NCBI RefSeq assembly: GCF_019112545.1
Contig: NW_025064882.1
Span: forward strand, 147,575 to 211,574
Direction of reading: 5' to 3'
Length of the DNA: 64,000 nt
DNA from: Guyanagaster necrorhizus
Lineage: Eukaryota; Basidiomycota; Agaricomycetes; Agaricales; Physalacriaceae
The position numbers and the translations under genes were made by a program. The notes beneath the pieces were generated by a model. The model was not told the origin of the DNA, did not search any database, and saw only the letters and a program-made list of their open reading frames with translations. The first letter of the stretch is position 1, and the number at the start of each line of letters is the position of its first letter. Shown here in pieces: positions 1 to 64,000 of this stretch.

Positions 1-1172
1 TAGTATCTCTCCTTCACCATGAGACAATGTCCTCTCCATCAGCTCTGAGGACCTCAACTATCCCTCTCCCCAATATACCTCCACAGACAACATCACATTT
101 GAGGATGACAAGTCTATCCTCAGGCACTATAGGTTACAAGTACCTGATAATGTCCACATCTCTGTCTGCACTCTTTAAGATTTTTTTGGAAGTAGAGTCA
201 CTCACCAGTTTCTTGATGAGTGATTCTATGGAAACTTCTGCATCTATAGTGAGAGAATAAATATCATGAGAGTAGCAAGTGGAAATTGATACAATGCTAA
301 CATTAGAAGCCACCCTGTCAGAGACTATACCATCACAATTGCCTCAATCTCTTCAAGCTCTATTGCTGGATCTAGTACACAGCCAGAATAGCAGGTCACC
401 AATGACAATATGACCACCTAAGGCTGAGGAGAGTATCTTTGATCAGCCTGTCAGCTTCTCTATCAGAGATGAGAGGGATGAGGGACCACTGGTCAAAAAC
501 AATGAGAGCAGTGAAAGCAGTGATGCATCTCGCAAGAGCAGAGAACTCATCTATCTTTATGCAGAAACAATGAATGACAAAGCATTAGAAGAGGAAATAT
601 GAAGGAACAGAGAAAAGGAGTTTGAGGAGTATTACCAAGAGAGAGTAAAGTTCTTATGGTGAGATGATAACTGGTTATCATTCCAAATGGAAAAATTATA
701 CATTGCTGAACTATCTAGATGATAGGAGATATTAAGGTATGCTGCAACCATATATGCAGCAGAGATGTATAACCATTATCACCCAGAAGACCAGCTCAGC
801 AAGTTGCCAGCTTATCAGTCACCACCTAAAGTCTAACCAATGTCTTGGTCACCACTTGTCATGCTGAAATGAGCCATATACATGGCATCATCAATCTAAA
901 GTCAGGATTCATACTCCACCTCTTCCATACAAATCTCAGTGGTCTGGCTAACAAGGTCCTGAACTCACTCTGACCCTCAGCCTGTCAGATATCAAAACTC
1001 ATGGACCAGAGCAGACAGCTAATTATTAGCTGATCAGCTGCCATCCAACAAAGCCTTCAGAAGCAGCACAGAAAAAGACCCAGTCCATGATGATCCAGAA
1101 GCAGTATGACTAGGATTTACCATATGAGATGAAGTAATCCTACAGAAGGAAGCAGCTTCACAGAGGAGTCCT

Positions 1173-2076
1173 GTGGCTGACAACCACTCCCTTCATTCAT
1201 TCTCTGGGCTGCTAAATGAATGGCAACATCCTCTCTTTAAAGAATGGCCCAATCTGATAGGTGCACTACCAGAAAATGCTGCCATCTTGCAGTGTAAACC
1301 AGACCTACTATGCAAGCTCTGCCTCTTTAAGGGGGCATCTGACAATATTGACTACTTTCTGGTTGATTGCAAACAATATTTCAAAGTATACATCAGATAC
1401 CTCAGAACTGACATAAACCAAGTTGTCTTCACAGTCTTGTATCTCAAGGACAAAGCAAAGACCTGGTGGATTCTTATTTCCTTGAACTTCTGATTCACTA
1501 TGAGAGGACATTACAAACAAATGCTCTACAACAAATTCATTGATCCAGCAGTGTAAGAAGTGCACAAACAAAAGATCAAAGAGTATAAGATGGGGGAGAA
1601 GGCAGCATCTGATTACTTTGATGAGCTAGAATGACTTGCCAAACTTGCCAGAATACAAAATGATGTGGCAGACAATAGAAGAATGGTTGAGGCCCTCAAG
1701 AGAGGAGTCCCATCCTTGTATGTCACAATGATCACTGCTATCAGAATCAGGCAACTGATCCTGAAAGGGTATGATAAGTGGAAAGAGTGGATTATTGAGA
1801 TATATAAAGTGACAGAGGCAGAAGACAAAACAGACCATCTTGCAAGACTTCCAGAAGCCTAGTCAGCCACAAAACTCCAGATCCAAGATGGCTAGTTCCA
1901 ACAAGTTGAGACTCTCAATGGCTGGCCCATCATACTCAGCTCAGAAGATGGGCACCAGAACAACATACACTGAGACTGAAAAGCCTATAGATATCAACCA
2001 ATTGAAGAAGGAGGAGAAATATTTTAACTGTGGCCAAAAGAGCCACATGTCAAAGGATTACCCTAAAAGAAAATGA
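1173..2076 (+). pseudogene. gag remnant with degraded zinc knuckle (copy A)
   Basis: Gag (capsid/nucleocapsid) remnant spread over two frames: a capsid-like part around 1173-1860 and a basic C-terminal part at 1840-2076 with a CCHC-like knuckle (FNCGQKSHMSKDYPKRK). Two features of the motif are off: the final cysteine is read as Tyr and the glycine before His as Ser. Each change can be explained by a single G-to-A transition, the same direction as the CpG loss of the element. Gag would package element RNA. Adjacent stops and frame breaks make this a pseudogene. Confidence 0.7.
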
Positions 2077-2675
2077 ACCCAAGAAGATATTCAGGCACAA
2101 ATTGCTGAACTCCAGAAGGAAGAGGAGGACTTAGACACCAAAATGAAGGTGGAGGAAGTAAAAGATAGAGCTGACCAGTGAGCAATTCCACTAGGTTGGC
2201 CAAAAGACTTCACAGTGTGTGAACAGTATTTACTAAATGGACTGATATCTCTGTAGTTACCCATATGCCTAAATTATGCATGCATTCAGATATACTCCAA
2301 TCAACTTCTATTTTGTGCACCAAAGAATCACTAAAAAATAAAACTCAAATGCCTATAGGCCAAACAGAGAGAGAGACCCCTAAGATATGGCTCAAACCTT
2401 TCAACACTGAATAGATGTGGAGGACTATATGAGAAGCACCAATGGAAGAAGCAGCAAAGGCTGTACTCAAGGATTGGGTACACAAGGCATGAGCCAAAGA
2501 AGTTATTGATGATATGATCAGAGAGATGAAAAAAGCAGAATGATGCTAAGCATTAGAATGACTGATGAACTTCAAGGCCCTTGATGATATGTCTATCAAT
2601 CTAAAACCATGAGACAGGATCTTATGGTCAAAGCTCAAATCGAGACACTCATCAACTAAGCCACTCACTCAGTAA

Positions 2676-3010
2676 CAACATTGATTAACAGTGGCTGCAC
2701 TGGCAGTTTGATAAACTGAGCTTTCATTAACAAGCATCAACTCTCTATCCAAGCCACTGCTGCCTCTATTCTCATCTTCAATGTGAATGAGATTAAAAAT
2801 CAAGCCAGCTCGATCATAGAGTTTATCAAAATTCAACTCACTATTGAGAATCACTCTGAATGGATTGACCTTGCAGTTACTGACCTAGGAACCAAGGAAG
2901 TGTTTTTAAATCATGACTGGTTGATCAGATACAATCCACTAGTCAACTAGAAAACTGAAAAGAGAACATTTGCCTGATGCAAATATTGGAAAATTCCCTT
3001 TGAACTGCCT
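2676..3010 (+). pseudogene. Retroviral-type aspartic protease remnant (copy A)
   Basis: This is homologous, segment by segment, to the protease region of copy B on the minus strand (6620-6945). The catalytic triad normally reads Asp-Ser-Gly; here it reads Asn-Ser-Gly (LINSGCTGS, near 2681), a G-to-A change that would abolish activity. In-frame stops follow. The protease of a Ty3/Gypsy element cleaves the Gag-Pol polyprotein. The order gag, protease, then RT after the insertion of copy B is as expected. Confidence 0.7.
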
Positions 3011-3185
3011 GATGAGGATTCTGATAACAGATGGAATGAAGAAATAGTGAATGGTGAAACTATTCTTATCATCAATATACAGCAAGCCCTGCACATGCAG
3101 GCCATACATCATGCCAATGATTTGGCAGCAAAGGCAGCAGCAGATAAGGAGGAGAAAACATTCAAAGAGATAGTGCTTGAATAAG

Positions 3186-3658
3186 TGTTAAGTCTAAATT
3201 TCATGTGACCTAAACACACGATAAACTGACACTGTCTCACACTTTGAGCAATGATGTCAGAGTTTATTGAATGTGTTATTTGGCTCTGTATAGTTAAGGT
3301 ATTTGCAAGTCACTTGAGATAAGATAGTGAAGATAAAACTTTAGCTCAAAGCTGGAGATACTACAGCAAGAACTATGCTACTTATATACCAGTCATCATT
3401 TATTCTATAGATATAACTACCTAATTGTGCATCTTAGCACTATAGAGTGTTTTGTTTAGTATTGTTAAGCTACCTACAAAAGAGCATTGTCTGTCATTAA
3501 GTAGTTACTGTCACATCAAAAAACAATGACTAATTAGGTATTATTGTGATGACTAAGCCTTGTCCCATGGTCCTAAGCACTGTTCTAAGCACTCTGACTA
3601 AGCAAAGATAGAGGTCAATTCCTTGAATAAAAGATAAAAATGAGAAAAAATCATAATA
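3186..3658 (-). repeat. 3' LTR of Gypsy copy B
   Basis: 473 bp, same length and closely matching the LTR at 10803-11275 (shared stretches include the CTCAAAGCTGGAGATACTAC block). It starts TGTTAAGTC; the outer end reads AATCATAATA where the partner has AATCATAACA. It lies beside the purine-rich tract that marks the inner side of a 3' LTR for a minus-strand element. Confidence 0.88.
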
Positions 3659-3859
3659 TTACCTCCTCCTTAAGACCATCATCCTGATAGTTTAGGGATA
3701 AGTCTTGTCATCCAGTTGCAGATAATCTGCCCTTCTTCTCATAAGATTTATAAAGACATTGACCAATGAATCATCAGTTCAATGCCTGTTTATAGTCATA
3801 TATTGCATCTCTGGCATTCATATACTTTTCATTCATTCACTGGTTCAATTCAGATCCAT

Positions 3860-5600
3860 ATCCCTTTCAGCTGACTAAGTAGTCAACCATAGTGGTCATT
3901 TCACTCCCACAAGCTTTGACTTTGCAGAGTTTGTGATTGAGAATCTGATCAATTTTGTAATGTTCTTCATCATTGATCAGGTCTGAGAGAGGAGGAGGTG
4001 GTTGTTTCTGATTCAGAAATGCCAGTGCAATATATGATGAGAGAAGTGTTTCATTGAAAACATTATATATCTTCCAGGTCTTTGGAAGACATAGTTTATA
4101 TGTGGAGTTGCTGACTTTTGTGAAGATAGAAAAAAGGCCTGTGCATTTGTCAGTGAGCTTTTGTTTTGGATGGGAAAGATGGAGGTTCATTGTGTCTAGC
4201 CATACTTTATCATTGATTGGATAATTCTGAGTGGCTTATTAGTGTTTGTCATATTGTTTTTTCATGACTGATGCAGCCCTTGAAAGGGCTGCTTTAGTTT
4301 CTATATGAATCTTCACTATAGTTGTGGTGAAGTCAGACAATGTGAATGCTGTGATTCAGTGAGATTTGGTTTGGGTGATTTTAGAGTGTCATCCAAAGTT
4401 TACAAAGAATAGCATTTTGCTTGTTGCTGAGTGGATATGATTATTGTGCTGGAATGTGGCAAGTGCCAACCATTCCACCCAGTCATCTTGTCTGTAGTTG
4501 ATAAAAAGGCATAGATATTTCTCCATCTCTTGGTTTGCCCATTCTATTTGCATCATAGCCATTACATTCTAGTAGTCTGATGATCATATCTATCAAAATG
4601 TGGGTTCATAGTGATGATGGAACCTCATTTGAGTGAAGTGGTGCTGCTCAGGGCTGAGTTGAGGATTTACCATATTGACAAACTTTGCATGCCTTGATAT
4701 AATTGGTAATGTCATGGTCCATCTTGAGCCACTAATATTCCCACAGGATCAGTTTCTTAGTCTTGGCAATATCTGAGTGTCCAGCAGTTGCATGGTTGTG
4801 ACATATGGTGATGATTTTGCCATGAAGTGCTTAGTCCCAGAGAATATAGATTCATTTATCATAACAGATCATTCCTCCTTCTTTTATTATCTCTCACTCA
4901 TAGTTGAGTGATGGGGCCATTTATTGATCCTATTTATAGATATCCCAAGTTGCACTCTTGATATGCTCATAGACTTCCTCCTCTGTCAGCATCATCATCA
5001 CCTGAAAATACTCAGGTTTCAGCAATATAACCCCTTCATTATTGCTTTCACCTTGGTCATGATCAGTACATTGACTGAGGAGATCAGCTTTTTTGTTAGC
5101 TGCACTAGCTTTGTGATGCAGTGTGTATTGATATTGACTGAGCTCGGTGACCCATCAGGCTTGCTGTTGGTTTAGTTTCTGCAGTTGTTGAAGATACTAT
5201 AAGTTTTGATGATTCATCCAGATCTCAAAAACTTTAGTTGTGCTGATCAGATAATGTCACTATTTCTCTAGAGTAAGCATTATTGTGAGAAGCTCCTTGT
5301 TGTATATTTTGTAATTTTATTCTATGATCATTAAGGCCTTGGAGAGGAACACTACTGGTCACTATTTCCCATCTTGTTCCTGAGAGAGAACAGCACCAAT
5401 AGCACTCTCACTAGAGTCAGCTTCTATGCAGAACTTTCCTTCTTGGATTGAGATTGTGAGGACTGTCCTCTGTGATTTGGTGCTTAAGGTCATTAAATGC
5501 TGTTTGTTGAGCCATGCCCTAGGACCATAGTGCATTGCTGGTTAGCTGGATCATTGGATGGATGATTTTGCTATAGTCTCAAATGAATTATTGATAGAAG
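3860..5600 (-). pseudogene. RNase H, integrase and chromodomain remnant (copy B)
   Basis: Decayed 3' part of pol. The C-terminal open piece (3867-4190, minus) has the post-integrase sequence ending in a chromodomain-like segment (EEHYKIDQILNHK followed by a DYLVS-type strand), as in chromoviruses where this domain guides insertion to heterochromatin. Integrase and RNase H lie upstream (about 4250-5500) with many stops. The plus-strand frame at 4924-5175 is a shadow. Confidence 0.65.
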
Positions 5601-5629
5601 TTTGTAAAGCCTAAAAAGGACTGTAGTTC

Positions 5630-6330
5630 CTTCTTTTTCATCAGCTCTGGCCACTCCATTACTCCTGTGATCTTGACAGGATCTATTCGAATGCTTTCTT
5701 CACTGATGATCACTCCAAGGTACTTGGTCTCAAGTACCTTGAACTCACATTTTTCCACTTTGAGAAACAGTCAGTATTTCCTCATTAAAGCTAGTACTTG
5801 TCAAACCAGCTTTTGATGCTCCTTCTGGGTTTTAGACATGATGAGAATGTCATCCAAATAGATAGTGACCTTTCCAGTGGTGATGAGGTCCTTGAAGATA
5901 TCATTCATCATCCACTGAAATATAATGGGAGAGTTGGTGAGACTGAAAAACATGACTGTTGGCTCAAATAACCCCTTGTTTGTGCAGAAGGTGGCCTTCC
6001 ACTCATTGCCTTCCTTGATATGCACATTATTATAGCCCCATTGGACATCCAATTTAGTGTAGTATTGGGCACTGCAAAGCTTATCCATGAGTTTAGAGAT
6101 TAACAGAAGTGGATAATGATTCTTGATCATCATTTCATTAAGCTTTTGATAGTTCTGCACTGGCCAGAGTTTCCCATCCTTCTTTTTAACAAAGAAAAAA
6201 AGAGAGGCCATTGAAGACTTTGATGGTCAAATTTGCTCACTTGACAAGTTTTCATCCAGAAACTTGTCAAGCTCTTGTTGTTTATTGTTACCAAGTGGAT
6301 AAGTCTTGCAATCCAGATTGGCATTTGCAT
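5630..6330 (-). pseudogene. Reverse transcriptase remnant (copy B)
   Basis: The open stretch 5801-6211 (minus) holds classic Ty3/Gypsy RT blocks: [17 protein letters not shown], then [16 protein letters not shown] (the first catalytic Asp), then [12 protein letters not shown] with the YLDD catalytic box. The downstream thumb/connection sequence continues in broken form to about 5630. This is the best-preserved domain of copy B and defines family 1. Upstream and downstream stops make the whole polyprotein nonfunctional. Confidence 0.8.
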
Positions 6331-6619
6331 TTGGGATCAATTCAATTGCATGATCCCATGGCTTCAGAGCTGGTAGCTCATCAAAGCTCTCCTTCTTGAA
6401 TAGGTCACAATAGTCTCATGCTCATTTGGATACCATTTCTTTGAATGTTCTCTCCTCTTTGACTGCATTAGCTTTTGCTGCTAAGTCATTGGCATAGTGC
6501 ATAGTGTGAATATGAATGGCTTTTTGCAGGTCTATGATGAGAATTGTTTCACTGTCCTCCATCTCTTTATCCCATCAGTCATCAGAATCCTCATCTGGTA
6601 ATTCAAATGAGATCTTTCA

Positions 6620-6945
6620 GCATCAGCATCTTGCGAATGTGATTCTCTCAGTCTTCCAGTTGATTAACAGATTATGGTGGATTAACCAATCATAGCCAAG
6701 GAAGATTTCCTTAGTTCTCAGATTGGTTACCACTAGGTCAATTCTTTTAGAATAATCACCAATTGTGAGTCTAAACTTGACAAATTTGATAATCAAACTG
6801 ACCTGGTTCTTTGTTCTATCCACATTATAGACTAGGATCAGAGCTGCTGTAGCCTGAGTTGAGAGACTGTGCTTATTAATGAAAGCACAATTGATCAAGC
6901 TTCCCATGCAGCCGCTATCAATTAGAGCAGTGACTGCATAAGTGT
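6620..6945 (-). pseudogene. Aspartic protease remnant (copy B)
   Basis: A minus-strand reading frame (6623-6907 plus upstream residues) with the catalytic Asp-Ser-Gly still present (LIDSGCMGS, near 6915-6935) and the typical flap/YDWL region (IFLGYDWLIHHN). It lies between gag and RT as expected. In the homologous regions of copies A and E the same Asp codon has become Asn, so B preserves the active site while its relatives lost it. Confidence 0.72.
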
Positions 6946-7429
6946 TTCAAGACATGAGCATCTCAATTTGGGCTTTGGTCAAGAGGTCTCAGCCTAGGTT
7001 CTTGGACTATTGGATAAACTTCCATAGTCCTCAAAGTTTGTCAAGCCATTCTAAGGCTCAACATCATTCAGCCTTCTTCATTCCATCAATCACATTGTTC
7101 ACTACTTCTTTGGCCTGGGTCTTGTGGATCCAATTCCTGAGCATGGCTTTTGCTGTGGCTTCATCCTTCACATTCTTGATGGCTCACCAGGTCCACTTGG
7201 TGTCAAATGGCTTTAGCCAACCAGTAGAATTTTCTGTCCTTGTTCAGCCCATGGGCAATTGAGTCTTTTCCTTAGGTGGTTTCAGTGTTTGAGTGATAGT
7301 GTTGGGTACATTTGAATGCATGCATAATTTAGACATAGATAATACTATAGAAATAATATCAGTCCATTCAGAATCTGCTTGTGACACACCACTCTTTGGT
7401 TCTTTGGCTGAGTCAGTGGAACTGCTCAC

Positions 7430-10400
7430 TGCTCAACCTTGTCTTTTACCTTCTTAACCTTTATTTCTGATCCAAGGTCTTCTTCTTCCTTCTGCAACTC
7501 GGCAATCAAAACCCAGAGGTCTTTATAAGTGTATTTGTTCTTCTTCTGAGAGCCATGTGACTCTTCTGGCTGCAGTTGAAGTATTTGCTCTTCTTCTTGA
7601 GTTGATCCACATCTATTAGCTTACCTGTTCCAGTAAATGTCATGCCTATACTGGTTTTCTTCTCACCATAGGAGAAAGTTGGGGTCAAGCTGCCAGGCTT
7701 AGTGGATGTGTTTGAGCTGGAGAGCATGAGTTTTGTGCTCTGTCCCTGGTGTTTCTGTTCACCACTGGTGGACAGAGTGATCTGTTTGGCCTTCTGCCAT
7801 TGTCATTCCTTATACATGGTAATGATGCATTTCTTCCATGCATCATACCCCCTTGGTATATTCTGACTGAGATCTGAAATGATCTTAAGATAGGAGAGCA
7901 GGGCTCCCATCTTCATATATTCTACCATTCAGCCCATATCAGCAATATCATCTCAAACCCCTGCAAGCTTGTCAAGTCATTCCAGTTCATCAAAGTACTC
8001 AGTGGTTGGCTTGTCAGCCATCTTGTACTCCTTCATTTTTTGTTTGTATACTTCTTGTATAGCCAGATCTGTAAACTTGTCAATGATTATCTGTTTGAGC
8101 ACCAGCCATGATGGTATCTGATAATGCTGTCACATGATTGACCAGAATGTGGGGATAAGAAGCATCCACTATGTTTTTGCCCTATCTTCCATGTGAGTCA
8201 TAGCAAAAGTGACCTTATACATATCAAGTAGGAAGTACAAGATAAATACTCAGAAGTATTGGTTGCAGTCTATAAGGAATCAGTCGATGTCCTTGGAGGC
8301 ACCTTGGAATGACTGAGACTCTCATACAAAGATGAGTTTGATATTAAAGATGATAGCATCAGCTGCAAGGGCAGTCATGAGGTTTGGGATCTCATCAAAA
8401 GATAGGATGGTTCAGGATGTTGGTGGTCCTAGGAAGGAATGGAGAGAATTGTCATTAGCTATAGGACTTTTTGATGGCAGGGCCTTCTTTTATACTATAT
8501 GTCTATTCTAGATAGTAAAGCCTAGTTCAAGTGCTTCAGGATCATTCTTGATGGGAGGAGGTGTCTCAGGAGCCTTTCTACCTTCACTATCTTTAGCTTC
8601 TTTGGGTGGCAGCTGTCCAAAGAAGGGTCAGTGCATCAGCTGCTTCTATGGATTTTGGTAGAGATCCTGAGATTATAGTCAACTCTGCATAAGCTGAGAT
8701 ACCATGCTGCAAATAGCCAAGGTTACAAACATATATCTTGATGATACACTTCAGATCAAGAGTGCCATATATATGGCTTAGCTTAGCATCATACTCAGAG
8801 TCTATAGCATTGGTTCGATGTTGAATCAGGATTTATATGCTGATAATGGCATCAGTTGATATTCTAAATATCTTTTATTATAAATAAGTATGATCTGCTC
8901 AGTGGTCACATATTGAATAATGTCTGCTTGCTCGACTCTGTTAGTAGCGATATACTTTAAACCTAAGGGTGACATCAACTAGATGTCATCCTTCTATAGA
9001 CTGGCTGCCCCTTCCTGGTACAGCTATAAGAACTCTCTATGGCACTCCTCCTGTGTCACTCTTGCTAACTCTTCTTTCATTGGTCATTTCATAAAAATGC
9101 TTTCCTACTCAGAGAGAAATTCCTCCTCTATGTTGCTCTCCTTGTCTTCAGCCTTGATTTCCCCAATGAGAAAACTGTTATTGAGCAGGGTATAGGGCTT
9201 CAGATTGACCAGAAGATTGTCACTAGATGCTGAGTCCAGTATCATCAGGTCCAGGGCAAGGAGAAGGTTGTTATCCTCACTGTAGCTCTTTGAGGATTCT
9301 CCTCCTTTGTTGTTGTTTTTCAAGGACTTTGGCCCTCACTGCTTCTGCCATCACTGCTCTGTGATATCAGTGGAAGTTTTGACAGAATTGGGGTCAGAAA
9401 AAGAGGAATGTGAGATGTTCATCCAGGATTCACTTAAAGTCTCTGGTGAGATCAATCTCTTTCTTGTCACCTCCAAGGATTCCTCTCACACTGGATATGT
9501 CTCTATCCCAATGTGAAATATCATCAGTTTCAGTGATAGAATCAGTCTCATATAATAATGAATGGTCATCATCGAGATTGAGTGATGCTCATCAGTGGAC
9601 ATCATCTGTATGGAGAATGCCCTTGGGGGCCACTGTCCAAGGGTTGTAGTTTGGGTCATCAGAGGTGCTGGGCTCTCAGAACAGAGAAGAGGAATCAATG
9701 AGGGTCCAATCAATAGTGGAGGTTCTAGGGCTCCCTGAGCCCCTTCTCCAGTCTGCTCTATCTCTGGCCTGAAAGTATTGCCTGAAGAGAGCATCCTCTC
9801 AAGCCATTTTATACTTGACTCTCATCTGCTCCTATACATACTCAGCAAAGGTATTGGTGTGTTGAACTTGATTCTCTATGGGGAGGATCAGGTTAACAGC
9901 ATTGGCTAGTTGTACCAGGCTTGATGAGCCTGGTATGCCTCCTGCTCAGTGTGCCTCATGGTGTCAGAGGCACTACTCCAGTTGATAAGTATTTTTAGCA
10001 GCTTCTCACTTGTATTGTGTTTCTGCCTCATAGTCATAGGCAAAGTATGGGTCATTAGTCCTGATGACCCCTGTTCTGTTCTCCTCACTATCAGTGCTCT
10101 GGTTTCCAATGTATAACTCAGCAGGAAAACTCTCTCTACTTCCTATAGGCATCACATATAAGGATCTGTGGTTGCTGTTGTTGAGGGGACTTCTGCTTCT
10201 GACTCAAGCCACCTTAGTGGCATCAAGAGAGTCTCAGACATAGTGTCCAATGCCAGGTTCAGAGGGTGCAGTTGAGGGACTATTCCTTATCATAGAGATG
10301 CAGCTGGGGACATCTGCATGCTCAATCTGTGAGATAGGCATGGTGGGTCTTGGTCATTGAAACTCTATAGCCTAAGGGTTGCTATCATCTCAGACAATTG

Positions 10401-10746
10401 CTGTTGGAGGTCTAAGTGAGTATCAGTGTTCTTCTTTTTCTCTAAGACATTCCAAAGATGCATTTCCAGAGTTGATTTCAGATATGGTTCCTTCCATAGG
10501 CTGAAAGGACTGTCTGGCAGTGGCAGGAATGTCATGAAGGGAGAGGTCAGGGGTGACATTGTGTAAGATAGTTCTGATGCATTGAAATTCTTGATAATAG
10601 TGGATTGCCCAAGCAGTGATTGATTGGTGTCTATAGTACAGCTGTATGATCACCAATAATCCTATCAATGCTCTGATGATAGACATGAGGAGTTTAAAGA
10701 ACTCATGAGTAAAGTTAGGGTCTGAGGGATTGATGGCAGGGGGCAT
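7430..10746 (-). pseudogene. gag and gag-leader region (copy B)
   Basis: Long decayed gag. The probable N-terminus is the open piece 10423-10746 (minus, starting MPPAINPSDPNFTHEFF), 57 nt inside the 5' LTR. Pieces at 9906-10109, 9486-9794 and 9105-9323 continue it, and the end near 7506-7727 has a degraded zinc knuckle (KYFNCSQKSHM) where downstream cysteine and histidine residues are lost. Charged, serine-rich sequence dominates the middle. No intact product is possible because of many stops. Confidence 0.6.
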
Positions 10747-10802
10747 TCAGTTTTTCAGCACAATTGGGCTTGAGAAAGGGAAGCTAAAAGCTTTGAGCTA
10801 AT

Positions 10803-11275
10803 TGTTGAGCCCAAATTCCATATGATCTAAACACATGATAAACTGACACTGCCTTGCACTTCAGACAATGATGTCAGAGTTCATTGAATGTGTTATTTGG
10901 CTCTATATAGTTAAGGTGTTTGCAAGTTGCTTGAGATAAGATGATGAAGATAAAACTTTAGCTCAAAGCTGGAGATACTACAGCAAGAGCTACACTACTT
11001 ATATACCAGTCATCATCTATTCTATAGATATAACTACCTAATTGTGCATCCTGACACTATAGAGCATTTTGTTTAGTATTATTAAGCTATCTACAAAAGG
11101 ATATTGTCTGTCATTGAGTGGTTACTATTGCATTGAAGGACAATGACTGACTAGACATTATTGTGATGATTAAGCCTTGTCTCATGATTCTAAGTGCTGG
11201 TCTAGGTGCTCTGACTAAGCAAAGATAGGTGTCAATCTCTTGAATAAAAGATGAAAATGAGAAAAAATCATAACA
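10803..11275 (-). repeat. 5' LTR of Gypsy copy B
   Basis: 473 bp, TGTTGAGCCC ... ATAACA, matching the LTR at 3186-3658 with mostly transition differences. The inner side (10785-10802) would hold the primer-binding site; I cannot assign a tRNA to it. Confidence 0.88.
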
Positions 11276-11856
11276 ATAGATATGGGATTATAAAGATCTA
11301 TTTGAGAAGGAGAGTTTTAATGAACTCCCTGAGCCAAAATTATAGGACCATGTGATCAAACTAGTTCTGAATGCCAATGCCAACCTGGATTGCAAAACCT
11401 ACCCTTTGGGAAATATTGAGTAGCAGGAACTAGACAAATTCCTTGATGAAAATTTGTCCAGCAGATGCATCTGACTCTCAAAGTCACCAATGGTCTCACT
11501 CTTCTTCTTCATCAAGAAAAAAGATAGCAAACTCTGACCAGTATAAGACTATCAAAAGCTTAACAAGATGATAATTAAAAACTATTATCCACTTCTGTTG
11601 ATCTCTGAGCTAATGGATAAGCTCTAGAGGGCCAGATATTACACCAAACTTGATGTTCAGTAAGAGTATAATAATGTCCAAATCAAAGAAGGGAATGAAT
11701 GGAAGGCTGTATTTCAGACCAACTGGAGATTATTTGAGCCTACCATTATGTTCTTCAGGCTAACCAACTCTCTTGCTATCTTCTAGTAGATGATGAACAA
11801 TGTATCTAAGGATCTCATCACCACTGAAAAAATCACCATCTATTTGGATGATATTC
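11276..11856 (+). pseudogene. Reverse transcriptase remnant of copy A (continuation)
   Basis: Plus-strand RT sequence that continues copy A after the insertion of B (RYGDYKDLFEKE at the start, then [18 protein letters not shown] and ITIYLDDI at 11835-11856). It stops abruptly just after the YLDD box, where sequence switches to a Copia element in the opposite orientation. The rest of A's polymerase is absent from the window. Several in-frame stops are present. Confidence 0.75.
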
Positions 11857-11859
11857 AAC

Positions 11860-12492
11860 ACTGAGGAGGAATGAAGTTGGATCTTGATCACAAAGTTTGA
11901 AGTGCTTCTTGAGGTCATTGACAATATGTCATGCAGACTCCATAGACTTTGCAGCAATTGTTATATCATCAACAAACACAGAGATGATAATTCAAGCATC
12001 ATCTCTCTTATACACCTATATGCTGTATTCACAGTGTACTCTGTTAAAGCTTATCTTGGTTATAGTGCTATGGAGCTTTTTGTGCCATTCATGCCCAGCC
12101 TGCTTCAGTCCATAGATAGACTTAAAGAGATGAAGCACCCAGCTTTTGTCCTTTGTCTCAAATCCCTCTGGTTGTTGAAGGTATACCTTCTCTTTCAGAT
12201 CATCATTCAGAAACACTGATGAGATGTTCACACTCCAGAGCTCCAGATCCTCAAGTGCAGCAAGAGCAAGGACTGTTCAGATGGCTGCCTATTTTGGAGT
12301 AGGAGAGAAAGTTTTAGTGTAGTCAAAACTTGGCTGCTGTGAGTACCCTTTTGCAACATAGCATGCCTTGTAGCATTCAATGGATCCATCAGGGTTACAC
12401 TTCACTTTGAAGACCCATTTTTCACCTATAGCCTTTTGTTCTGGAGGGAGCTTCACAAGCTCAAAGGTGCCACTTTCCTGCAGTGCATTCAA
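11860..12492 (-). pseudogene. Copia reverse transcriptase remnant
   Basis: Minus-strand pieces 12289-12492 (KWVFKVKCNPDGSIECYKA, then GYSQQPSFDYTKTFSPT) and 12016-12231 (NISSVFLNDDLKEKVYLQQP, SIYGLKQAGHEWH) are hallmark Copia RT blocks; the FVDD catalytic box follows near 11945-11965. The frame ends at the junction at about 11856. The preceding 12514-13215 frame (about 233 residues, acidic and Ser/Pro-rich) is the linker between integrase and RT, beginning with the VFDEHVFP end-of-integrase motif. Confidence 0.82.
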
Positions 12493-13369
12493 TTCCTGCT
12501 GAGCTGCCTCATACTATTTTTCACTTTCCTCTCCTGGCTGAATCATTGCCTCTGCAAGTGTCTTTGGCTCATCATTGGATGCAGATGCTTGGTTTGCCAT
12601 CTCCACTGCTGTCTGAAATGCAAGCTCAAGAGCTTCTGTATATGTGATATAGTCATCATCATGCAATACAAAAGTCATTCCTGTGACAATGTCTGTCTCA
12701 GTAAGCTCTGGCTCAGCAGTGGTTTCATCAGTGGGATCAGAGACAGGTTCATCTGAGTCTGATGAGTTCATCACATTAGTGCCAGAATGTTTATGGCAAA
12801 AACCACATCCAGTATTTGGAGATGGAATTATAAGCCCTTTGGAGTTGTATTGTGGCTCAAGGTGTGCCCAAGGATATGAGAGTGATGAAGAGGGTGTAGA
12901 AGATATCAGAAGACTTGATAGTAGAGTAAAAAGTGATCCTGAAGGTGTTTGCATATCTGGTAGAGTGGATGGAGCTGACTTGGATGGTGAGAATGGTGAT
13001 GATGAGAGTTGCTCAGATGGCAGAGATGGCTTATCAGTAGGTGTGTCCTCTCCCCCTTGATGAGGCATTATTGCATCAGGTATAGCAGTATCTATGCTGT
13101 TATGTCTGTTTGTGGGAGATGTATCATCACTGAGGGAATTTATAATATTTCTGTAGTTTCTAGGAAATACATGCTCATCAAATACAGCATGGCTAGAGGT
13201 GATGAACCACTGCATAGAGAGGTTCCAGAATAGCTAGCCTTTTACTCCCTCTGGATACCCAACAAAGATACATTTTTGAGTATATAACTCTAATGCTCAA
13301 CATCTTTTTCTTTGTATTAGCACATATGCAAGGTATTCAAACACATGAAAGTGGGACATATCTGATTTT

Positions 13370-14480
13370 CAATGATTTGGATCCCATTCTGTGAAGGGTG
13401 TAGTGTTCAGAAGAGGATCTGTGGGGATGCGATTTCAGACATGAATAAATACTCAGAGAGCAAGATTCCAAAATGATAGTGAAAGATGTGACTCATTTAG
13501 CATGGTAGTGATGGCCTCTGTGATCATGCAGTTAGCTCATTCTGCTGTGCCATTCTGGTATAGTTCATCAGGTTCAGTGTGTTGCCTTTTGATCCCATAC
13601 TCAGCACAGAAGTTGATAAACTCCTTTTCTATATATTCACCACCTTTGTCTTTCTGAAACTCAATTATTTTGAGTTCTGGATGGGTATTCTCTGCATATG
13701 CTTTAAACTGCTTGAAGGCATTAAAGGCATCACTTTTATACTTCAGAGATGTGATAGCCCAAGTGTCAGATGCACTGCAGATGAATGTTATCTAGTAGCA
13801 ATAGCTCTCTGAAGTTGTGACAGGCATTGGACCTTTGATATCATTGTATACTCACTCAAGAAGATGTTTTTTCTGCTCTGAGGGGTCATGAGAAATATTG
13901 TGATGATGCTGTTTGCCAGCAAGGCATGGTGTGCAGATAGAATCAGTTGAAGGATCTGACTCTTGCTTCATTTCAGTTACTAGCTGCTTTATGTGCATGT
14001 GCTATATAGTGTCCATGTTTTGATGACAGCAATGTCTATGCCAAAGTGTGTTGTCCATTTGGCAGATACTTGTGAAGCTTGAGTTTGCAATGATAGTGGC
14101 CAATTTCAAAAATGAATATGTGGTAGCATTGACATAGCTGATATTGCTCTCATTTATAGTTGCAGTGAATCAAACCTTTTCATCCTGGCTGAAAGTGACA
14201 TCTGATCCAGTGATTGAGATCTTGAATCCCTTTTTCCATGTGAGATGAGAGGGTGATAAGAGATTACTTTTCAATGCTGGTACATGTAGTGTGTCAAGAA
14301 GTTCCACCACTGAGTCTTTCTCCCTCTGAATCTCTGGCTCCAGTACTACTGACCTAATTCCTGCTAAATAGATGACTGAATTATCTGCAAGACAAATAGA
14401 AACAATATGTGAAGTATGGAGTCAGAACTATTGTTAGTGAGGGGTCATATGATGAGAAACACCTGTATCAGTATTCTAAT
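13370..14480 (-). pseudogene. Copia protease, GAG-pre-integrase and integrase remnant
   Basis: Read on the minus strand from right to left: a protease-like DTGVSHHMT box near 14460, a GAG-pre-integrase zinc region with LWHRH and a later PCLAGKQHHH (about 13900-14070), then the integrase core with the acidic residues in DIKGPMPV, KDKGGEY and QNGTAE (about 13500-13850). Frame breaks occur between all blocks. Integrase would insert the element cDNA. Confidence 0.75.
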
Positions 14481-14589
14481 GAGACATGGCAGGTGATGAT
14501 AAATCAGTACTTGCTTAGCTAGGAGTCTCCTCCTTTGTCTCAGCAGAGTTAGTGGCTTCTGAATCCTCCTTTTCAGCCCCTTTGTGATG

Positions 14590-15410
14590 ATGCTTCCCAG
14601 CAGCATGGTCAGCAGCATATTTATGATTCTATTTAAGTGAGAGCTTCTTGGTTATACACTCTTTCTCTGTATAATTCTCATGAAGGCACCATCCACATTT
14701 TGCAGCAGCATTGATAGCTGGATTCATGGCTGAATGGAAAGATGTGGCTTTAAGAGCAACAGAGACTGCTGGATCATCAGCATGCAGCTTCTGATTGTTT
14801 TCTTTATTGTAAAATGCAGTGCAGAGTCCTTTGAGAGTGAGCTTATCAGAGAGAAGGAATAGTGATGTGACAAAGTTTTCAAATTCAGGCTGAGGGAGTG
14901 TGCAAATCAGAGTCATAATGAGAAGCTCTTCTTCTAACTGCTGGAAGCCAAAATAAGCAGGATGCAAAGCACAGATACAACTCATGATTTGAGTGCCCCA
15001 ACTGATAAGGTCTGACAGTGACTCTTCTGTCTTCTTCTTGAGATTGAAGAAGCTGTCATAGGCTATAAATCAAGTTGCTGATTTTCTTTGCTGATGGTGT
15101 GCCTTTAGTGTGTCTTACATCCTCTCTGGATCATCAAGACAGCCTTTGATATGAGCCTTCTAGGATTCATCAAGGCAGAGGTAGATCATGCCAGCAGCTA
15201 ATATCTGAGTCTCCTTCCAGTCCTTTCAGTCCTTCTTCTCCTAGTATGTTGGCTTCTCAGAGTCTGCAAACTCTGATTCAGAGTCATGGCCAATAGTGAT
15301 AAGATACTTGCAGCAAGTTTTGAGTAGAGCTGACATGTTTTCTTCCCACTTGCCATAATTGGAGGCATTTAAGTTGTCAAAGCTCTTTTTGATTATGTCA
15401 AAGGATGGCA
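14590..15410 (-). pseudogene. Copia gag remnant
   Basis: The largest open piece, 14629-14985 (minus), carries a UBN2-like Copia Gag segment (LEEELLIMTLICTLPQPEF, then LTLKGLCTAFYNKENN) and a C-terminal Cys/His knuckle-like segment (CGWCLHENYTEKEC). The N-terminal part (MPSFDIIKKSFDNLNASNYG, near 15350-15408) is in a broken frame. It lies just inside the 5' LTR as expected. Confidence 0.72.
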
Positions 15411-15528
15411 TAATGTATGTGGTGATATTGTTTCAGTAGTGAAGTGACTGATGGAGAGATAGCAGGACACAAGCAAGATGCAAAAATTAAAAAAATGAAA
15501 TAGGCCTTAAAACACAGAGCCTATAACC

Positions 15529-15731
15529 TGTTGCAGACAGGTTATTAGTGCATAGTGAATAATGGCCAGGCTGAATATGATAGTCAATTGCTTAAAGACA
15601 GTTGGCATATATAACTACTATTCATCTGAGTATAATGGTCAATTGCTTAAAGGCAGTTGACCATCAACTTAGGACAAAACTGTCTATGCTTATATAAGGT
15701 TGACATCAGGTACTTGTGTTATCCTGCAACA
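15529..15731 (-). repeat. 5' LTR of the Copia element
   Basis: 203 bp bounded by perfect 8 bp inverted termini TGTTGCAG (15529-15536) and CTGCAACA (15724-15731). The inner side (minus strand GGTTATAGGCTCTG, 15528 downward) is a plausible primer-binding site, as many Copia elements start theirs with GGTTAT or GGTATC-like sequence. The LTR contains two near-identical internal copies of GTCAATTGCTTAAAG (about 15580 and 15630). Confidence 0.8.
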
Positions 15732-16540
15732 TCATATTCACAATAGATGCTAGCAAGGTCAACTATGCCATCTCCTTCCTGGCTAGCACTGCACTCAACT
15801 GGTTTAAATCAGACATTCTTAACTTCAATCCACAAAATCTGCCAGCCTGGCAATTCTCCTATACAGCTTTTTTAGATGAGCTTTATAGCAACTTCAGCCC
15901 TTTTAATGCTATCAGAGATGCCAAAGATGCATTAAAACACTTTCAGATACATGATAGAGATTTGATCATAAAGTACATAGTCCAATTCAATTAGTATGCC
16001 TCATAAATTGGATATAGAGATAACTCCCTCCATCACACTTTTTACTGTGGTCTCTGCACTCACATCAAGGATGACATAGCCTAGCCAAACAATCTCCATA
16101 ACATGTGCTTCCTTGCTCAAGAACTTAATGCTTGCTACTAGACCTGAAAGACTGAAATTGCCTGTAAAAACCAGGATAATAAGACCTCTAACTAATTCTT
16201 CAACCTCAAATCTAAAGGGTTTAACTCTTCTTCCTTGAACATCAGCTCCACACTGAAATCTATCACTCCTAAGCTCTATGCCAACAAGCTAGGCAAAGAC
16301 AGCCATCCTACTTAGGAAAAAAAGACTGCTGATGCCAGAACAACCTTTGCATGTTCTGTGGAGCCAAGCATAAGACTGAGGATTATAACAAACAGAAGGC
16401 TGCAGCCTCTGCCAAGAGTCATGCAGCAGAAGTAGACACTGCCTTCAAAGAATCAGCTCCAATAGAGTCAGAAAACTAGAAAGCAACCCTGTTTTCTCTA
16501 TGCAAATTCAGAGTTGCATTGACTCTATTTACACACTAGA
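15732..16540 (+). pseudogene. gag remnant (copy C)
   Basis: Truncated capsid-type Gag: FTIDASKVNYAISFLASTAL, then FLDELYSNFSPFNAIRDAK, the retrotransposon Gag signature. The N-terminal part is missing, replaced by the Copia LTR. Downstream, about 16000-16540, Gag C-terminal sequence with a poor knuckle is interrupted by stops. Confidence 0.7.
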
Positions 16541-16599
16541 GGTTATTACTCAATACAACATCTCTTTTTAACTATTCCTTCTATCTCTCACTTTCAGCT

Positions 16600-19500
16600 G
16601 AATTACCACCTAGTATGAAATCCAATAGGTCTCTAATTTCTACCATTCTATGCTTTCTTGCTCATATTGATTCTGATTCTAGCCACTGCTTTGTTGACAC
16701 TAAGTATGTAGCTGCCAATGATATTTCTATTAAAACCATCTCTAGTGTGCAACTCTGATTATTCAATGGCTCTGTTAGAAGCTGCATATCTCAAATTGCA
16801 ACTATTCCTATCTGTTTCTCTTTCAGAGACACCTTCTCTATTAACTTCTATGTCACTCATCTGGATTCATCTTACAATTCTGTTCTAGAATACAACTGAC
16901 TCTCCTGCTACAATCCACTGATTGATTGAGCTGAAAACAGTATCACTTTCCACTCAAGTTACCAGAATCCCACTTCAACTAATTCTACAGCCTCCACTAC
17001 ATCCCCAGGACTTTCATACTCACAGAACAACAGTTCATCTCTCTCTGAGCCTTTCAGTCAATTCTGGAACTTTCATGCCCATCAGACTCTATCAATTCAA
17101 CCTCTGGAGCTTTACCTCATTTTAAATCTCCTCTAGATAGCCAGTGGGCTCTGTTCTCATACAAACTCATCTATTCCTATTCTCTCTCAGAGTCTTTTAC
17201 TATGAAAGCACATCCAAAGATCTCCATCATATCTGCTGCTACATTTATCTGAGCCAGTGCAGAAGAAGGTGCTTAGCAGTTCACACTGCAGCCTTTCTTG
17301 CCTAATATTGGAGCCAAAACTGTATCTGTAGAATCAGTGGATCTTTTATCAGTGCCAGTAGAGTATCATGATTTTGCAGATGTCTTCAGTGACACCCTCT
17401 CTAAAAACCTATCTGAATACAGGCTGTACAACCTTAAAATCAACTTTGAGAAAGGAATATCTTCACTGCTTAGACCTATTTATTCTCTCTCAGAATCTGA
17501 ACTCAAGGTCTTATGAGGGTTTATTGATGATAATCTGTGCAATGGGTTCATTACTTTATTCTTCTCTCTACATGGAGCTCCAATCCTGTTTGTTAAAAAG
17601 AAGACCAGTGAACTCTGACTTTGCATTGACTACTGTGACCTAAACAAAATCTTCAAGAAGGATCATTACTCTCTTACTCTCATTTCTGATCTTCTTGACT
17701 CTGCTTGCTTAGTGCATATTTATACTAAGCTTGACCTTCAACATACCTATCATCTCATTTGCATAGCAAAGAGTGATGAATGGAAAATAGCCTTTCAGAC
17801 CTATTACAGTTTCTTCAAATAGTGTGTCATGTCTTTTGGCCTCACAAATGCTTCAGCAGTGTTTTAATACTCTATGAATAATATATTCTCTGATATGCTC
17901 AACATATCAGTAGTAGTCTACCTTGATGACATTTTCATATATTCCAATAATCTGGAAGATCATTAAAAACATGTTTGTAAGATCCTATACAGACTTAGAG
18001 CTAATGGACTCTATTGCAAAGACTTCAAATGCAAATTCAATCAGAACTCTATAGAATACTTAGACTATATTCTATCACCTGAAGGACTTTATATATTTGA
18101 AGAAAAATTCAAGGCTATTGTTGACTGGCCAGTACTATGAAAAGTCAAGAACATTCAATCTTTTCTTGGCTTTGCTAACTTCTACTGCCACTTCATATAC
18201 AAATATAGTGATATTGTTATTCCTCTTACATAACTCACCCACAAAGAAATTCCATGAAAATTTGATGATAAATGCATAGCTGCCTTTAATGAGTTGAAAC
18301 AGATCTTTACACATACTCCCATTCTTACCCACTAAGTCTCCAATTGATGAATAGTGGAGACCAATGTCTCTGACTATGCAATTGCAGCTGTCCTCTCTAT
18401 TTATCTTGAAGATGGTGAAATTCATCTCATCACTTTCTACTCTCAGAATCTCTACAATGCCAAACTCAACTATGACACCCATGACAAAGAGCTTCTAGCT
18501 ATTTTTGAAGCTTTTAAATATTGGCACCACTATCTTAAAGGCTCTGCAGACTCTATTAATGTTATAACAGACTATAAGAACTTTGAATACTTCACCACTA
18601 CCAAGATTCTGACCTGCTGATAGGTTCACTAGTCTAAATACCTATTCCAGTTCAATCTAGTAATCTAGTTCCACCCAGGAAAACTGGATGGAAAACCAGA
18701 TGCACTCACTAAACAATAGAATGTCTACTCTAAAGAAAGAAATAGTCAATATGCTTAAGTCAATCCCTACAATTTCTGACTTGTCTTTATCCAAGAACAA
18801 CTCTCCATATCACTTTATGCAACCTATCTTGAAGGCTCTACTCTCTAAGCTAGTGCCATCATGAACATTGACAAGCTCTATGACAATATCAAAAGAGCAC
18901 AATTCTCTAATCCTACATCCTCTGATGGCCTCTATGAGGCTAAAGCCACTTCTGAATTGTCTCTCTCTCAGTGGTCCATTGATGAATCCAACACCCTTTG
19001 CTTTAAAGGCTGCATCTATGTTTTAGACTCTGATGATCTCCATCTCTATATACTACAAAATAACTATAACTATATCCTGGCAGGCCACTTTGGCCAAAAC
19101 TGAATATTAGAGCTAGTCTGGCAAAATTACATCTGACTAAAGATGTGTGAATATGTTCAACACTATGTTAAGTCCTATACGGTTTGTGGATGCAACAAGA
19201 CACCTAGACACTGCCCTTATAGGTTGCTCAAACCTCTACTGGTTCCCAAATAGCTATGAGATTCTATTTCCATAGACTTCATTGAACAACTACCAGACTT
19301 CAACAGATTTACTACTATTCTAGTAGTCATTGACCAGACTAGCAAGCAAGCCATCTTCATCTCTACTCATGACACTATCAACTCTGTAGAGCTCACCCAA
19401 CTTTTCCTCATCCATGTCTTCTTCAAACATGGAGTATCCAGTTATATCACCTCTGATCATGGCTCTGAATTTGTTTCTCAGTTTACTTACACCCTAGCCA

Positions 19501-20340
19501 TCACCCTTGACATAGAACTCCACCTTACTTTTGGTTACCATCTGGAGACCAACAGACAAACTGAACAGGCAAACCAAACTCTAGAATAATACATCCACAT
19601 CTACTGTTTCTACTAACAGGACAACTGGAACATTCTCTTACCCATTGCTGAGTTTGCCTATAATAATGCCTCTAATGCCTCTACCAGAATATCTTCATTC
19701 TTCACTAACAAGGGTTACCACTCTAACATCACTATTTATTCTGAATGGAACATCACCTCTGCTCAGGCCTGAGACTTTGCAGTTAATCTTGATGAGCTCT
19801 ATCAAGTACTAAAAGACAAAATTTCTGAAGCTCAGTCTTATTATAAGGCTCAAGCAGACAAGCATCAGATTCCAGTGCTCCTGTTCACAGTAGGTGATAA
19901 GATTTATCTTAGTTCCAAATATATCAAAACCACCTTTCCAATCAGAAAATTTTCTGAGAAATACCTTAGTTCTTTCAAAATCATAGTCCAACCTGGTTCT
20001 CACTCTTTCACTCTGAGGCTTCTGCCAGATATCTAGTCTATTCATTCAGTCTTCCATATGTCACAATTAGAACTCATAAAAGAAAACACCATTTCTAATC
20101 AAATCCAACCTCTGCCACCTCCAGTTGAAGTTGATGGAGAAGAATATTTTGAAATAGCCTAAATCCTTGACTCTAAGCTAGACCACCAGTTCCACTGCCT
20201 ACTACTGTACAAAACCCAGTGGATAGGCTACAAAGATACCAATGAAGAATTTGCTTAGTCACTGGCCTCTGAGTTCTCCACTGACAAGTTCATCAAAGAA
20301 TTCCACTATTGATACTCAGGCAAACTAAAACCCTTATCCA
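16600..20340 (+). pseudogene. pol remnant: protease, RT, RNase H, integrase, chromodomain (copy C)
   Basis: In order: protease-like region (about 16620-16920); RT from about 17300, with VVVYLDDIFIYS near 17915 as the YLDD box; RNase H (NVSDYAIAAVLSIYLEDGEI, then AIFEAFKYWHHYLKGS, about 18360-18600); integrase with an HHCC-like region (GHFGQN to VCGCNKTPRH, about 19085-19210) and catalytic residues in SIDFIEQLPD, ITSDHGSEF and NRQTEQANQ (about 19265-19580); and a chromodomain-like end (EEYFEIA near 20140). Stops are scattered throughout. The polyprotein would copy and integrate the element. Confidence 0.82.
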
Positions 20341-20377
20341 AAGTCATCCAAACATTCTCTTCTTGATGCAGCACTAC

Positions 20378-20876
20378 TGTTATGCACATGCTGCCAGCCT
20401 CCATATCACCTAAACCAATCATGAATCCAATCACGCTACCCACCAGACTCCAGCTGCTTCCCATTACCTACTAATTTCATTTCACTATTATCATTTCACA
20501 TCCATATTTCACATTGTAATATCTAGATCCCAAACTCAGTAGTGAATACTGACACCAGAACCCAATGGAACCCGACTTGGAATTAGTTACCATTAGTATA
20601 TAAAGCCATATACATTATCATAACTACTCAGTTCAAATATCAACTTGGATAAGCCATTTACACTTCGCACTCACTTCAACTCCTCCCTACCTCATCCATC
20701 AGATTCTGCTCTGAAGGATATTCAGATTCACTTCTCTAATGGAACTCTGTTCTGTCCACCCAGATCTTTAGGCTCTGACTCAAGGGTGATATTGCCAATA
20801 GCTTCATTGATGCCCATGCACTCTGTCAGACTCCACACATACACTCAAGTCCACTCAAATTGACACATTCCTAACA
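20378..20876 (+). repeat. Solo LTR (family 2) inside copy C, with target duplication
   Basis: 499 bp from TGTTATGC to CCTAACA, flanked by perfect 5 bp repeats ACTAC (20373-20377 and 20877-20881). Comparison with copies b and c, which lack an LTR here, shows continuous pol-to-accessory-gene sequence across the site. So this is a separate insertion that recombined to a solo LTR, not C's own terminus. Confidence 0.88.
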
Positions 20877-21024
20877 ACTACTCTGGACACCACCAGTGCT
20901 CACCTTTACTATTTCAATCACCTCTTTTATAATTTTCAAAGTCAAATCTTGTGTTTACATTTTATTCACTCTGACACTTTCTATATGCATTTTATACTAT
21001 AAGAAATTTTTTTTCTTTTTACAA

Positions 21025-22414
21025 TCACAAGAGTCTAGCATCTGACAGACCTGCACTAGAACCAAAGCCTTCCTCTTGTTTCTTCAACTTCTCTATATCC
21101 TTCTCCAGCCTTTTTAACATTACTGTCCACAAGTCCTCCACCTTCTAATTCTTCTTATTCTTGAAGATCAGATGAGCCTCTCTTCACACCTCCAACTCAG
21201 ACTCCAAAAACAATTCTGAAGGAGATAATATATCATCTGATCTGTGGTCATCCTGGAGATCCACTACAGTATCATAGACATCCATCATCTTGTCCACTAA
21301 CTTTTCTATATAATGCTTTAACTTGCATATTAATTTTGAAAATCCATAGAGGCCAGCAGAGACCTCCATGCTTCTGATCACCTCACTTGTAGTGACACCC
21401 TTGTTGAACAAACAGATGGTCTTCTTGATCTTGCAACAAGTGCAAGTCTACTCACAACTAGTGCCTTTGGTTGCTAAGCATGTATAATAATGTACACTAT
21501 CTTGGTGACAGCACATGCAACTTTCTGAAAATAAAACTAAGTCAGAACTAATCAGAAACAAGAAAGCACTTACTTTCACCTCTTAACTCCTTCTCACCCT
21601 CCATCAGCCCCACAATCTCTAACTTCACACTCTTTTTGAGGCTAGCCACTGCCACTGCCTCACTGTCACCCACTATACTATAAGACTTGAACTTCTGCTT
21701 CTCACTCTTTGACACTAGACCTGCAGCCCTTCTCTTTCCCTTTTGCACCCTCTTTCTCCTCTCTAAGGTCTTCTTAGATTCTTTCAACTCATCATCTCTC
21801 TTGGTTCTCTTGTTCTGCTCATTATCAGACTCTGGAGGCATATGACCAGTCACTCTTTTAAAATGAAGACCAGAGCTGAGATTAAACCATTCTATCAGAA
21901 CTTGATACAGCTAAAAATTAATGACCTCTACAGGAGTCATTTGCAATCCACTCTCTATCACCAACTCCTCTGGCAGTGCACCTCTGGTTGCAGCCTCTCT
22001 CTTTATGGCTTCCTTTCAAGCCTCCTCCATCTCCTTCATCTGCTTCTCTGCCACCTGCTAGATCTCCTCTCTCTTCTTTTCCAATTCCTTCTTCTGCTCC
22101 CTTTTCCATGCCTCTCAGGCCACATGGTCCACCTTGGCCTTCTCCTCCCTCTCCAGCTCCCTCTTTCATTTCAAATAAACCTCTATGGCCTCTGCATACT
22201 CATTCTCTACAGTTTGATGTTTCAAATGAAACAATTTCTTGGCCTCTTGAAGACTATTGAGAGTGGATTCCCACATCAAAGGGTCAGGAGTTTTCAAACA
22301 ATGATAGGTGGTGAGGGATGATATCATTGCAAGCTGGAGAAGACAGTGGCTGAAATCTGAAAGACAAAACTCCCACAGGATAAAAAAAAATTTTTTCACT
22401 ATGTGTCTTTCCAC
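21025..22414 (-). pseudogene. Antisense accessory gene of family 2, copy C (decayed)
   Basis: On the strand opposite to C's pol. The N-terminal piece (22166-22414, minus) ends EEAKKLFHLKHQTVENEYAE, homologous to the region after 62640 in copy d. A charged Lys/Glu/Arg-rich part follows (21548-21853 and 21918-22169 minus). The cysteine-rich cluster (about 21390-21510) is damaged: CKIKKT is retained and other cysteines are changed. The C-terminal coiled-coil part is open at 21184-21411 (minus, GVTTSEVIRSMEVSAGLYGF). Several stops separate the pieces. Confidence 0.72.
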
Positions 22415-22452
22415 TGGGCATCAGGATCTGTGCTCTTGAGGGCAAGAATGAT

Positions 22453-22465
22453 AATGGAGGGATAC
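22453..22465 (+). other. Polypurine tract of copy C
   Basis: AATGGAGGGATAC immediately before the 3' LTR start TGTTA. The equivalent in copy d on the minus strand is AGAGGGGGATAC before TGTTACACG. This is the plus-strand priming site of reverse transcription. It places the accessory gene inside the element, not in flanking DNA. Confidence 0.65.
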
Positions 22466-22962
22466 TGTTACATGCATGCTGCCAGCCTCTGCATCACTTT
22501 GACCAATGATGAATTCAATCACAAGCCTCATCAGACTCTGCCACTTCTTATTACCTACCAATTTTATTTTACCATTATCATTTCACATCTGTATTTCACA
22601 TTCTAGTATCTAGACTCTGAACATGGTAGCAAACAGCTGACACTGGAACCCAATGGACTCTGACTCAGAATTAACTACCAATAGTATATAAACCATGTAC
22701 AAGTATTATAATTACTTAGTTCAAATATCAACTTGGATAGCTATCTACACTTCATGCTCACTTCAGCTCCTCTCTATCTCATCTGTCAGATTCTGCTCCA
22801 AAGAATATTCCCCATCACTTCTCTGACAGAACTCCATTCTGTCAATCCAAATCCTTGGGCCTTGACTCAAGAGTGATGTTGCCAATAGCTTCATTGATGC
22901 CCATGCACTCTGCCAGTCTCTGCATATGCACTCAAGCCCATCTGATTGGCATGTTCCTAACA
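22466..22962 (+). repeat. 3' LTR of copy C
   Basis: 497 bp, TGTTACATGC ... CATGTTCCTAACA, the same family as the LTRs at 20378, 54279, 57402 and 61963. PEX3-related coding sequence starts directly after it; the next 5 bases are GTCTC. Confidence 0.85.
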
Positions 22963-24348
22963 GTCTCACTTGAGAGTAGTAGTGAGATGAGCTTTCAGCC
23001 TGAATTAGATATGTCTATGTTGGCATCTGGGTCTTTGATATTGCCTTCAGAGATGAGTCTATCTGACTCTGCTATGTCATCAACATCTTTCTCCTCATCC
23101 AAAACCAAAGTGTTGCTGTGAAAATACTCAGTCTCACCCATACTCTCACCCTCATCTACACCACCACCCTTCTCTCTCTACTCACCTCCCAGCAACTCAC
23201 TCTTACTGGATGTGCAAGGTATCTATCTTCTGTGCTTGCAACAGTGCATGAAGAATGATCAGCCAAGAGCATCAAGGAGCAGCTATCAATAATGGGTTTA
23301 CTCTTTGGGAACACAGGGGAGCAGCTGGAGGAGCTCATGTCAGGGAATTTGTCTGTGCTGTTCAGTGACCTCTCCAAAGGACTAACTGAAAACACAGAGG
23401 TGAGGTTCTTGATGATGAGCTGGTGGCTGCTTCATGTAGGTTGGAAAGTTGTTGGTGAAAGGGTTAGGACAAACATGGAGGACTTTTTTGAGGGGTGAGT
23501 AGTCAGCCTAAAAAACTTTTTGGATTTTTTATCTGTTAATTCTTTTTCATGACCATTGGCTCACAAATATTGACAGGGTATCCCTCAAGACACGACTGAT
23601 GCTCTGGGACCTTCATCGACTTGTTCTTGACGTACAGCGGCAGATTGACCTCAGTGCTGAGTATGTATCTGTTTTCTGTCAATGCTACAGCACCGCCAAG
23701 TGGCTCGTGTTATCGCTGAGGGCATTTTCATAATTCGAAGCAATTGACTTCTCCATGACCACAAGTTCTAACTTTTGTTGTTTGTATTAGCTTCCTATGT
23801 GCTCTTCTTTCATCTACACCAGAACTCACTGCCACGTACTTGCACAAGGTGGGTTTGGTCCTTCAATACCTCCATCACCATCCATCAGCAACACATCTTT
23901 GCATGCATTGACTACCTCCACCTCGGCCCTGCCGAACCTATCACAACTTTCATTGTTACCACCTGAAGGTGAATTCCTTGCACCTCTACTTGGAGAGCTT
24001 CATGGGATTGTGCAGTCAGCGGATTTTGGTCTCGTCCTAGATCGTGCTCTGGATTCAGCAGTGGCGATGCTGTTTGCGGATTTGGAGAGAAGCATCTTTC
24101 CCTCTTTGAATGTCGAGGAGGTGGTGGAAGAACCACGGATGAGGCTAGCAGGTTTACTTCCTGCTCTACAACATTGGAGTCAGGATGCATTGAAGGGCTT
24201 GCCGTGTGTACTAGTCGATGTGCGTTTACTAGCTTTTGGCTAGGATTGATATTAATGACTTTCTCAGAATATACTTTCTACACGAGAAGTGGGGACATTA
24301 GAGGTCATCGTATTCGCTAGGTTTGAGGATGATGTGAAGGGGAGGTAG
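22963..24348 (+). pseudogene. PEX3: Peroxin-3, 5'-truncated by a retrotransposon and damaged
   Basis: PEX3 is the peroxisomal membrane docking factor for PEX19 and its cargo membrane proteins. Recognised by TLTLIYTTTLLSLLTSQQLT, WWLLHVGWK, FLAPLLGELHGIVQSADFGL and the C-terminal NILSTREVGTLEVIVFARFE. Exons inferred: 22963 to about 23492; 23579 to about 23660; about 23785-24216 with the last joined to about 24270-24348 (stop 24346-24348) across a short intron. The N-terminal part, including the membrane anchor, is cut off by copy C's LTR. Lesions: a one-base loss near 23119, an in-frame TGA at 23256-23258, and a one-base loss near 23833. The first 630 bp have no CpG at all. PEX3 is generally needed for peroxisomes, so an intact copy should exist elsewhere (other nucleus or locus). 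Sequencing error could explain single indels but not the truncation. Confidence 0.82.
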
Positions 24349-24365
24349 TGTTTGTGGAATTTAGG

Positions 24366-24734
24366 TTATACTCTCTGTCGTGGTTCTCCCACATCGCAGC
24401 TTTGGGGCTTCATGTCGTTTTCGCACCAATCGCTGATAACTCTTTCGAGACTTACCAAATGGCACTCATATAGGTAACGCCCAAGAGACCAAACTTGTAT
24501 CAGCAGCTTTTCTCTGGCGTCATGGGCGGTGAATTTAAGCGAAAGGTGATGCGGTATCGCATGCTCAATACCTTCCATTGGAGAGAGCTTTGTTTCCATC
24601 CTAGCAATCTTGTCTTGTGTTTTATGAAAGTCAATCAGTCCTGCCGACCAGAGATCTGCGATAGAATGGAAGACGAAAAGCGGGAATATTGCCACGTGAT
24701 AGAAATGACTTGACCCAAATAATACCATCATCAT
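24366..24734 (-). CDS. Unrecognised 122-residue frame, doubtful gene
   Basis: An open frame between PEX3 and the next gene, on the minus strand. It has a hydrophobic start (VAIFPLFVFHSIADLW) and a more polar remainder ending SDWCENDMKPQSCDVGEP. I recognise no family. Its 5' end touches the promoter of the small plus-strand gene at 24741. CpG content is normal for the host island. It may be a real short gene, the relic of a longer one, or chance; nothing else supports it. Confidence 0.25.
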   Translation of the reverse strand: MMMVLFGSSHFYHVAIFPLFVFHSIADLWSAGLIDFHKTQDKIARMETKLSPMEGIEHAIPHHLSLKFTAHDAREKLLIQVWSLGRYLYECHLVSLERVISDWCENDMKPQSCDVGEPRQRV

Positions 24735-24740
24735 CGAGCA

Positions 24741-25173
24741 ATGGTATGTCGTCGTCGTCCATAGGACATATATTGACGCTCTGCAGGGTGGAGGTGGACG
24801 ATATCCCTATCCCAAGTATGTTTGGTCACCAGCTGGTGAGTAGTCTCCCTGCATTGGTGATATCACGGTTGCTGACCAGTTTCAAGGTGGCTGGTGGGTT
24901 CAACCATCCAACTGGAAAGCGAACACAGTTGTCGTCGCCACCGGTATCTTTGCTATCGCTTACCTTGTTGGTTCATTGAGTGCTGCGAGAGAGGTGCGTC
25001 TACTGTATCCCTTCGTTCATTTCACAGAATGCTGACATTTAAGCAGCAACGCCCTGTAGCACCGAAGAAGTGGATTCCGTCGATGATGTGGGCGAAACAG
25101 TTCCAAGAGGTGGAGAAGGTGTGTTCCCAATGCTTTTTACCCTCCAAAGCTTATCCTCGTTCAGGAATCATAG
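24741..25173 (+). CDS. Small conserved fungal single-membrane-span protein, five coding exons
   Basis: Spliced gene missed by simple frame reading. Exons: 24741-24743 (just the ATG), 24787-24835, 24887-24993, 25047-25118 and 25165-25173; all introns are GT-AG (41-53 bp). The product is about 80 residues: a Gly-rich start, RYPYPKYVWSPAGGWW, a basic patch, one membrane span (TVVVATGIFAIAYLVGSL), then RPVAPKKWIPSMMWAKQF. I know this RYPYPK-VWSPAGGWW type of small protein as widely conserved in fungi and probably mitochondrial (possibly respiratory-complex associated), but I cannot assign a function. Splice phases keep the reading frame throughout, which strongly supports the model. The exact start is inferred. 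Confidence 0.7.
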
Positions 25174-25193
25174 TAGAAGACTCGGTCTTCTAC
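25173..25193. other. Perfect 9-bp hairpin at the gene's stop codon
   Basis: GTAGAAGAC (25173-25181), loop TCG, GTCTTCTAC (25185-25193). It begins on the last base of the stop codon of the small gene. Possible 3'-end or mRNA-stability element; no function is shown by the sequence alone. The rest of 25194-25730 holds no gene I can support. Confidence 0.5.
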
Positions 25194-25730
25194 AATGGCA
25201 GTATTATCTCTTTTGACTAGTTGGTGAGGGCGTGGCAGGTTCGAGTCCTACGTATTTCTCCTGTGCGCTTATCACAAACAGATAGTACAATTGAACAAGC
25301 CTTCTATTAGTGTAATGGCACCAGCGATGCCGAGATCAAATGTTTGTGCACAGTGGCCATGTTTCTGCCGTGCGGAATTGCAAGCTTCCGTCTGAAAAAT
25401 GACACAAGCTTCATATCGACAAGATGCTCCAAGTCCCTACTGTCCTATCGATAACAATTTCTACATTTGTATTCACATCCAGCTTCTTTCCCAGCCCAAT
25501 CCAGTCTAGCTCGCAACCTCCTGGAAATCCATACCCATATTTTCATTCGGTTTAAGGCCAGATTGATTTTGGGATTTCATTTCGTTTTCTCGTTCTTCTT
25601 CAGCGTACATAATTCATAAATGATATCAATATCGGTGGAAAGAATCCCAACACTCATTGACTCAGAGAATATGGCACATGCATCAGTCGGAATGAAGCGC
25701 TACGGCCGTTCAAGCATTGATTAGTGTATA

Positions 25731-28442
25731 TTATGAGATAGAAGGTCTGTGTATCCTATCTCGGCCTTCATCTTCACTAGTGGATTCATCAGCGCTTCCT
25801 TCATCAGTTGAATCGTCCGCAGGTTCGTCATCCTGGGCATCACCACTCTCTTCATCGCTCTCGGATTCGTCTTCTTCACTTTCCTCCTCCTCTTCGTAAA
25901 ACCTGTCCAGGTCGGTAAGAAGGACCTTTGAGCTCGTACCCTGTGTACCAGCATCCGGCCGCGATGTTGGTGTCAAGGACACTCGTTCTCGCATCTTTTG
26001 TTGTTCAGCCGAAGACAGGGCAGTGGGAACAACAGGCGGCGGAGCGATGTCCTCTTCAGTATCTCTCAAAGACGACTCTACACCCTTCTCTAACCAATCA
26101 GGGAGTATAGGTTCGCAGAGGGTGGGTTTCCCAGTCACAGCACTAGACGATCCAAGCATAACATGCGGATCTATGTAAAGTCGTCAGATCGTGGACGCTG
26201 GTGACGAGGGATTGGAGTACCTGGAACAACTGGATCGACGTCAATTACACCAGCCTTTCCCTCGAATAGTACCATCTTGACTTGTTCGCGGCGAAGGACG
26301 ACTCCTTCACGCTCTGATGGAGCATCGGCGTTGGTCACGGGAATGCTAGAATCTATCCCTGAGAGTAACGAGGATAATATTCTTGCTCGATCACGAACAT
26401 CGTAATTTGTGTCATAACGAGCGAGTAGGAAGATGTACTGGTTGAGAAGGCCCAAGGTGCGGTCAACTGGACAAAGGACGAACAATTTCGCGGCGAGGGT
26501 GACAACCTGGAGCTTGACGACGGATTCCTGAAGGATGGCTTAGCAAAGGATGGGCGGCATAAAGTTGGAACATACCTCTTGCGAAAATGTCTTGGCCATC
26601 TTCCGTAGAACATCTGGCGCCCAGTCTGTTACGCTTTCTAGGCGAGAGAGGGTTCCTTCTTCTGAGGCAGCATATTGACCTACAAGCCATACGACGCAGG
26701 CTCTGGCTTGGGGATTCCGGATGCTATCGATTTTTTGGGCAAGCTGGGATATTATAGCGAGCGGAGACTGGGATAGACCAAGGATGGTGGATCGCCTCGA
26801 AGAGAGCTGAGCCTGCACCATATTCTTGAGAACCACGACAGCGGCATTGATGATCGTGTCTATAGAGAGTGTAAGGAAAGAAGAGACAGACGGACAAGGA
26901 GCTGACCATGTTGGCTATTTATCATGCCGATTAGGGCTGTGAGGGATTGTTGAACCGATTCCGGTATAACGCCAGCGCATCGTCCAATTGCACGGATGGA
27001 CGCGGCCGCTACTTCGTCGTCAATGTCTTCTGCATAGTCCTACACTAGTTAGCAGCGTCCAGACGAATAAGGCAGTGCTCACTATGAATTCACGAAGTAT
27101 CGTCGGATAATTATCAAATGTGACGATGATTAGCATCATTTTTATCTTGTCGATTTTAACTTGCCGGAGATCATCGGAGGAAAGGATGAATCGAGAGTAG
27201 AATGGGGAAAACAGCCCCTACAAATGCCTTAGCAGGTGCAGTTAGAAATGTAAATAATGCGTACTGGGGAGGCTGAAGCGACTATCAGTATGTATGCAAG
27301 TGCAACTCGTTCTATTTCTTTAGATACTGATAGCAGCCGGACTAATGGCTGGACGATTTTGGCGTGATATGAGGGAGGTCCAGCATAGTAAAGAACCCGG
27401 GCAGCAGCCAGAACCACCTATTATCCATCATCAGAAAAGAGGTGGGAGACTTGAGATATTCGGCGTACTGCAGGGTTTCTGCTGAAGAAAAGGGGTTCCG
27501 CAGAATTCAAAAGTAGCTTTACATCTTTGTCAGTGTCTTCCTCCTCACCTCTGAGAACGGGTCGCAGTAACATCGAGCGAGAATATCGAAGAAGCAGATC
27601 AAGGAGATTGATTTGGCCCCACTCATCCACATCGACAAGCGTTTTGCAGAGACGTCGATAGTGCTTGTGCAGTAGATCGAGACGAGTGGGGCAGATGGCG
27701 TCAAAGGCGACAGCTACACTTCCAATAGATAAAGGTGATCGGTCTCGAAGAAGGGTGATGATTATCTCGATGAGGGAAGAGAGGTGGCTTGTGTCGAGGC
27801 TGGCTAAAGGGTAAAAAGAGTCTGAGAATGAAGATGCTGAATAGACATACTCGTAACATTTGGGGATGGCCAAGGCGGCGACCTTTCTGACATAAGGGCT
27901 AATATCTGCAGCACATTTCTTGATTGCCAGCACGACGATATTGCCAATCATGGGCACCTTGATTCCGCTGAGAACACGTAAGGCCATGGCACGTATGAGA
28001 GGATTGCTGTCGGTGAGATCCTTCTGGAACGTGTTGATAGAGAGAAGAGCGAGATCAGGTTCCTGCTCTGCGTATCTCAGAAGGTAGATGTAGACCAGTT
28101 TCCGTATTTCGAGATTCTGGGAGGCTACGTTCTTGACAACCTGGGCAAAGTATTCGGAGACATTACGACCTTTTGAAATGAGCTGATGAACGTGTCACTC
28201 GATGAACAGAAGAAGATGAGAAAACGTACTGCTATTAGCCTCTTCATCGCGTCAAGCTTCTCCCTATCACTGCTGGAATCGAGCTGTTTGCGAATATCTC
28301 TGCCCTTGTCGTCGGGTGAGTCGTAATACGGGGAAGTACGACCCCTCGCGATGTCCCTGGTATGCTCGCTGAGTGATTCCTGCAGTCGCAAACCCAGTCG
28401 GGAGGCATTTTCAGTGATGGAATTGAGGTATTCCCCAGACAT
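25731..28442 (-). CDS. APL6: AP-3 complex subunit beta (adaptin)
   Basis: Large subunit of the AP-3 adaptor, which sorts cargo from Golgi/endosomes to the vacuole. Start at 28440-28442 (MSGEYLNSITENASRLG), the normal short N-terminus of AP-3 beta. HEAT-type adaptin trunk follows: KGRNVSEYFAQVVKNVAS, LEIRKLVYIYLLRYAEQEPD, NPLIRAMALRVLSGIKVP (about residues 60-160), then many further exons. The tail is acidic and Ser-rich (FYEEEEESEEDESESDEESG), the hinge typical of AP-3 beta. Introns of about 50 bp are seen, for example one joining VVP to DPHVMLGSS near 26170-26220, which removes an apparent stop. About 780 residues, close to fungal relatives. No lesions found. Its start codon overlaps the edge of the plus-strand TMS1 relic. 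Confidence 0.88.
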
Positions 28443-28554
28443 GAAAGTAACAGCCAAAGTCACGGCAGGCCCTGGCCGGCCCGTGGCTCCAGCTGTTCTA
28501 TCACCTTCACCGTCACCCAAGCATGGATGTGCTTTTCTCCGAGTCCTCATCCTA

Positions 28555-29222
28555 GGAGGGCTCAATTCGGCATGCCTCGCTGGATTCGCTTTCTGCTACA
28601 CTTCGTCAGCCAGTATCCATGTTCTTCAAGTCTTGTAACTGCAATTCATCAACAACTACCCGGGTTGGATTCTCGGTATGATCTATCCGCTGTTTCTTGA
28701 ATGATTCTCTTTTTTTTTTCAGATAACGGAGTTACGATTACATCAAGATGGATTGCGATAAATGCTACGGCGTCTCGGTGGTTGGTTCTATCATTGGCTC
28801 CTGACGCTGTACTGATTGGTGCATCGTATCTGCCTTGCTGTTGCTCTCATCTATACCATCCTCGGTCAGAGGTCTCTCGCTCATCGATGTTCGGGACACC
28901 CGTGACAAACGGGGGCAATTAAAAATGGATGCGCTTTTTAACCATCAATTCATGCTTGTCTCGACATCTTTCAGGTGGTGGGCCCAAATTTCTTCTCTGG
29001 CTGGCCTTCTTCATCGTTCCCTTCATACCGAATCCGTTTTCTATGCTCTGGGGCAACTATGTGTCTATGATTGATACCACACTCTTCATTCTCCTAGGCC
29101 TGATTCCCCCCGTCGAATTCGCTCATTCGTGGTCGGAAATACGTCTAGACAATGGGGGGAATTCTTCTACAGGTTCGAATTTCTGGCATTGGGTAAAATC
29201 GTGTCCAAGGTTTTGGACTTGA
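28555..29222 (+). pseudogene. TMS1/Serinc-family membrane protein relic, N-terminal half only
   Basis: TMS1/Serinc proteins are multi-span membrane proteins linked to serine incorporation into lipids and to lipid scrambling. The order of family blocks is conserved: GGLNSACLAGFAFCYTSSAS, FFKSCNCNSSTTTRVGF, SYDYIKMDCDKCYGVS, VHRICLAVALIYTIL, DVRDTRDKRG, then FIVPFIPN to MLWGNYV and EFAHSWSE. They lie in different frames: four extra bases near 28615, a lost splice acceptor near 28815, and a one-base loss near 28912. The C-terminal half, after about 29222, is not recognisable; 29223-29517 shows nothing I can assign. Remaining introns (one before 28725, one at about 28927-28973) show it is a decayed gene and not a cDNA copy. 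Confidence 0.75.
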
Positions 29223-29517
29223 AAGCATTTAGAAGGCTGGAGAACTAGTTTTACAGTAGTTGATAGAAGCGAACAATGATGAATAACTGGCTGCTGTTGC
29301 GTATTCTGATTCATCGTCTTTGACACTGTGAGGTCACCCAAGCCCACGCTGAATCGATCTGTCCCACAGGGGGTGTTCGGTATCGTGCGCGGACGGACTC
29401 TTGTATAGCTTCCTTCTCAAGGAATCATCAAGCAATGAAATGAATCTCGTTTCTCTACTATTGCGTAATACCCACCTCGGCTTCTCCGAGAATACTCGTC
29501 TTCTTCACTTCGAATCG

Positions 29518-30731
29518 TCATCCGTACACTTCTGGTAGTTGCGTTTTGAGAAACCTCATTACGTGGTTATTGATAGCTTCAAATTCCAACAGAAACCCAT
29601 CATGTCCATCTCGTGACGGTATGATAACCAGTTCGGAATCAGGAATATGAGCAGCAATCTCCCGCTGTTCCGTTGTTGTAAACAGGCCGTCTGTAGCGAT
29701 GCCGATGACTAGAGCGCCTCGGGGAAGCTGAGAGAGTGCACGAGCAAGGCTATGTCTGCCCCGTGATAGATCGTCGAACCTAGCAATGAACTTGTGGCCC
29801 TGGTAGCGAAGATGGCTTTGAGCAGAGAAGATATTTGGCGCTAGCGACGGAGTGCAGCCATTTTGTGAAATTTTATGGCCGTCATTGTAGGCCGAAAGTG
29901 CATTAAGCGTCTGTGGTGGAGACTCTTTTAACTGATACTTCCGGCCGAACCGTTTATCGAAGGAGTCACGCGAGCGGTAGGTGAGCAAAGCGGCCATACG
30001 AGCTGCAGCCAGTCCCGAGGCGGGTTGCGAGGAATAGTAACCGTCGGCATAATGGGGGTCGCTGTAGATTGATTGACGCTGCGCTTCACCCCAGCTGATG
30101 CACCAGGCCGAATGGCGAGCCGATGTAGCGATAGGAACAACACGGCGGACGTAGTTGGGTGATGTGCAGAGCGGCAATTCTAGTACGGCAGTGCCTTTTC
30201 ACCCATCGAACCCCCAATGGCGACTGTCACGGAAACGACACCTAGGTGATCAAGTACAAGTTTATGAAGCCTAAGGAGTAGAGTCAAACAGACTGAGCGT
30301 AGGAAAATGGAAGGCATTTCTTACCGGACATCATCACGTACAGTTGAAGCAGGAAATTCAGGTCCGTAAGACTTTCCTGTATCAGGGTTGGGGCATACTG
30401 GGATACAGTACCGTAGGGTGACCCAATAACGTTTGCACAGAAAATGAAAAACCGCTTGGGATCGAAGGCTTTCCCCATTCCCATCAGCGGACCCCACCTG
30501 GATGAATGTTACTAAATAGAGTCACATCAGCAGGGGGCCCACTTACCAGTCATCAACATCGGCACTGCCAGTAAAAGCGTGGCAAATAATCATAACATTG
30601 TCCTTTGTTGCATTTAGGTGACCCCAGGTCTTGCAGGCAACAAGAACGTCACGCAGCTCCACACCAGATTCTAGGGTGAACCTGGGGACAATGAAATAGG
30701 ACTGGGATATTATGTTGTTCAACCGCGACAT
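29518..30731 (-). pseudogene. MET2: Homoserine O-acetyltransferase with two frame lesions
   Basis: MET2 transfers acetyl from acetyl-CoA to homoserine for methionine synthesis; it is an alpha/beta hydrolase. Exon 1 (minus, 30731-30546) has FTLESGVELRDVLVACKTWG and ICHAFTGSADVDDW; after a 47 bp intron come WGPLMGMGKAFDP and RFFIFCANVIGSPYGT. The nucleophile-elbow block AIGGSMG is near 30205, and the long last part (29518-30177) has YVRRVVPIATSARHSAWCIS and ends HDGFLLEFEAINNHVMRFL. Two lesions: a one-base loss near 30400 and a five-base gain at 30187-30191 (GGCAG on the plus strand, just after the nucleophile block). Together they do not restore the frame. Either a true null allele or sequence errors; the rest is very well preserved, suggesting recent loss. 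Residual start choice is uncertain. Confidence 0.72.
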
Positions 30732-30866
30732 GAGACGAGGGATCGGGTATCACGGACCGAAACATCTGGGCCGCGGTATTAGGTCATCGAAGCCATACCG
30801 CTATCCAAATCAATCCAAATTTACTCTCCTCCCATTCCTGCCTCCACCGTTCGATGACCAGAGACA
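30732..30866. promoter_or_regulatory. Divergent promoter MET2 / SPIN90
   Basis: 135 bp between the start codons of MET2 (minus) and the SPIN90/Ldb17 gene (plus). No recognisable binding site beyond CpG-normal sequence. Confidence 0.45.
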
Positions 30867-32918
30867 ATGTCTCTTGCCATGGAAGACGACTTTGGCATCG
30901 TATACGTCGTCGAGAATGCCCAGCAGTTCTGGTCAGGTACGTGTTGGTAGTATTTGTAGCCACAGCTGTTCACTGGGTCGTGTGTAGAGCTGGACGACAT
31001 TTTGACGATGCCGCGAGGAGCGCCGCCGACGCTGCAACAGTTGGACGGAATGATGAACAGGTGGCTGGGAATCTGTGCCATATATCATGGTATGTCCACT
31101 TCGACAAGCCCATCTGAATCGTGCTCATGTCTGCAGAACTCTATTTGCAAACACCACTCCAGCTGGAGCATGCGGTCGACCTTTTGCTCGATTCGGAGCT
31201 GTGGGCCTTCCACTCTGAGAGAATGTGCGAGAATCTGGCTGAGACCGCCAAGTCAAATACCGACCCACACGCTCAGCTCGTTACCTTCAATGTTCTATTA
31301 CGGTATGGCCAGCGAAAAACTGATTTCTTTCGTGCGCAAAGGCGATGGGGCACGTTGGTACCGTTGCTAATGGATCATACACTCGTGGAGATCGATGAGA
31401 ACGAGGATGGTGTCATCGAGGCTAAACTACGGCTAGTGGGCGTAAGGTTGCTGTATGAAGTCTGTCGTTGGCAAAAGCTTAGCGTCGCCGAGTTACGTGA
31501 GTACATCATGCTGTGGGTCGTGAATCTTCTAACAAATTCGTAGGCGTCTTTGACGATTCCTTTATCGATTACTTGTTTGATTTGGTGGAACAGACAAGAC
31601 ACGTCCAGGACGAGACCTTTAACTATTCTGTAATAAAACTGATAGTGAGTCCTTGTGTTCCCTTATTTCTTGTTCTCGTACTGATGGTCAACAGGTGGCA
31701 TTCAACGAGCAGTTCATGGTGGCTTCTATATGTGATCGCGAGCAAAGTGGAGTAGAGCAGAACCGTGTTCTGAGGGTGTTGATGCGGCGACTAGGTTCGA
31801 GCAAAACCTTTGGAGAGAATATGATATTTATGCTCAACAGAGCTCGTAAGCCACTGTTCTGTGACGTAGATCTTTCCTTATCAGCTTTGGTTTTAGAGCG
31901 GACATCAGACGACTTGTGCATGCAGTTACTGGTACTCAAGCTGATCTATCTGCTATTTACGACAAAGGGTACCGAAGAATATTTCTATACGAACGATCTA
32001 TGTGTATTGGTTGATGTGTTCTTGAGAGAAGTGGTTGATTTGGACGAGGACAGCGAGTCGGTAAGTCGCTTGGCTGAATGTTGGAGCTTTACTAAAGTCA
32101 TCCAGCTGCGACATACGTATCTCCGCGTATTGCATCCGCTACTAACGAAGACGCAACTCAAAGATGTACCATATAAGCGGCCCCAGATCAAGTGTGCTTT
32201 GGAGAGTTTGGTGCGGGACAGCAGAATACATGATATCAATCCAACGACCAAGAGGCTCGTGGAACGGTGTCTCGGAGGAGAATGGTGCGTGCAGCTGAAA
32301 AAGGCAGACGACGTGTCCAGATCCTCTACACCGAGCGATTCCGTTGCCCCGAGTCGGAGCCACCTAGGCCTGCCAGCAAGCGTTGACGGTATGGGTTCGG
32401 GAACGCCTGGAAAGACGCTCAAGTCTAGCCGAAGCGCAGAAAATATGGTTGCGAAGGGAGTGAATGGTATGAATTGTGCTAAGGGAATCCGTGTTGGGGC
32501 CGTGCGAAGACCGAGTAACGCCAGTGCCGGCAGTTTCTCTGGCGTGGCGACCGCTGCTCCTTCTACGTCTACATCCAAACCTCCAGTCCCCTACCCACGC
32601 CGGAAAGGAACTGCCAGCTCAGAGCATGTCGAGAGACTTCATGTTGAACGACCATCACATTCTCACCACATCGATCTCTCCTCCCAATCCGACGCTGGAG
32701 GCGAACCGGCCCGCACTAAGCTTAGGAAGCCTCCACCTGCGCCCGTGGCGGTGAGCGTTCCGTCGTCACCTGCTTTCAGGCAGCCTGGTGTCTATTCCGC
32801 TCCTCCTCCGATACCACCGAAGCGGAGAAAACCTCCAGCTGTGCCCGTCAGATCTGGCAGGCAGGTTACTGTTTTCGAGACCATCAAGACATCGGCGACG
32901 AGTCCATTGACTAGATGA
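30867..32918 (+). CDS. LDB17: SPIN90/Ldb17 (Dip1) family actin regulator
   Basis: SPIN90/Dip1/Ldb17 proteins activate Arp2/3 without a preformed actin filament and act at endocytic actin patches. Five exons: 30867-30936, 30988-31089, 31137-31496, 31544-31644 and 31695-32918, all GT-AG with phases that keep the frame. The leucine-rich helical domain covers about residues 1-440 (for example LQLEHAVDLLLDSELWAF, LVTFNVLLRYGQRKTDF, QLLVLKLIYLLFTT, LRHTYLRVLHPLL). The C-terminus is proline-rich with basic SH3-binding motifs (KPPVPYPRRKG and PPPIPPKRRKPPAVP), as in yeast Ldb17. No lesion seen; probably functional. It converges with CWH43. Confidence 0.85.
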
Positions 32919-33226
32919 ACCATCATTTGACCTATTTATTACCATTCGATTTCTCGATGTCGCACCTCGGCTGTGTTGTAATTATGTTAGTGGATCATTG
33001 CATTTTGCCCATCGAGTAGCTTACACTTGCCGTCCTGTACGCCGGTACTCCAACAGATGAATGGTTTCCTCAACTAACGAGGATTCACGCATATCTGAGA
33101 AGGGCTGTCATCGCATTGCATTGGGTATAATTACATAATACGGTCGGTACCTAGGAAAACAACAATGCAAATAATTCGTAAAGCAAAATCAAAACAGTCA
33201 GAGCGCGAATTTAAGATACGGTGTCA
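32919..33226. other. Convergent intergenic region SPIN90 / CWH43
   Basis: 308 bp between two stop codons. It should hold both 3' untranslated regions. No gene, repeat or strong structure seen. Confidence 0.6.
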
Positions 33227-36200
33227 TCATAATACAGCGTCCTCTGGAATCTGGTAATACAAAGGCTGGGAGTAGTATACATTAGGCAAGACCGACGAGC
33301 AGCGACGAAACTCGCAACCTACCGTATCGAACACATGATAGAAATGGCCATTTACACCTCCTTGCCTTTTGTTTCCGTAGTACGCCATTGGGAACCACTA
33401 ATTGTAAAGAAGACATCAGCATTGCAAGTCATGCATTGACAAAGAAACCAACGTGTTCTTCTGGAAGATCTTCCTTATGGGATCGTAGATACTGCGCTTC
33501 GTGTGTGTCGTTGACGACAGTTCTACCATGTCTGGGCAATATAAATTGTCCGACCTGAAGCTCTGTGTCTGTGATACTGCCCCGGGACACTCGAGCATAT
33601 GAAGTGCGGTAAACACCTCGGTAGAGTATATACTCGCACCTAGGTTGACGGTCCTTGCATTAACATGAAGTCGAACAATATATATATAGCTCACCATCGA
33701 TCGTCATCCTCTTCGTCGATATCATGCATTCGACCGTCAACAGTCAAAATCTCATAAGGACTCGCTGCAAATGCAATACGTGGGCAGTTCTTTTGAGAAT
33801 ATATCTATGAAGCTTACGACGTGAGGCTCCGGGCTTTGTCACGACATAGCCAAGGAATATAACCGGTTTAGGATACGATGACGCCATGATGCGAGCTAGC
33901 TCCTTGCTCTGGAGCTCACGATCCAATGGATCTTCCTCTGTGATTGACTGGTCTACACCACAAACAATAAGGTATGCCACAGCTGCGCCCACCTTGTCCA
34001 TTATGAGATACTACAACCGTGATATAGGTGCCGAAAACATCGAGCACGGCTTCAATTGCAGGTGCGAGCTCGCCGTGAGGAGAGGGTAACAGGTGATGTG
34101 TCGAGTTGATGATTGGGAACTGTATTCATAGTGTCAGCTAACCGAAATACAAGGCATTTCGATGATACCTTGGACAATAGCACAGCACCCCAGGTATGAG
34201 AATTTGGCCCTGGACCAATGTCTACGTTCTATGTATATGTTAGTATTAATCTTGGCCATAGAGAAAAATACATACATAACCCAGGTCTTCTATGATGACC
34301 CTAGTTCTATGAGATTTTCAGTACAGCTCAATTCTATAATATCATAATAGATAACTCACAAGTCCCGGTTACCAAACACCGTTCGCTACGATGTTCTGAT
34401 TAGGCGCACGAGGATTTAGCGTGTTAGAAACCTACATGTAAATCCGTTTCCAAAAAGCCGACGACGTCAAGTTCTAAATCTCTTTGGGAGTGTCAGTATA
34501 GCACGAGGATCCCCATCGAACTTAAGAGCAGCACCTTATCACGTCTCGCACCCGCCGTTGGCTATCACGACCTGCATTATCGATTCCGAAATGCAAGGTC
34601 CAGATACCTGTGCGCAAGACTCTCGGGCCAGCCCTCCATGGTTGTATGGCCGAAGAAGGCATCCTACACAATGTTGCAAGCACTGATAACATGGAAATGC
34701 AACCGAGGAGCAGAAAAGCGTAGGTCCGAACAGATGCCATCACTACAGGCTGGGGTATTCCCTTTGGCGGGACAAACGACAGAGAAAGACCCATCATTTG
34801 CGCGATTAAGACCCTGGTACAACATTGAATATACTGGAGGTGTGAAGAATTCAATCACAGTCGAAGCTCACAGGTCCGATCTTTCCCTCAGATACACGCC
34901 ACCTGGAACAAAGGCATAGGCAACAGTCCACACACTTGCTAAGCTAAGCAGGACGTAAACCAGCATAGCTGTGAAATATGTCTTGGCCACTTTTCCCGTA
35001 ACAGCAGCCAACTGCAAAATGGCCGGAATAGTCGACATGACGAAAAAGGCTAGGCCCAATCCTCCACTGTACCCTAACCAGTTGCGATATCGATACATCA
35101 CATATGAAGAGCCGGCGCCAAAAGCCAGCCAAAGAGGATGCGTCGTAAAGTTGTACCGTTTACCAGCATCAGAAGACAAGAGGATTGCGGTGAATAAACC
35201 TACAGACTGGAAAACAAGGGTTAGAGAGCCATGAAGATGCGGCTGTGGACCTCTGGGCCGTCCGTTCTCGTAACCGGTCCACGACCACGCAATCGTTGTG
35301 CTTGGATCGGAGAACAGAGTGTGTAAAGTAAAAATCAGGCTACCCAATGATATAGCACCGAACAGCCAACGATTTGCTCGTGAAGTGGCAACTTGGGCTG
35401 TGGCTCGCTGTTCAAAAGACTGTCGAAAAAAATATTCTAGGAGGCAAAGGAGCGCAAAAAGGATGCCTGCTTTGTTGTAGCCCCCCGAATGCTCGTTCAA
35501 GAACGGCCAAACTGCACGACCGTAAGAAACATTACCAGTGAAGGAGGAAAAGCATACCTGGATTGTTCGAATGATTTGCGTGTTTCAATAAACACGACAG
35601 CATAAAGCCAAGGCCTGTAGCTGCAAAGAAGGTTCATAACAATAAAGGAAATTTTCTGGGCGCATCAGGGCTCACTTATACTTTGATATCCAACAGCGTA
35701 TTCATCAGAAGCAGCCCAATCAGCTGTTTGTCTCAGAACAGCCATCGATGTGGCGAATGAGACTACAAACAGGCGTTGCAGAGGTTCTTGCAGGAGGTAC
35801 GCTGCCAAGCCAAATAATGACAAGAAATGTAGAAATATCTGGGCGGGCCGTGTTCTTGCCCAACGAAGAAGGGGGGACACAGACAGAAGGAACGGTGAGA
35901 GAACAGACAGCAGCGTGAGTTCATGACCGGCGATTCCCAACTCCCAAACGGAGAAGTAGAAAAGCGTTGGTGTCAGGGACGTGAATACTGACCAAAATAC
36001 ATATGCTGGCGAAAATGAGATGGAGAGTCAATGCAGACCGAGGATACTGAGCTCACATAAGTAAACGTCGGATATAAGGCTTACAACAGGATTTTGAACC
36101 ACAGTCAACATTTTAAATGATACAGGCTCGCGGTCAAGAGGAAGGGTTGAAACAGATGTGATCTTGTTCTCCTTGACAGGAACCACAGTTCCATTGCGAC

Positions 36201-37218
36201 TGGACAAAGATCAGCAAATCAACATTAAGCAAGTCGATGAAGACGGTGATACATTTCTTCGTGGTTCTGATCCTTAACTATCAGAGAGTTAAGGGAAATT
36301 TGAAGAGCGGCATCCTTGAACTCCGCCTCCGCTATGGAATCATAAAAGACATCGAAGAAGATGAGACCCCACTCGAAGAAGCTATAGCGCGTATATGCTA
36401 TAAGGGCGTATCAACAAGAAGAATAGCGCGACAAAAAAGAGGGATACCTCCAGGGATTCGGTGAACTTTGTGCTGAATGAAGAAGTACACGAGGGGGATA
36501 ATTGATACAAAGAACCTGTTTTGAATCAGAACAGAGACAGCATGCAAGTTCTCAACTTACGCCGTTGCGATAATGCATCTGTATTACGTTCGTGAGACAT
36601 GAATACCTCTGCCGACAAGTCTTATTACTCGCCGTTTCTTACGTATTAGCGTACTCTGCGTGGGAGTGCAAGCAATACCACCAAGCATCCACGGTATGTT
36701 GCAAACCATATAGGTGATCATGAAGAAATCATGTACGTCGTGGTCATCGCTGGACGTGACGTACACCCATCCACCACACGATAGTGTCCGAACCAAGCCA
36801 AAGACGAACACGAGAACCGGCAGTGCCGACTGAGATGACCGGTGCAGCAGATACTGGGCAGCTACTAGTCCAAAGCGAGGTCCTAGACGCGCCGTGAGTG
36901 TAGGACAGAAGAGGGATGATGGCATCGTACCGGACGTCAAGGCGATGAGTATCTGGAACAGGTTTCGTTCCGGGTACCAATCTCCGATACTGGCTGCAGT
37001 CAGCTCACCGACGTCGGTCATGACAGCCAGAGAAGCACTCACGTTGCAGAGACCGACGGAAACCATTCCTGAGGGTAGCCGGCAACACCATTTTTCACAA
37101 TTTTCTTGTAATGCAAAAGGGATCCGATGAGCAGAGCGCTCAAGAACGCGGCGGCCGCCAAGCACGTATGAGCGCGAGCAACGTGCGACGCCTGAATAGA
37201 GAAATTGGTGCTCGACAT
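33227..37218 (-). CDS. CWH43: CWH43-type GPI-anchor lipid remodelling protein
   Basis: Cwh43 exchanges the lipid of GPI anchors for ceramide in the ER and affects cell-wall integrity. Start at 37216-37218 ([17 protein letters not shown]). N-terminal Frag1/DRAM/Sfk1-like membrane domain: [53 protein letters not shown]. Middle multi-span region at 34868-35500 (LYLRERSDL end). C-terminal endonuclease/exonuclease/phosphatase-like domain: [109 protein letters not shown]. Many introns of 45-60 bp; every junction I checked keeps the frame, so the gene appears intact. It is read divergently from the Zng1-like gene. Confidence 0.88.
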
Positions 37219-37427
37219 GGGAGGAGGAGGAGGAGACCGTCGCGTCCTGGCGACGGTTGATATCGGGGAAAGAGCAGTGCAGTCAAGTCTCGTCGGTTCG
37301 ATGGGACTCGTCTGTCACAGGTGATCAATAAAAGGTGACGTGAGCGGAATTACGAGACGTCATATGATCGGCCTTCCCATTTAGGCATCATCGAACATGT
37401 CGCGACTCGGACTTTGAAGTCGAGCTC
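37219..37427. promoter_or_regulatory. Divergent promoter CWH43 / ZNG1-like
   Basis: 209 bp between opposite start codons. It contains TGACGTGAG (near 37334) and GAGACGTCATATG (near 37352), both CRE/ATF-like cores. Binding is not shown. Confidence 0.4.
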
Positions 37428-38702
37428 ATGGCCCCGTTCATTCCCATCACCGTCATCACTGGATTCCTTGGGGCTGGAAAAACAACACTTATCCTCTCTT
37501 TGCTGCCTCAGCTCCCTTCGGACTACAAGGTTGTTCTGCTGAAGAATGAATTTGGTGACGTTGAAGGTAGATCACTCATTTTTCAGACCGCCGTTCCGTA
37601 TCTGAGATAACTTCTAGTGGACAGCAAATTGGCAGCACAATCCAGTCTGACCGCTGTCAGCGAAATACTTAATGGCTGCATGTGAGCAATATTTGCACAA
37701 TTAGCTTGATCCTAAAGCAAACGGTAACACAGGTGCTGTGTCCTAGTCGGCCAGATGCAGAATGCGTTACTAGAGATTAAAGGTGAGGATGGGAATATCC
37801 ATCAGCTGTGTGATTCATCCGAAACAACAGATAAATATATGCCCGACCGTATCATAATTGAATGCTCGTGCGTCATGTGAAAACTTTTAGGTGAACTGAA
37901 ATTTATATCCGCTGTAGTGGGTCAGCCTTCCCCACGACGCTGGCATTCCAGATACGCGAGTTGGAACGTGAGACCTGCGGGGGTCTTAGATTAGATGCCA
38001 TCATTACAGTAATAGATGCAGAAAACTTTACGGGTTACGAAGATTCCTCACCGACTGCAAAAATGCAGTCCAATTATACAGACATGATCCTTATCGTGAG
38101 TCACCCGACATATCATTTCTATTATCGATTGACACGAGTTTCTGCAGAACAAATGGGAACATGTCTCGGAGCGACAGTTAGATATCGTGTTAGACCATTT
38201 GGGGACGTTGAATGACCTTACCCCCAAAATTAGATGCCAAGGAAAGGAGGGCGTAGACCCCAAGCTGATTTTTGGCTTAGAGACGAAGCTTTTCATGGGA
38301 GAGGAAGACTACAAGGACGTGGCGCACCAAGATGAAGTTGAGACTGTGACAATTCTGCGGGGAGCCGACGAACCAGTACACCATTGTGATTCCCATGCAC
38401 CTGGGCATGCTGACGAAGAAGTTATCACCGAGTCCAAGGAAGGTATTACACATGAGCAGCTACAGACGGCGCTGAATTCTCTGTCGAAGGAGAGGGTGTG
38501 GAGGGTGAAAGGATTCGTACGCTTCGACTCTGCGAAGGACGTATACATATTAAACTGGGCATTTGGGCGACATGAGTTGACCGTCCTGAGGGGGAAACAC
38601 ACGGTAAAGGCAGTTATCCAGCTGACGGCTATGGGAGAACGGGGTGGAGTGAAGAGGGCAGTAAGAGCATTCGCCGTTGCTCTGGGTGCTACGATCGGGT
38701 AG
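37428..38702 (+). CDS. ZNG1: G3E-family GTPase (CobW/Zng1-like metallochaperone)
   Basis: Zng1-type COG0523 GTPases deliver zinc to client enzymes such as methionine aminopeptidase. Six exons: 37428-37566, 37618-37681, 37733-37782, 37831-37867, 37918-38095 and 38148-38702. Motifs: Walker A GFLGAGKTT, NEFGDVE (switch), the metal-binding GCMCC rebuilt across the exon 2/3 junction, DRIIIECSGSAFP, and the guanine-specificity NKWE at the exon 5/6 junction. The C-terminal part has a His-rich stretch (ADEPVHHCDSHAPGHADEE) and a CobW C-terminal fold (ERVWRVKGFVRFD, AVIQLTAMGERGG). About 340 residues, normal for the family. No lesion. Exact client specificity cannot be read from sequence. Confidence 0.87.
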
Positions 38703-38780
38703 TCCGAGGGACGATCCGCAAATGTCTAGACACCTTAACAGCTTCCGTATGATATTTGATCACGTGCTTTTGGAATTCAC
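38703..38780 (+). promoter_or_regulatory. Short intergenic promoter with CACGTG
   Basis: Only 78 bp separate the ZNG1-like stop from the J-protein start. A palindromic CACGTG E-box lies at 38761-38766, 15 bp before the ATG. Bound by bHLH factors in fungi; here only the motif is seen. Confidence 0.4.
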
Positions 38781-40005
38781 ATGTCAGATTTCTCTCTCCA
38801 GGAATTACTGATTCCCACAGCACTCCTCTTTCCACCTTCCGGTGTGGCCCTTGGCCTTATACACCATGTTCTCCTACGCTTTATCCACAGGTACGTGCTT
38901 TTTCTTCGCCTTCGAGCATTTTCTGAGCATCTTATGCTTGCAGCCAGTACCTACTTTCACTTACCTGTGGATGAAGAAGAAGATAGAGACATTGAAAACT
39001 ACGAACGAAAATATTTGACATGGACAGCGGAGCCTTCAGGCCTACCGGTCACCGATAAATCATATCCGACCTTGCACTCTGCAGACCCCGGTCGCGACGA
39101 CACGCTCAAGGAAGTCTTGAAGAACGATGACCTATACAAAGTCTTGGGCATTGCCAAGGCAGCCAACCTCGATAAGGTGGCCCTTCGTCGCGCTTATCTC
39201 TCTCGCAGTCGTGCATGCCATCCAGAGTTCGTACATTCAACATGATGATTCTCCATGCCGTTAACGACGTGTTGATAGTAAATTCCCTTCGGAAGCCAAC
39301 GCCACCCTTGCTTTTCAGAAAGTGGCTGTGGCATATGATATTCTCAGCAAACCTTCCTCAAAACGCTTATATGATTCACGTCCTCCCTCATCTACCTACG
39401 ACGTATTCTCTGCACATCCTGCTGGACATGCGGAAGAAACTTTTCGCAGTGTGGTGATAGGCGTTTTCAACGACTTCCTCGACGGAGACCTCGAAGTCAT
39501 TCGCACGCTCCTGAGTATGTATCACGATCTCTCATAATCATGGTCGCGTCTCACCGATATCACAGAAGCTATCAATGATATCAATCCAGCCCTCAGTTTA
39601 CGCGAGGATGGTATAAATTCGGTTCTCCTGACTCTCCAGCGGATCCGACAGCGCGCCTTGAGTATGAATCCTAGCGAACTTACTTTCATAGATTCTAATC
39701 CTGTTGTAGCCTGTCGGACGTGCATATACGTGCTTCACAACGAACTCTGTCGTCTTCTGGAGATCCAACACGCTCTTCGCCAACTGTCCTACTTTGATCT
39801 TTTCGGTCGCTCTCGTCTCACCGTACGGCTCGCACGCATTACCCTCCGTCTTCCCATAGCCGTAGAAAAAGCCATAACGGATCAAAATATCGCTTACGGC
39901 GCCACAGACGCAGATCATGCTGCTGCCGCAATACTCCCCAGTAAAGTCACCTTACTGATCCGAGGTGTCGATGTTGCTTTAGCAAGAATGGAGAAGATCC
40001 TATAG
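38781..40005 (+). CDS. J-domain (DnaJ-type) cochaperone
   Basis: J-domain proteins stimulate Hsp70 ATPase. About 330 residues. Start MSDFSLQELL; a hydrophobic N-terminus (LLIPTALLFPPSGVALGLIH) may be a membrane or signal segment. An acidic linker follows (VDEEEDRDIENYERKYL), then a J domain (about residues 95-165): DDLYKVLGI, LRRAYLSRSRACHPD, FPSEANATLAFQKVAVAYDI. The essential His-Pro-Asp is split by an intron (CCAGA/TAAA): without splicing it reads HPE. Other introns: about 38891-38951, 39236-39290, about 39514-39565 and 39661-39707. The C-terminal 150 residues (LREDGINSVLLTLQRI, CRTCIYVLHNELCRLLE) match no domain I know. Stop TAG 40003-40005. Client unknown. Confidence 0.78.
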
Positions 40006-40580
40006 GGCGTATCGTAAATCGCGTTCATTCAGCTTGTTTCTCTTGGTTAACCACTGTATCCGGTATTTATGATCCCCATTACTCTATCTAATTAGACATT
40101 CCCCTGTATTGTATTTATATGTAGTTTTACAAGTAGAAGTGTGTGTAGGCATACGTTGTTCAATAGCACATCCTCGTTTAAATGTTGTTTGGCTCGTGGC
40201 TTATAGGTTGTCCCAACCGCAAAGGCAAACTGCATCATAATTGGTAAGTACTTTAGGCAGTACAGGCAAAGACAGAATAACAAAGGTACATGTCAGCGCG
40301 CCTGAACATAATATTACATCCAAGCATCGCGCTGAGAGGGGATAGCGGGGTACATACTGGATAAGAAAGATATTGTAACAGGAAAGGAGGGTGTATGCCC
40401 ATCCGGTTATGACGAATAAAAAAACTAAAGACATACAATTTACACGTAAACGCAAAATTACCTTGAAAACGATAACATTCATGCCTGGGGCGGGATCGCA
40501 TATGTCGACATAGATCCATTCCTATGGGAAGGAGAATGATGCTAGACGAAAGGAGATGAGTTCATGGTCAACTCCGGCCA
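40006..40580. other. Convergent intergenic region
   Basis: 575 bp between the J-protein stop and the transcription factor's stop. It contains no homology-like coding frame I can recognise; the short minus-strand frames here have no codon or family support. Confidence 0.55.
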
Positions 40581-43500
40581 TCAATTGTGACCCACCTGAG
40601 GCATATTCTGTATCCACATCCCTTGTTCATTTTGAACAGCACCATCTCGCTCTTCGGACATATACGAGTCCTGTGACGGAGGTACAGCAGCAACGGCCAA
40701 GAGCTGGCTGTAGTCCTGATGATTATGGCCCTCCGCACTGTTAACTTCACTTTGCCCCGCCTCCGGATAGAATGGGTAGAACATATGCCCGCAATCAGGC
40801 ATAGGCGCGTTTTTTCCCGGAGGCGTGGTCCCATTCATCGAACCACCGTTCATCTGCCGTTGTTGTGGGCTATACGCCGCACCATTTTGGGGACCAGTCC
40901 CGTACGCCGCCGTGGAGAGAGTGGGGGTATTCTGCTGACTCTTGGTAAGATTGGGGCTCTTTAGCACAGTATCCTCATCCCAGTCGGCTTCACTTAATAA
41001 GACAGGATGAGTCGCGGGCCCAACTTGGTGGAGATTGGCTTCCAGGACTCGTTCAGCTAGCTTGGCGATTAAAGGATGGCCACCGTTGACATCTTTACGC
41101 TCCCATCGCCAGCGGAATCGAGGAAGCATGTCCAAAGCAAGCCATACATCCTCCAGGGCGGTGTGACGAGGAAGCTTATCACATTTTGACATATGGCCAT
41201 ACAGGATAACCATGGCAGCGATGTGGAGTGGGATAGGTGAGGTGAAGAAGGCAATATCTGGGTATCGAATGAGTTGACTGTGAACTATGATCGTATTGTG
41301 CGACGTGATGATAGCTAGATCTCAATTAATATCGTTAATTGGGAGAATGGAGGACAACTTACCGTCCACCAGAGCCTTCCTGCGCTGGGCATACGTGAGC
41401 TCCTTCAAGCTGAATAGCGCTCGAAGTAGAAGAATTCGGGATATACCAATTTTGAGCAGCGTCAGACCCTCGTCCTCAGTAATCTCTTGCACGAGTTTAC
41501 TTTTTCGCTCCATTGGCCAATCATCCGTACCAGAGAAATAATATTTATATTTGTCCGGTAGCCCGCGCCGGAACTCGACCATGCTCTTGATAATTCGAGT
41601 AGCATTTCGCATAATAGTATCACCACTCTGTCGCGAAGGGGAGTACAGTGAATTGATGATATCGGCTTGTATTTCCGCGACGGGGTGGGAGAGATCAAAG
41701 TGTTCGCTGAAGTCCTCACCCAACCCAGAGAGTCGCGCAGCCGAAGACATGCGAGACGGACGAGGTGTATTGGCGTCAGAAGGCGCGATGGCCAGCGGAC
41801 GACCGAGAAGAAGGGATGTTCCGCGGTCATGAACTAACACAATGCCCCACAGTCGAATGCGCAATTGGCTCTCTTCCTCAGAGAAGATGCACTGTTGACT
41901 GTTAGGATTCATCTGAGTAGCGGGATTAAGCTGAGTGGTGGGGTCGTGGTGAAGTCCAAGCTCTATGGCAAGACGGACAAGGCTTCCTACTAGACGCCAC
42001 AAGGTACGTCCTTGACGCTAGGAACTGGCGTGTCAACGGCATACAAATATTAATTGAATAGAAAACGTACTTCTGTATACAAATACCAGTGCAAGAGTAT
42101 GAGCGCTTGCAGACTGGAGATAGTTACCCTGAGATCGGGCTTTACGGTTAGCGCACGTTCAAAAAATTCATCGTGCTCTGGCCAGTCAGGAGCAAAGCTT
42201 TTGGGTCTGGTGGCACCCGAGCTCATGGGATCGTCGGCATCTACATCAAGTTTGGCAGACCGGTTAGATATCTCGCTTAGGGTTCCCAGTGCCAGCACAA
42301 GGTATAGACTACAAATGAATCCCGGATCGTGGGTGATGGTACGCTCTGCATAAAGGTCATCCAGCGCCTTTTCAAACACCTTGCGGAAGAAGACAGGACG
42401 GTGCACATTGAGACGGGTGAAGTAGACGTCTACGACCTGCTGGACCATCGCACGGTCTTTAGGCAGCCATACATCGATGGAGGATGGATCAGAGCTTCGG
42501 GAAATGAGAGGAAGACGAGGTGAGTTCAGAGAAGCATTGGAGTTGCGTCTGACGGACACTGTACGCCAGTTTGCCGTATCACGGGGAGCAGAGGTCTCTC
42601 CAATAGAACGGTCTCTGCCTGAGCTTAAGCCGTTGGACCCAACGGCAAGGTCCTCCCTATCGATATGCGTTGGGCCTAACTTGAGATCGCTGACAATCGC
42701 AGCGGAAACACCGAAATTTTTGGCAAGAGACTAAGTTACGATGAGAGAGATTCAGAGACGGCGTGCACAGAGCTTACCTGGGTGTTGGACATGTCATTGG
42801 ATTTGGGATCCTGACCTTTGATATCAGTTGTGACGGTGCGCCCTTGTTCGACAACCTCTGCCGTTAGATACTGAGGATGCTGCTGGAATGCAGGGTGGAT
42901 ATGGGGGTTGTAGGGTGGACCCGGCATTGGCGGCATCTGGGAGGGGTGATACGGGCCCGGCGGCGGATACGGCATCATACCATGAGGCGGATAACCTGGC
43001 GGCGGAGGCAGCATACCGGGCGGGGGCGGATAGAGAGGGTATCCCTTTGGCGGCCCACCAGGTGGAACAGGCTGTTCTGGACGAAACGAGTTGCGCAATG
43101 GTGATGAGCTCAGCTGAAACGCTGCGGTGGCTGGGCCGCCGATGTCGATACCATCTCTCGCAAGGAATTCCTCGAGATTCTCCAAGGCAAATCCAGGCAG
43201 ATGTCGCTTCAGTAGAGCTTCACATTGTGCAAGCTGGAGCTCGATGCGCTCAGTATACCCTCTGGGGGTCAGTGTTTGACGGTGACGGTCCTCTTGGTTG
43301 CACTCGACACCAGCAGTAGCGCAGGCAGTGCATCGTGGATGTTTTGAATCGCACTGAAGAGAAAAGAGAGTGTCAGCTCAGTACGCTGCTGGGCTGCCCC
43401 GGGCGACACCGACGGCAAATGCCAGCAGTCGGGACTTGCCTTAATTTTCTTCCCTCTACATCTAGCACAAGCTTCGTGCGATCGGCGTAGTCGACGAGGT

Positions 43501-43718
43501 TCGCTTGGTCCTTGTGGTCCATCCTCGTTTCCACCTTCGTTTTTTCGTCTTCGCTTAGCACCTGCTGTCGGGGTCGATGTTGGTGGCGTTTCCTGGTTTG
43601 GCGATGACTGTTTGATAGGCATTGGTGGGGGCGGATTCATCTGGAGAGCAGACTGCAATGACGACGGCACGGCACCAGGCAGCTGCTGGTTGGTACTTGG
43701 CAGCTGGTTGGAGAGCAT
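40581..43718 (-). CDS. Zn2Cys6 transcription factor with fungal-specific regulatory domain
   Basis: Start MLSNQLPSTNQQLPG at 43716-43718. A basic linker (GAKRRRKNEG) precedes the binuclear cluster CARCRGKKIK-CDSKHPRCTACATAGVEC (CX2CX6CX6CX2CX6C), interrupted after the Lys by an intron with a GC donor (GCAAGT ... TTCAG, about 43379-43442). Next: a short coiled-coil-like segment (YTERIELQLAQCEALLKRH), a Pro/Gly/Tyr-rich region (about residues 210-290), and the fungal-specific transcription factor domain (WLPKDRAMVQQVVDVYFTRL, HRPVFFRKVFEKAL, LVRLAIELGLHHDP, GRPLAIAPSDANTP). The C-terminus is Gln/Asn/Gly-rich, possibly activating. About 900 residues. I cannot name the target pathway. Divergent from the MscS gene. 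Confidence 0.85.
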
Positions 43719-43899
43719 TATTGCTACCGATCGATAGGCGAAGGCCTGAGCACGCTGTATGGCACGACGTGCTCGGGTGGTATTACCATCCCACGTGCAG
43801 CTGTCGGAATATGAATATATTTCTTCGGAGATTTAAAATATTTCGGCCCGCTTCCAACAGGCTCCCTGAGCCTCTCGCCATCGCCATCTTCTGCTTACC
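43719..43899. promoter_or_regulatory. Divergent promoter, transcription factor / MscS channel
   Basis: 181 bp between opposite start codons, with a CACGTG E-box at 43792-43797. Confidence 0.45.
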
Positions 43900-46179
43900 A
43901 TGGGCAGGGAGAGTCCACCACCGACAACCCCTCTTGCCCGCGACTATGCCCCGGTGGCTACCACATCCAGCTCGCCTACAAATGAACACGAGAAAAAGCC
44001 CTCGACGTCGACGCGGGCGTCCACCGACTCGGATACCACTGCTACCCATACTTCCGACGAGTTCAATTGGTCTGACGATGACTCGTCTGGCCCCAAGAAC
44101 AGCGATGGCGTTAAGGCCAAGCGTGGACGTGTTATCTATCTTGCCTTCATCAAGCTATCTCGCTGGGTCCGAGTACTCGTTATCGGGATATTAGGGTGTG
44201 CTATCCTTATCACACCCCTGCTTGTCGTCCAGCTGCGCTTCAAGGCCATCCCCAGCAGCGTGCGTATGCAGGTCCACGTCTGGAGTCTGTGGTTCACCGT
44301 GATATGGGCAGCCGCATGTGGGACCTATCTGGTTGTCGATGCCATTCCTCGGCTCATCGTAGGCCTGATAGTTCTCTTTGGAGGACAGCTGGAGCGGTCG
44401 AAAATGCAGATAGAGGTATTTCCTATTTCGTCACGTCGCATCCTTCCTTGACCACACCGCATGTCTAGCTTGCACTCGCCGTTCAGGGCTGGGTCAAACT
44501 AGCACTCGATATTTCCTGGGCCTGGATCGCGCTTTCCGTTATACGCACCTTATACAAGCCAGCTGGCAACTATTGGGTCATTATCAATCGAATTATGCAG
44601 GCCTTATTCTCCGCTGGTATCATAATCCTTGCTGAGAAGGTTTTCCTTCAGTTTGTTGCCATCAATTTCCATCAGAAGGCCCTGGCGGATCGCCTGACGG
44701 AGAACAAGTTGGGTCTTCGCGCGTTGGATAGGCTCTCCAATGCCCAGCCTGTTTTTGGTCTCGGGAATAAGCATCCGAAGAGGCGGGTGCACAAGAGTCC
44801 TGGGACGAGTGTAGATCTGAACAATGCTGCGCCGCGGGGACACAATCAGAACCCAAGCCAGTTGGGACATGGCAATGAGATAGATGCTCACAGGGAGAAG
44901 CTTATAACCGCCACCCGGACTGCTCGGCGACGTCGCAAGCGCAAATCTTTCATGCCCAGCGTCATTGTGGATCAGGTCGGCGGCGCCATTGATCAAGTCG
45001 GTGACGCTATCGGCCAAGTTGCGCTCAAAAACTCCAAATTTAACCGTGAAGGTGATCTGGGGGGACTCCACTCGGCACGAAAGCTCGCCCGCAAGCTCTT
45101 CCGCAGTCTCAATGATGTTGATCCTGATCGAGATTATTTAATTGTTGAAGGTCATAACTCCCATTACGTGTCGGATAATATCTCACTTGGCTCCAGATTT
45201 TTATCCGTATTTCCGGAGTACGCAAGAGGCTACTGTTGCGTTTGCACTCTTTGACAAGGACGGCAATGGTGACATTAGTAAACGGGAGATGCGCGAAGCA
45301 GTTCAGCGCATCTACCGCGAGCGCAAATCGCTCATTGCCTCCCTCAAGGATGCTGGTTCAGCTGTAACCAAACTGGACGCAGTTTTACTATGTTGCTCTC
45401 TTGTCGGTATCATATTCTGCTGTCTCCTCATATTTAACAAATCCAACACGCTCGAATCGCTTGTCCCATTAGCGACCGTTATTCTCGGCTTCTCCTTCGT
45501 TTTTGGAAACGCAGCCGCGACGCTGTTTGCTTCCCTCATCTTCATCTTTTCCACACATGTCTTTGACGTTGGTGATCTAGTTATGATAGATGACCAAGTG
45601 CTCATGGTTCGTGAATTCGGACTGTTCAGTACCACCTTTCGCCGAGTCGACGGGCAAGAGATCATCGCGCCCAACTCCCTTCTTGCGTCCTCCAAGCTGA
45701 TCCACAATCTCCGACGATCGAACAGTATGTGGGAAACTACGAACATCCAGATAGCGTACAACACTCCTTTACCGGTGATTGAAGAGATTCGGACACGTAT
45801 CAAGTCATACGTGTCAGAGAACAACCGTGAATGGAGCGGCATGGATCTCAACATTGACAAGATGGAGTACCAGAATTTGATCCAGCTGATTGTGGCCATG
45901 GAGCACCGACCGAACTGGCAGGATTGGGGCGGGCGGTGGGTGCGAAGGACGAAGTTCATGCGGAACTTGAAAATGATTTTGGAGGACCTGGATGTGAGAT
46001 GGACAATGCCTGTGCAGCCTGTGTTATTTCCTCGGGATGGGCAGCAACATTTACATACTCTACAACATCAGAGCATGTATGGGGGAAGCAGAGAGACACT
46101 TGGTAATGCTGGCAGCTTTCATGGAAGCCAGCATCTGAGTGCGTCTAGTCCAGGAACAAATGCAGATGGAGTGTTCTGA
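43900..46179 (+). CDS. EF-hand MscS-like mechanosensitive channel
   Basis: Eukaryotic MscS-family channel of the fungal Msy1/Msy2 type, which sits in ER or cell-cortical membranes and helps calcium regulation on hypo-osmotic shock. Exons: 43900-44415, 44469-45150, 45197-46179 (stop TGA). Cytosolic Ser/Thr-rich N-terminus, then several membrane spans (VLVIGILGCAILITPLLVV, WFTVIWAAACGTYLVVDAI). A basic loop is followed by an EF-hand FALFDKDGNGDISKREM with the full Asp-x-Asp-x-Asn-x-Asp pattern. The pore-lining and beta domains follow: LVPLATVILGFSFVFGNAA, FDVGDLVMIDDQVLMVREF, DGQEIIAPNSLLASSKLI. About 725 residues. No lesion. The last 40 codons are nearly free of CpG, next to the repeat block. 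Confidence 0.88.
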
Positions 46180-46577
46180 GACAGATGTATGGTGTGCTTT
46201 TTGATGACTGGGACATGCAGGCATTGTGGAATTTAGTTATACCTCACCTTTACATATTTGCATCTATACAGTAGCATACCAGAGATCAATCCTATCTTTC
46301 TATCTACTGTACAATGGGTGGATATTAGAATGTGGAGACTCTAGTGGGACTCTAAGGGGCAGTTCACTGAGTTTGGGTGACTGCAGCTGTGCCAAACATG
46401 GCAGATCACTGAGTTAGATGACCACACTGGATGGCTGAGATATGCAGCTATTTTTTTTTTTCTTACACTAGCCAGCATCTCAGGCTGTCCATTTTTTGGG
46501 GGGCTTCTATTACTTTTACTCTATTCTATTCTTGAGCTTTACATCAAATTATTCAAATCATGGCTTCTCATCTTAAA
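46180..46577. other. CpG-free transition sequence
   Basis: From about 46145 on there is no CpG, as in the old repeats. I find no coding frame or recognisable element end; it may be gene 3' flank altered by methylation or a repeat remnant. Contains a T11 run near 46451-46461. Confidence 0.4.
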
Positions 46578-47126
46578 TGTAATGAGCATGCCATGGATCT
46601 TCAATTCCAATCCAACTTCCATTGTCCAACTCCACATTTGATTAGACTCTGTCAGATTCTGTTTTCTGGTTTCTATTTTATATTCCATTTTATATTTTAT
46701 CTTCTAATTTCATATCTTTAATTTATCACATTTAGATTCTATCATAGTAGTGAATAGGTAGAGTCCTCAGGATCCTGACTCTTCTAGCTACAATATTACA
46801 GACATAGGCTCTGTCTCTAGAACCTGATTCCTCAGACTCCACACTAGTATATAAGTTATAGAATTACCTGTACATACCTCAGTTTGAATATCAACTTGGA
46901 TTAGCCAACTCCCTCTTCCTTCTGTTTGACCTTCAAGTCAAACTATCATCTCCAGTCCATAGACTTCTGACTCCACAGGACTAACTTTATTTTTCACTCC
47001 ATAGATCTCTGTCTGTCTCAGGGCTTCAATCCAGAGATAACATTGCTAATAGCTTCACTAAGGCCTTCACACTCTGCAGCCCCACTGTATGCATTCTGTC
47101 TGTTCTCTATTGGCACATTTCTAACA
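46578..47126 (+). repeat. Diverged family-2-like LTR
   Basis: About 549 bp from TGTAATGAGCATGCC to GCACATTTCTAACA. It shares with the family-2 LTRs the TATA-side block (AGTATATAAGTTATAG, TCAACTTGGATTAGCC) and the tail (GCTAATAGCTTCACTAAGGC). It is longer and clearly more diverged, so probably a separate subfamily. The start is approximate. Confidence 0.6.
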
Positions 47127-47820
47127 GTATATTCAAACTCAAACCCTTGAGTCAAAATTTTAGATATCTGCTACATTTACTGAACCCACCAATATTGACT
47201 GCATCTCTATGACCACCAATCAGACTTACTCCATGGAAGACATTCTCACCTCTGCTTCAAAAGAAGACCCTCACATGCTTGGCTTGGATTCTGCTCCATC
47301 CAAAGACTCTCATAGAGAAACCTACAATCATAGTGCTTTTACTGTCTGACAATCTGATGCCAACAGTGAAACTCCCAATCTCTTTAAGCCTCAACCATCC
47401 ACATCCACTAGCTGAGATGACTATTAAAATGACCCTTTATAGACTCTGATCATATCTCACTTGTTTCAACAAACCTGAGATCAGAACAATGATGGTGATG
47501 ATAGTGATGATAATGATTGCCCTGATACACCAACACCTCCACTTTCATGATGCTCATCTCATGCACTGAATGGTGGTCTACCTAACTCTGATGGCTCTGA
47601 AGGTCCAGATGAACCTAAGAACAATTCTTCTAGTTCTCTCAATAATCCTAATCACCTTAATAATACTCCACTTACTATAAACTTTATGAATCTACTTTGT
47701 GGCATCACCAATCAAGTCAATAACCTTTCTCAGTGATCCACCCATATTAATGCCAAGGAATCTGATACTATCAGAAAAAAGGCAATTACTATGTCCTCAT
47801 ATGCCAGGCTTATGTATCAT
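47127..47820 (+). pseudogene. Gypsy 5' leader and gag N-terminus remnant
   Basis: It directly follows the LTR at 46578-47126 on the plus strand, as a 5' LTR and gag start should. Acidic, Ser/Asn-rich sequence (DGSEGPDEPKNNSSSS near 47590-47640) then a stretch resembling the region just before the capsid block of copy C. Broken by stops; ends near 47820 where Plavaka sequence begins in the opposite orientation. Confidence 0.5.
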
Positions 47821-47899
47821 TTGTACATGCAGTAGCCTCAGTAGTTCTCTGCCAAGAGTATATAGCATCTCATACTATCAAATAAATTATGCATATTAG

Positions 47900-49867
47900 A
47901 TACATATCTCAAAATACACTAAAAACTCTTTATTTCTCTGAACCAGCCTTGGCTATCTGACTATTGATGGTCTCTGTCTGATTTAAGCACAATGTTGCAC
48001 AAAGAGGAAAAGATAGAATGTATTAATGCAGGGTGAGTGTCTACTAAGAGAGTATCCAATGTGAAGTGATTTTGCATTTATATTGTAGTAGTATAAAATC
48101 AAGATGTGTAAGATATAAGTTGATGAAGAAAGTCTTGCTGTTATTTAGAATATTCTCACTTGTCTATGTAGGATCCATTTTACACTCCAAATAAGATATC
48201 AGATAGCAGCTTGATGAGATATAGGTGATAAGTATTATAGATGGATTCTGCTGTTGATTTGTGGTCAATCTACTGATCTTGAATATATCTGTATTGCTGT
48301 CAAGCTTCTGCAGAGGCATAAACCATTCAATGTAGACAAAAGAGTATGAGAAGTTGCCAAATTGATCTGGAAGATGAAATATTGCTTATACTTATGCAAC
48401 ATGTAGCTCTGAAATAGGATAATGAGAGTCAAGCAAGATAGACTGACTAGAGCATGCACTTTGTGTTCCAAGTGTATATAGATCAATCCCATCTTCAGGC
48501 AGCTCTTTTCATGCAAGAACAGTGTCAAACATAGCAAGTATTACTTTTTTGTATCTCTGAGCAGACTGTGAGAGCATTGCATATACAGAATCAATAACAG
48601 TTGATTTTGAGACTTTAGATATTAGTGAAATGAAGATATGAAAGCACTTGTAGATATTATATGTAGCTGGATCTGATGTCCAAAAATTATATGATGCTTT
48701 ACTGAAGTGCTGTCAAAGAAAACTCTCCAGTGCATATACAAATCTCATAGTACTAAATTGTTTTTCAAGAGTGACAATGTCAATATTTGTGTATGCTAGA
48801 GTTTTTGCAATAGCAAACTTGCTTTCACTGTATTTCAAGGATAGTGAGAATATGTTAGATGTGTTCATGTTGTTGTCCAAAACAGTCAAGTGACTAGACT
48901 CAGTTTCCACATCTGCCTGTTTACTGTTCTTATAATTATTTTTATTTATATCTCTCTCATCTCCTTCTGGCTCTATATAGTCATCAATTGACCACTGAAG
49001 AAACTTCTGAAACTATTTGATAGTCTCTTCATATCAACCACTACATTATTTGTTTGATGTATTTCTTCTTATTGAAGGTGTTACATGCAACTTTTGCATA
49101 ATCAATGTGTAGTCATTCTGATGCCTCTATATTGAATCCATCAGCAGTTTCTCTAGACTGTATTGCATCTGCATAGTGAATAGTTGAGTAAATCTTTAGG
49201 ATATTAAAGTTGCTGCAAGCATTAGGATCAAGAAATATATTCTTGTGTTGATAAAAGATATGCCATGCTTCATCTTTAGACTCTTATTAGTGTGTTCTTT
49301 AAAATAGATATAATAGATAAAGTCTAGTATAGCATGAATATAGACAGTCACTTCTGATGGCACTGTTTCAGCAATAATACCCAAGAAGATCTTTTCTATA
49401 TTCTTATACTTGTTTTTAGTCCACTGTGTGACTAAGGATATCTCTTTTTTGAAGTGGCAAAGACTTGTATATCTTGTCATAGCCTTAAATTGATCTATTT
49501 CTTCATCTGGCTTGACTCCTTCATCAGCATCTAGGACTGATGTCATCCACTTGATAAAATGATCTTTAAATATGCCTTTATGCAATTGATGGAGAATGTC
49601 TGGAGTAAAGCATTGGAAAATATTGCAGTAAGAAAGATCCATCCAAAGTGAGTTTACAGATTGAATTCTTCAGTTCTCATATGTCTGTGATTTTAATTCT
49701 GCAGACACATTTTTGAAAGTACTAATAATATCTTCAGGATTCTAGAGAAGACTGAATCACCCAGTTTCTTCACTGAAGCAGTGCATTTTGGACATTTGTT
49801 TTTCATGTAGCAGCTAATAGGCACTACTCAGAATAGTCCACAATGTATGCTGCAAGGAGAGGATAGA
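47900..49867 (-). mobile_element. Plavaka-type (KDZ-superfamily) DNA transposon remnant
   Basis: Minus-strand transposase fragments. The best piece, 49196-49642, reads DILHQLHKGIFKDHFIKWM and CHFKKEISLVTQWTKNKYKN, then AILDFIYYIYFKEHT, which I recognise as conserved blocks of basidiomycete Plavaka transposases. Further C-terminal pieces are at 48713-48910 (ESSHLTVLDNNMNTSNIF) and 48265-48537 (FQINLATSHTLLSTLNGLC). Upstream at 49760-49860 a Cys-containing stretch remains. No intact frame; element ends (terminal inverted repeats) were not found. Gypsy copy E's LTR abuts its 5' side, so E probably inserted in it. Confidence 0.65.
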
Positions 49868-50302
49868 TGTTAGATCTAAGTCATATATGATCAGATCACA
49901 TGGTAAACTGATGCTGTATTGTGTTTATACAGTCACATCAGAGTCTACTTGTATGTATCTGTTGACTAATATACTTCAAGGCCTTTACAAGTTGGCTTGA
50001 GAGTGAAGTAGTATAAACAAACTTTAGCTCAAAGCTGGAGTTATACTAGTGAGAGCTTATCTACTTATATACTACTATCTATTGTACTTGTCCAGGTCTT
50101 TGTGCCTATTGTCCTTAAGCATCACTATTATCTACAAAAAGTCATTATATATTATTGAAAGTTTATTGCTATATCAGAGGATAATGATGGATTAGCTTAT
50201 TGTGATGACTAAGCCTGTCCCATAATCCTAAGCACTGGCCTAAGCACTCTGACTAAGCACAAATAGGGGTTAAATATGAAGAAAATAGGAAAAATCATAA
50301 TA
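49868..50302 (-). repeat. 3' LTR of Gypsy copy E (family 1)
   Basis: About 435 bp, TGTTAGATCTAAG ... ATCATAATA, aligning with the LTRs of copy B (blocks TTTAGCTCAAAGCTGGAG and CTAAGCACTCTGACTAAGCA are shared) but with deletions. A purine-rich tract on the minus strand (about 50305-50322) precedes it. Confidence 0.75.
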
Positions 50303-53300
50303 TTACCCTTTCCTTAAGATCATCATCCTGATGGCTTAATTTAGAGATAATTCATAATTGTATATGGCTTCATTAGCATTCATCCATTTTTCATTTATCT
50401 ATTGATTAGATTCTGGGCTATAGCTTTTTCAGCTGATCAAATAATCCACTGTTGTTATAATCCCTCCCTCTTTAGCTTTAACCTTGTGTAATTTATAGTT
50501 TAATACTTGTTTAACTTTATAGTGTTTCTTATTGTTGATGAGGTCCAGTGGTGGAGGTAGAGGACACTCCTGATTCAGGAATGCTAGAGCAATATATGAG
50601 AAAAGAAGAGATTTATTAAAAACATTGTGAATCTTCCAGTTGACTAGAAGTCACAGCTTGTATGCAGAGTTGCTAACTTTAGCAAGGACAGAGAGAGGGC
50701 TAGTGCATTTGTCAGAGAGCTTCTGTTTAGGTTGAGAGAGATAAAGGTTGAAGATATCCAATCAGACTTTGTCACTAATGTTATATGTGTGTGTGAGATT
50801 GCAGTGTTTATTATATTATTTCTTTATAGAAGCTGCTGCTTTCTTTAGGGCAACTCATGTTTCAGTATGGATTTTGGACATCTCTTGTGTGAAATCATGA
50901 GAGATGGGTGTAGAGGTGGCTGCTCATTCTATGTGTGATATGTTGGGGTGACATCTGAAGTTGATGAAAAATAGCATCTTCTCAGTGGCAGAATAGACTC
51001 TGTTGTTATATTGAAAGACAGTGAGAGCAAGCCATTCAACTCAGTCATCTTATCAGTAGTTGATAAATATCTGAAGATATTTCTCAATCTTCTGGTTTAT
51101 TCTCTCCATTTGTCCATCTGTCTGTAGGCAATATACCATCAAAGCATTTTGCTGAATATTAAGAAGGCAATAGAGATCATCTAGGAACTTTGACACAAAT
51201 TGTGGTCCTCAATTGAAGATCACAACCTGGGGCATGCTGTACTTGGCATACACTTTATTGCATAAAATTTTTGCTCACTCTTCTAATATCAATTTGGTCA
51301 AACATGTGATCAGGATGATCACTTCTGAGAACTGATCTACAATAATAATGATCATGTTATAGCCATTGCAGTCAGGTAATCCAGTAACCATATCTACCAA
51401 GATGTGAGTTCATGGTGGCTGTGGAACCTCATTTGGATGAAGTGGTGTCACTTATAGTTGTGTGGAAGTCTTTCTCTACTAGCAGATTTCACATCTCTTT
51501 ATGTATCATTCAATGTCTTAGCCCATCTTCAGCCACCAGTATTTCTGCAACACCAACTCTTTGGTTTTGTGATCCCCAGATGGCCTGCAGTCATATGGTC
51601 ATAGCACATAGTGATGATTTCACCACAAAGTTGTTGGTCTTGTGAGATATAGATCCATCTATCATAGCAGATCAATCCTTTCTCCTTTGTCATTTCACAC
51701 TCATGGTTAAGTGATAAGGCTATATATTGGTCTCATTTGTGATTGTCTCTTGTTGCACTCTTGATCTTTTCATAGATCTCCTCCTCTATTGGCATTATCA
51801 TCACTTGGAAGTGTTTGAGCTTCAGTAATATCACTCTCTTATTGTTGCTACTTCCTTAGTCATGGTCTGCCTGTCAACTGAGCAGATCAGCCTTTTTATT
51901 GGCTGTCCTGACCTTATAGTGTAGTGTGTACTTGTATTGAGAGAGTTTAGTGATCCACCAGGTCTGTCAGTGATTAAGCTTTTGAGAGGAATGGAAATAT
52001 CAGAGGTTTTAATGATCTGTCCAGACTTTGAAGGTCTGGATGATGCCAATCAGATAATAATGCCATTTCTCCAGGATGAGTATTATTGCAAGTAGTTTCT
52101 TGTCATATATTTCATAGTTTCATTCAGTTATTATGAGGGCTTTAGAGAGGAAGGCCACCAGCTGCCACCTCTCATCTTGTTTCTGAGAAAGTATAGCACC
52201 TATGACCTCCTCATTTGAGTTGGCCTTGACTCAGAACTTCTCCTCCTATATTAAGATAGCAAGGATAACATCTTTGGTGAAATATTATTTTAGATCATTG
52301 AATGCAGCCTGTTGGAAAGGTCCCCAATTTCATGAGGTGTTGCCAGTTAGTTGAGTCATCAGTCATACAATCTTGCTGTAGTCCTGAATGAATTGCCAGT
52401 AAAAGTTGGTGAACTCCAGAAAGGATTGAAGTTTTTTTTTTTTCATTAAGGTCAGCCACTCAGTTATCTCAGCTACTTTAATAGGGTCTATCTGGATATT
52501 TCCTTTACTGATAATGACTCCTAAGTACTCTGTCTTTAGGACTTTAAATTTGTATTTCTCAGCTTTAAGAAAAAGTTTATATTTTCTCATCAGTTCAAGA
52601 ACCTGTCAAATCAATCACCAGTGCTCCTTCTGGTTTCTGGACATGATGAGTATGTCATCCAAATATATTGTCACCTTTTCAGTGGTGATGAGGTTCTTAA
52701 AAATATCATTCATTATCCATTAGAAGGTGGCAGAAGAGTTAGTGAGCCTAAAAAACATTACTATAAGCTTGAACAGTCTCTAGTTGGTTCAGAATGCTGC
52801 TTTCCATTCATCACCTTTTCTGATTTGTATGTTGTTGTACTCCCACCTAACATTCAGCTTAGTGTAATATTTCACCTCTTGTAGCTTGTCCATCAACTCA
52901 GAGATTAACAGAAGTGGATAATAGTTTTTGATCATCATCTCATTCAGTTTTCTATAGTTTTGTACTAGTTAGAGTTTGCCATTCTCCTTTTTGACAAAGA
53001 AGAATGGTGAGACCACCAGAGACTTTGATGGTTGAATCTATCTGCTGGAGAGATTTTTTTTTAGAAAATGATCAAGTTTCTGTTGTTTCTGATTGCTGAG
53101 GGAATAAGTTTTGCAATTGAGGTTGGCATTAGCATTGGAGATCAGCTCAATTGCATGATCCCAGAGTTTGAGTTCTGGCAACTTGTTGAAACTTTCTTTG
53201 TTGAACAGATCACAATAATCCTGAGCCTATTCTGGGACTATTTTCTCAAATGTTTTTTCCTCCTTTTCAGTATTGGTTTTAGCCACCAAGTCATTGGCAT

Positions 53301-54278
53301 AATGCACCACCCAAGCATGCAGCATCTGCTGGATATCAATAGTGAGTATAGTTTCACCTTTCTCTATCTCTTCATTCTATTGATTCTCAGGATCTTCATC
53401 AGGAAGTTTGAAAGGGGTTTTTCAATATTTACACTGTAAAAATGATTTGTCTGATTTTCTAATTGACAAACAGATTATGTCAGATAAGCCAATCATGGCT
53501 CAAAGACACTTTCTTGGTTCTCAAGTCAGTGATGGCTAAGTTGATCCTTTCTGAGTGATTGCTAATAGTGAGTTATATTTTGATAAACTTGGTGATTGAA
53601 CTGGCTTAGTTTTTGGTTCCATCTGCATTGTAAACTGAGATAGAGGCAGCCATGACTCTGGTGGGAAGATGATGTTTTTCAATAAAGGCTCAGTTAATTG
53701 AGCTGCTAGTGCAGCCACTATTGATCAGAGCAGTCACCATATATATTGAGTAGTTTGTAAGTATTTCAATTTGGGCTCTGATTGTTAAGTCTCTTTCTGG
53801 GGTCTTTATTTGTCAGATATATTTTTGAGGTCCATGGAGTTCATCAAGCCATTTAAGAGCCCAACATCACTCTGCCTATCACATTTCTTCAATCATTTCA
53901 TCAATTACTTCTTCAGCCCAGATTTTATGTGCTCAATTTTTGAGTACAGCTTTAGCCTCTTCTTCTGTTCTGGCATCTCTAATGGCTCTCCAAGTCTATT
54001 TGGTATTAAATGGCTTGAGTCATTTAGTGGAGGTCTCTCCTTCTGTTCAGCCTGTAGGCAGTTGAGTTTTTTCAGTGGATGGTCTCTTTGGTGTGTGTGC
54101 AGTAGTCAGAGAAAAGGGTATATTCAAATGCATATATAATTTAGATATGTTTGTATCTACAAAGGTATTATTAGTCCATCCTGTGGCTATATTTGACATA
54201 CTGTTCTGTTTGGCCAGTTCAGTAGGACTATTTACTGGTCAGCCCTGTCTTTTATCTCTTTAATCTTAGTCTTCTTTC
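50303..54278 (-). mobile_element. Gypsy chromovirus copy E (family 1), pol and gag end
   Basis: Minus-strand body of a third family-1 copy. From right to left: Gag C-terminal linker (to 53760), protease (53460-53740) with Asn-Ser-Gly in place of Asp-Ser-Gly (LINSGCTSS), RT (about 52360-53040, with [11 protein letters not shown]), RNase H, integrase, and a chromodomain-like end (HYKVKQVLNYK, then TTVDYLIS, about 50420-50540). Many stops. At 54278 it is cut by the 3' LTR of family-2 copy b inside gag; the rest of E is outside the window or lost. Confidence 0.8.
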
Positions 54279-54775
54279 TGTTAAGAACATGCCAATTGAG
54301 TGAGCTTGAGTGCATGTGCAGAGTATGGCAGAGTGCATGGGTGTTGATGAAGCTATTGGCAATATCACCCTTGAGTTAGAGCCCAAGGATCTAGATGGAC
54401 AGAATGGAGTTCCATCAGAAAAGTGAACCAGAATATCCTTCAGAGCAGAATCTGACAGACAAGGTAGAGAGGAGTTGAGTGAGTGCAAAGTGTAGATGGC
54501 TTATCCAAGTTGATATTCAAACTGAGTAGTTATGATGATGTACATAGCTTTATATACTAATAGTAGCTAATTCTGAGTTGGATTCCAGTGGGTTTCAGTG
54601 TCAGTATTCACTACCGAGTTTGGGGTCTAGATATTACAATGTGAAATACAGATGTGAAATGATAATGGTGAAATGAAATTAGTAGGTAATAGGAAGCAGC
54701 TAGAGTTCAGTGGATAGCATGATTGGATTTATGGTTGGTTGAGGTGACATGGAGGCCAGTGGCATGCATGTAACA
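54279..54775 (-). repeat. 3' LTR of family-2 copy b
   Basis: 497 bp, from TGTTAAGAACATGCC to CATGTAACA as read on the plus strand. The element's sense strand is minus; the polypurine tract is at 54776-54788 (plus strand GTATCTCCCCCTT). It lies directly in the gag linker of copy E. Confidence 0.85.
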
Positions 54776-54836
54776 GTATCTCCCCCTTAGTGTTTTTACC
54801 CTCAAGAGTGCAGATCCCAATGGCCAGTGGAGCCAC

Positions 54837-56217
54837 ATGGAAGATTGTTGATGGTCATGGGAGTTTTGCAGCTTGAACTGAAACCACTATCTTTGCTTAT
54901 GTCATCACTCACACACTCCTGAGCCTCTGGTGAGAGGATCCACCCCTGATAACCCTGAAGAGGCTAAGGAATTATTTTGTCTGGAATGGTGAATCATGGA
55001 GAAAGAATATGCAGAGGCTGTGGAGAGCCATTTGGAATGGCAAAGAGAGTGGAAGTGGAAGGAAAGGGCTTGAGCAGACCATGTGGCTCAGGAGTCATGG
55101 AAAAAGAAGCAGAGGAAGGAATTGGAGAGGAAGAAGGAGGAGGTTTGGCAGGCTGTGAAGAGGTGGATGAAAGAGGCAGAGGAGGCATTGAGAGAGGTGG
55201 CTCAGAGGGAAGCTGAGGAGAGAGAGGCCATAGAGGCAGCAGCAAGAGTTGAGGCTGAGGAGGTAGAGTTGGAGCAGATGGTTATGGAGGATGGGTTGCA
55301 AATGACCTCTGCAGAGGCTGTTGATTTCTGGCTGCATCAAGTGTTGGCAGAATGGTTTGGTTCTGGCCCTGGTCTTCACTTCAAGAAGGTGACTTGCCAT
55401 GCACCTCCAGAGTCTGATGATGAGCAGGACAAGGAGACTGAGGGGGATGATGAGTCTGAGGAATCTGAGGGGACTCTGGAGAGGAGGAAGAGAGTGTAGA
55501 AAGGAAAGAGAAGGGCAGCAGATCCAGCAGAGAAGGGCTATAAACACAAGTTCAGATCGAGAAGCATAGTGGATGGCAGTGGGATAGAGGTGGTTGTTAG
55601 CCCCAAAAAGCAGGCAAAGTTGAAAGTAGCAGGATCAGCAAAGGGCAAAGAATTGTTGGATGGTGAAAGTAAGTGTCTTGGTTTTCTTTCATGGCTTAAC
55701 TTAGCTTTTGTTTTCAGGGAGTTGTGTGTATTATCATCAAGATGGTGCACAGTGTTATGCATGACTGGTAACCAAAGGCACCAGTCAAGGGCAGACTTGC
55801 TTTCACTGCAAGATCAAGAAAACTGCCTGTTCATTCAACAAGAGCATCACTGTGAGTGAGGTGATCAGTAGTGTGGAGGTCTCCACTGGTCTTCACCAAC
55901 TTTCAAAATTGATATGCAAGTTGATGCATTGCATAGATGAGTTGGTGGATGAGGTGGCAGATGTTCATGGTACTGTGGCAGGTCTTCAAGATGACTACAG
56001 TTCCAATGATATGTCATCTCCTTCAGAGCTGTTTTTGGAGTCCAAGGTGGAGGCCTGAAAGAAGGCTCAACTGATTTTTAAGGATGAGAGGGATCAGGAG
56101 GTGGAGGATCTTCAGGAGGCAATATTGAAGGGGCTGGACAAGGATATAGAGGAGTTGAAGGAGCAGAGGGAGAGTTCAGGTTCCAGTGTGAGCCTGTTAG
56201 ATTCTGCTTTTTTGTAA
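54837..56217 (+). pseudogene. Antisense accessory gene of family 2, copy b (decayed)
   Basis: Opposite strand to b's pol. The long open piece 55083-55499 is a charged helix (KKKQRKELERKKEEVWQ, ALREVAQREAEEREAIEAAA) followed by FGSGPGLHFKKVTCH and the acidic ESDDEQDKETEGDDESEES. Stops at 55497-55499 (TAG) and earlier break it. The Cys cluster is near 55720-55840 and the C-terminal coil at 55852-56058 (ISSVEVSTGLHQLSKLIC). Stop TAA 56215-56217 matches the end of copy d. The 51-57 bp intron-like stretch with GTAAGTGTC is conserved. Confidence 0.75.
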
Positions 56218-57401
56218 AATATTTTGTATGAAATATATATAGAAAAGAGTGTTGGATGTTGGTAGTGGAGAAAAAAAATGTGAATACAAGATTTTGATTT
56301 TGAAAGTGTAAAAGAAGTGATTGAAATAGTAGTAATTAGTGGTTTAGAATTGAAATGGTAAGGTGGGATGCTAATGGTGTCCAGAGTAGCATTGTATTAG
56401 GAATGGAATGTTTGAATGACTTTAGACAAGAGTCCTGGTTTGTCTGAGTATCAGTGGTGGAATTCTTCAATGAATTCATTGGCGAAGAACTCGGAGGCTG
56501 GTAACTAAGCAAATTCTTCATTGGTATCTTCATATTCTAGCCACTAGATTTTGTACAGCAGTGGGCAGCAGAACTGGTAGTCCAGTTTAGAGTTGAGGAT
56601 TTGGGCTATTTCAAAATGTTCTTCTCTATTGACTTCAACTGAAGGTGATGGTGGTTGGATTCGGTTAGAAATGGTGTTTTCTTCTATGGGTTCTAATTGT
56701 GACATATGGAAGATGAGGTGAATGGACTGAAGATCTGACAGAAGCCTCAGAGTAAAGAAGTGGGTATCAGGTTGGACTATGACTTTAAAAGAACCAAGGT
56801 ATTTTTCCAAAAATTTTTTAGTCAGGCAGGTGGTTTTGATATGTTTGGAACTGAGGTAGACTTTGTCATCTACTATAAATAGGGGTGCTGGAATCTGGTG
56901 CTTGTCTGCTTGGGTCTTGTAGTGAGACTGAGCTTTAGAAATTTCATCCTTCAGTAATTGATGAAGTTCATCAAGGTTGACTGTGAAATCTCAGACCCAG
57001 ATAGAGGTGATGTCTCTTTCAGGATAAACAGTGATGTTGGAGTGGTAACTCTTGTTAGCAAAAAATGAGGAAATTCTAGTGGATGTGTTAGAGGCATTAT
57101 TGTAGGCAAATTCAGCAATGAGTAAGAGGGTGTCCCAGTTGTCCTGCTGATAGAAGCAGTAGATATAGATGTATTGTTTCAGAGTTTGGTTTGCTTGTTC
57201 AGTTTGTCTGTTGGCCTTTGGATGATAACCAGAGGTAAGGTGGAGTTCTATGTTAAGAGCTATGGCTAAGATGCAAGTAAATTGGGAGATGAATTCAGAG
57301 CTGTGGTCAGATGTGATGTGACTAGGTACTTCATGTTTAGAGAATATATGGATAAGGAAAAGTTGGATGAGCTCCATGAAGTTAATGGTGTCATGAGTGG
57401 A
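56218..57401 (-). pseudogene. Integrase/chromodomain remnant of copy b
   Basis: Only the 3' part of pol is visible: chromodomain-like HFEIAQILNSKL (about 56600), the conserved HFFTLRLLSDLQSIHLIFHM (about 56700), then integrase (SSEFISQFTCILAIALNI, YHPKANRQTEQANQTLKQY). At 57402 it is interrupted by the 3' LTR of copy c; the matching point in copy c's own integrase is near 60546. Stops are present. Confidence 0.8.
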
Positions 57402-57899
57402 TGTTAGGAATGTGCCAATCGAGTGGGCTTGAGTGCACACATGGAGTCTGACAGAGTGTGTGGGCATCGATGAAGCTATTGGCAATGTCACTCTTGAGTT
57501 GAAGCTCAAGGATCTGGGTGGACAGAACAGAGCTCCATCAGAGAAGTGAACAGGAATATCCTTTAGAGCAGAATCTGATAGATGTGGTAGGAAGGAGTTG
57601 AAGTGAGTGCAAAGTGTAGATAGCTTATCCAAGTTGATATTTAAACTGAGTCATTATAGTGATATACATGGCTTTATATACTAATAGTAGCTAATTCTGA
57701 GTTGGATTCCAGTGGGTTTCAGTGTCAGTATTTGCTACCGAGTTTGAGGTCTAGATATTACAATGTGAAATATGGATGTAAAATGATAATGATGAAATGA
57801 AATTAGTAGGTAATAGGAAGCAGCTAGAGTCCAGTGGGTAGCATGATTGGATTTGTGGTTGATTGAGGTGACATAGAGGCTAGTGGCATGTGTGTAACA
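57402..57899 (-). repeat. 3' LTR of family-2 copy c
   Basis: 498 bp, TGTTAGGAATGTGCC ... GTGTAACA on the plus strand; polypurine tract at 57900-57914 (TTTCCCCCTTAG on plus). Inserted in copy b's integrase. Confidence 0.85.
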
Positions 57900-57960
57900 G
57901 TATTTCCCCCTTAGCACTCTTGCCCTCAAGAGCACAGATCCTGATGGCTGATGGGGCCAC

Positions 57961-59358
57961 ATGGAAGATTGTTGATGGCTATGGGAGTTTTGTATCTTGA
58001 TCTGAAACTACCATCATTGCCTATATTGTTGCTCGCTATATATTGTTGCTCATGCACTCTCAAGCCTCTGGTGAGGGGATCCACCCCCAATGGCTCTGAA
58101 GAGGCCAAGAAATTGTTTTATTTAGAATGGAAGACTGTGGAAGAAGAATATGCAAAGGCCATAAAGAGTCATTTGGAATAGCAAAGGGAGCAAGAGCAGG
58201 AGGAAAAGGTCTGGGCAGACCATGTAGCCTGGAAGATGTAGAAAAAGGAGCAGAAGGAGGAATTAGAGAGGAAGAGGGAGGAGGTTCAGCAAGCCATGGA
58301 GAGGCAGGCTAAGGAGACAGAGGAGGCATTGAGAGAGGTGGCTTGGAGGGAGGCTGAAGAGAGAGAGACCATGAAGGTAGCAGTGAGGGCTGAGGCTGAG
58401 AAGGTAGAGCTGGAGGGGATGGTTATAGAGGATGGGTTGCAAATGACCTCTGCAGAGGCTGTTGATTTCTAGCTGCATCAAGTGTTGGCAGAATGGTATA
58501 GTCCTGGCCCTGGTCTTTGCTTCAAGAAGGTGACTCACTATATGCCTCTGGAGTCCAATAATGAGCAGATGAAGGGGACTGAGGGGGATGATGAGTCTGA
58601 GGAATCTGAGGGGACTCTGGAGAGGAGGAAGAGAGTGCAGAAGAGGAAGAGGAGGACAGCAGATCTGACAGAGAAGAGCTATAAACACAAGTTCAGGTTG
58701 AGGAGCATAGTGGATGACAGTGGGATAGAGGTGATCATTAGCCCCAAAAAGCAGGTGAAGTTGGAAGTGGCAGGACCAGCAAAGGGCAAAGAATTATTGG
58801 ATGGTGAAAGTAAGTGTCTTAGTTTTCTTTCATGGCTTAACTTAGCTTTTGGTTTCAGAGAGTTGTGTGTGCTGTTGTCAAGATGGTGCACAATGTTATA
58901 CATGACTGGTAACTGAAGGCACTAGTCGAAGGCAGACTTGCTCTCACTGCAAGATCAAGAAAACTGCCTGTTTGTTCAACAAGAGCATCACTGTGAGTGA
59001 GGTGATCAGCAGTGTGGAGGTCTCCACCAGTCTCCACCAGCTTTTGAAGTTAATACACAAGTTGATGCATCATGTGGATGAGTTGGCAGATGAGGTGGCA
59101 GATAGTTGTGGTACTGTAACAGGTTTTCAGGATGATTATGGGTCAGATGATATATTGTCTTCTTTGGAGTTGTTTTCAGAGTCTGAGTTGGAGGTCTGAA
59201 AGAAAGCTTGTCTGCTTTTCAGAGATGAGAAGAATCAGGAGGTGGAAGATCTGTGGGAGGCAATGTTGAAGGGACTAGATGAGGATATAGAGGAGTTGAA
59301 GAGGTAGGGGGAGAGTTCTGGTTCTGATGCAGGTCTGTTGGATTCTGCTTCCTTGTAG
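57961..59358 (+). pseudogene. Antisense accessory gene of family 2, copy c (decayed)
   Basis: Third copy of the accessory gene. The start region matches copy d (PLVRGSTPNGSEEAKKLF, about 58066-58120) but TAG codons follow (for example near 58178). Open piece 58482-58916 carries LCFKKVTHYMPLESNNEQ, then RKRVQKRKRRTADLTEKSY. The C-terminal coil is at 58972-59199. Stop TAG 59356-59358. CpG scarce. Confidence 0.75.
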
Positions 59359-61962
59359 AGCTTTTGTATGAAATGTATATAGAAAAGGCATTGGATGTTG
59401 ATAGTGGAGAAGAAAAAAAATGTAGATATAAGTTTTTGACTTATGAAAGTGTAAAAGAGGTGATTGAAATGGTATTTGGTTGGTAGAATTGAAATAGTAG
59501 AGTGAGGCTCTGGTGGCATCTGGAGTAGTCTTGTATCAAGAATGGAATGATTGAGTGACTTTGGATAAGGGTCCTGGTTTGTCTGGATATTGATGGTGGA
59601 ATTCTTTAATAAATTTATCAGTGGAGAACTTAGAGGCTGGTAACCAAGGAAACTCTTCATTAGTACCTTTATAGTCTAGCCACTGGATTTTGTATAGCAG
59701 TGGGCAGTGGACAGTGGAACCAGTGGTCCAGTTTAGAGTTGAGGATTTGAGCTATTTCAAAATGTTCTTCTTCATTGACTTCAACTAGAGGTGGTAGTGG
59801 TTGGATTTGGTTAGAAATGGTGTTTTCTTCTATGGGTTCCAATTGTAACACATTGAAGATGGGGTGAATGGACTGAAGATCTGATAGAAGCCTCAGAGTA
59901 AAAGAGTGGGTACCAGATTGGGCTATGATTTCAAAAGGGCCAAGGTATTTCTCCAAAAATTTTCTGGTCAGACAGGTGGTTTTGATATGTTTGGAGCTGA
60001 GGTAGACCTTGTCCCCCACTGTGAATGGAGGTGTCAGGATCTGATGCTTATCTGCTTGGATCTTATAGCAAGACTGAGCTTCAAAAATTTCATTCTTCAG
60101 TAATTGATGGAGTTCATCCAGATCAACTGAAGTATCAGGCCTGGGCAGAGGTGATGTCCATTTCAGAGTGAACAGTGATGTTGGAGTGGTAATCCTTGTT
60201 AGCAAAAAATGGGGAAATTCTAGTGGATGCATTAGAGGTGTTGTTGTAGGCAAATTCAGCAATGGGTAGGAGAATGTCTCAGTTGTCCTGTTGATAGGAG
60301 CAGTAGATGTGGATATATTGTTCCAGAGTTTAGTTTGCTCATTCAGTTTGTCTGTTGGCCTCCAGATGATAACCAGAGATAAGGTGGAGTTTCATGTCAA
60401 GAGTTATGGCTAAGGCACAAGTAAATTGAGAGATAAATTTGGAGCCACAGTCAGATGTGATATGACTGGATACCTCATGTTTGAAGAATACATGGATAAG
60501 AAAAAGTTGGGTGAGCTCTATAGAGTTGATAGTGTCATGAGTGGAAATGAAGATGGCTTGCTTGCTAGCTCAGTCTATGACTACTAAGATAGTGGTGAAT
60601 CCATTAGAGTCTGGTAGTTGTTCAATGAAGTCCATAGAAATGAAATCCTATAGTCATTCAGAAACTGGCAGAGGTTTGAGTAACCTATAGGGGTGGTGTC
60701 TGGGTGCCTTATTATGCCCACAAACTGTGCAGGACTTAACATAGTGTCAGACATATTCATGTATCTTTGGCTAGGTGTAGTTCTGCTGGACTAGTTCTAA
60801 TGTCTGGTTTTGACCAAAGTGACCTGCCAAGATATAGTCATGATTGTTCTGTAGTATATGGAGATGGAGATCATTAGAGTCTGGGACATAGATGTGGCCT
60901 TCGAAGTGAAGGATATTGGATTCATCAATAGACCATTGAGAGAGAGAGGATTCAGAAGTGGCCTTAGCCTGGTGGAGGCCATCAGAGGATATAGCTTCAG
61001 AGGATTGTGCTTATCTGATATCGGTGTAGAGTTTGTCAATATCCATGATGGCACTAGCCTGTAGAGTGGAGCCTTCAAGATAAGTTGCTCAGAGTGATGC
61101 AGAGAGTTGTTCTTAGATGAACACAGGTCGGAAATTGTGGGGGTTGATTTGAGCATATTGGCTATCCCCCTCTTTAGGGTAGACATCCCATCATCTAGTG
61201 AGCATATCTGGTTTCTCACCAAGTTTTCCAGAGCAGAACTGGATTACTAGATTGAACTGAGATAGGTATTTGGACCAGTGGATCTGTCAGCAGATTAGAA
61301 TCTTAGTGGTGGCAAAGTATTCAAGGTTCTTGTAGTCTGTTATGACATCAATGGAGTCTGTGGAGCCTTCAAGGTAGTGCTGCCAATGTTTAAAGGCTTC
61401 AAAAATGGCTAGAAGCTTTTTGTCATAGATGTCATAGTTGAGTTTGGCATTATAGAGACTCTGAGAGCAGAAAGCGATGGGGTGAATTTTGCCATCTTCA
61501 AGATAGATGGAGAGGATAGCTGCAATTGCATAGTCAGAGGTATCAGTTTTCACCACTATCTTTTGATCAAGAACCCAGTGGGTAAAGAGGGGGGCATATG
61601 TAAAGGCCTGTTTCAACTCATTGAAGGTGGCCAAGCATTTGTCATCAAATTTCTATGGAGTTCCCTTGGGGGTGAGTCGTGTAAGGGGAAGAATGATATC
61701 ACTATATTTGTGTATGAAGCAACAGTAGAAGTTGGCAAAGCCAAGAAAAGATTAGATGTCTTTGACTTTTTGCAGCACCAGCTAGTCAACAATGGCCTTG
61801 ACTTTTTCTTCAGACATGCAAAGTCCTTCAGGTGATAGGATGTAGCCTAGATATTCCATGGAATCTCAGTTGAATTTGCATTTGGAACCTTTGCAATAGA
61901 GTCTATTAGCTCTAAGCCTGCATAGGACCTCACAAACATGTTTCTAGTGATCTTCTGGATTG
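59359..61962 (-). pseudogene. pol remnant of copy c: RT end, RNase H, integrase, chromodomain
   Basis: On the minus strand from 61962 down: RT tail, RNase H (ALFTHWVLDQKIVVKTDTSD, then LYNAKLNYDIYDKKLLAIF, 61287-61634), integrase (about 60800-59800) and the C-terminal region 59669-60262 (PDTSVDLDELHQLLKNEI, GDKVYLSSKHIKTTCLTR, EEHFEIAQILNSKLDHWF). Right edge 61962 is exactly the point of insertion of copy d's LTR, so the N-terminal RT, protease and gag lie beyond the window. Confidence 0.82.
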
Positions 61963-62454
61963 TGTTAGGAACGTGCCAATCGAGTGGGCTTGAGTGCATG
62001 CATGGAGTCCGGCGGAGTGCGTGGGCATTGATGAAGCTATTGGCAACGTCACCCTTGAGTTGGAGCCCAAGGATCTGGATGGACAGAACGGAGTTCTGTC
62101 AGAGAAGTGAACAGGAGTATTCTTCAGAGCGGAATCTGACGGACGAGATAGGGAGGAGTGAGTACGAAGTGTAGATGGCTTATCCAAGTTGATATTCGAA
62201 CTGAGTAGCTACAATGATGTACATGGCTTTATATACTAATGGTAGCTAATTCCGAGTCGGGTTCCATTGGGTTCCGGTGTCGGTATTTGTTACCGAGTTC
62301 GGAGTCTAGATATTACAATGTGAAATACGGATGTGAAATGATACTGGTGAAATGAAATTAGTAGGTAATGGGAAGCAGTCGGAGTCTGGTGGGTGGTGTG
62401 ATTGGATTCGCGGTTGGTTGAGGTGACACGGAGGCCGGCGGCATGCGTGTAACA
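61963..62454 (-). repeat. 3' LTR of family-2 copy d (young)
   Basis: 492 bp, TGTTAGGAACGTGCC ... GCGTGTAACA on plus. Rich in CpG where the LTRs of C, b and c carry TG or CA, so the least mutated copy. On the element's sense strand (minus) a TATATAAAG box lies near 62230. Confidence 0.85.
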
Positions 62455-62468
62455 GTATCCCCCTCTTA
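62455..62468 (-). other. Polypurine tract of copy d
   Basis: CTAAGAGGGGGATAC on the minus strand, touching the LTR boundary. It proves that the accessory gene (62516-63899) is internal to the retrotransposon. Confidence 0.7.
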
Positions 62469-62606
62469 GCGTTCTTGCCCTCAAGAGCGCAGATCCCGAT
62501 GGCCGGTGGGGCCACATGGAAGATTGTTGGTGGCCGTGGGAGTTTTTTCAGCTTGATCTGAAACCACCATCTTTGCCTATATCGTCGCTCACGCACTCCC
62601 GAGCCT

Positions 62607-63899
62607 TTGGTGAGGGGATCCACCCCCGATGGCCCTGAAGAGGCCAAGGAATTGTTTCGTCTGGAATGGCGAACCACGGAGGAAGAATATGCGGAGGCCG
62701 TGGAGAGCCATTTGGAATGGCAAGGGGAGCGGGAGCGGGAGGAAAGAGTCTGGGCAGACCGTGTGGCCCGGGAGGCACAGAAAAAGGAGCAGAAGGAGGA
62801 GTTGGAGAGGAAGAGGGAGGAGGTTCGGCAGGCCACGGAGAGGCAGGCTAAGGAGGCAGAGGAGGCGTTGAAAGAGGCAGCTCGGAGGGAAGCTGAGGAG
62901 AGGGAGGCCGCGGAGTCAGCGGCGAGGGCTGAGGCTGAGGAGGTAGAGCCAGAGGGAATGGTTGCGGAGGATGGGTTGCAAATGACCCCCGCGGAGGCCG
63001 TTGATTTTCGGCTGCATCGAGTGTTGGCAGAACGGTTTGGTTCTGGCCCCGGTCTTCGCTTCAAGAAGGTGACTCGCCCTATGCCTCCGGAATCCGATGA
63101 TGAACAGGACAAGGGGACTGAGGGGGATGATGAGTCCGAGGAATCTGAGGGGACTCTGGAGAGGAGGAAGAGGGTGTGGGAGGGGAAGAGAAGGGCAGCG
63201 GGTCCGGTGGAGAAAGGCCGTAAACGCAAGTTCAGGTCGAGGAGCATAGTGGATGGCAGTGGGACAGAGGTGGTTGTTAGCCCCAAAAAGCGGGCAAAGT
63301 TGGAAGTGGCGGGACTGGCGGGGGGCGAGGAATTGTTAGATGGTGAAAGTAAGTGTCTTGGTTTTCTTTCATGGCTCAACTTAGCTTTTTTGTTTTTAGA
63401 GAGTTGTGTGCGCTGTCATCAAGATGGTGCCCAGTGTTATGCACGCCTGGTAACCAAAGGCGCTGGTCGAGGGCGGACTTGCTCTCGCTGCAAGATCAAG
63501 AAAACCGCCTGTTCGTTCAACAAGGAGGTCACCGCGAGCAAGGTGATCAGCAGTGTGAAGGTCTCCACCGGTCTCCACCAACTTTCACAATTGATACGCA
63601 AGTTGATGCATCGCATGGATGAGTTGGCAGACGAGGTGGCGGATGTTCGCGATACTGTGGCAGGTCTTCAAGACAACTACAGTTCCGATGATATGTCGTC
63701 TCCTTCGGAGCTGTTTTCGGAGTCCGAGGTGGAGGCCTGGAAGAAGGCCCGACTGATTTTCAAGGATGAGAGGGATCAGGAGGTGGAGGATCTTCAGGAG
63801 GCGATGTTGAAGAGGCTGGACGAGGATATAGAGGAGTTGAAGGAGCAGGGGGAGAGTTTGGGTTCCGGTGCGGGCCCATCGGGTTCCGCTTCTTTGTAA
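62607..63899 (+). CDS. Antisense accessory protein of family-2 Gypsy: coiled coil plus Zn2Cys6-like cluster
   Basis: Open for 430 codons on the strand opposite to the element's pol. Residues about 1-130: Glu/Lys/Arg/Ala-rich coiled coil (RLEWRTTEEEYAEAVESH, EALKEAARREAEEREAAE). Then DFRLHRVLAERFGSGPGL and an acidic block (ESDDEQDKGTEGDDESEES); basic nuclear-type motifs (GKRRAAGPVEKGRKRKFRS and SPKKRAKLE); the cluster CVRCHQDGAQC, a 14-residue spacer, CSRCKIKKTAC; a C-terminal coil (LIRKLMHRMDELADEVAD) and an acidic end. An in-frame 51-bp GT-AG intron is likely at 63349-63399 (GTAAGT to TTTTTAG); splicing brings ...DGEK directly to SCVRCHQ. No early ATG is in this frame; the start is unresolved: an upstream ATG at 62516 is in another frame, with a TTTTTTCAG acceptor-like site at 62554-62562. 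Probably a nuclear DNA-binding factor by its parts; role unknown. Four copies occur here. Confidence 0.75.
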   Translation: MVRGSTPDGPEEAKELFRLEWRTTEEEYAEAVESHLEWQGEREREERVWADRVAREAQKKEQKEELERKREEVRQATERQAKEAEEALKEAARREAEEREAAESAARAEAEEVEPEGMVAEDGLQMTPAEAVDFRLHRVLAERFGSGPGLRFKKVTRPMPPESDDEQDKGTEGDDESEESEGTLERRKRVWEGKRRAAGPVEKGRKRKFRSRSIVDGSGTEVVVSPKKRAKLEVAGLAGGEELLDGESKCLGFLSWLNLAFLFLESCVRCHQDGAQCYARLVTKGAGRGRTCSRCKIKKTACSFNKEVTASKVISSVKVSTGLHQLSQLIRKLMHRMDELADEVADVRDTVAGLQDNYSSDDMSSPSELFSESEVEAWKKARLIFKDERDQEVEDLQEAMLKRLDEDIEELKEQGESLGSGAGPSGSASL

Positions 63900-64000
63900 A
63901 TATTTTGTACAAAATGTATATAGAAATGGGTGTCGGATGTTGGTGGTGGAAAAAAAAATGTACATGCAAAAAAAAAAAATTTTTTTTTTTTGACTTTGAA
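63900..64000 (-). other. 3' flank of copy d accessory gene / start of copy d pol side
   Basis: After the accessory stop the sequence matches the spacer that in copies b and c leads to the pol end (TGTATATAGAAA, then TTTTGACTTTGAA). It contains a perfect A12T12 palindrome at 63968-63991 that the other copies lack. Confidence 0.6.

Follow-up and report, generated by a model that had tools for sequence, protein, structure and literature searches.

An antisense accessory gene with a predicted intron in a chromovirus-like Ty3/Gypsy family of Guyanagaster necrorhizus

The window analysed here is a stretch of 64,000 nucleotides from contig NW_025064882.1 of Guyanagaster necrorhizus. It contains all four copies of an accessory gene that the initial annotation had placed on the strand opposite to pol, each between the end of pol and an LTR, and this arrangement is confirmed for all four. 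The pol C-terminal end of copy 4 lies just past the window edge, on the opposite strand, and was seen in locus L009, which comprises copy 4 and its surroundings. The features are as follows.

15731..20354, plus strand: gag-pol remains of the copy-1 element
20376-20876: extra LTR between pol and gene in copy 1
21025..22414, minus strand: copy 1 of the gene, decayed, with stops; it belongs to another subfamily and shares about 70% exon identity with copy 4
22464..22962, plus strand: 3' LTR of the copy-1 element
54279..54777, minus strand: LTR beside copy 2
54837..56217, plus strand: copy 2 of the gene, decayed, with stops
56400..57401, minus strand: C-terminal portion of the pol next to copy 2, truncated by the following LTR
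57402..57901, minus strand: LTR beside copy 3
57961..59358, plus strand: copy 3 of the gene, decayed, with stops
59539..61962, minus strand: part of the pol of the copy-3 element, broken by the copy-4 LTR
61963..62454, minus strand: 3' LTR of the copy-4 element, 492 bp; pol reads in sense on the minus strand, and position 220 of the LTR holds the sense TATA box
62252..62302, no strand assigned: candidate regulatory block in U3, with three everted CCG-N3/4-CGG sites (a post hoc pattern) at LTR sense positions 153, 172 and 195, upstream of the sense TATA box
about 62457..62469, minus strand: polypurine tract adjoining the copy-4 3' LTR, read from sequence
62543..62551, plus strand: T-rich box ending CAG, present in 20 of 20 aligned copies with small length differences
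62579..62581, plus strand: position taken as the family start codon (M of MSS...), aligned with Met1 of the Armillaria proteins P0002 and P0004; ATA in copy 4, with a 17-bp deletion just downstream
62586..63348, plus strand: exon 1 of the antisense accessory gene, copy 4, encoding a charged coiled coil, acidic block and basic motifs
63349..63399, plus strand: predicted spliceosomal intron, copy 4 (GTAAGT ... TTTTTAG)
63400..63899, plus strand: exon 2, copy 4, encoding the six-cysteine cluster and a C-terminal coiled coil, with a TAA stop
63405..63512, plus strand: CX2CX6C-x14-CX2CX6C cluster, copy 4

The copy-4 LTR sits inside the pol of copy 3, and copies 1-3 all carry in-frame stops. In copy 4 both exons are open, but the presumed family start codon is missing and the 17-bp deletion lies there, so that this copy is broken at its 5' end. 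The initial annotation had the gene begin at 62455, which is in fact the edge of the LTR; the start-codon position of the family is 62579. It had also read the gene as one continuous frame. The coding gene stands, whereas its continuity does not, since a predicted intron of 49-56 nt splits it just before the cysteine cluster; the copy-4 frame looks continuous because its predicted intron happens to be 51 nt long and stop-free. The CX2CX6C-x14-CX2CX6C spacing first read from copy 4 is exact. Elsewhere in the window, 3182-6377, 10799-11855 and 50489-53248 hold the remains of another Gypsy lineage or lineages, with pol pieces about 27-47% identical to those of the studied family, and 31716-32918 and 45289-46179 are ordinary host genes with SPIN90/Ldb17-like and mechanosensitive channel domains.

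In the genome around the window (53.3 Mb in 109 contigs), a DNA search with copy 4 returned matches of 88-100% identity (best 40 of 268 candidates), and one with copy 1, itself excepted, gave main rows of 71-78% identity (best 40 of 260 candidates). A search with the Armillaria homologue P0002 gave at least 87 matches (best 78 of 297 candidates scored). When 157 of the 171 match rows were merged, the other 14 adjoining listed places, the gene, a relative or a fragment was found at no fewer than 111 places, a rough floor that includes fragments and some weak matches. The elements are near 8 kb long (7.8-8.2 kb; one of 5.6 kb) and have 492-bp LTRs. Like Ty3/Gypsy elements they have LTRs that run from TG to CA with a short target-site duplication, and gag, protease, RT, RNase H and integrase stand in Gypsy order; Pfam searches of separate gag-pol pieces identified Retrotrans_gag/Ty3_capsid, RVP_2, RVT_1, RT_RNaseH, Integrase_H2C2, rve and SH3_Tf2-1. 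At the pol C-terminus a Chromo match was found below the cut-off of 25.1 (E 7e-4 and 19.9 bits in L010, E 0.049 in L022), and Chromo was not listed at E 0.01 for the L015 pol. Because the match falls below the Pfam cut-off, the family is likely, rather than proven, to be a chromovirus.

The gene is a regular part of these elements. With one pol end as query, the antisense gene was found within 1 kb downstream in 38 of 40 pol-end matches (best 40 of 267 candidates), and only C69:44096 and C4:1796387 have no opposite-strand gene among the matches listed. Most family copies thus carry what is termed an aORF-3R, an additional ORF lying antisense between pol and the 3' LTR. An LTR stands directly beside the gene in each of 20 fetched close copies, copy 4 included, at 151-171 bp from the aligned gene start, and a second full LTR is found at the far end in 16 of them, the other four having none in the fetched stretch. 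By eye, the 5-bp flanks of these 16 elements are identical in 12, differ by one base in 2 and do not match in 2. The initial annotation had named a gene without LTR or polypurine-tract context as a finding that would speak against it, and no such gene turned up among the 20 close copies fetched; one decayed piece of a relative (L036, below) matched neither pol nor LTR. A coding accessory gene is almost certainly what the element carries.

The predicted intron recurs throughout the family. Its GTAAGT donor occupies one position in all 20 close copies and the acceptor AG is present in 19 (altered in L016), and length differences fall in its T-rich tract. The donor is also at this place in window copies 1-4, L029-L032 and L037, while L033, L034 and L036, of a second family described below, have an intron-like stretch there with less perfect sites. 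In 9 of the 20 close copies its length is not divisible by three, and in L010, L011 and L013, three of the five fully open copies, the exon-2 frame is kept only with the intron removed. Since the gene is antisense to the genomic RNA, the intron cannot be spliced from that RNA, and it would survive every round of transposition. A frame open from ATG to stop occurs in five of the 20 close copies (L010-L013 and L018). These have two in-frame ATGs, the second of which (MSS...) aligns with Met1 of P0002 and P0004; P0005 and P0006 also begin MSSS, and the gene model of P0003 begins elsewhere. On this alignment I take the MSS... ATG as the probable family start. The same frame-breaking 17-bp deletion at the gene start is shared by eight of the 20 copies, namely L009 (copy 4), L015, L020, L021, L023, L024, L026 and L027. 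These copies are numerous all the same, and perhaps spread with protein supplied by others.

Selection was assessed on transversions only, transitions being left out because C-to-T decay dominates. The comparison set the 20 close copies against five diverged ones, namely L029-L032 and window copy 1, with exon identities of 66-74%. Fixed transversions between the two groups number 40, an approximate count in which one copy served as the codon background: 19 are synonymous, 19 nonsynonymous and 2 stop-class, where 17.8% synonymous are expected (P = 1.5e-5), and 21 of the 40 fall at third codon positions. Private transversions of single diverged copies are synonymous in 20 of 63 cases (P = 0.005), an excess that I attribute in part to older changes. 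The 14 classified transversions within the set of 20 close copies (shared, 4 synonymous and 3 nonsynonymous; single, 2 and 5) are too few to test. Judged by these substitutions the gene is under coding constraint, and the neutral evolution without a conserved frame that the initial annotation had set out as contrary to its reading is not what the strongly synonymous fixed transversions display. In L037, a sister subfamily of the window family with the gene antisense beside pol, the accessory protein is 67-71% identical to that of the family and the pol pieces are 79-84% identical, and so the accessory protein is less conserved than pol.

That the antisense frame is open by chance is scarcely credible. 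It is true that 15 of the 20 close copies have no full open frame with a start, but the codon-position pattern, the conserved splice sites and homologues in another genus, Armillaria, already refute this explanation.

The decay itself is informative. In 16 LTR pairs, from elements in L010-L028, there are 510 differences of the C-to-T type against 13 transversions, and the C-to-T rates are 23% at CpG, 7.6% at CpA, 2.4% at CpC and 0.7% at CpT. This points to cytosine methylation and deamination, or to a RIP-like process. The family therefore looks like a silencing target, with decay heaviest at CpG, as might be expected if the antisense RNA mattered more than the protein and formed double strands with the genomic RNA that feed RNA silencing or methylation, a form of self-limitation. 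Such a possibility is suggested in a review of plant elements (PMC7264820), but coding constraint, cysteines conserved in Armillaria and conserved splice sites would be unneeded for a pure RNA role, and I consider it improbable.

The protein search proposed in the initial annotation found homologues. A full-length query returned three Armillaria proteins (P0002-P0004; best E 4.7e-19) and a profile search five, three of which were already in the profile; the C-terminal part alone gave no match in a protein search, and a scan of IMG/VR found no relative. One of the five is from A. solidipes, three are from A. borealis and one is from A. ostoyae. P0002-P0004 are 31-36% identical to the L013 protein in alignment and the other two 27 and 31% by BLASTP. 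From Met1 onward P0002 is colinear, with coiled coil, basic stretch, cluster and a second helical region in this order, and a C-terminal extension is an addition of the Armillaria proteins. All six cysteines, with a linker of 8 residues, are found in four of the five, the gene model of P0005 skipping the cluster. Relative to P0002, C-to-T changes outnumber the reverse by 49 to 13 in P0003, by 39 to 22 and 50 to 24 in two others and, weakly, by 25 to 19 in P0005, a drift that would be that of silenced repeats.

P0002 also finds places in the G. necrorhizus genome that are more Armillaria-like than window-family-like, up to 55-59% identical, which I treat as a second family. All five such places fetched (L033-L036 and L038) have stops. 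The gene is antisense just beyond the pol end at two of them, L034 and L038; the layout was not seen at L033, where gene and nearest pol piece share a strand and an LTR fragment abuts the gene, at L035, a nested tangle, or at L036, a single decayed piece of a relative with neither pol nor LTR matched. On the strength of the two clear places, the antisense layout may be older than the divergence of the two families. In L036 (1-5001, on C30) the piece is Armillaria-like and lies a few kb from an open frame that by eye resembles an RNase III/Dicer-type protein; it is possibly a relic outside an element.

These relatives bear on whether the gene is a passenger that the element took up once from a host. 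Armillaria homologues do carry Zn(2)-C6 database names (three of the five are labelled Zn(2)-C6 fungal-type in what is shown of the name), and the L036 piece lies near open frames that resemble host DNA. However, no intact free-standing homologue is among the matches listed (best 78 of 297 candidates, this genome), and the predominance of free-standing single genes that the initial annotation had named as contrary evidence was not seen in the copies examined. Stops in every second-family place fetched, selection on the gene in most pol-bearing copies, the three homologues in A. borealis alone and the drift from P0002, mostly C-to-T, also argue against a passenger, and I regard a single capture as quite improbable. 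I read the gene instead as an integral accessory gene of a chromovirus-like Ty3/Gypsy lineage, neither a chance frame nor a one-off capture.

What kind of protein might this be? A typical Zn2Cys6 factor has two CX2CX6C halves, one of them basic, and a coiled coil behind the cluster. The predicted protein, about 428 residues from the MSS start, combines an acidic block and basic stretches with two regions of coiled coil and a predicted metal cluster of six cysteines in two CX2CX6C halves. Within the halves the spacing is that of Zn2Cys6, as it is in four of the five Armillaria homologues, and with the fungal Zn2Cys6 (Zn_clus, PF00172) factors the protein shares the two halves, basic residues in one half and a coiled coil after the cluster. 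It differs from them in that the Pfam profile is unmatched, the basic half is the second, and the linker between the halves is 14 residues (8 in Armillaria). Membership of Zn2Cys6 by profile is rejected, PF00172 not reaching its cut-off for L013 (searched to a maximum E of 5) or for P0002-P0004 (maximum E of 1). Pfam found no family for the L013 accessory protein, and no TRP28, SMC or bZIP match. The genome has 54 listed PF00172 places, as expected for a fungus, and none of these coincides with an element copy when compared by eye.

Structure models show long helices and resolve the cluster poorly, at low confidence (mean pLDDT 51.1 for the second model, of P0002), and a fold search with the exon-2 model gave no match. 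A PDB sequence search with the C-terminal region and the Armillaria cluster returned nothing significant, the best match of the latter being a ribosomal zinc-ribbon protein (E 0.43). At about residues 249-258 of P0002 two short strands separate the cysteine pairs in the weak model. Judging by these strands and the zinc-ribbon hit, the cluster may be ribbon-like rather than Gal4-like. Thus, of the DNA- or chromatin-binding protein with a Zn2Cys6-type cluster proposed in the initial annotation, the element-carried coding gene and DNA-binding-like features remain, whereas Zn2Cys6 identity was not confirmed by Pfam or fold search. A nuclear nucleic-acid-binding protein is the probable product.

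The best reading, as I see it, is an element-borne, spliced, antisense nuclear DNA-binding regulator, although the case for it is evenly poised; that it would regulate its own LTR falls a little short of that. An antisense transcript would start in the U3 of the 3' LTR or in the leader, be spliced once, and encode the protein of about 428 residues, which would act in the nucleus as a dimeric DNA-binding regulator, activator or repressor, of the element's own LTR promoter, perhaps through the CCG/CGG sites that precede the sense TATA box. Lying beside the gene, the U3 would sit between both promoters, and one protein could balance synthesis of genomic RNA against its own expression. In the leader, a TTTTTTCAG box stands shortly before the start codon in all 20 close copies, with small length differences, and this T-rich box could mark the start of the antisense transcript.

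Zn2Cys6 proteins favour CGG triplets. In young LTRs the everted CCG-N3/4-CGG sites at 153, 172 and 195 lie upstream of the sense TATA at 220; L009 (the window LTR) and L011 have all three, and L013, L010_A and L015_B have two each. In shuffles of four LTRs (L011, L013, L010_A and L015_B) P was 0.002, 0.02, 0.0115 and 0.0105, respectively, for a pattern chosen after reading the sequence, and wider site patterns in shuffles of the same four gave P from 0.003 to 0.26. Allowing only transitions, the 195 site is readable in seven of seven diverged LTRs aligned (window copy 1, L029, L031, L032, L033, L035 and L038), by eye and with no null model, and on the same terms the 153 and 172 sites are less readable there.

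Much of this evidence would suit a protein that serves the retrotransposition cycle itself, for example by importing the pre-integration complex into the nucleus or tethering it, by chaperoning RNA or by choosing the integration site; its antisense position would then only keep its expression apart from that of gag-pol. A coiled coil, basic motifs and a metal cluster fit a nucleic-acid-binding adaptor equally well, the gene is kept at nearly all scored pol ends (38 of 40, from 267 candidates), and the plant review raises such a role for antisense genes (PMC7264820). However, for targeting the element already has its integrase, which carries an SH3 (Tf2-1-like) domain and a weak match to a chromodomain, and the candidate sites upstream of the TATA box weakly favour a promoter role. 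I judge a part in the cycle unlikely.

Papers cited in PMC7264820 have reported genes antisense between pol and the 3' LTR since the 1990s. Those of plants (aORF-3R) include Grande gene23, RIRE2, Retand ORF4 (TRP28) and PvRetro13; the Grande product is nuclear, with its own promoter reported, Retand proteins carry TRP28, predicted to bind DNA, and Retand is described as a non-chromovirus (PMC7264820, PMC11963269). The likeness lies in products that are nuclear (Grande) or predicted to bind DNA (Retand); compared with these accounts, the protein studied here differs in its six-cysteine cluster and predicted intron and in having no TRP28 or SMC match. In fungi, Boty-like elements of Botrytis cinerea carry an additional gene, brtn, which lies antisense between pol and the 3' LTR (Zhao et al. 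2011 as cited in PMC7264820, PMC8365987, PMC4227169), and Boty is a Gypsy element with a CHROMO domain (PMC4227169). Fungal host, Gypsy type and antisense placement are thus alike, and the chromodomain probably so (PMC4227169, PMC7264820), whereas the host species is another, and the likeness is one of position and orientation taken from citing descriptions.

Further afield, the antisense transcript for HBZ of HTLV-1 starts in the 3' LTR and is spliced, and the product inhibits Tax-activated viral transcription (PMC3185765). With HBZ and APH-2 (of HTLV-1 and HTLV-2) the model proposed here would share a spliced antisense 3' LTR transcript and a nuclear repressor of LTR transcription, Tax-activated in their case (PMC3185765). 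They differ in that theirs is a retrovirus and HBZ, as described there, a bZIP protein with no metal cluster, whereas the accessory gene is known from sequence, shows no sequence relation to them and gave no bZIP Pfam match, so that the analogy is one of function. A more far-reaching proposal is that mushroom-type chromoviruses encode an antisense zinc-cluster transcription factor whose spliced product would bind CCG-N3/4-CGG in the U3 between divergent promoters as a feedback switch between genomic RNA and quiescence, an independent fungal counterpart of HBZ, with an intron that outlasts transposition solely owing to the reversed orientation of the gene. Taken whole, I find this decidedly doubtful.

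The initial annotation had called this its strongest candidate for an undescribed system, which goes too far for antisense ORFs, already known in plant elements and from brtn of Boty, and holds for the protein as far as the searches show. A literature search by titles and the starts of abstracts, with subscription papers mostly outside its reach, found no description of such a gene in basidiomycetes, in Armillaria or with a zinc cluster. As far as these searches show, what is new is the cysteine-cluster protein, the predicted intron kept through transposition, and the presence of two element families carrying the gene in one genome.

As a fungal example of such antisense genes, this family combines a predicted metal-cluster protein with Armillaria relatives and with LTRs that hold candidate target sites. 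Antisense transcription and splicing would be reported by the predicted intron, a marker built into the element. The family makes the question of whether these genes regulate their own element directly testable.
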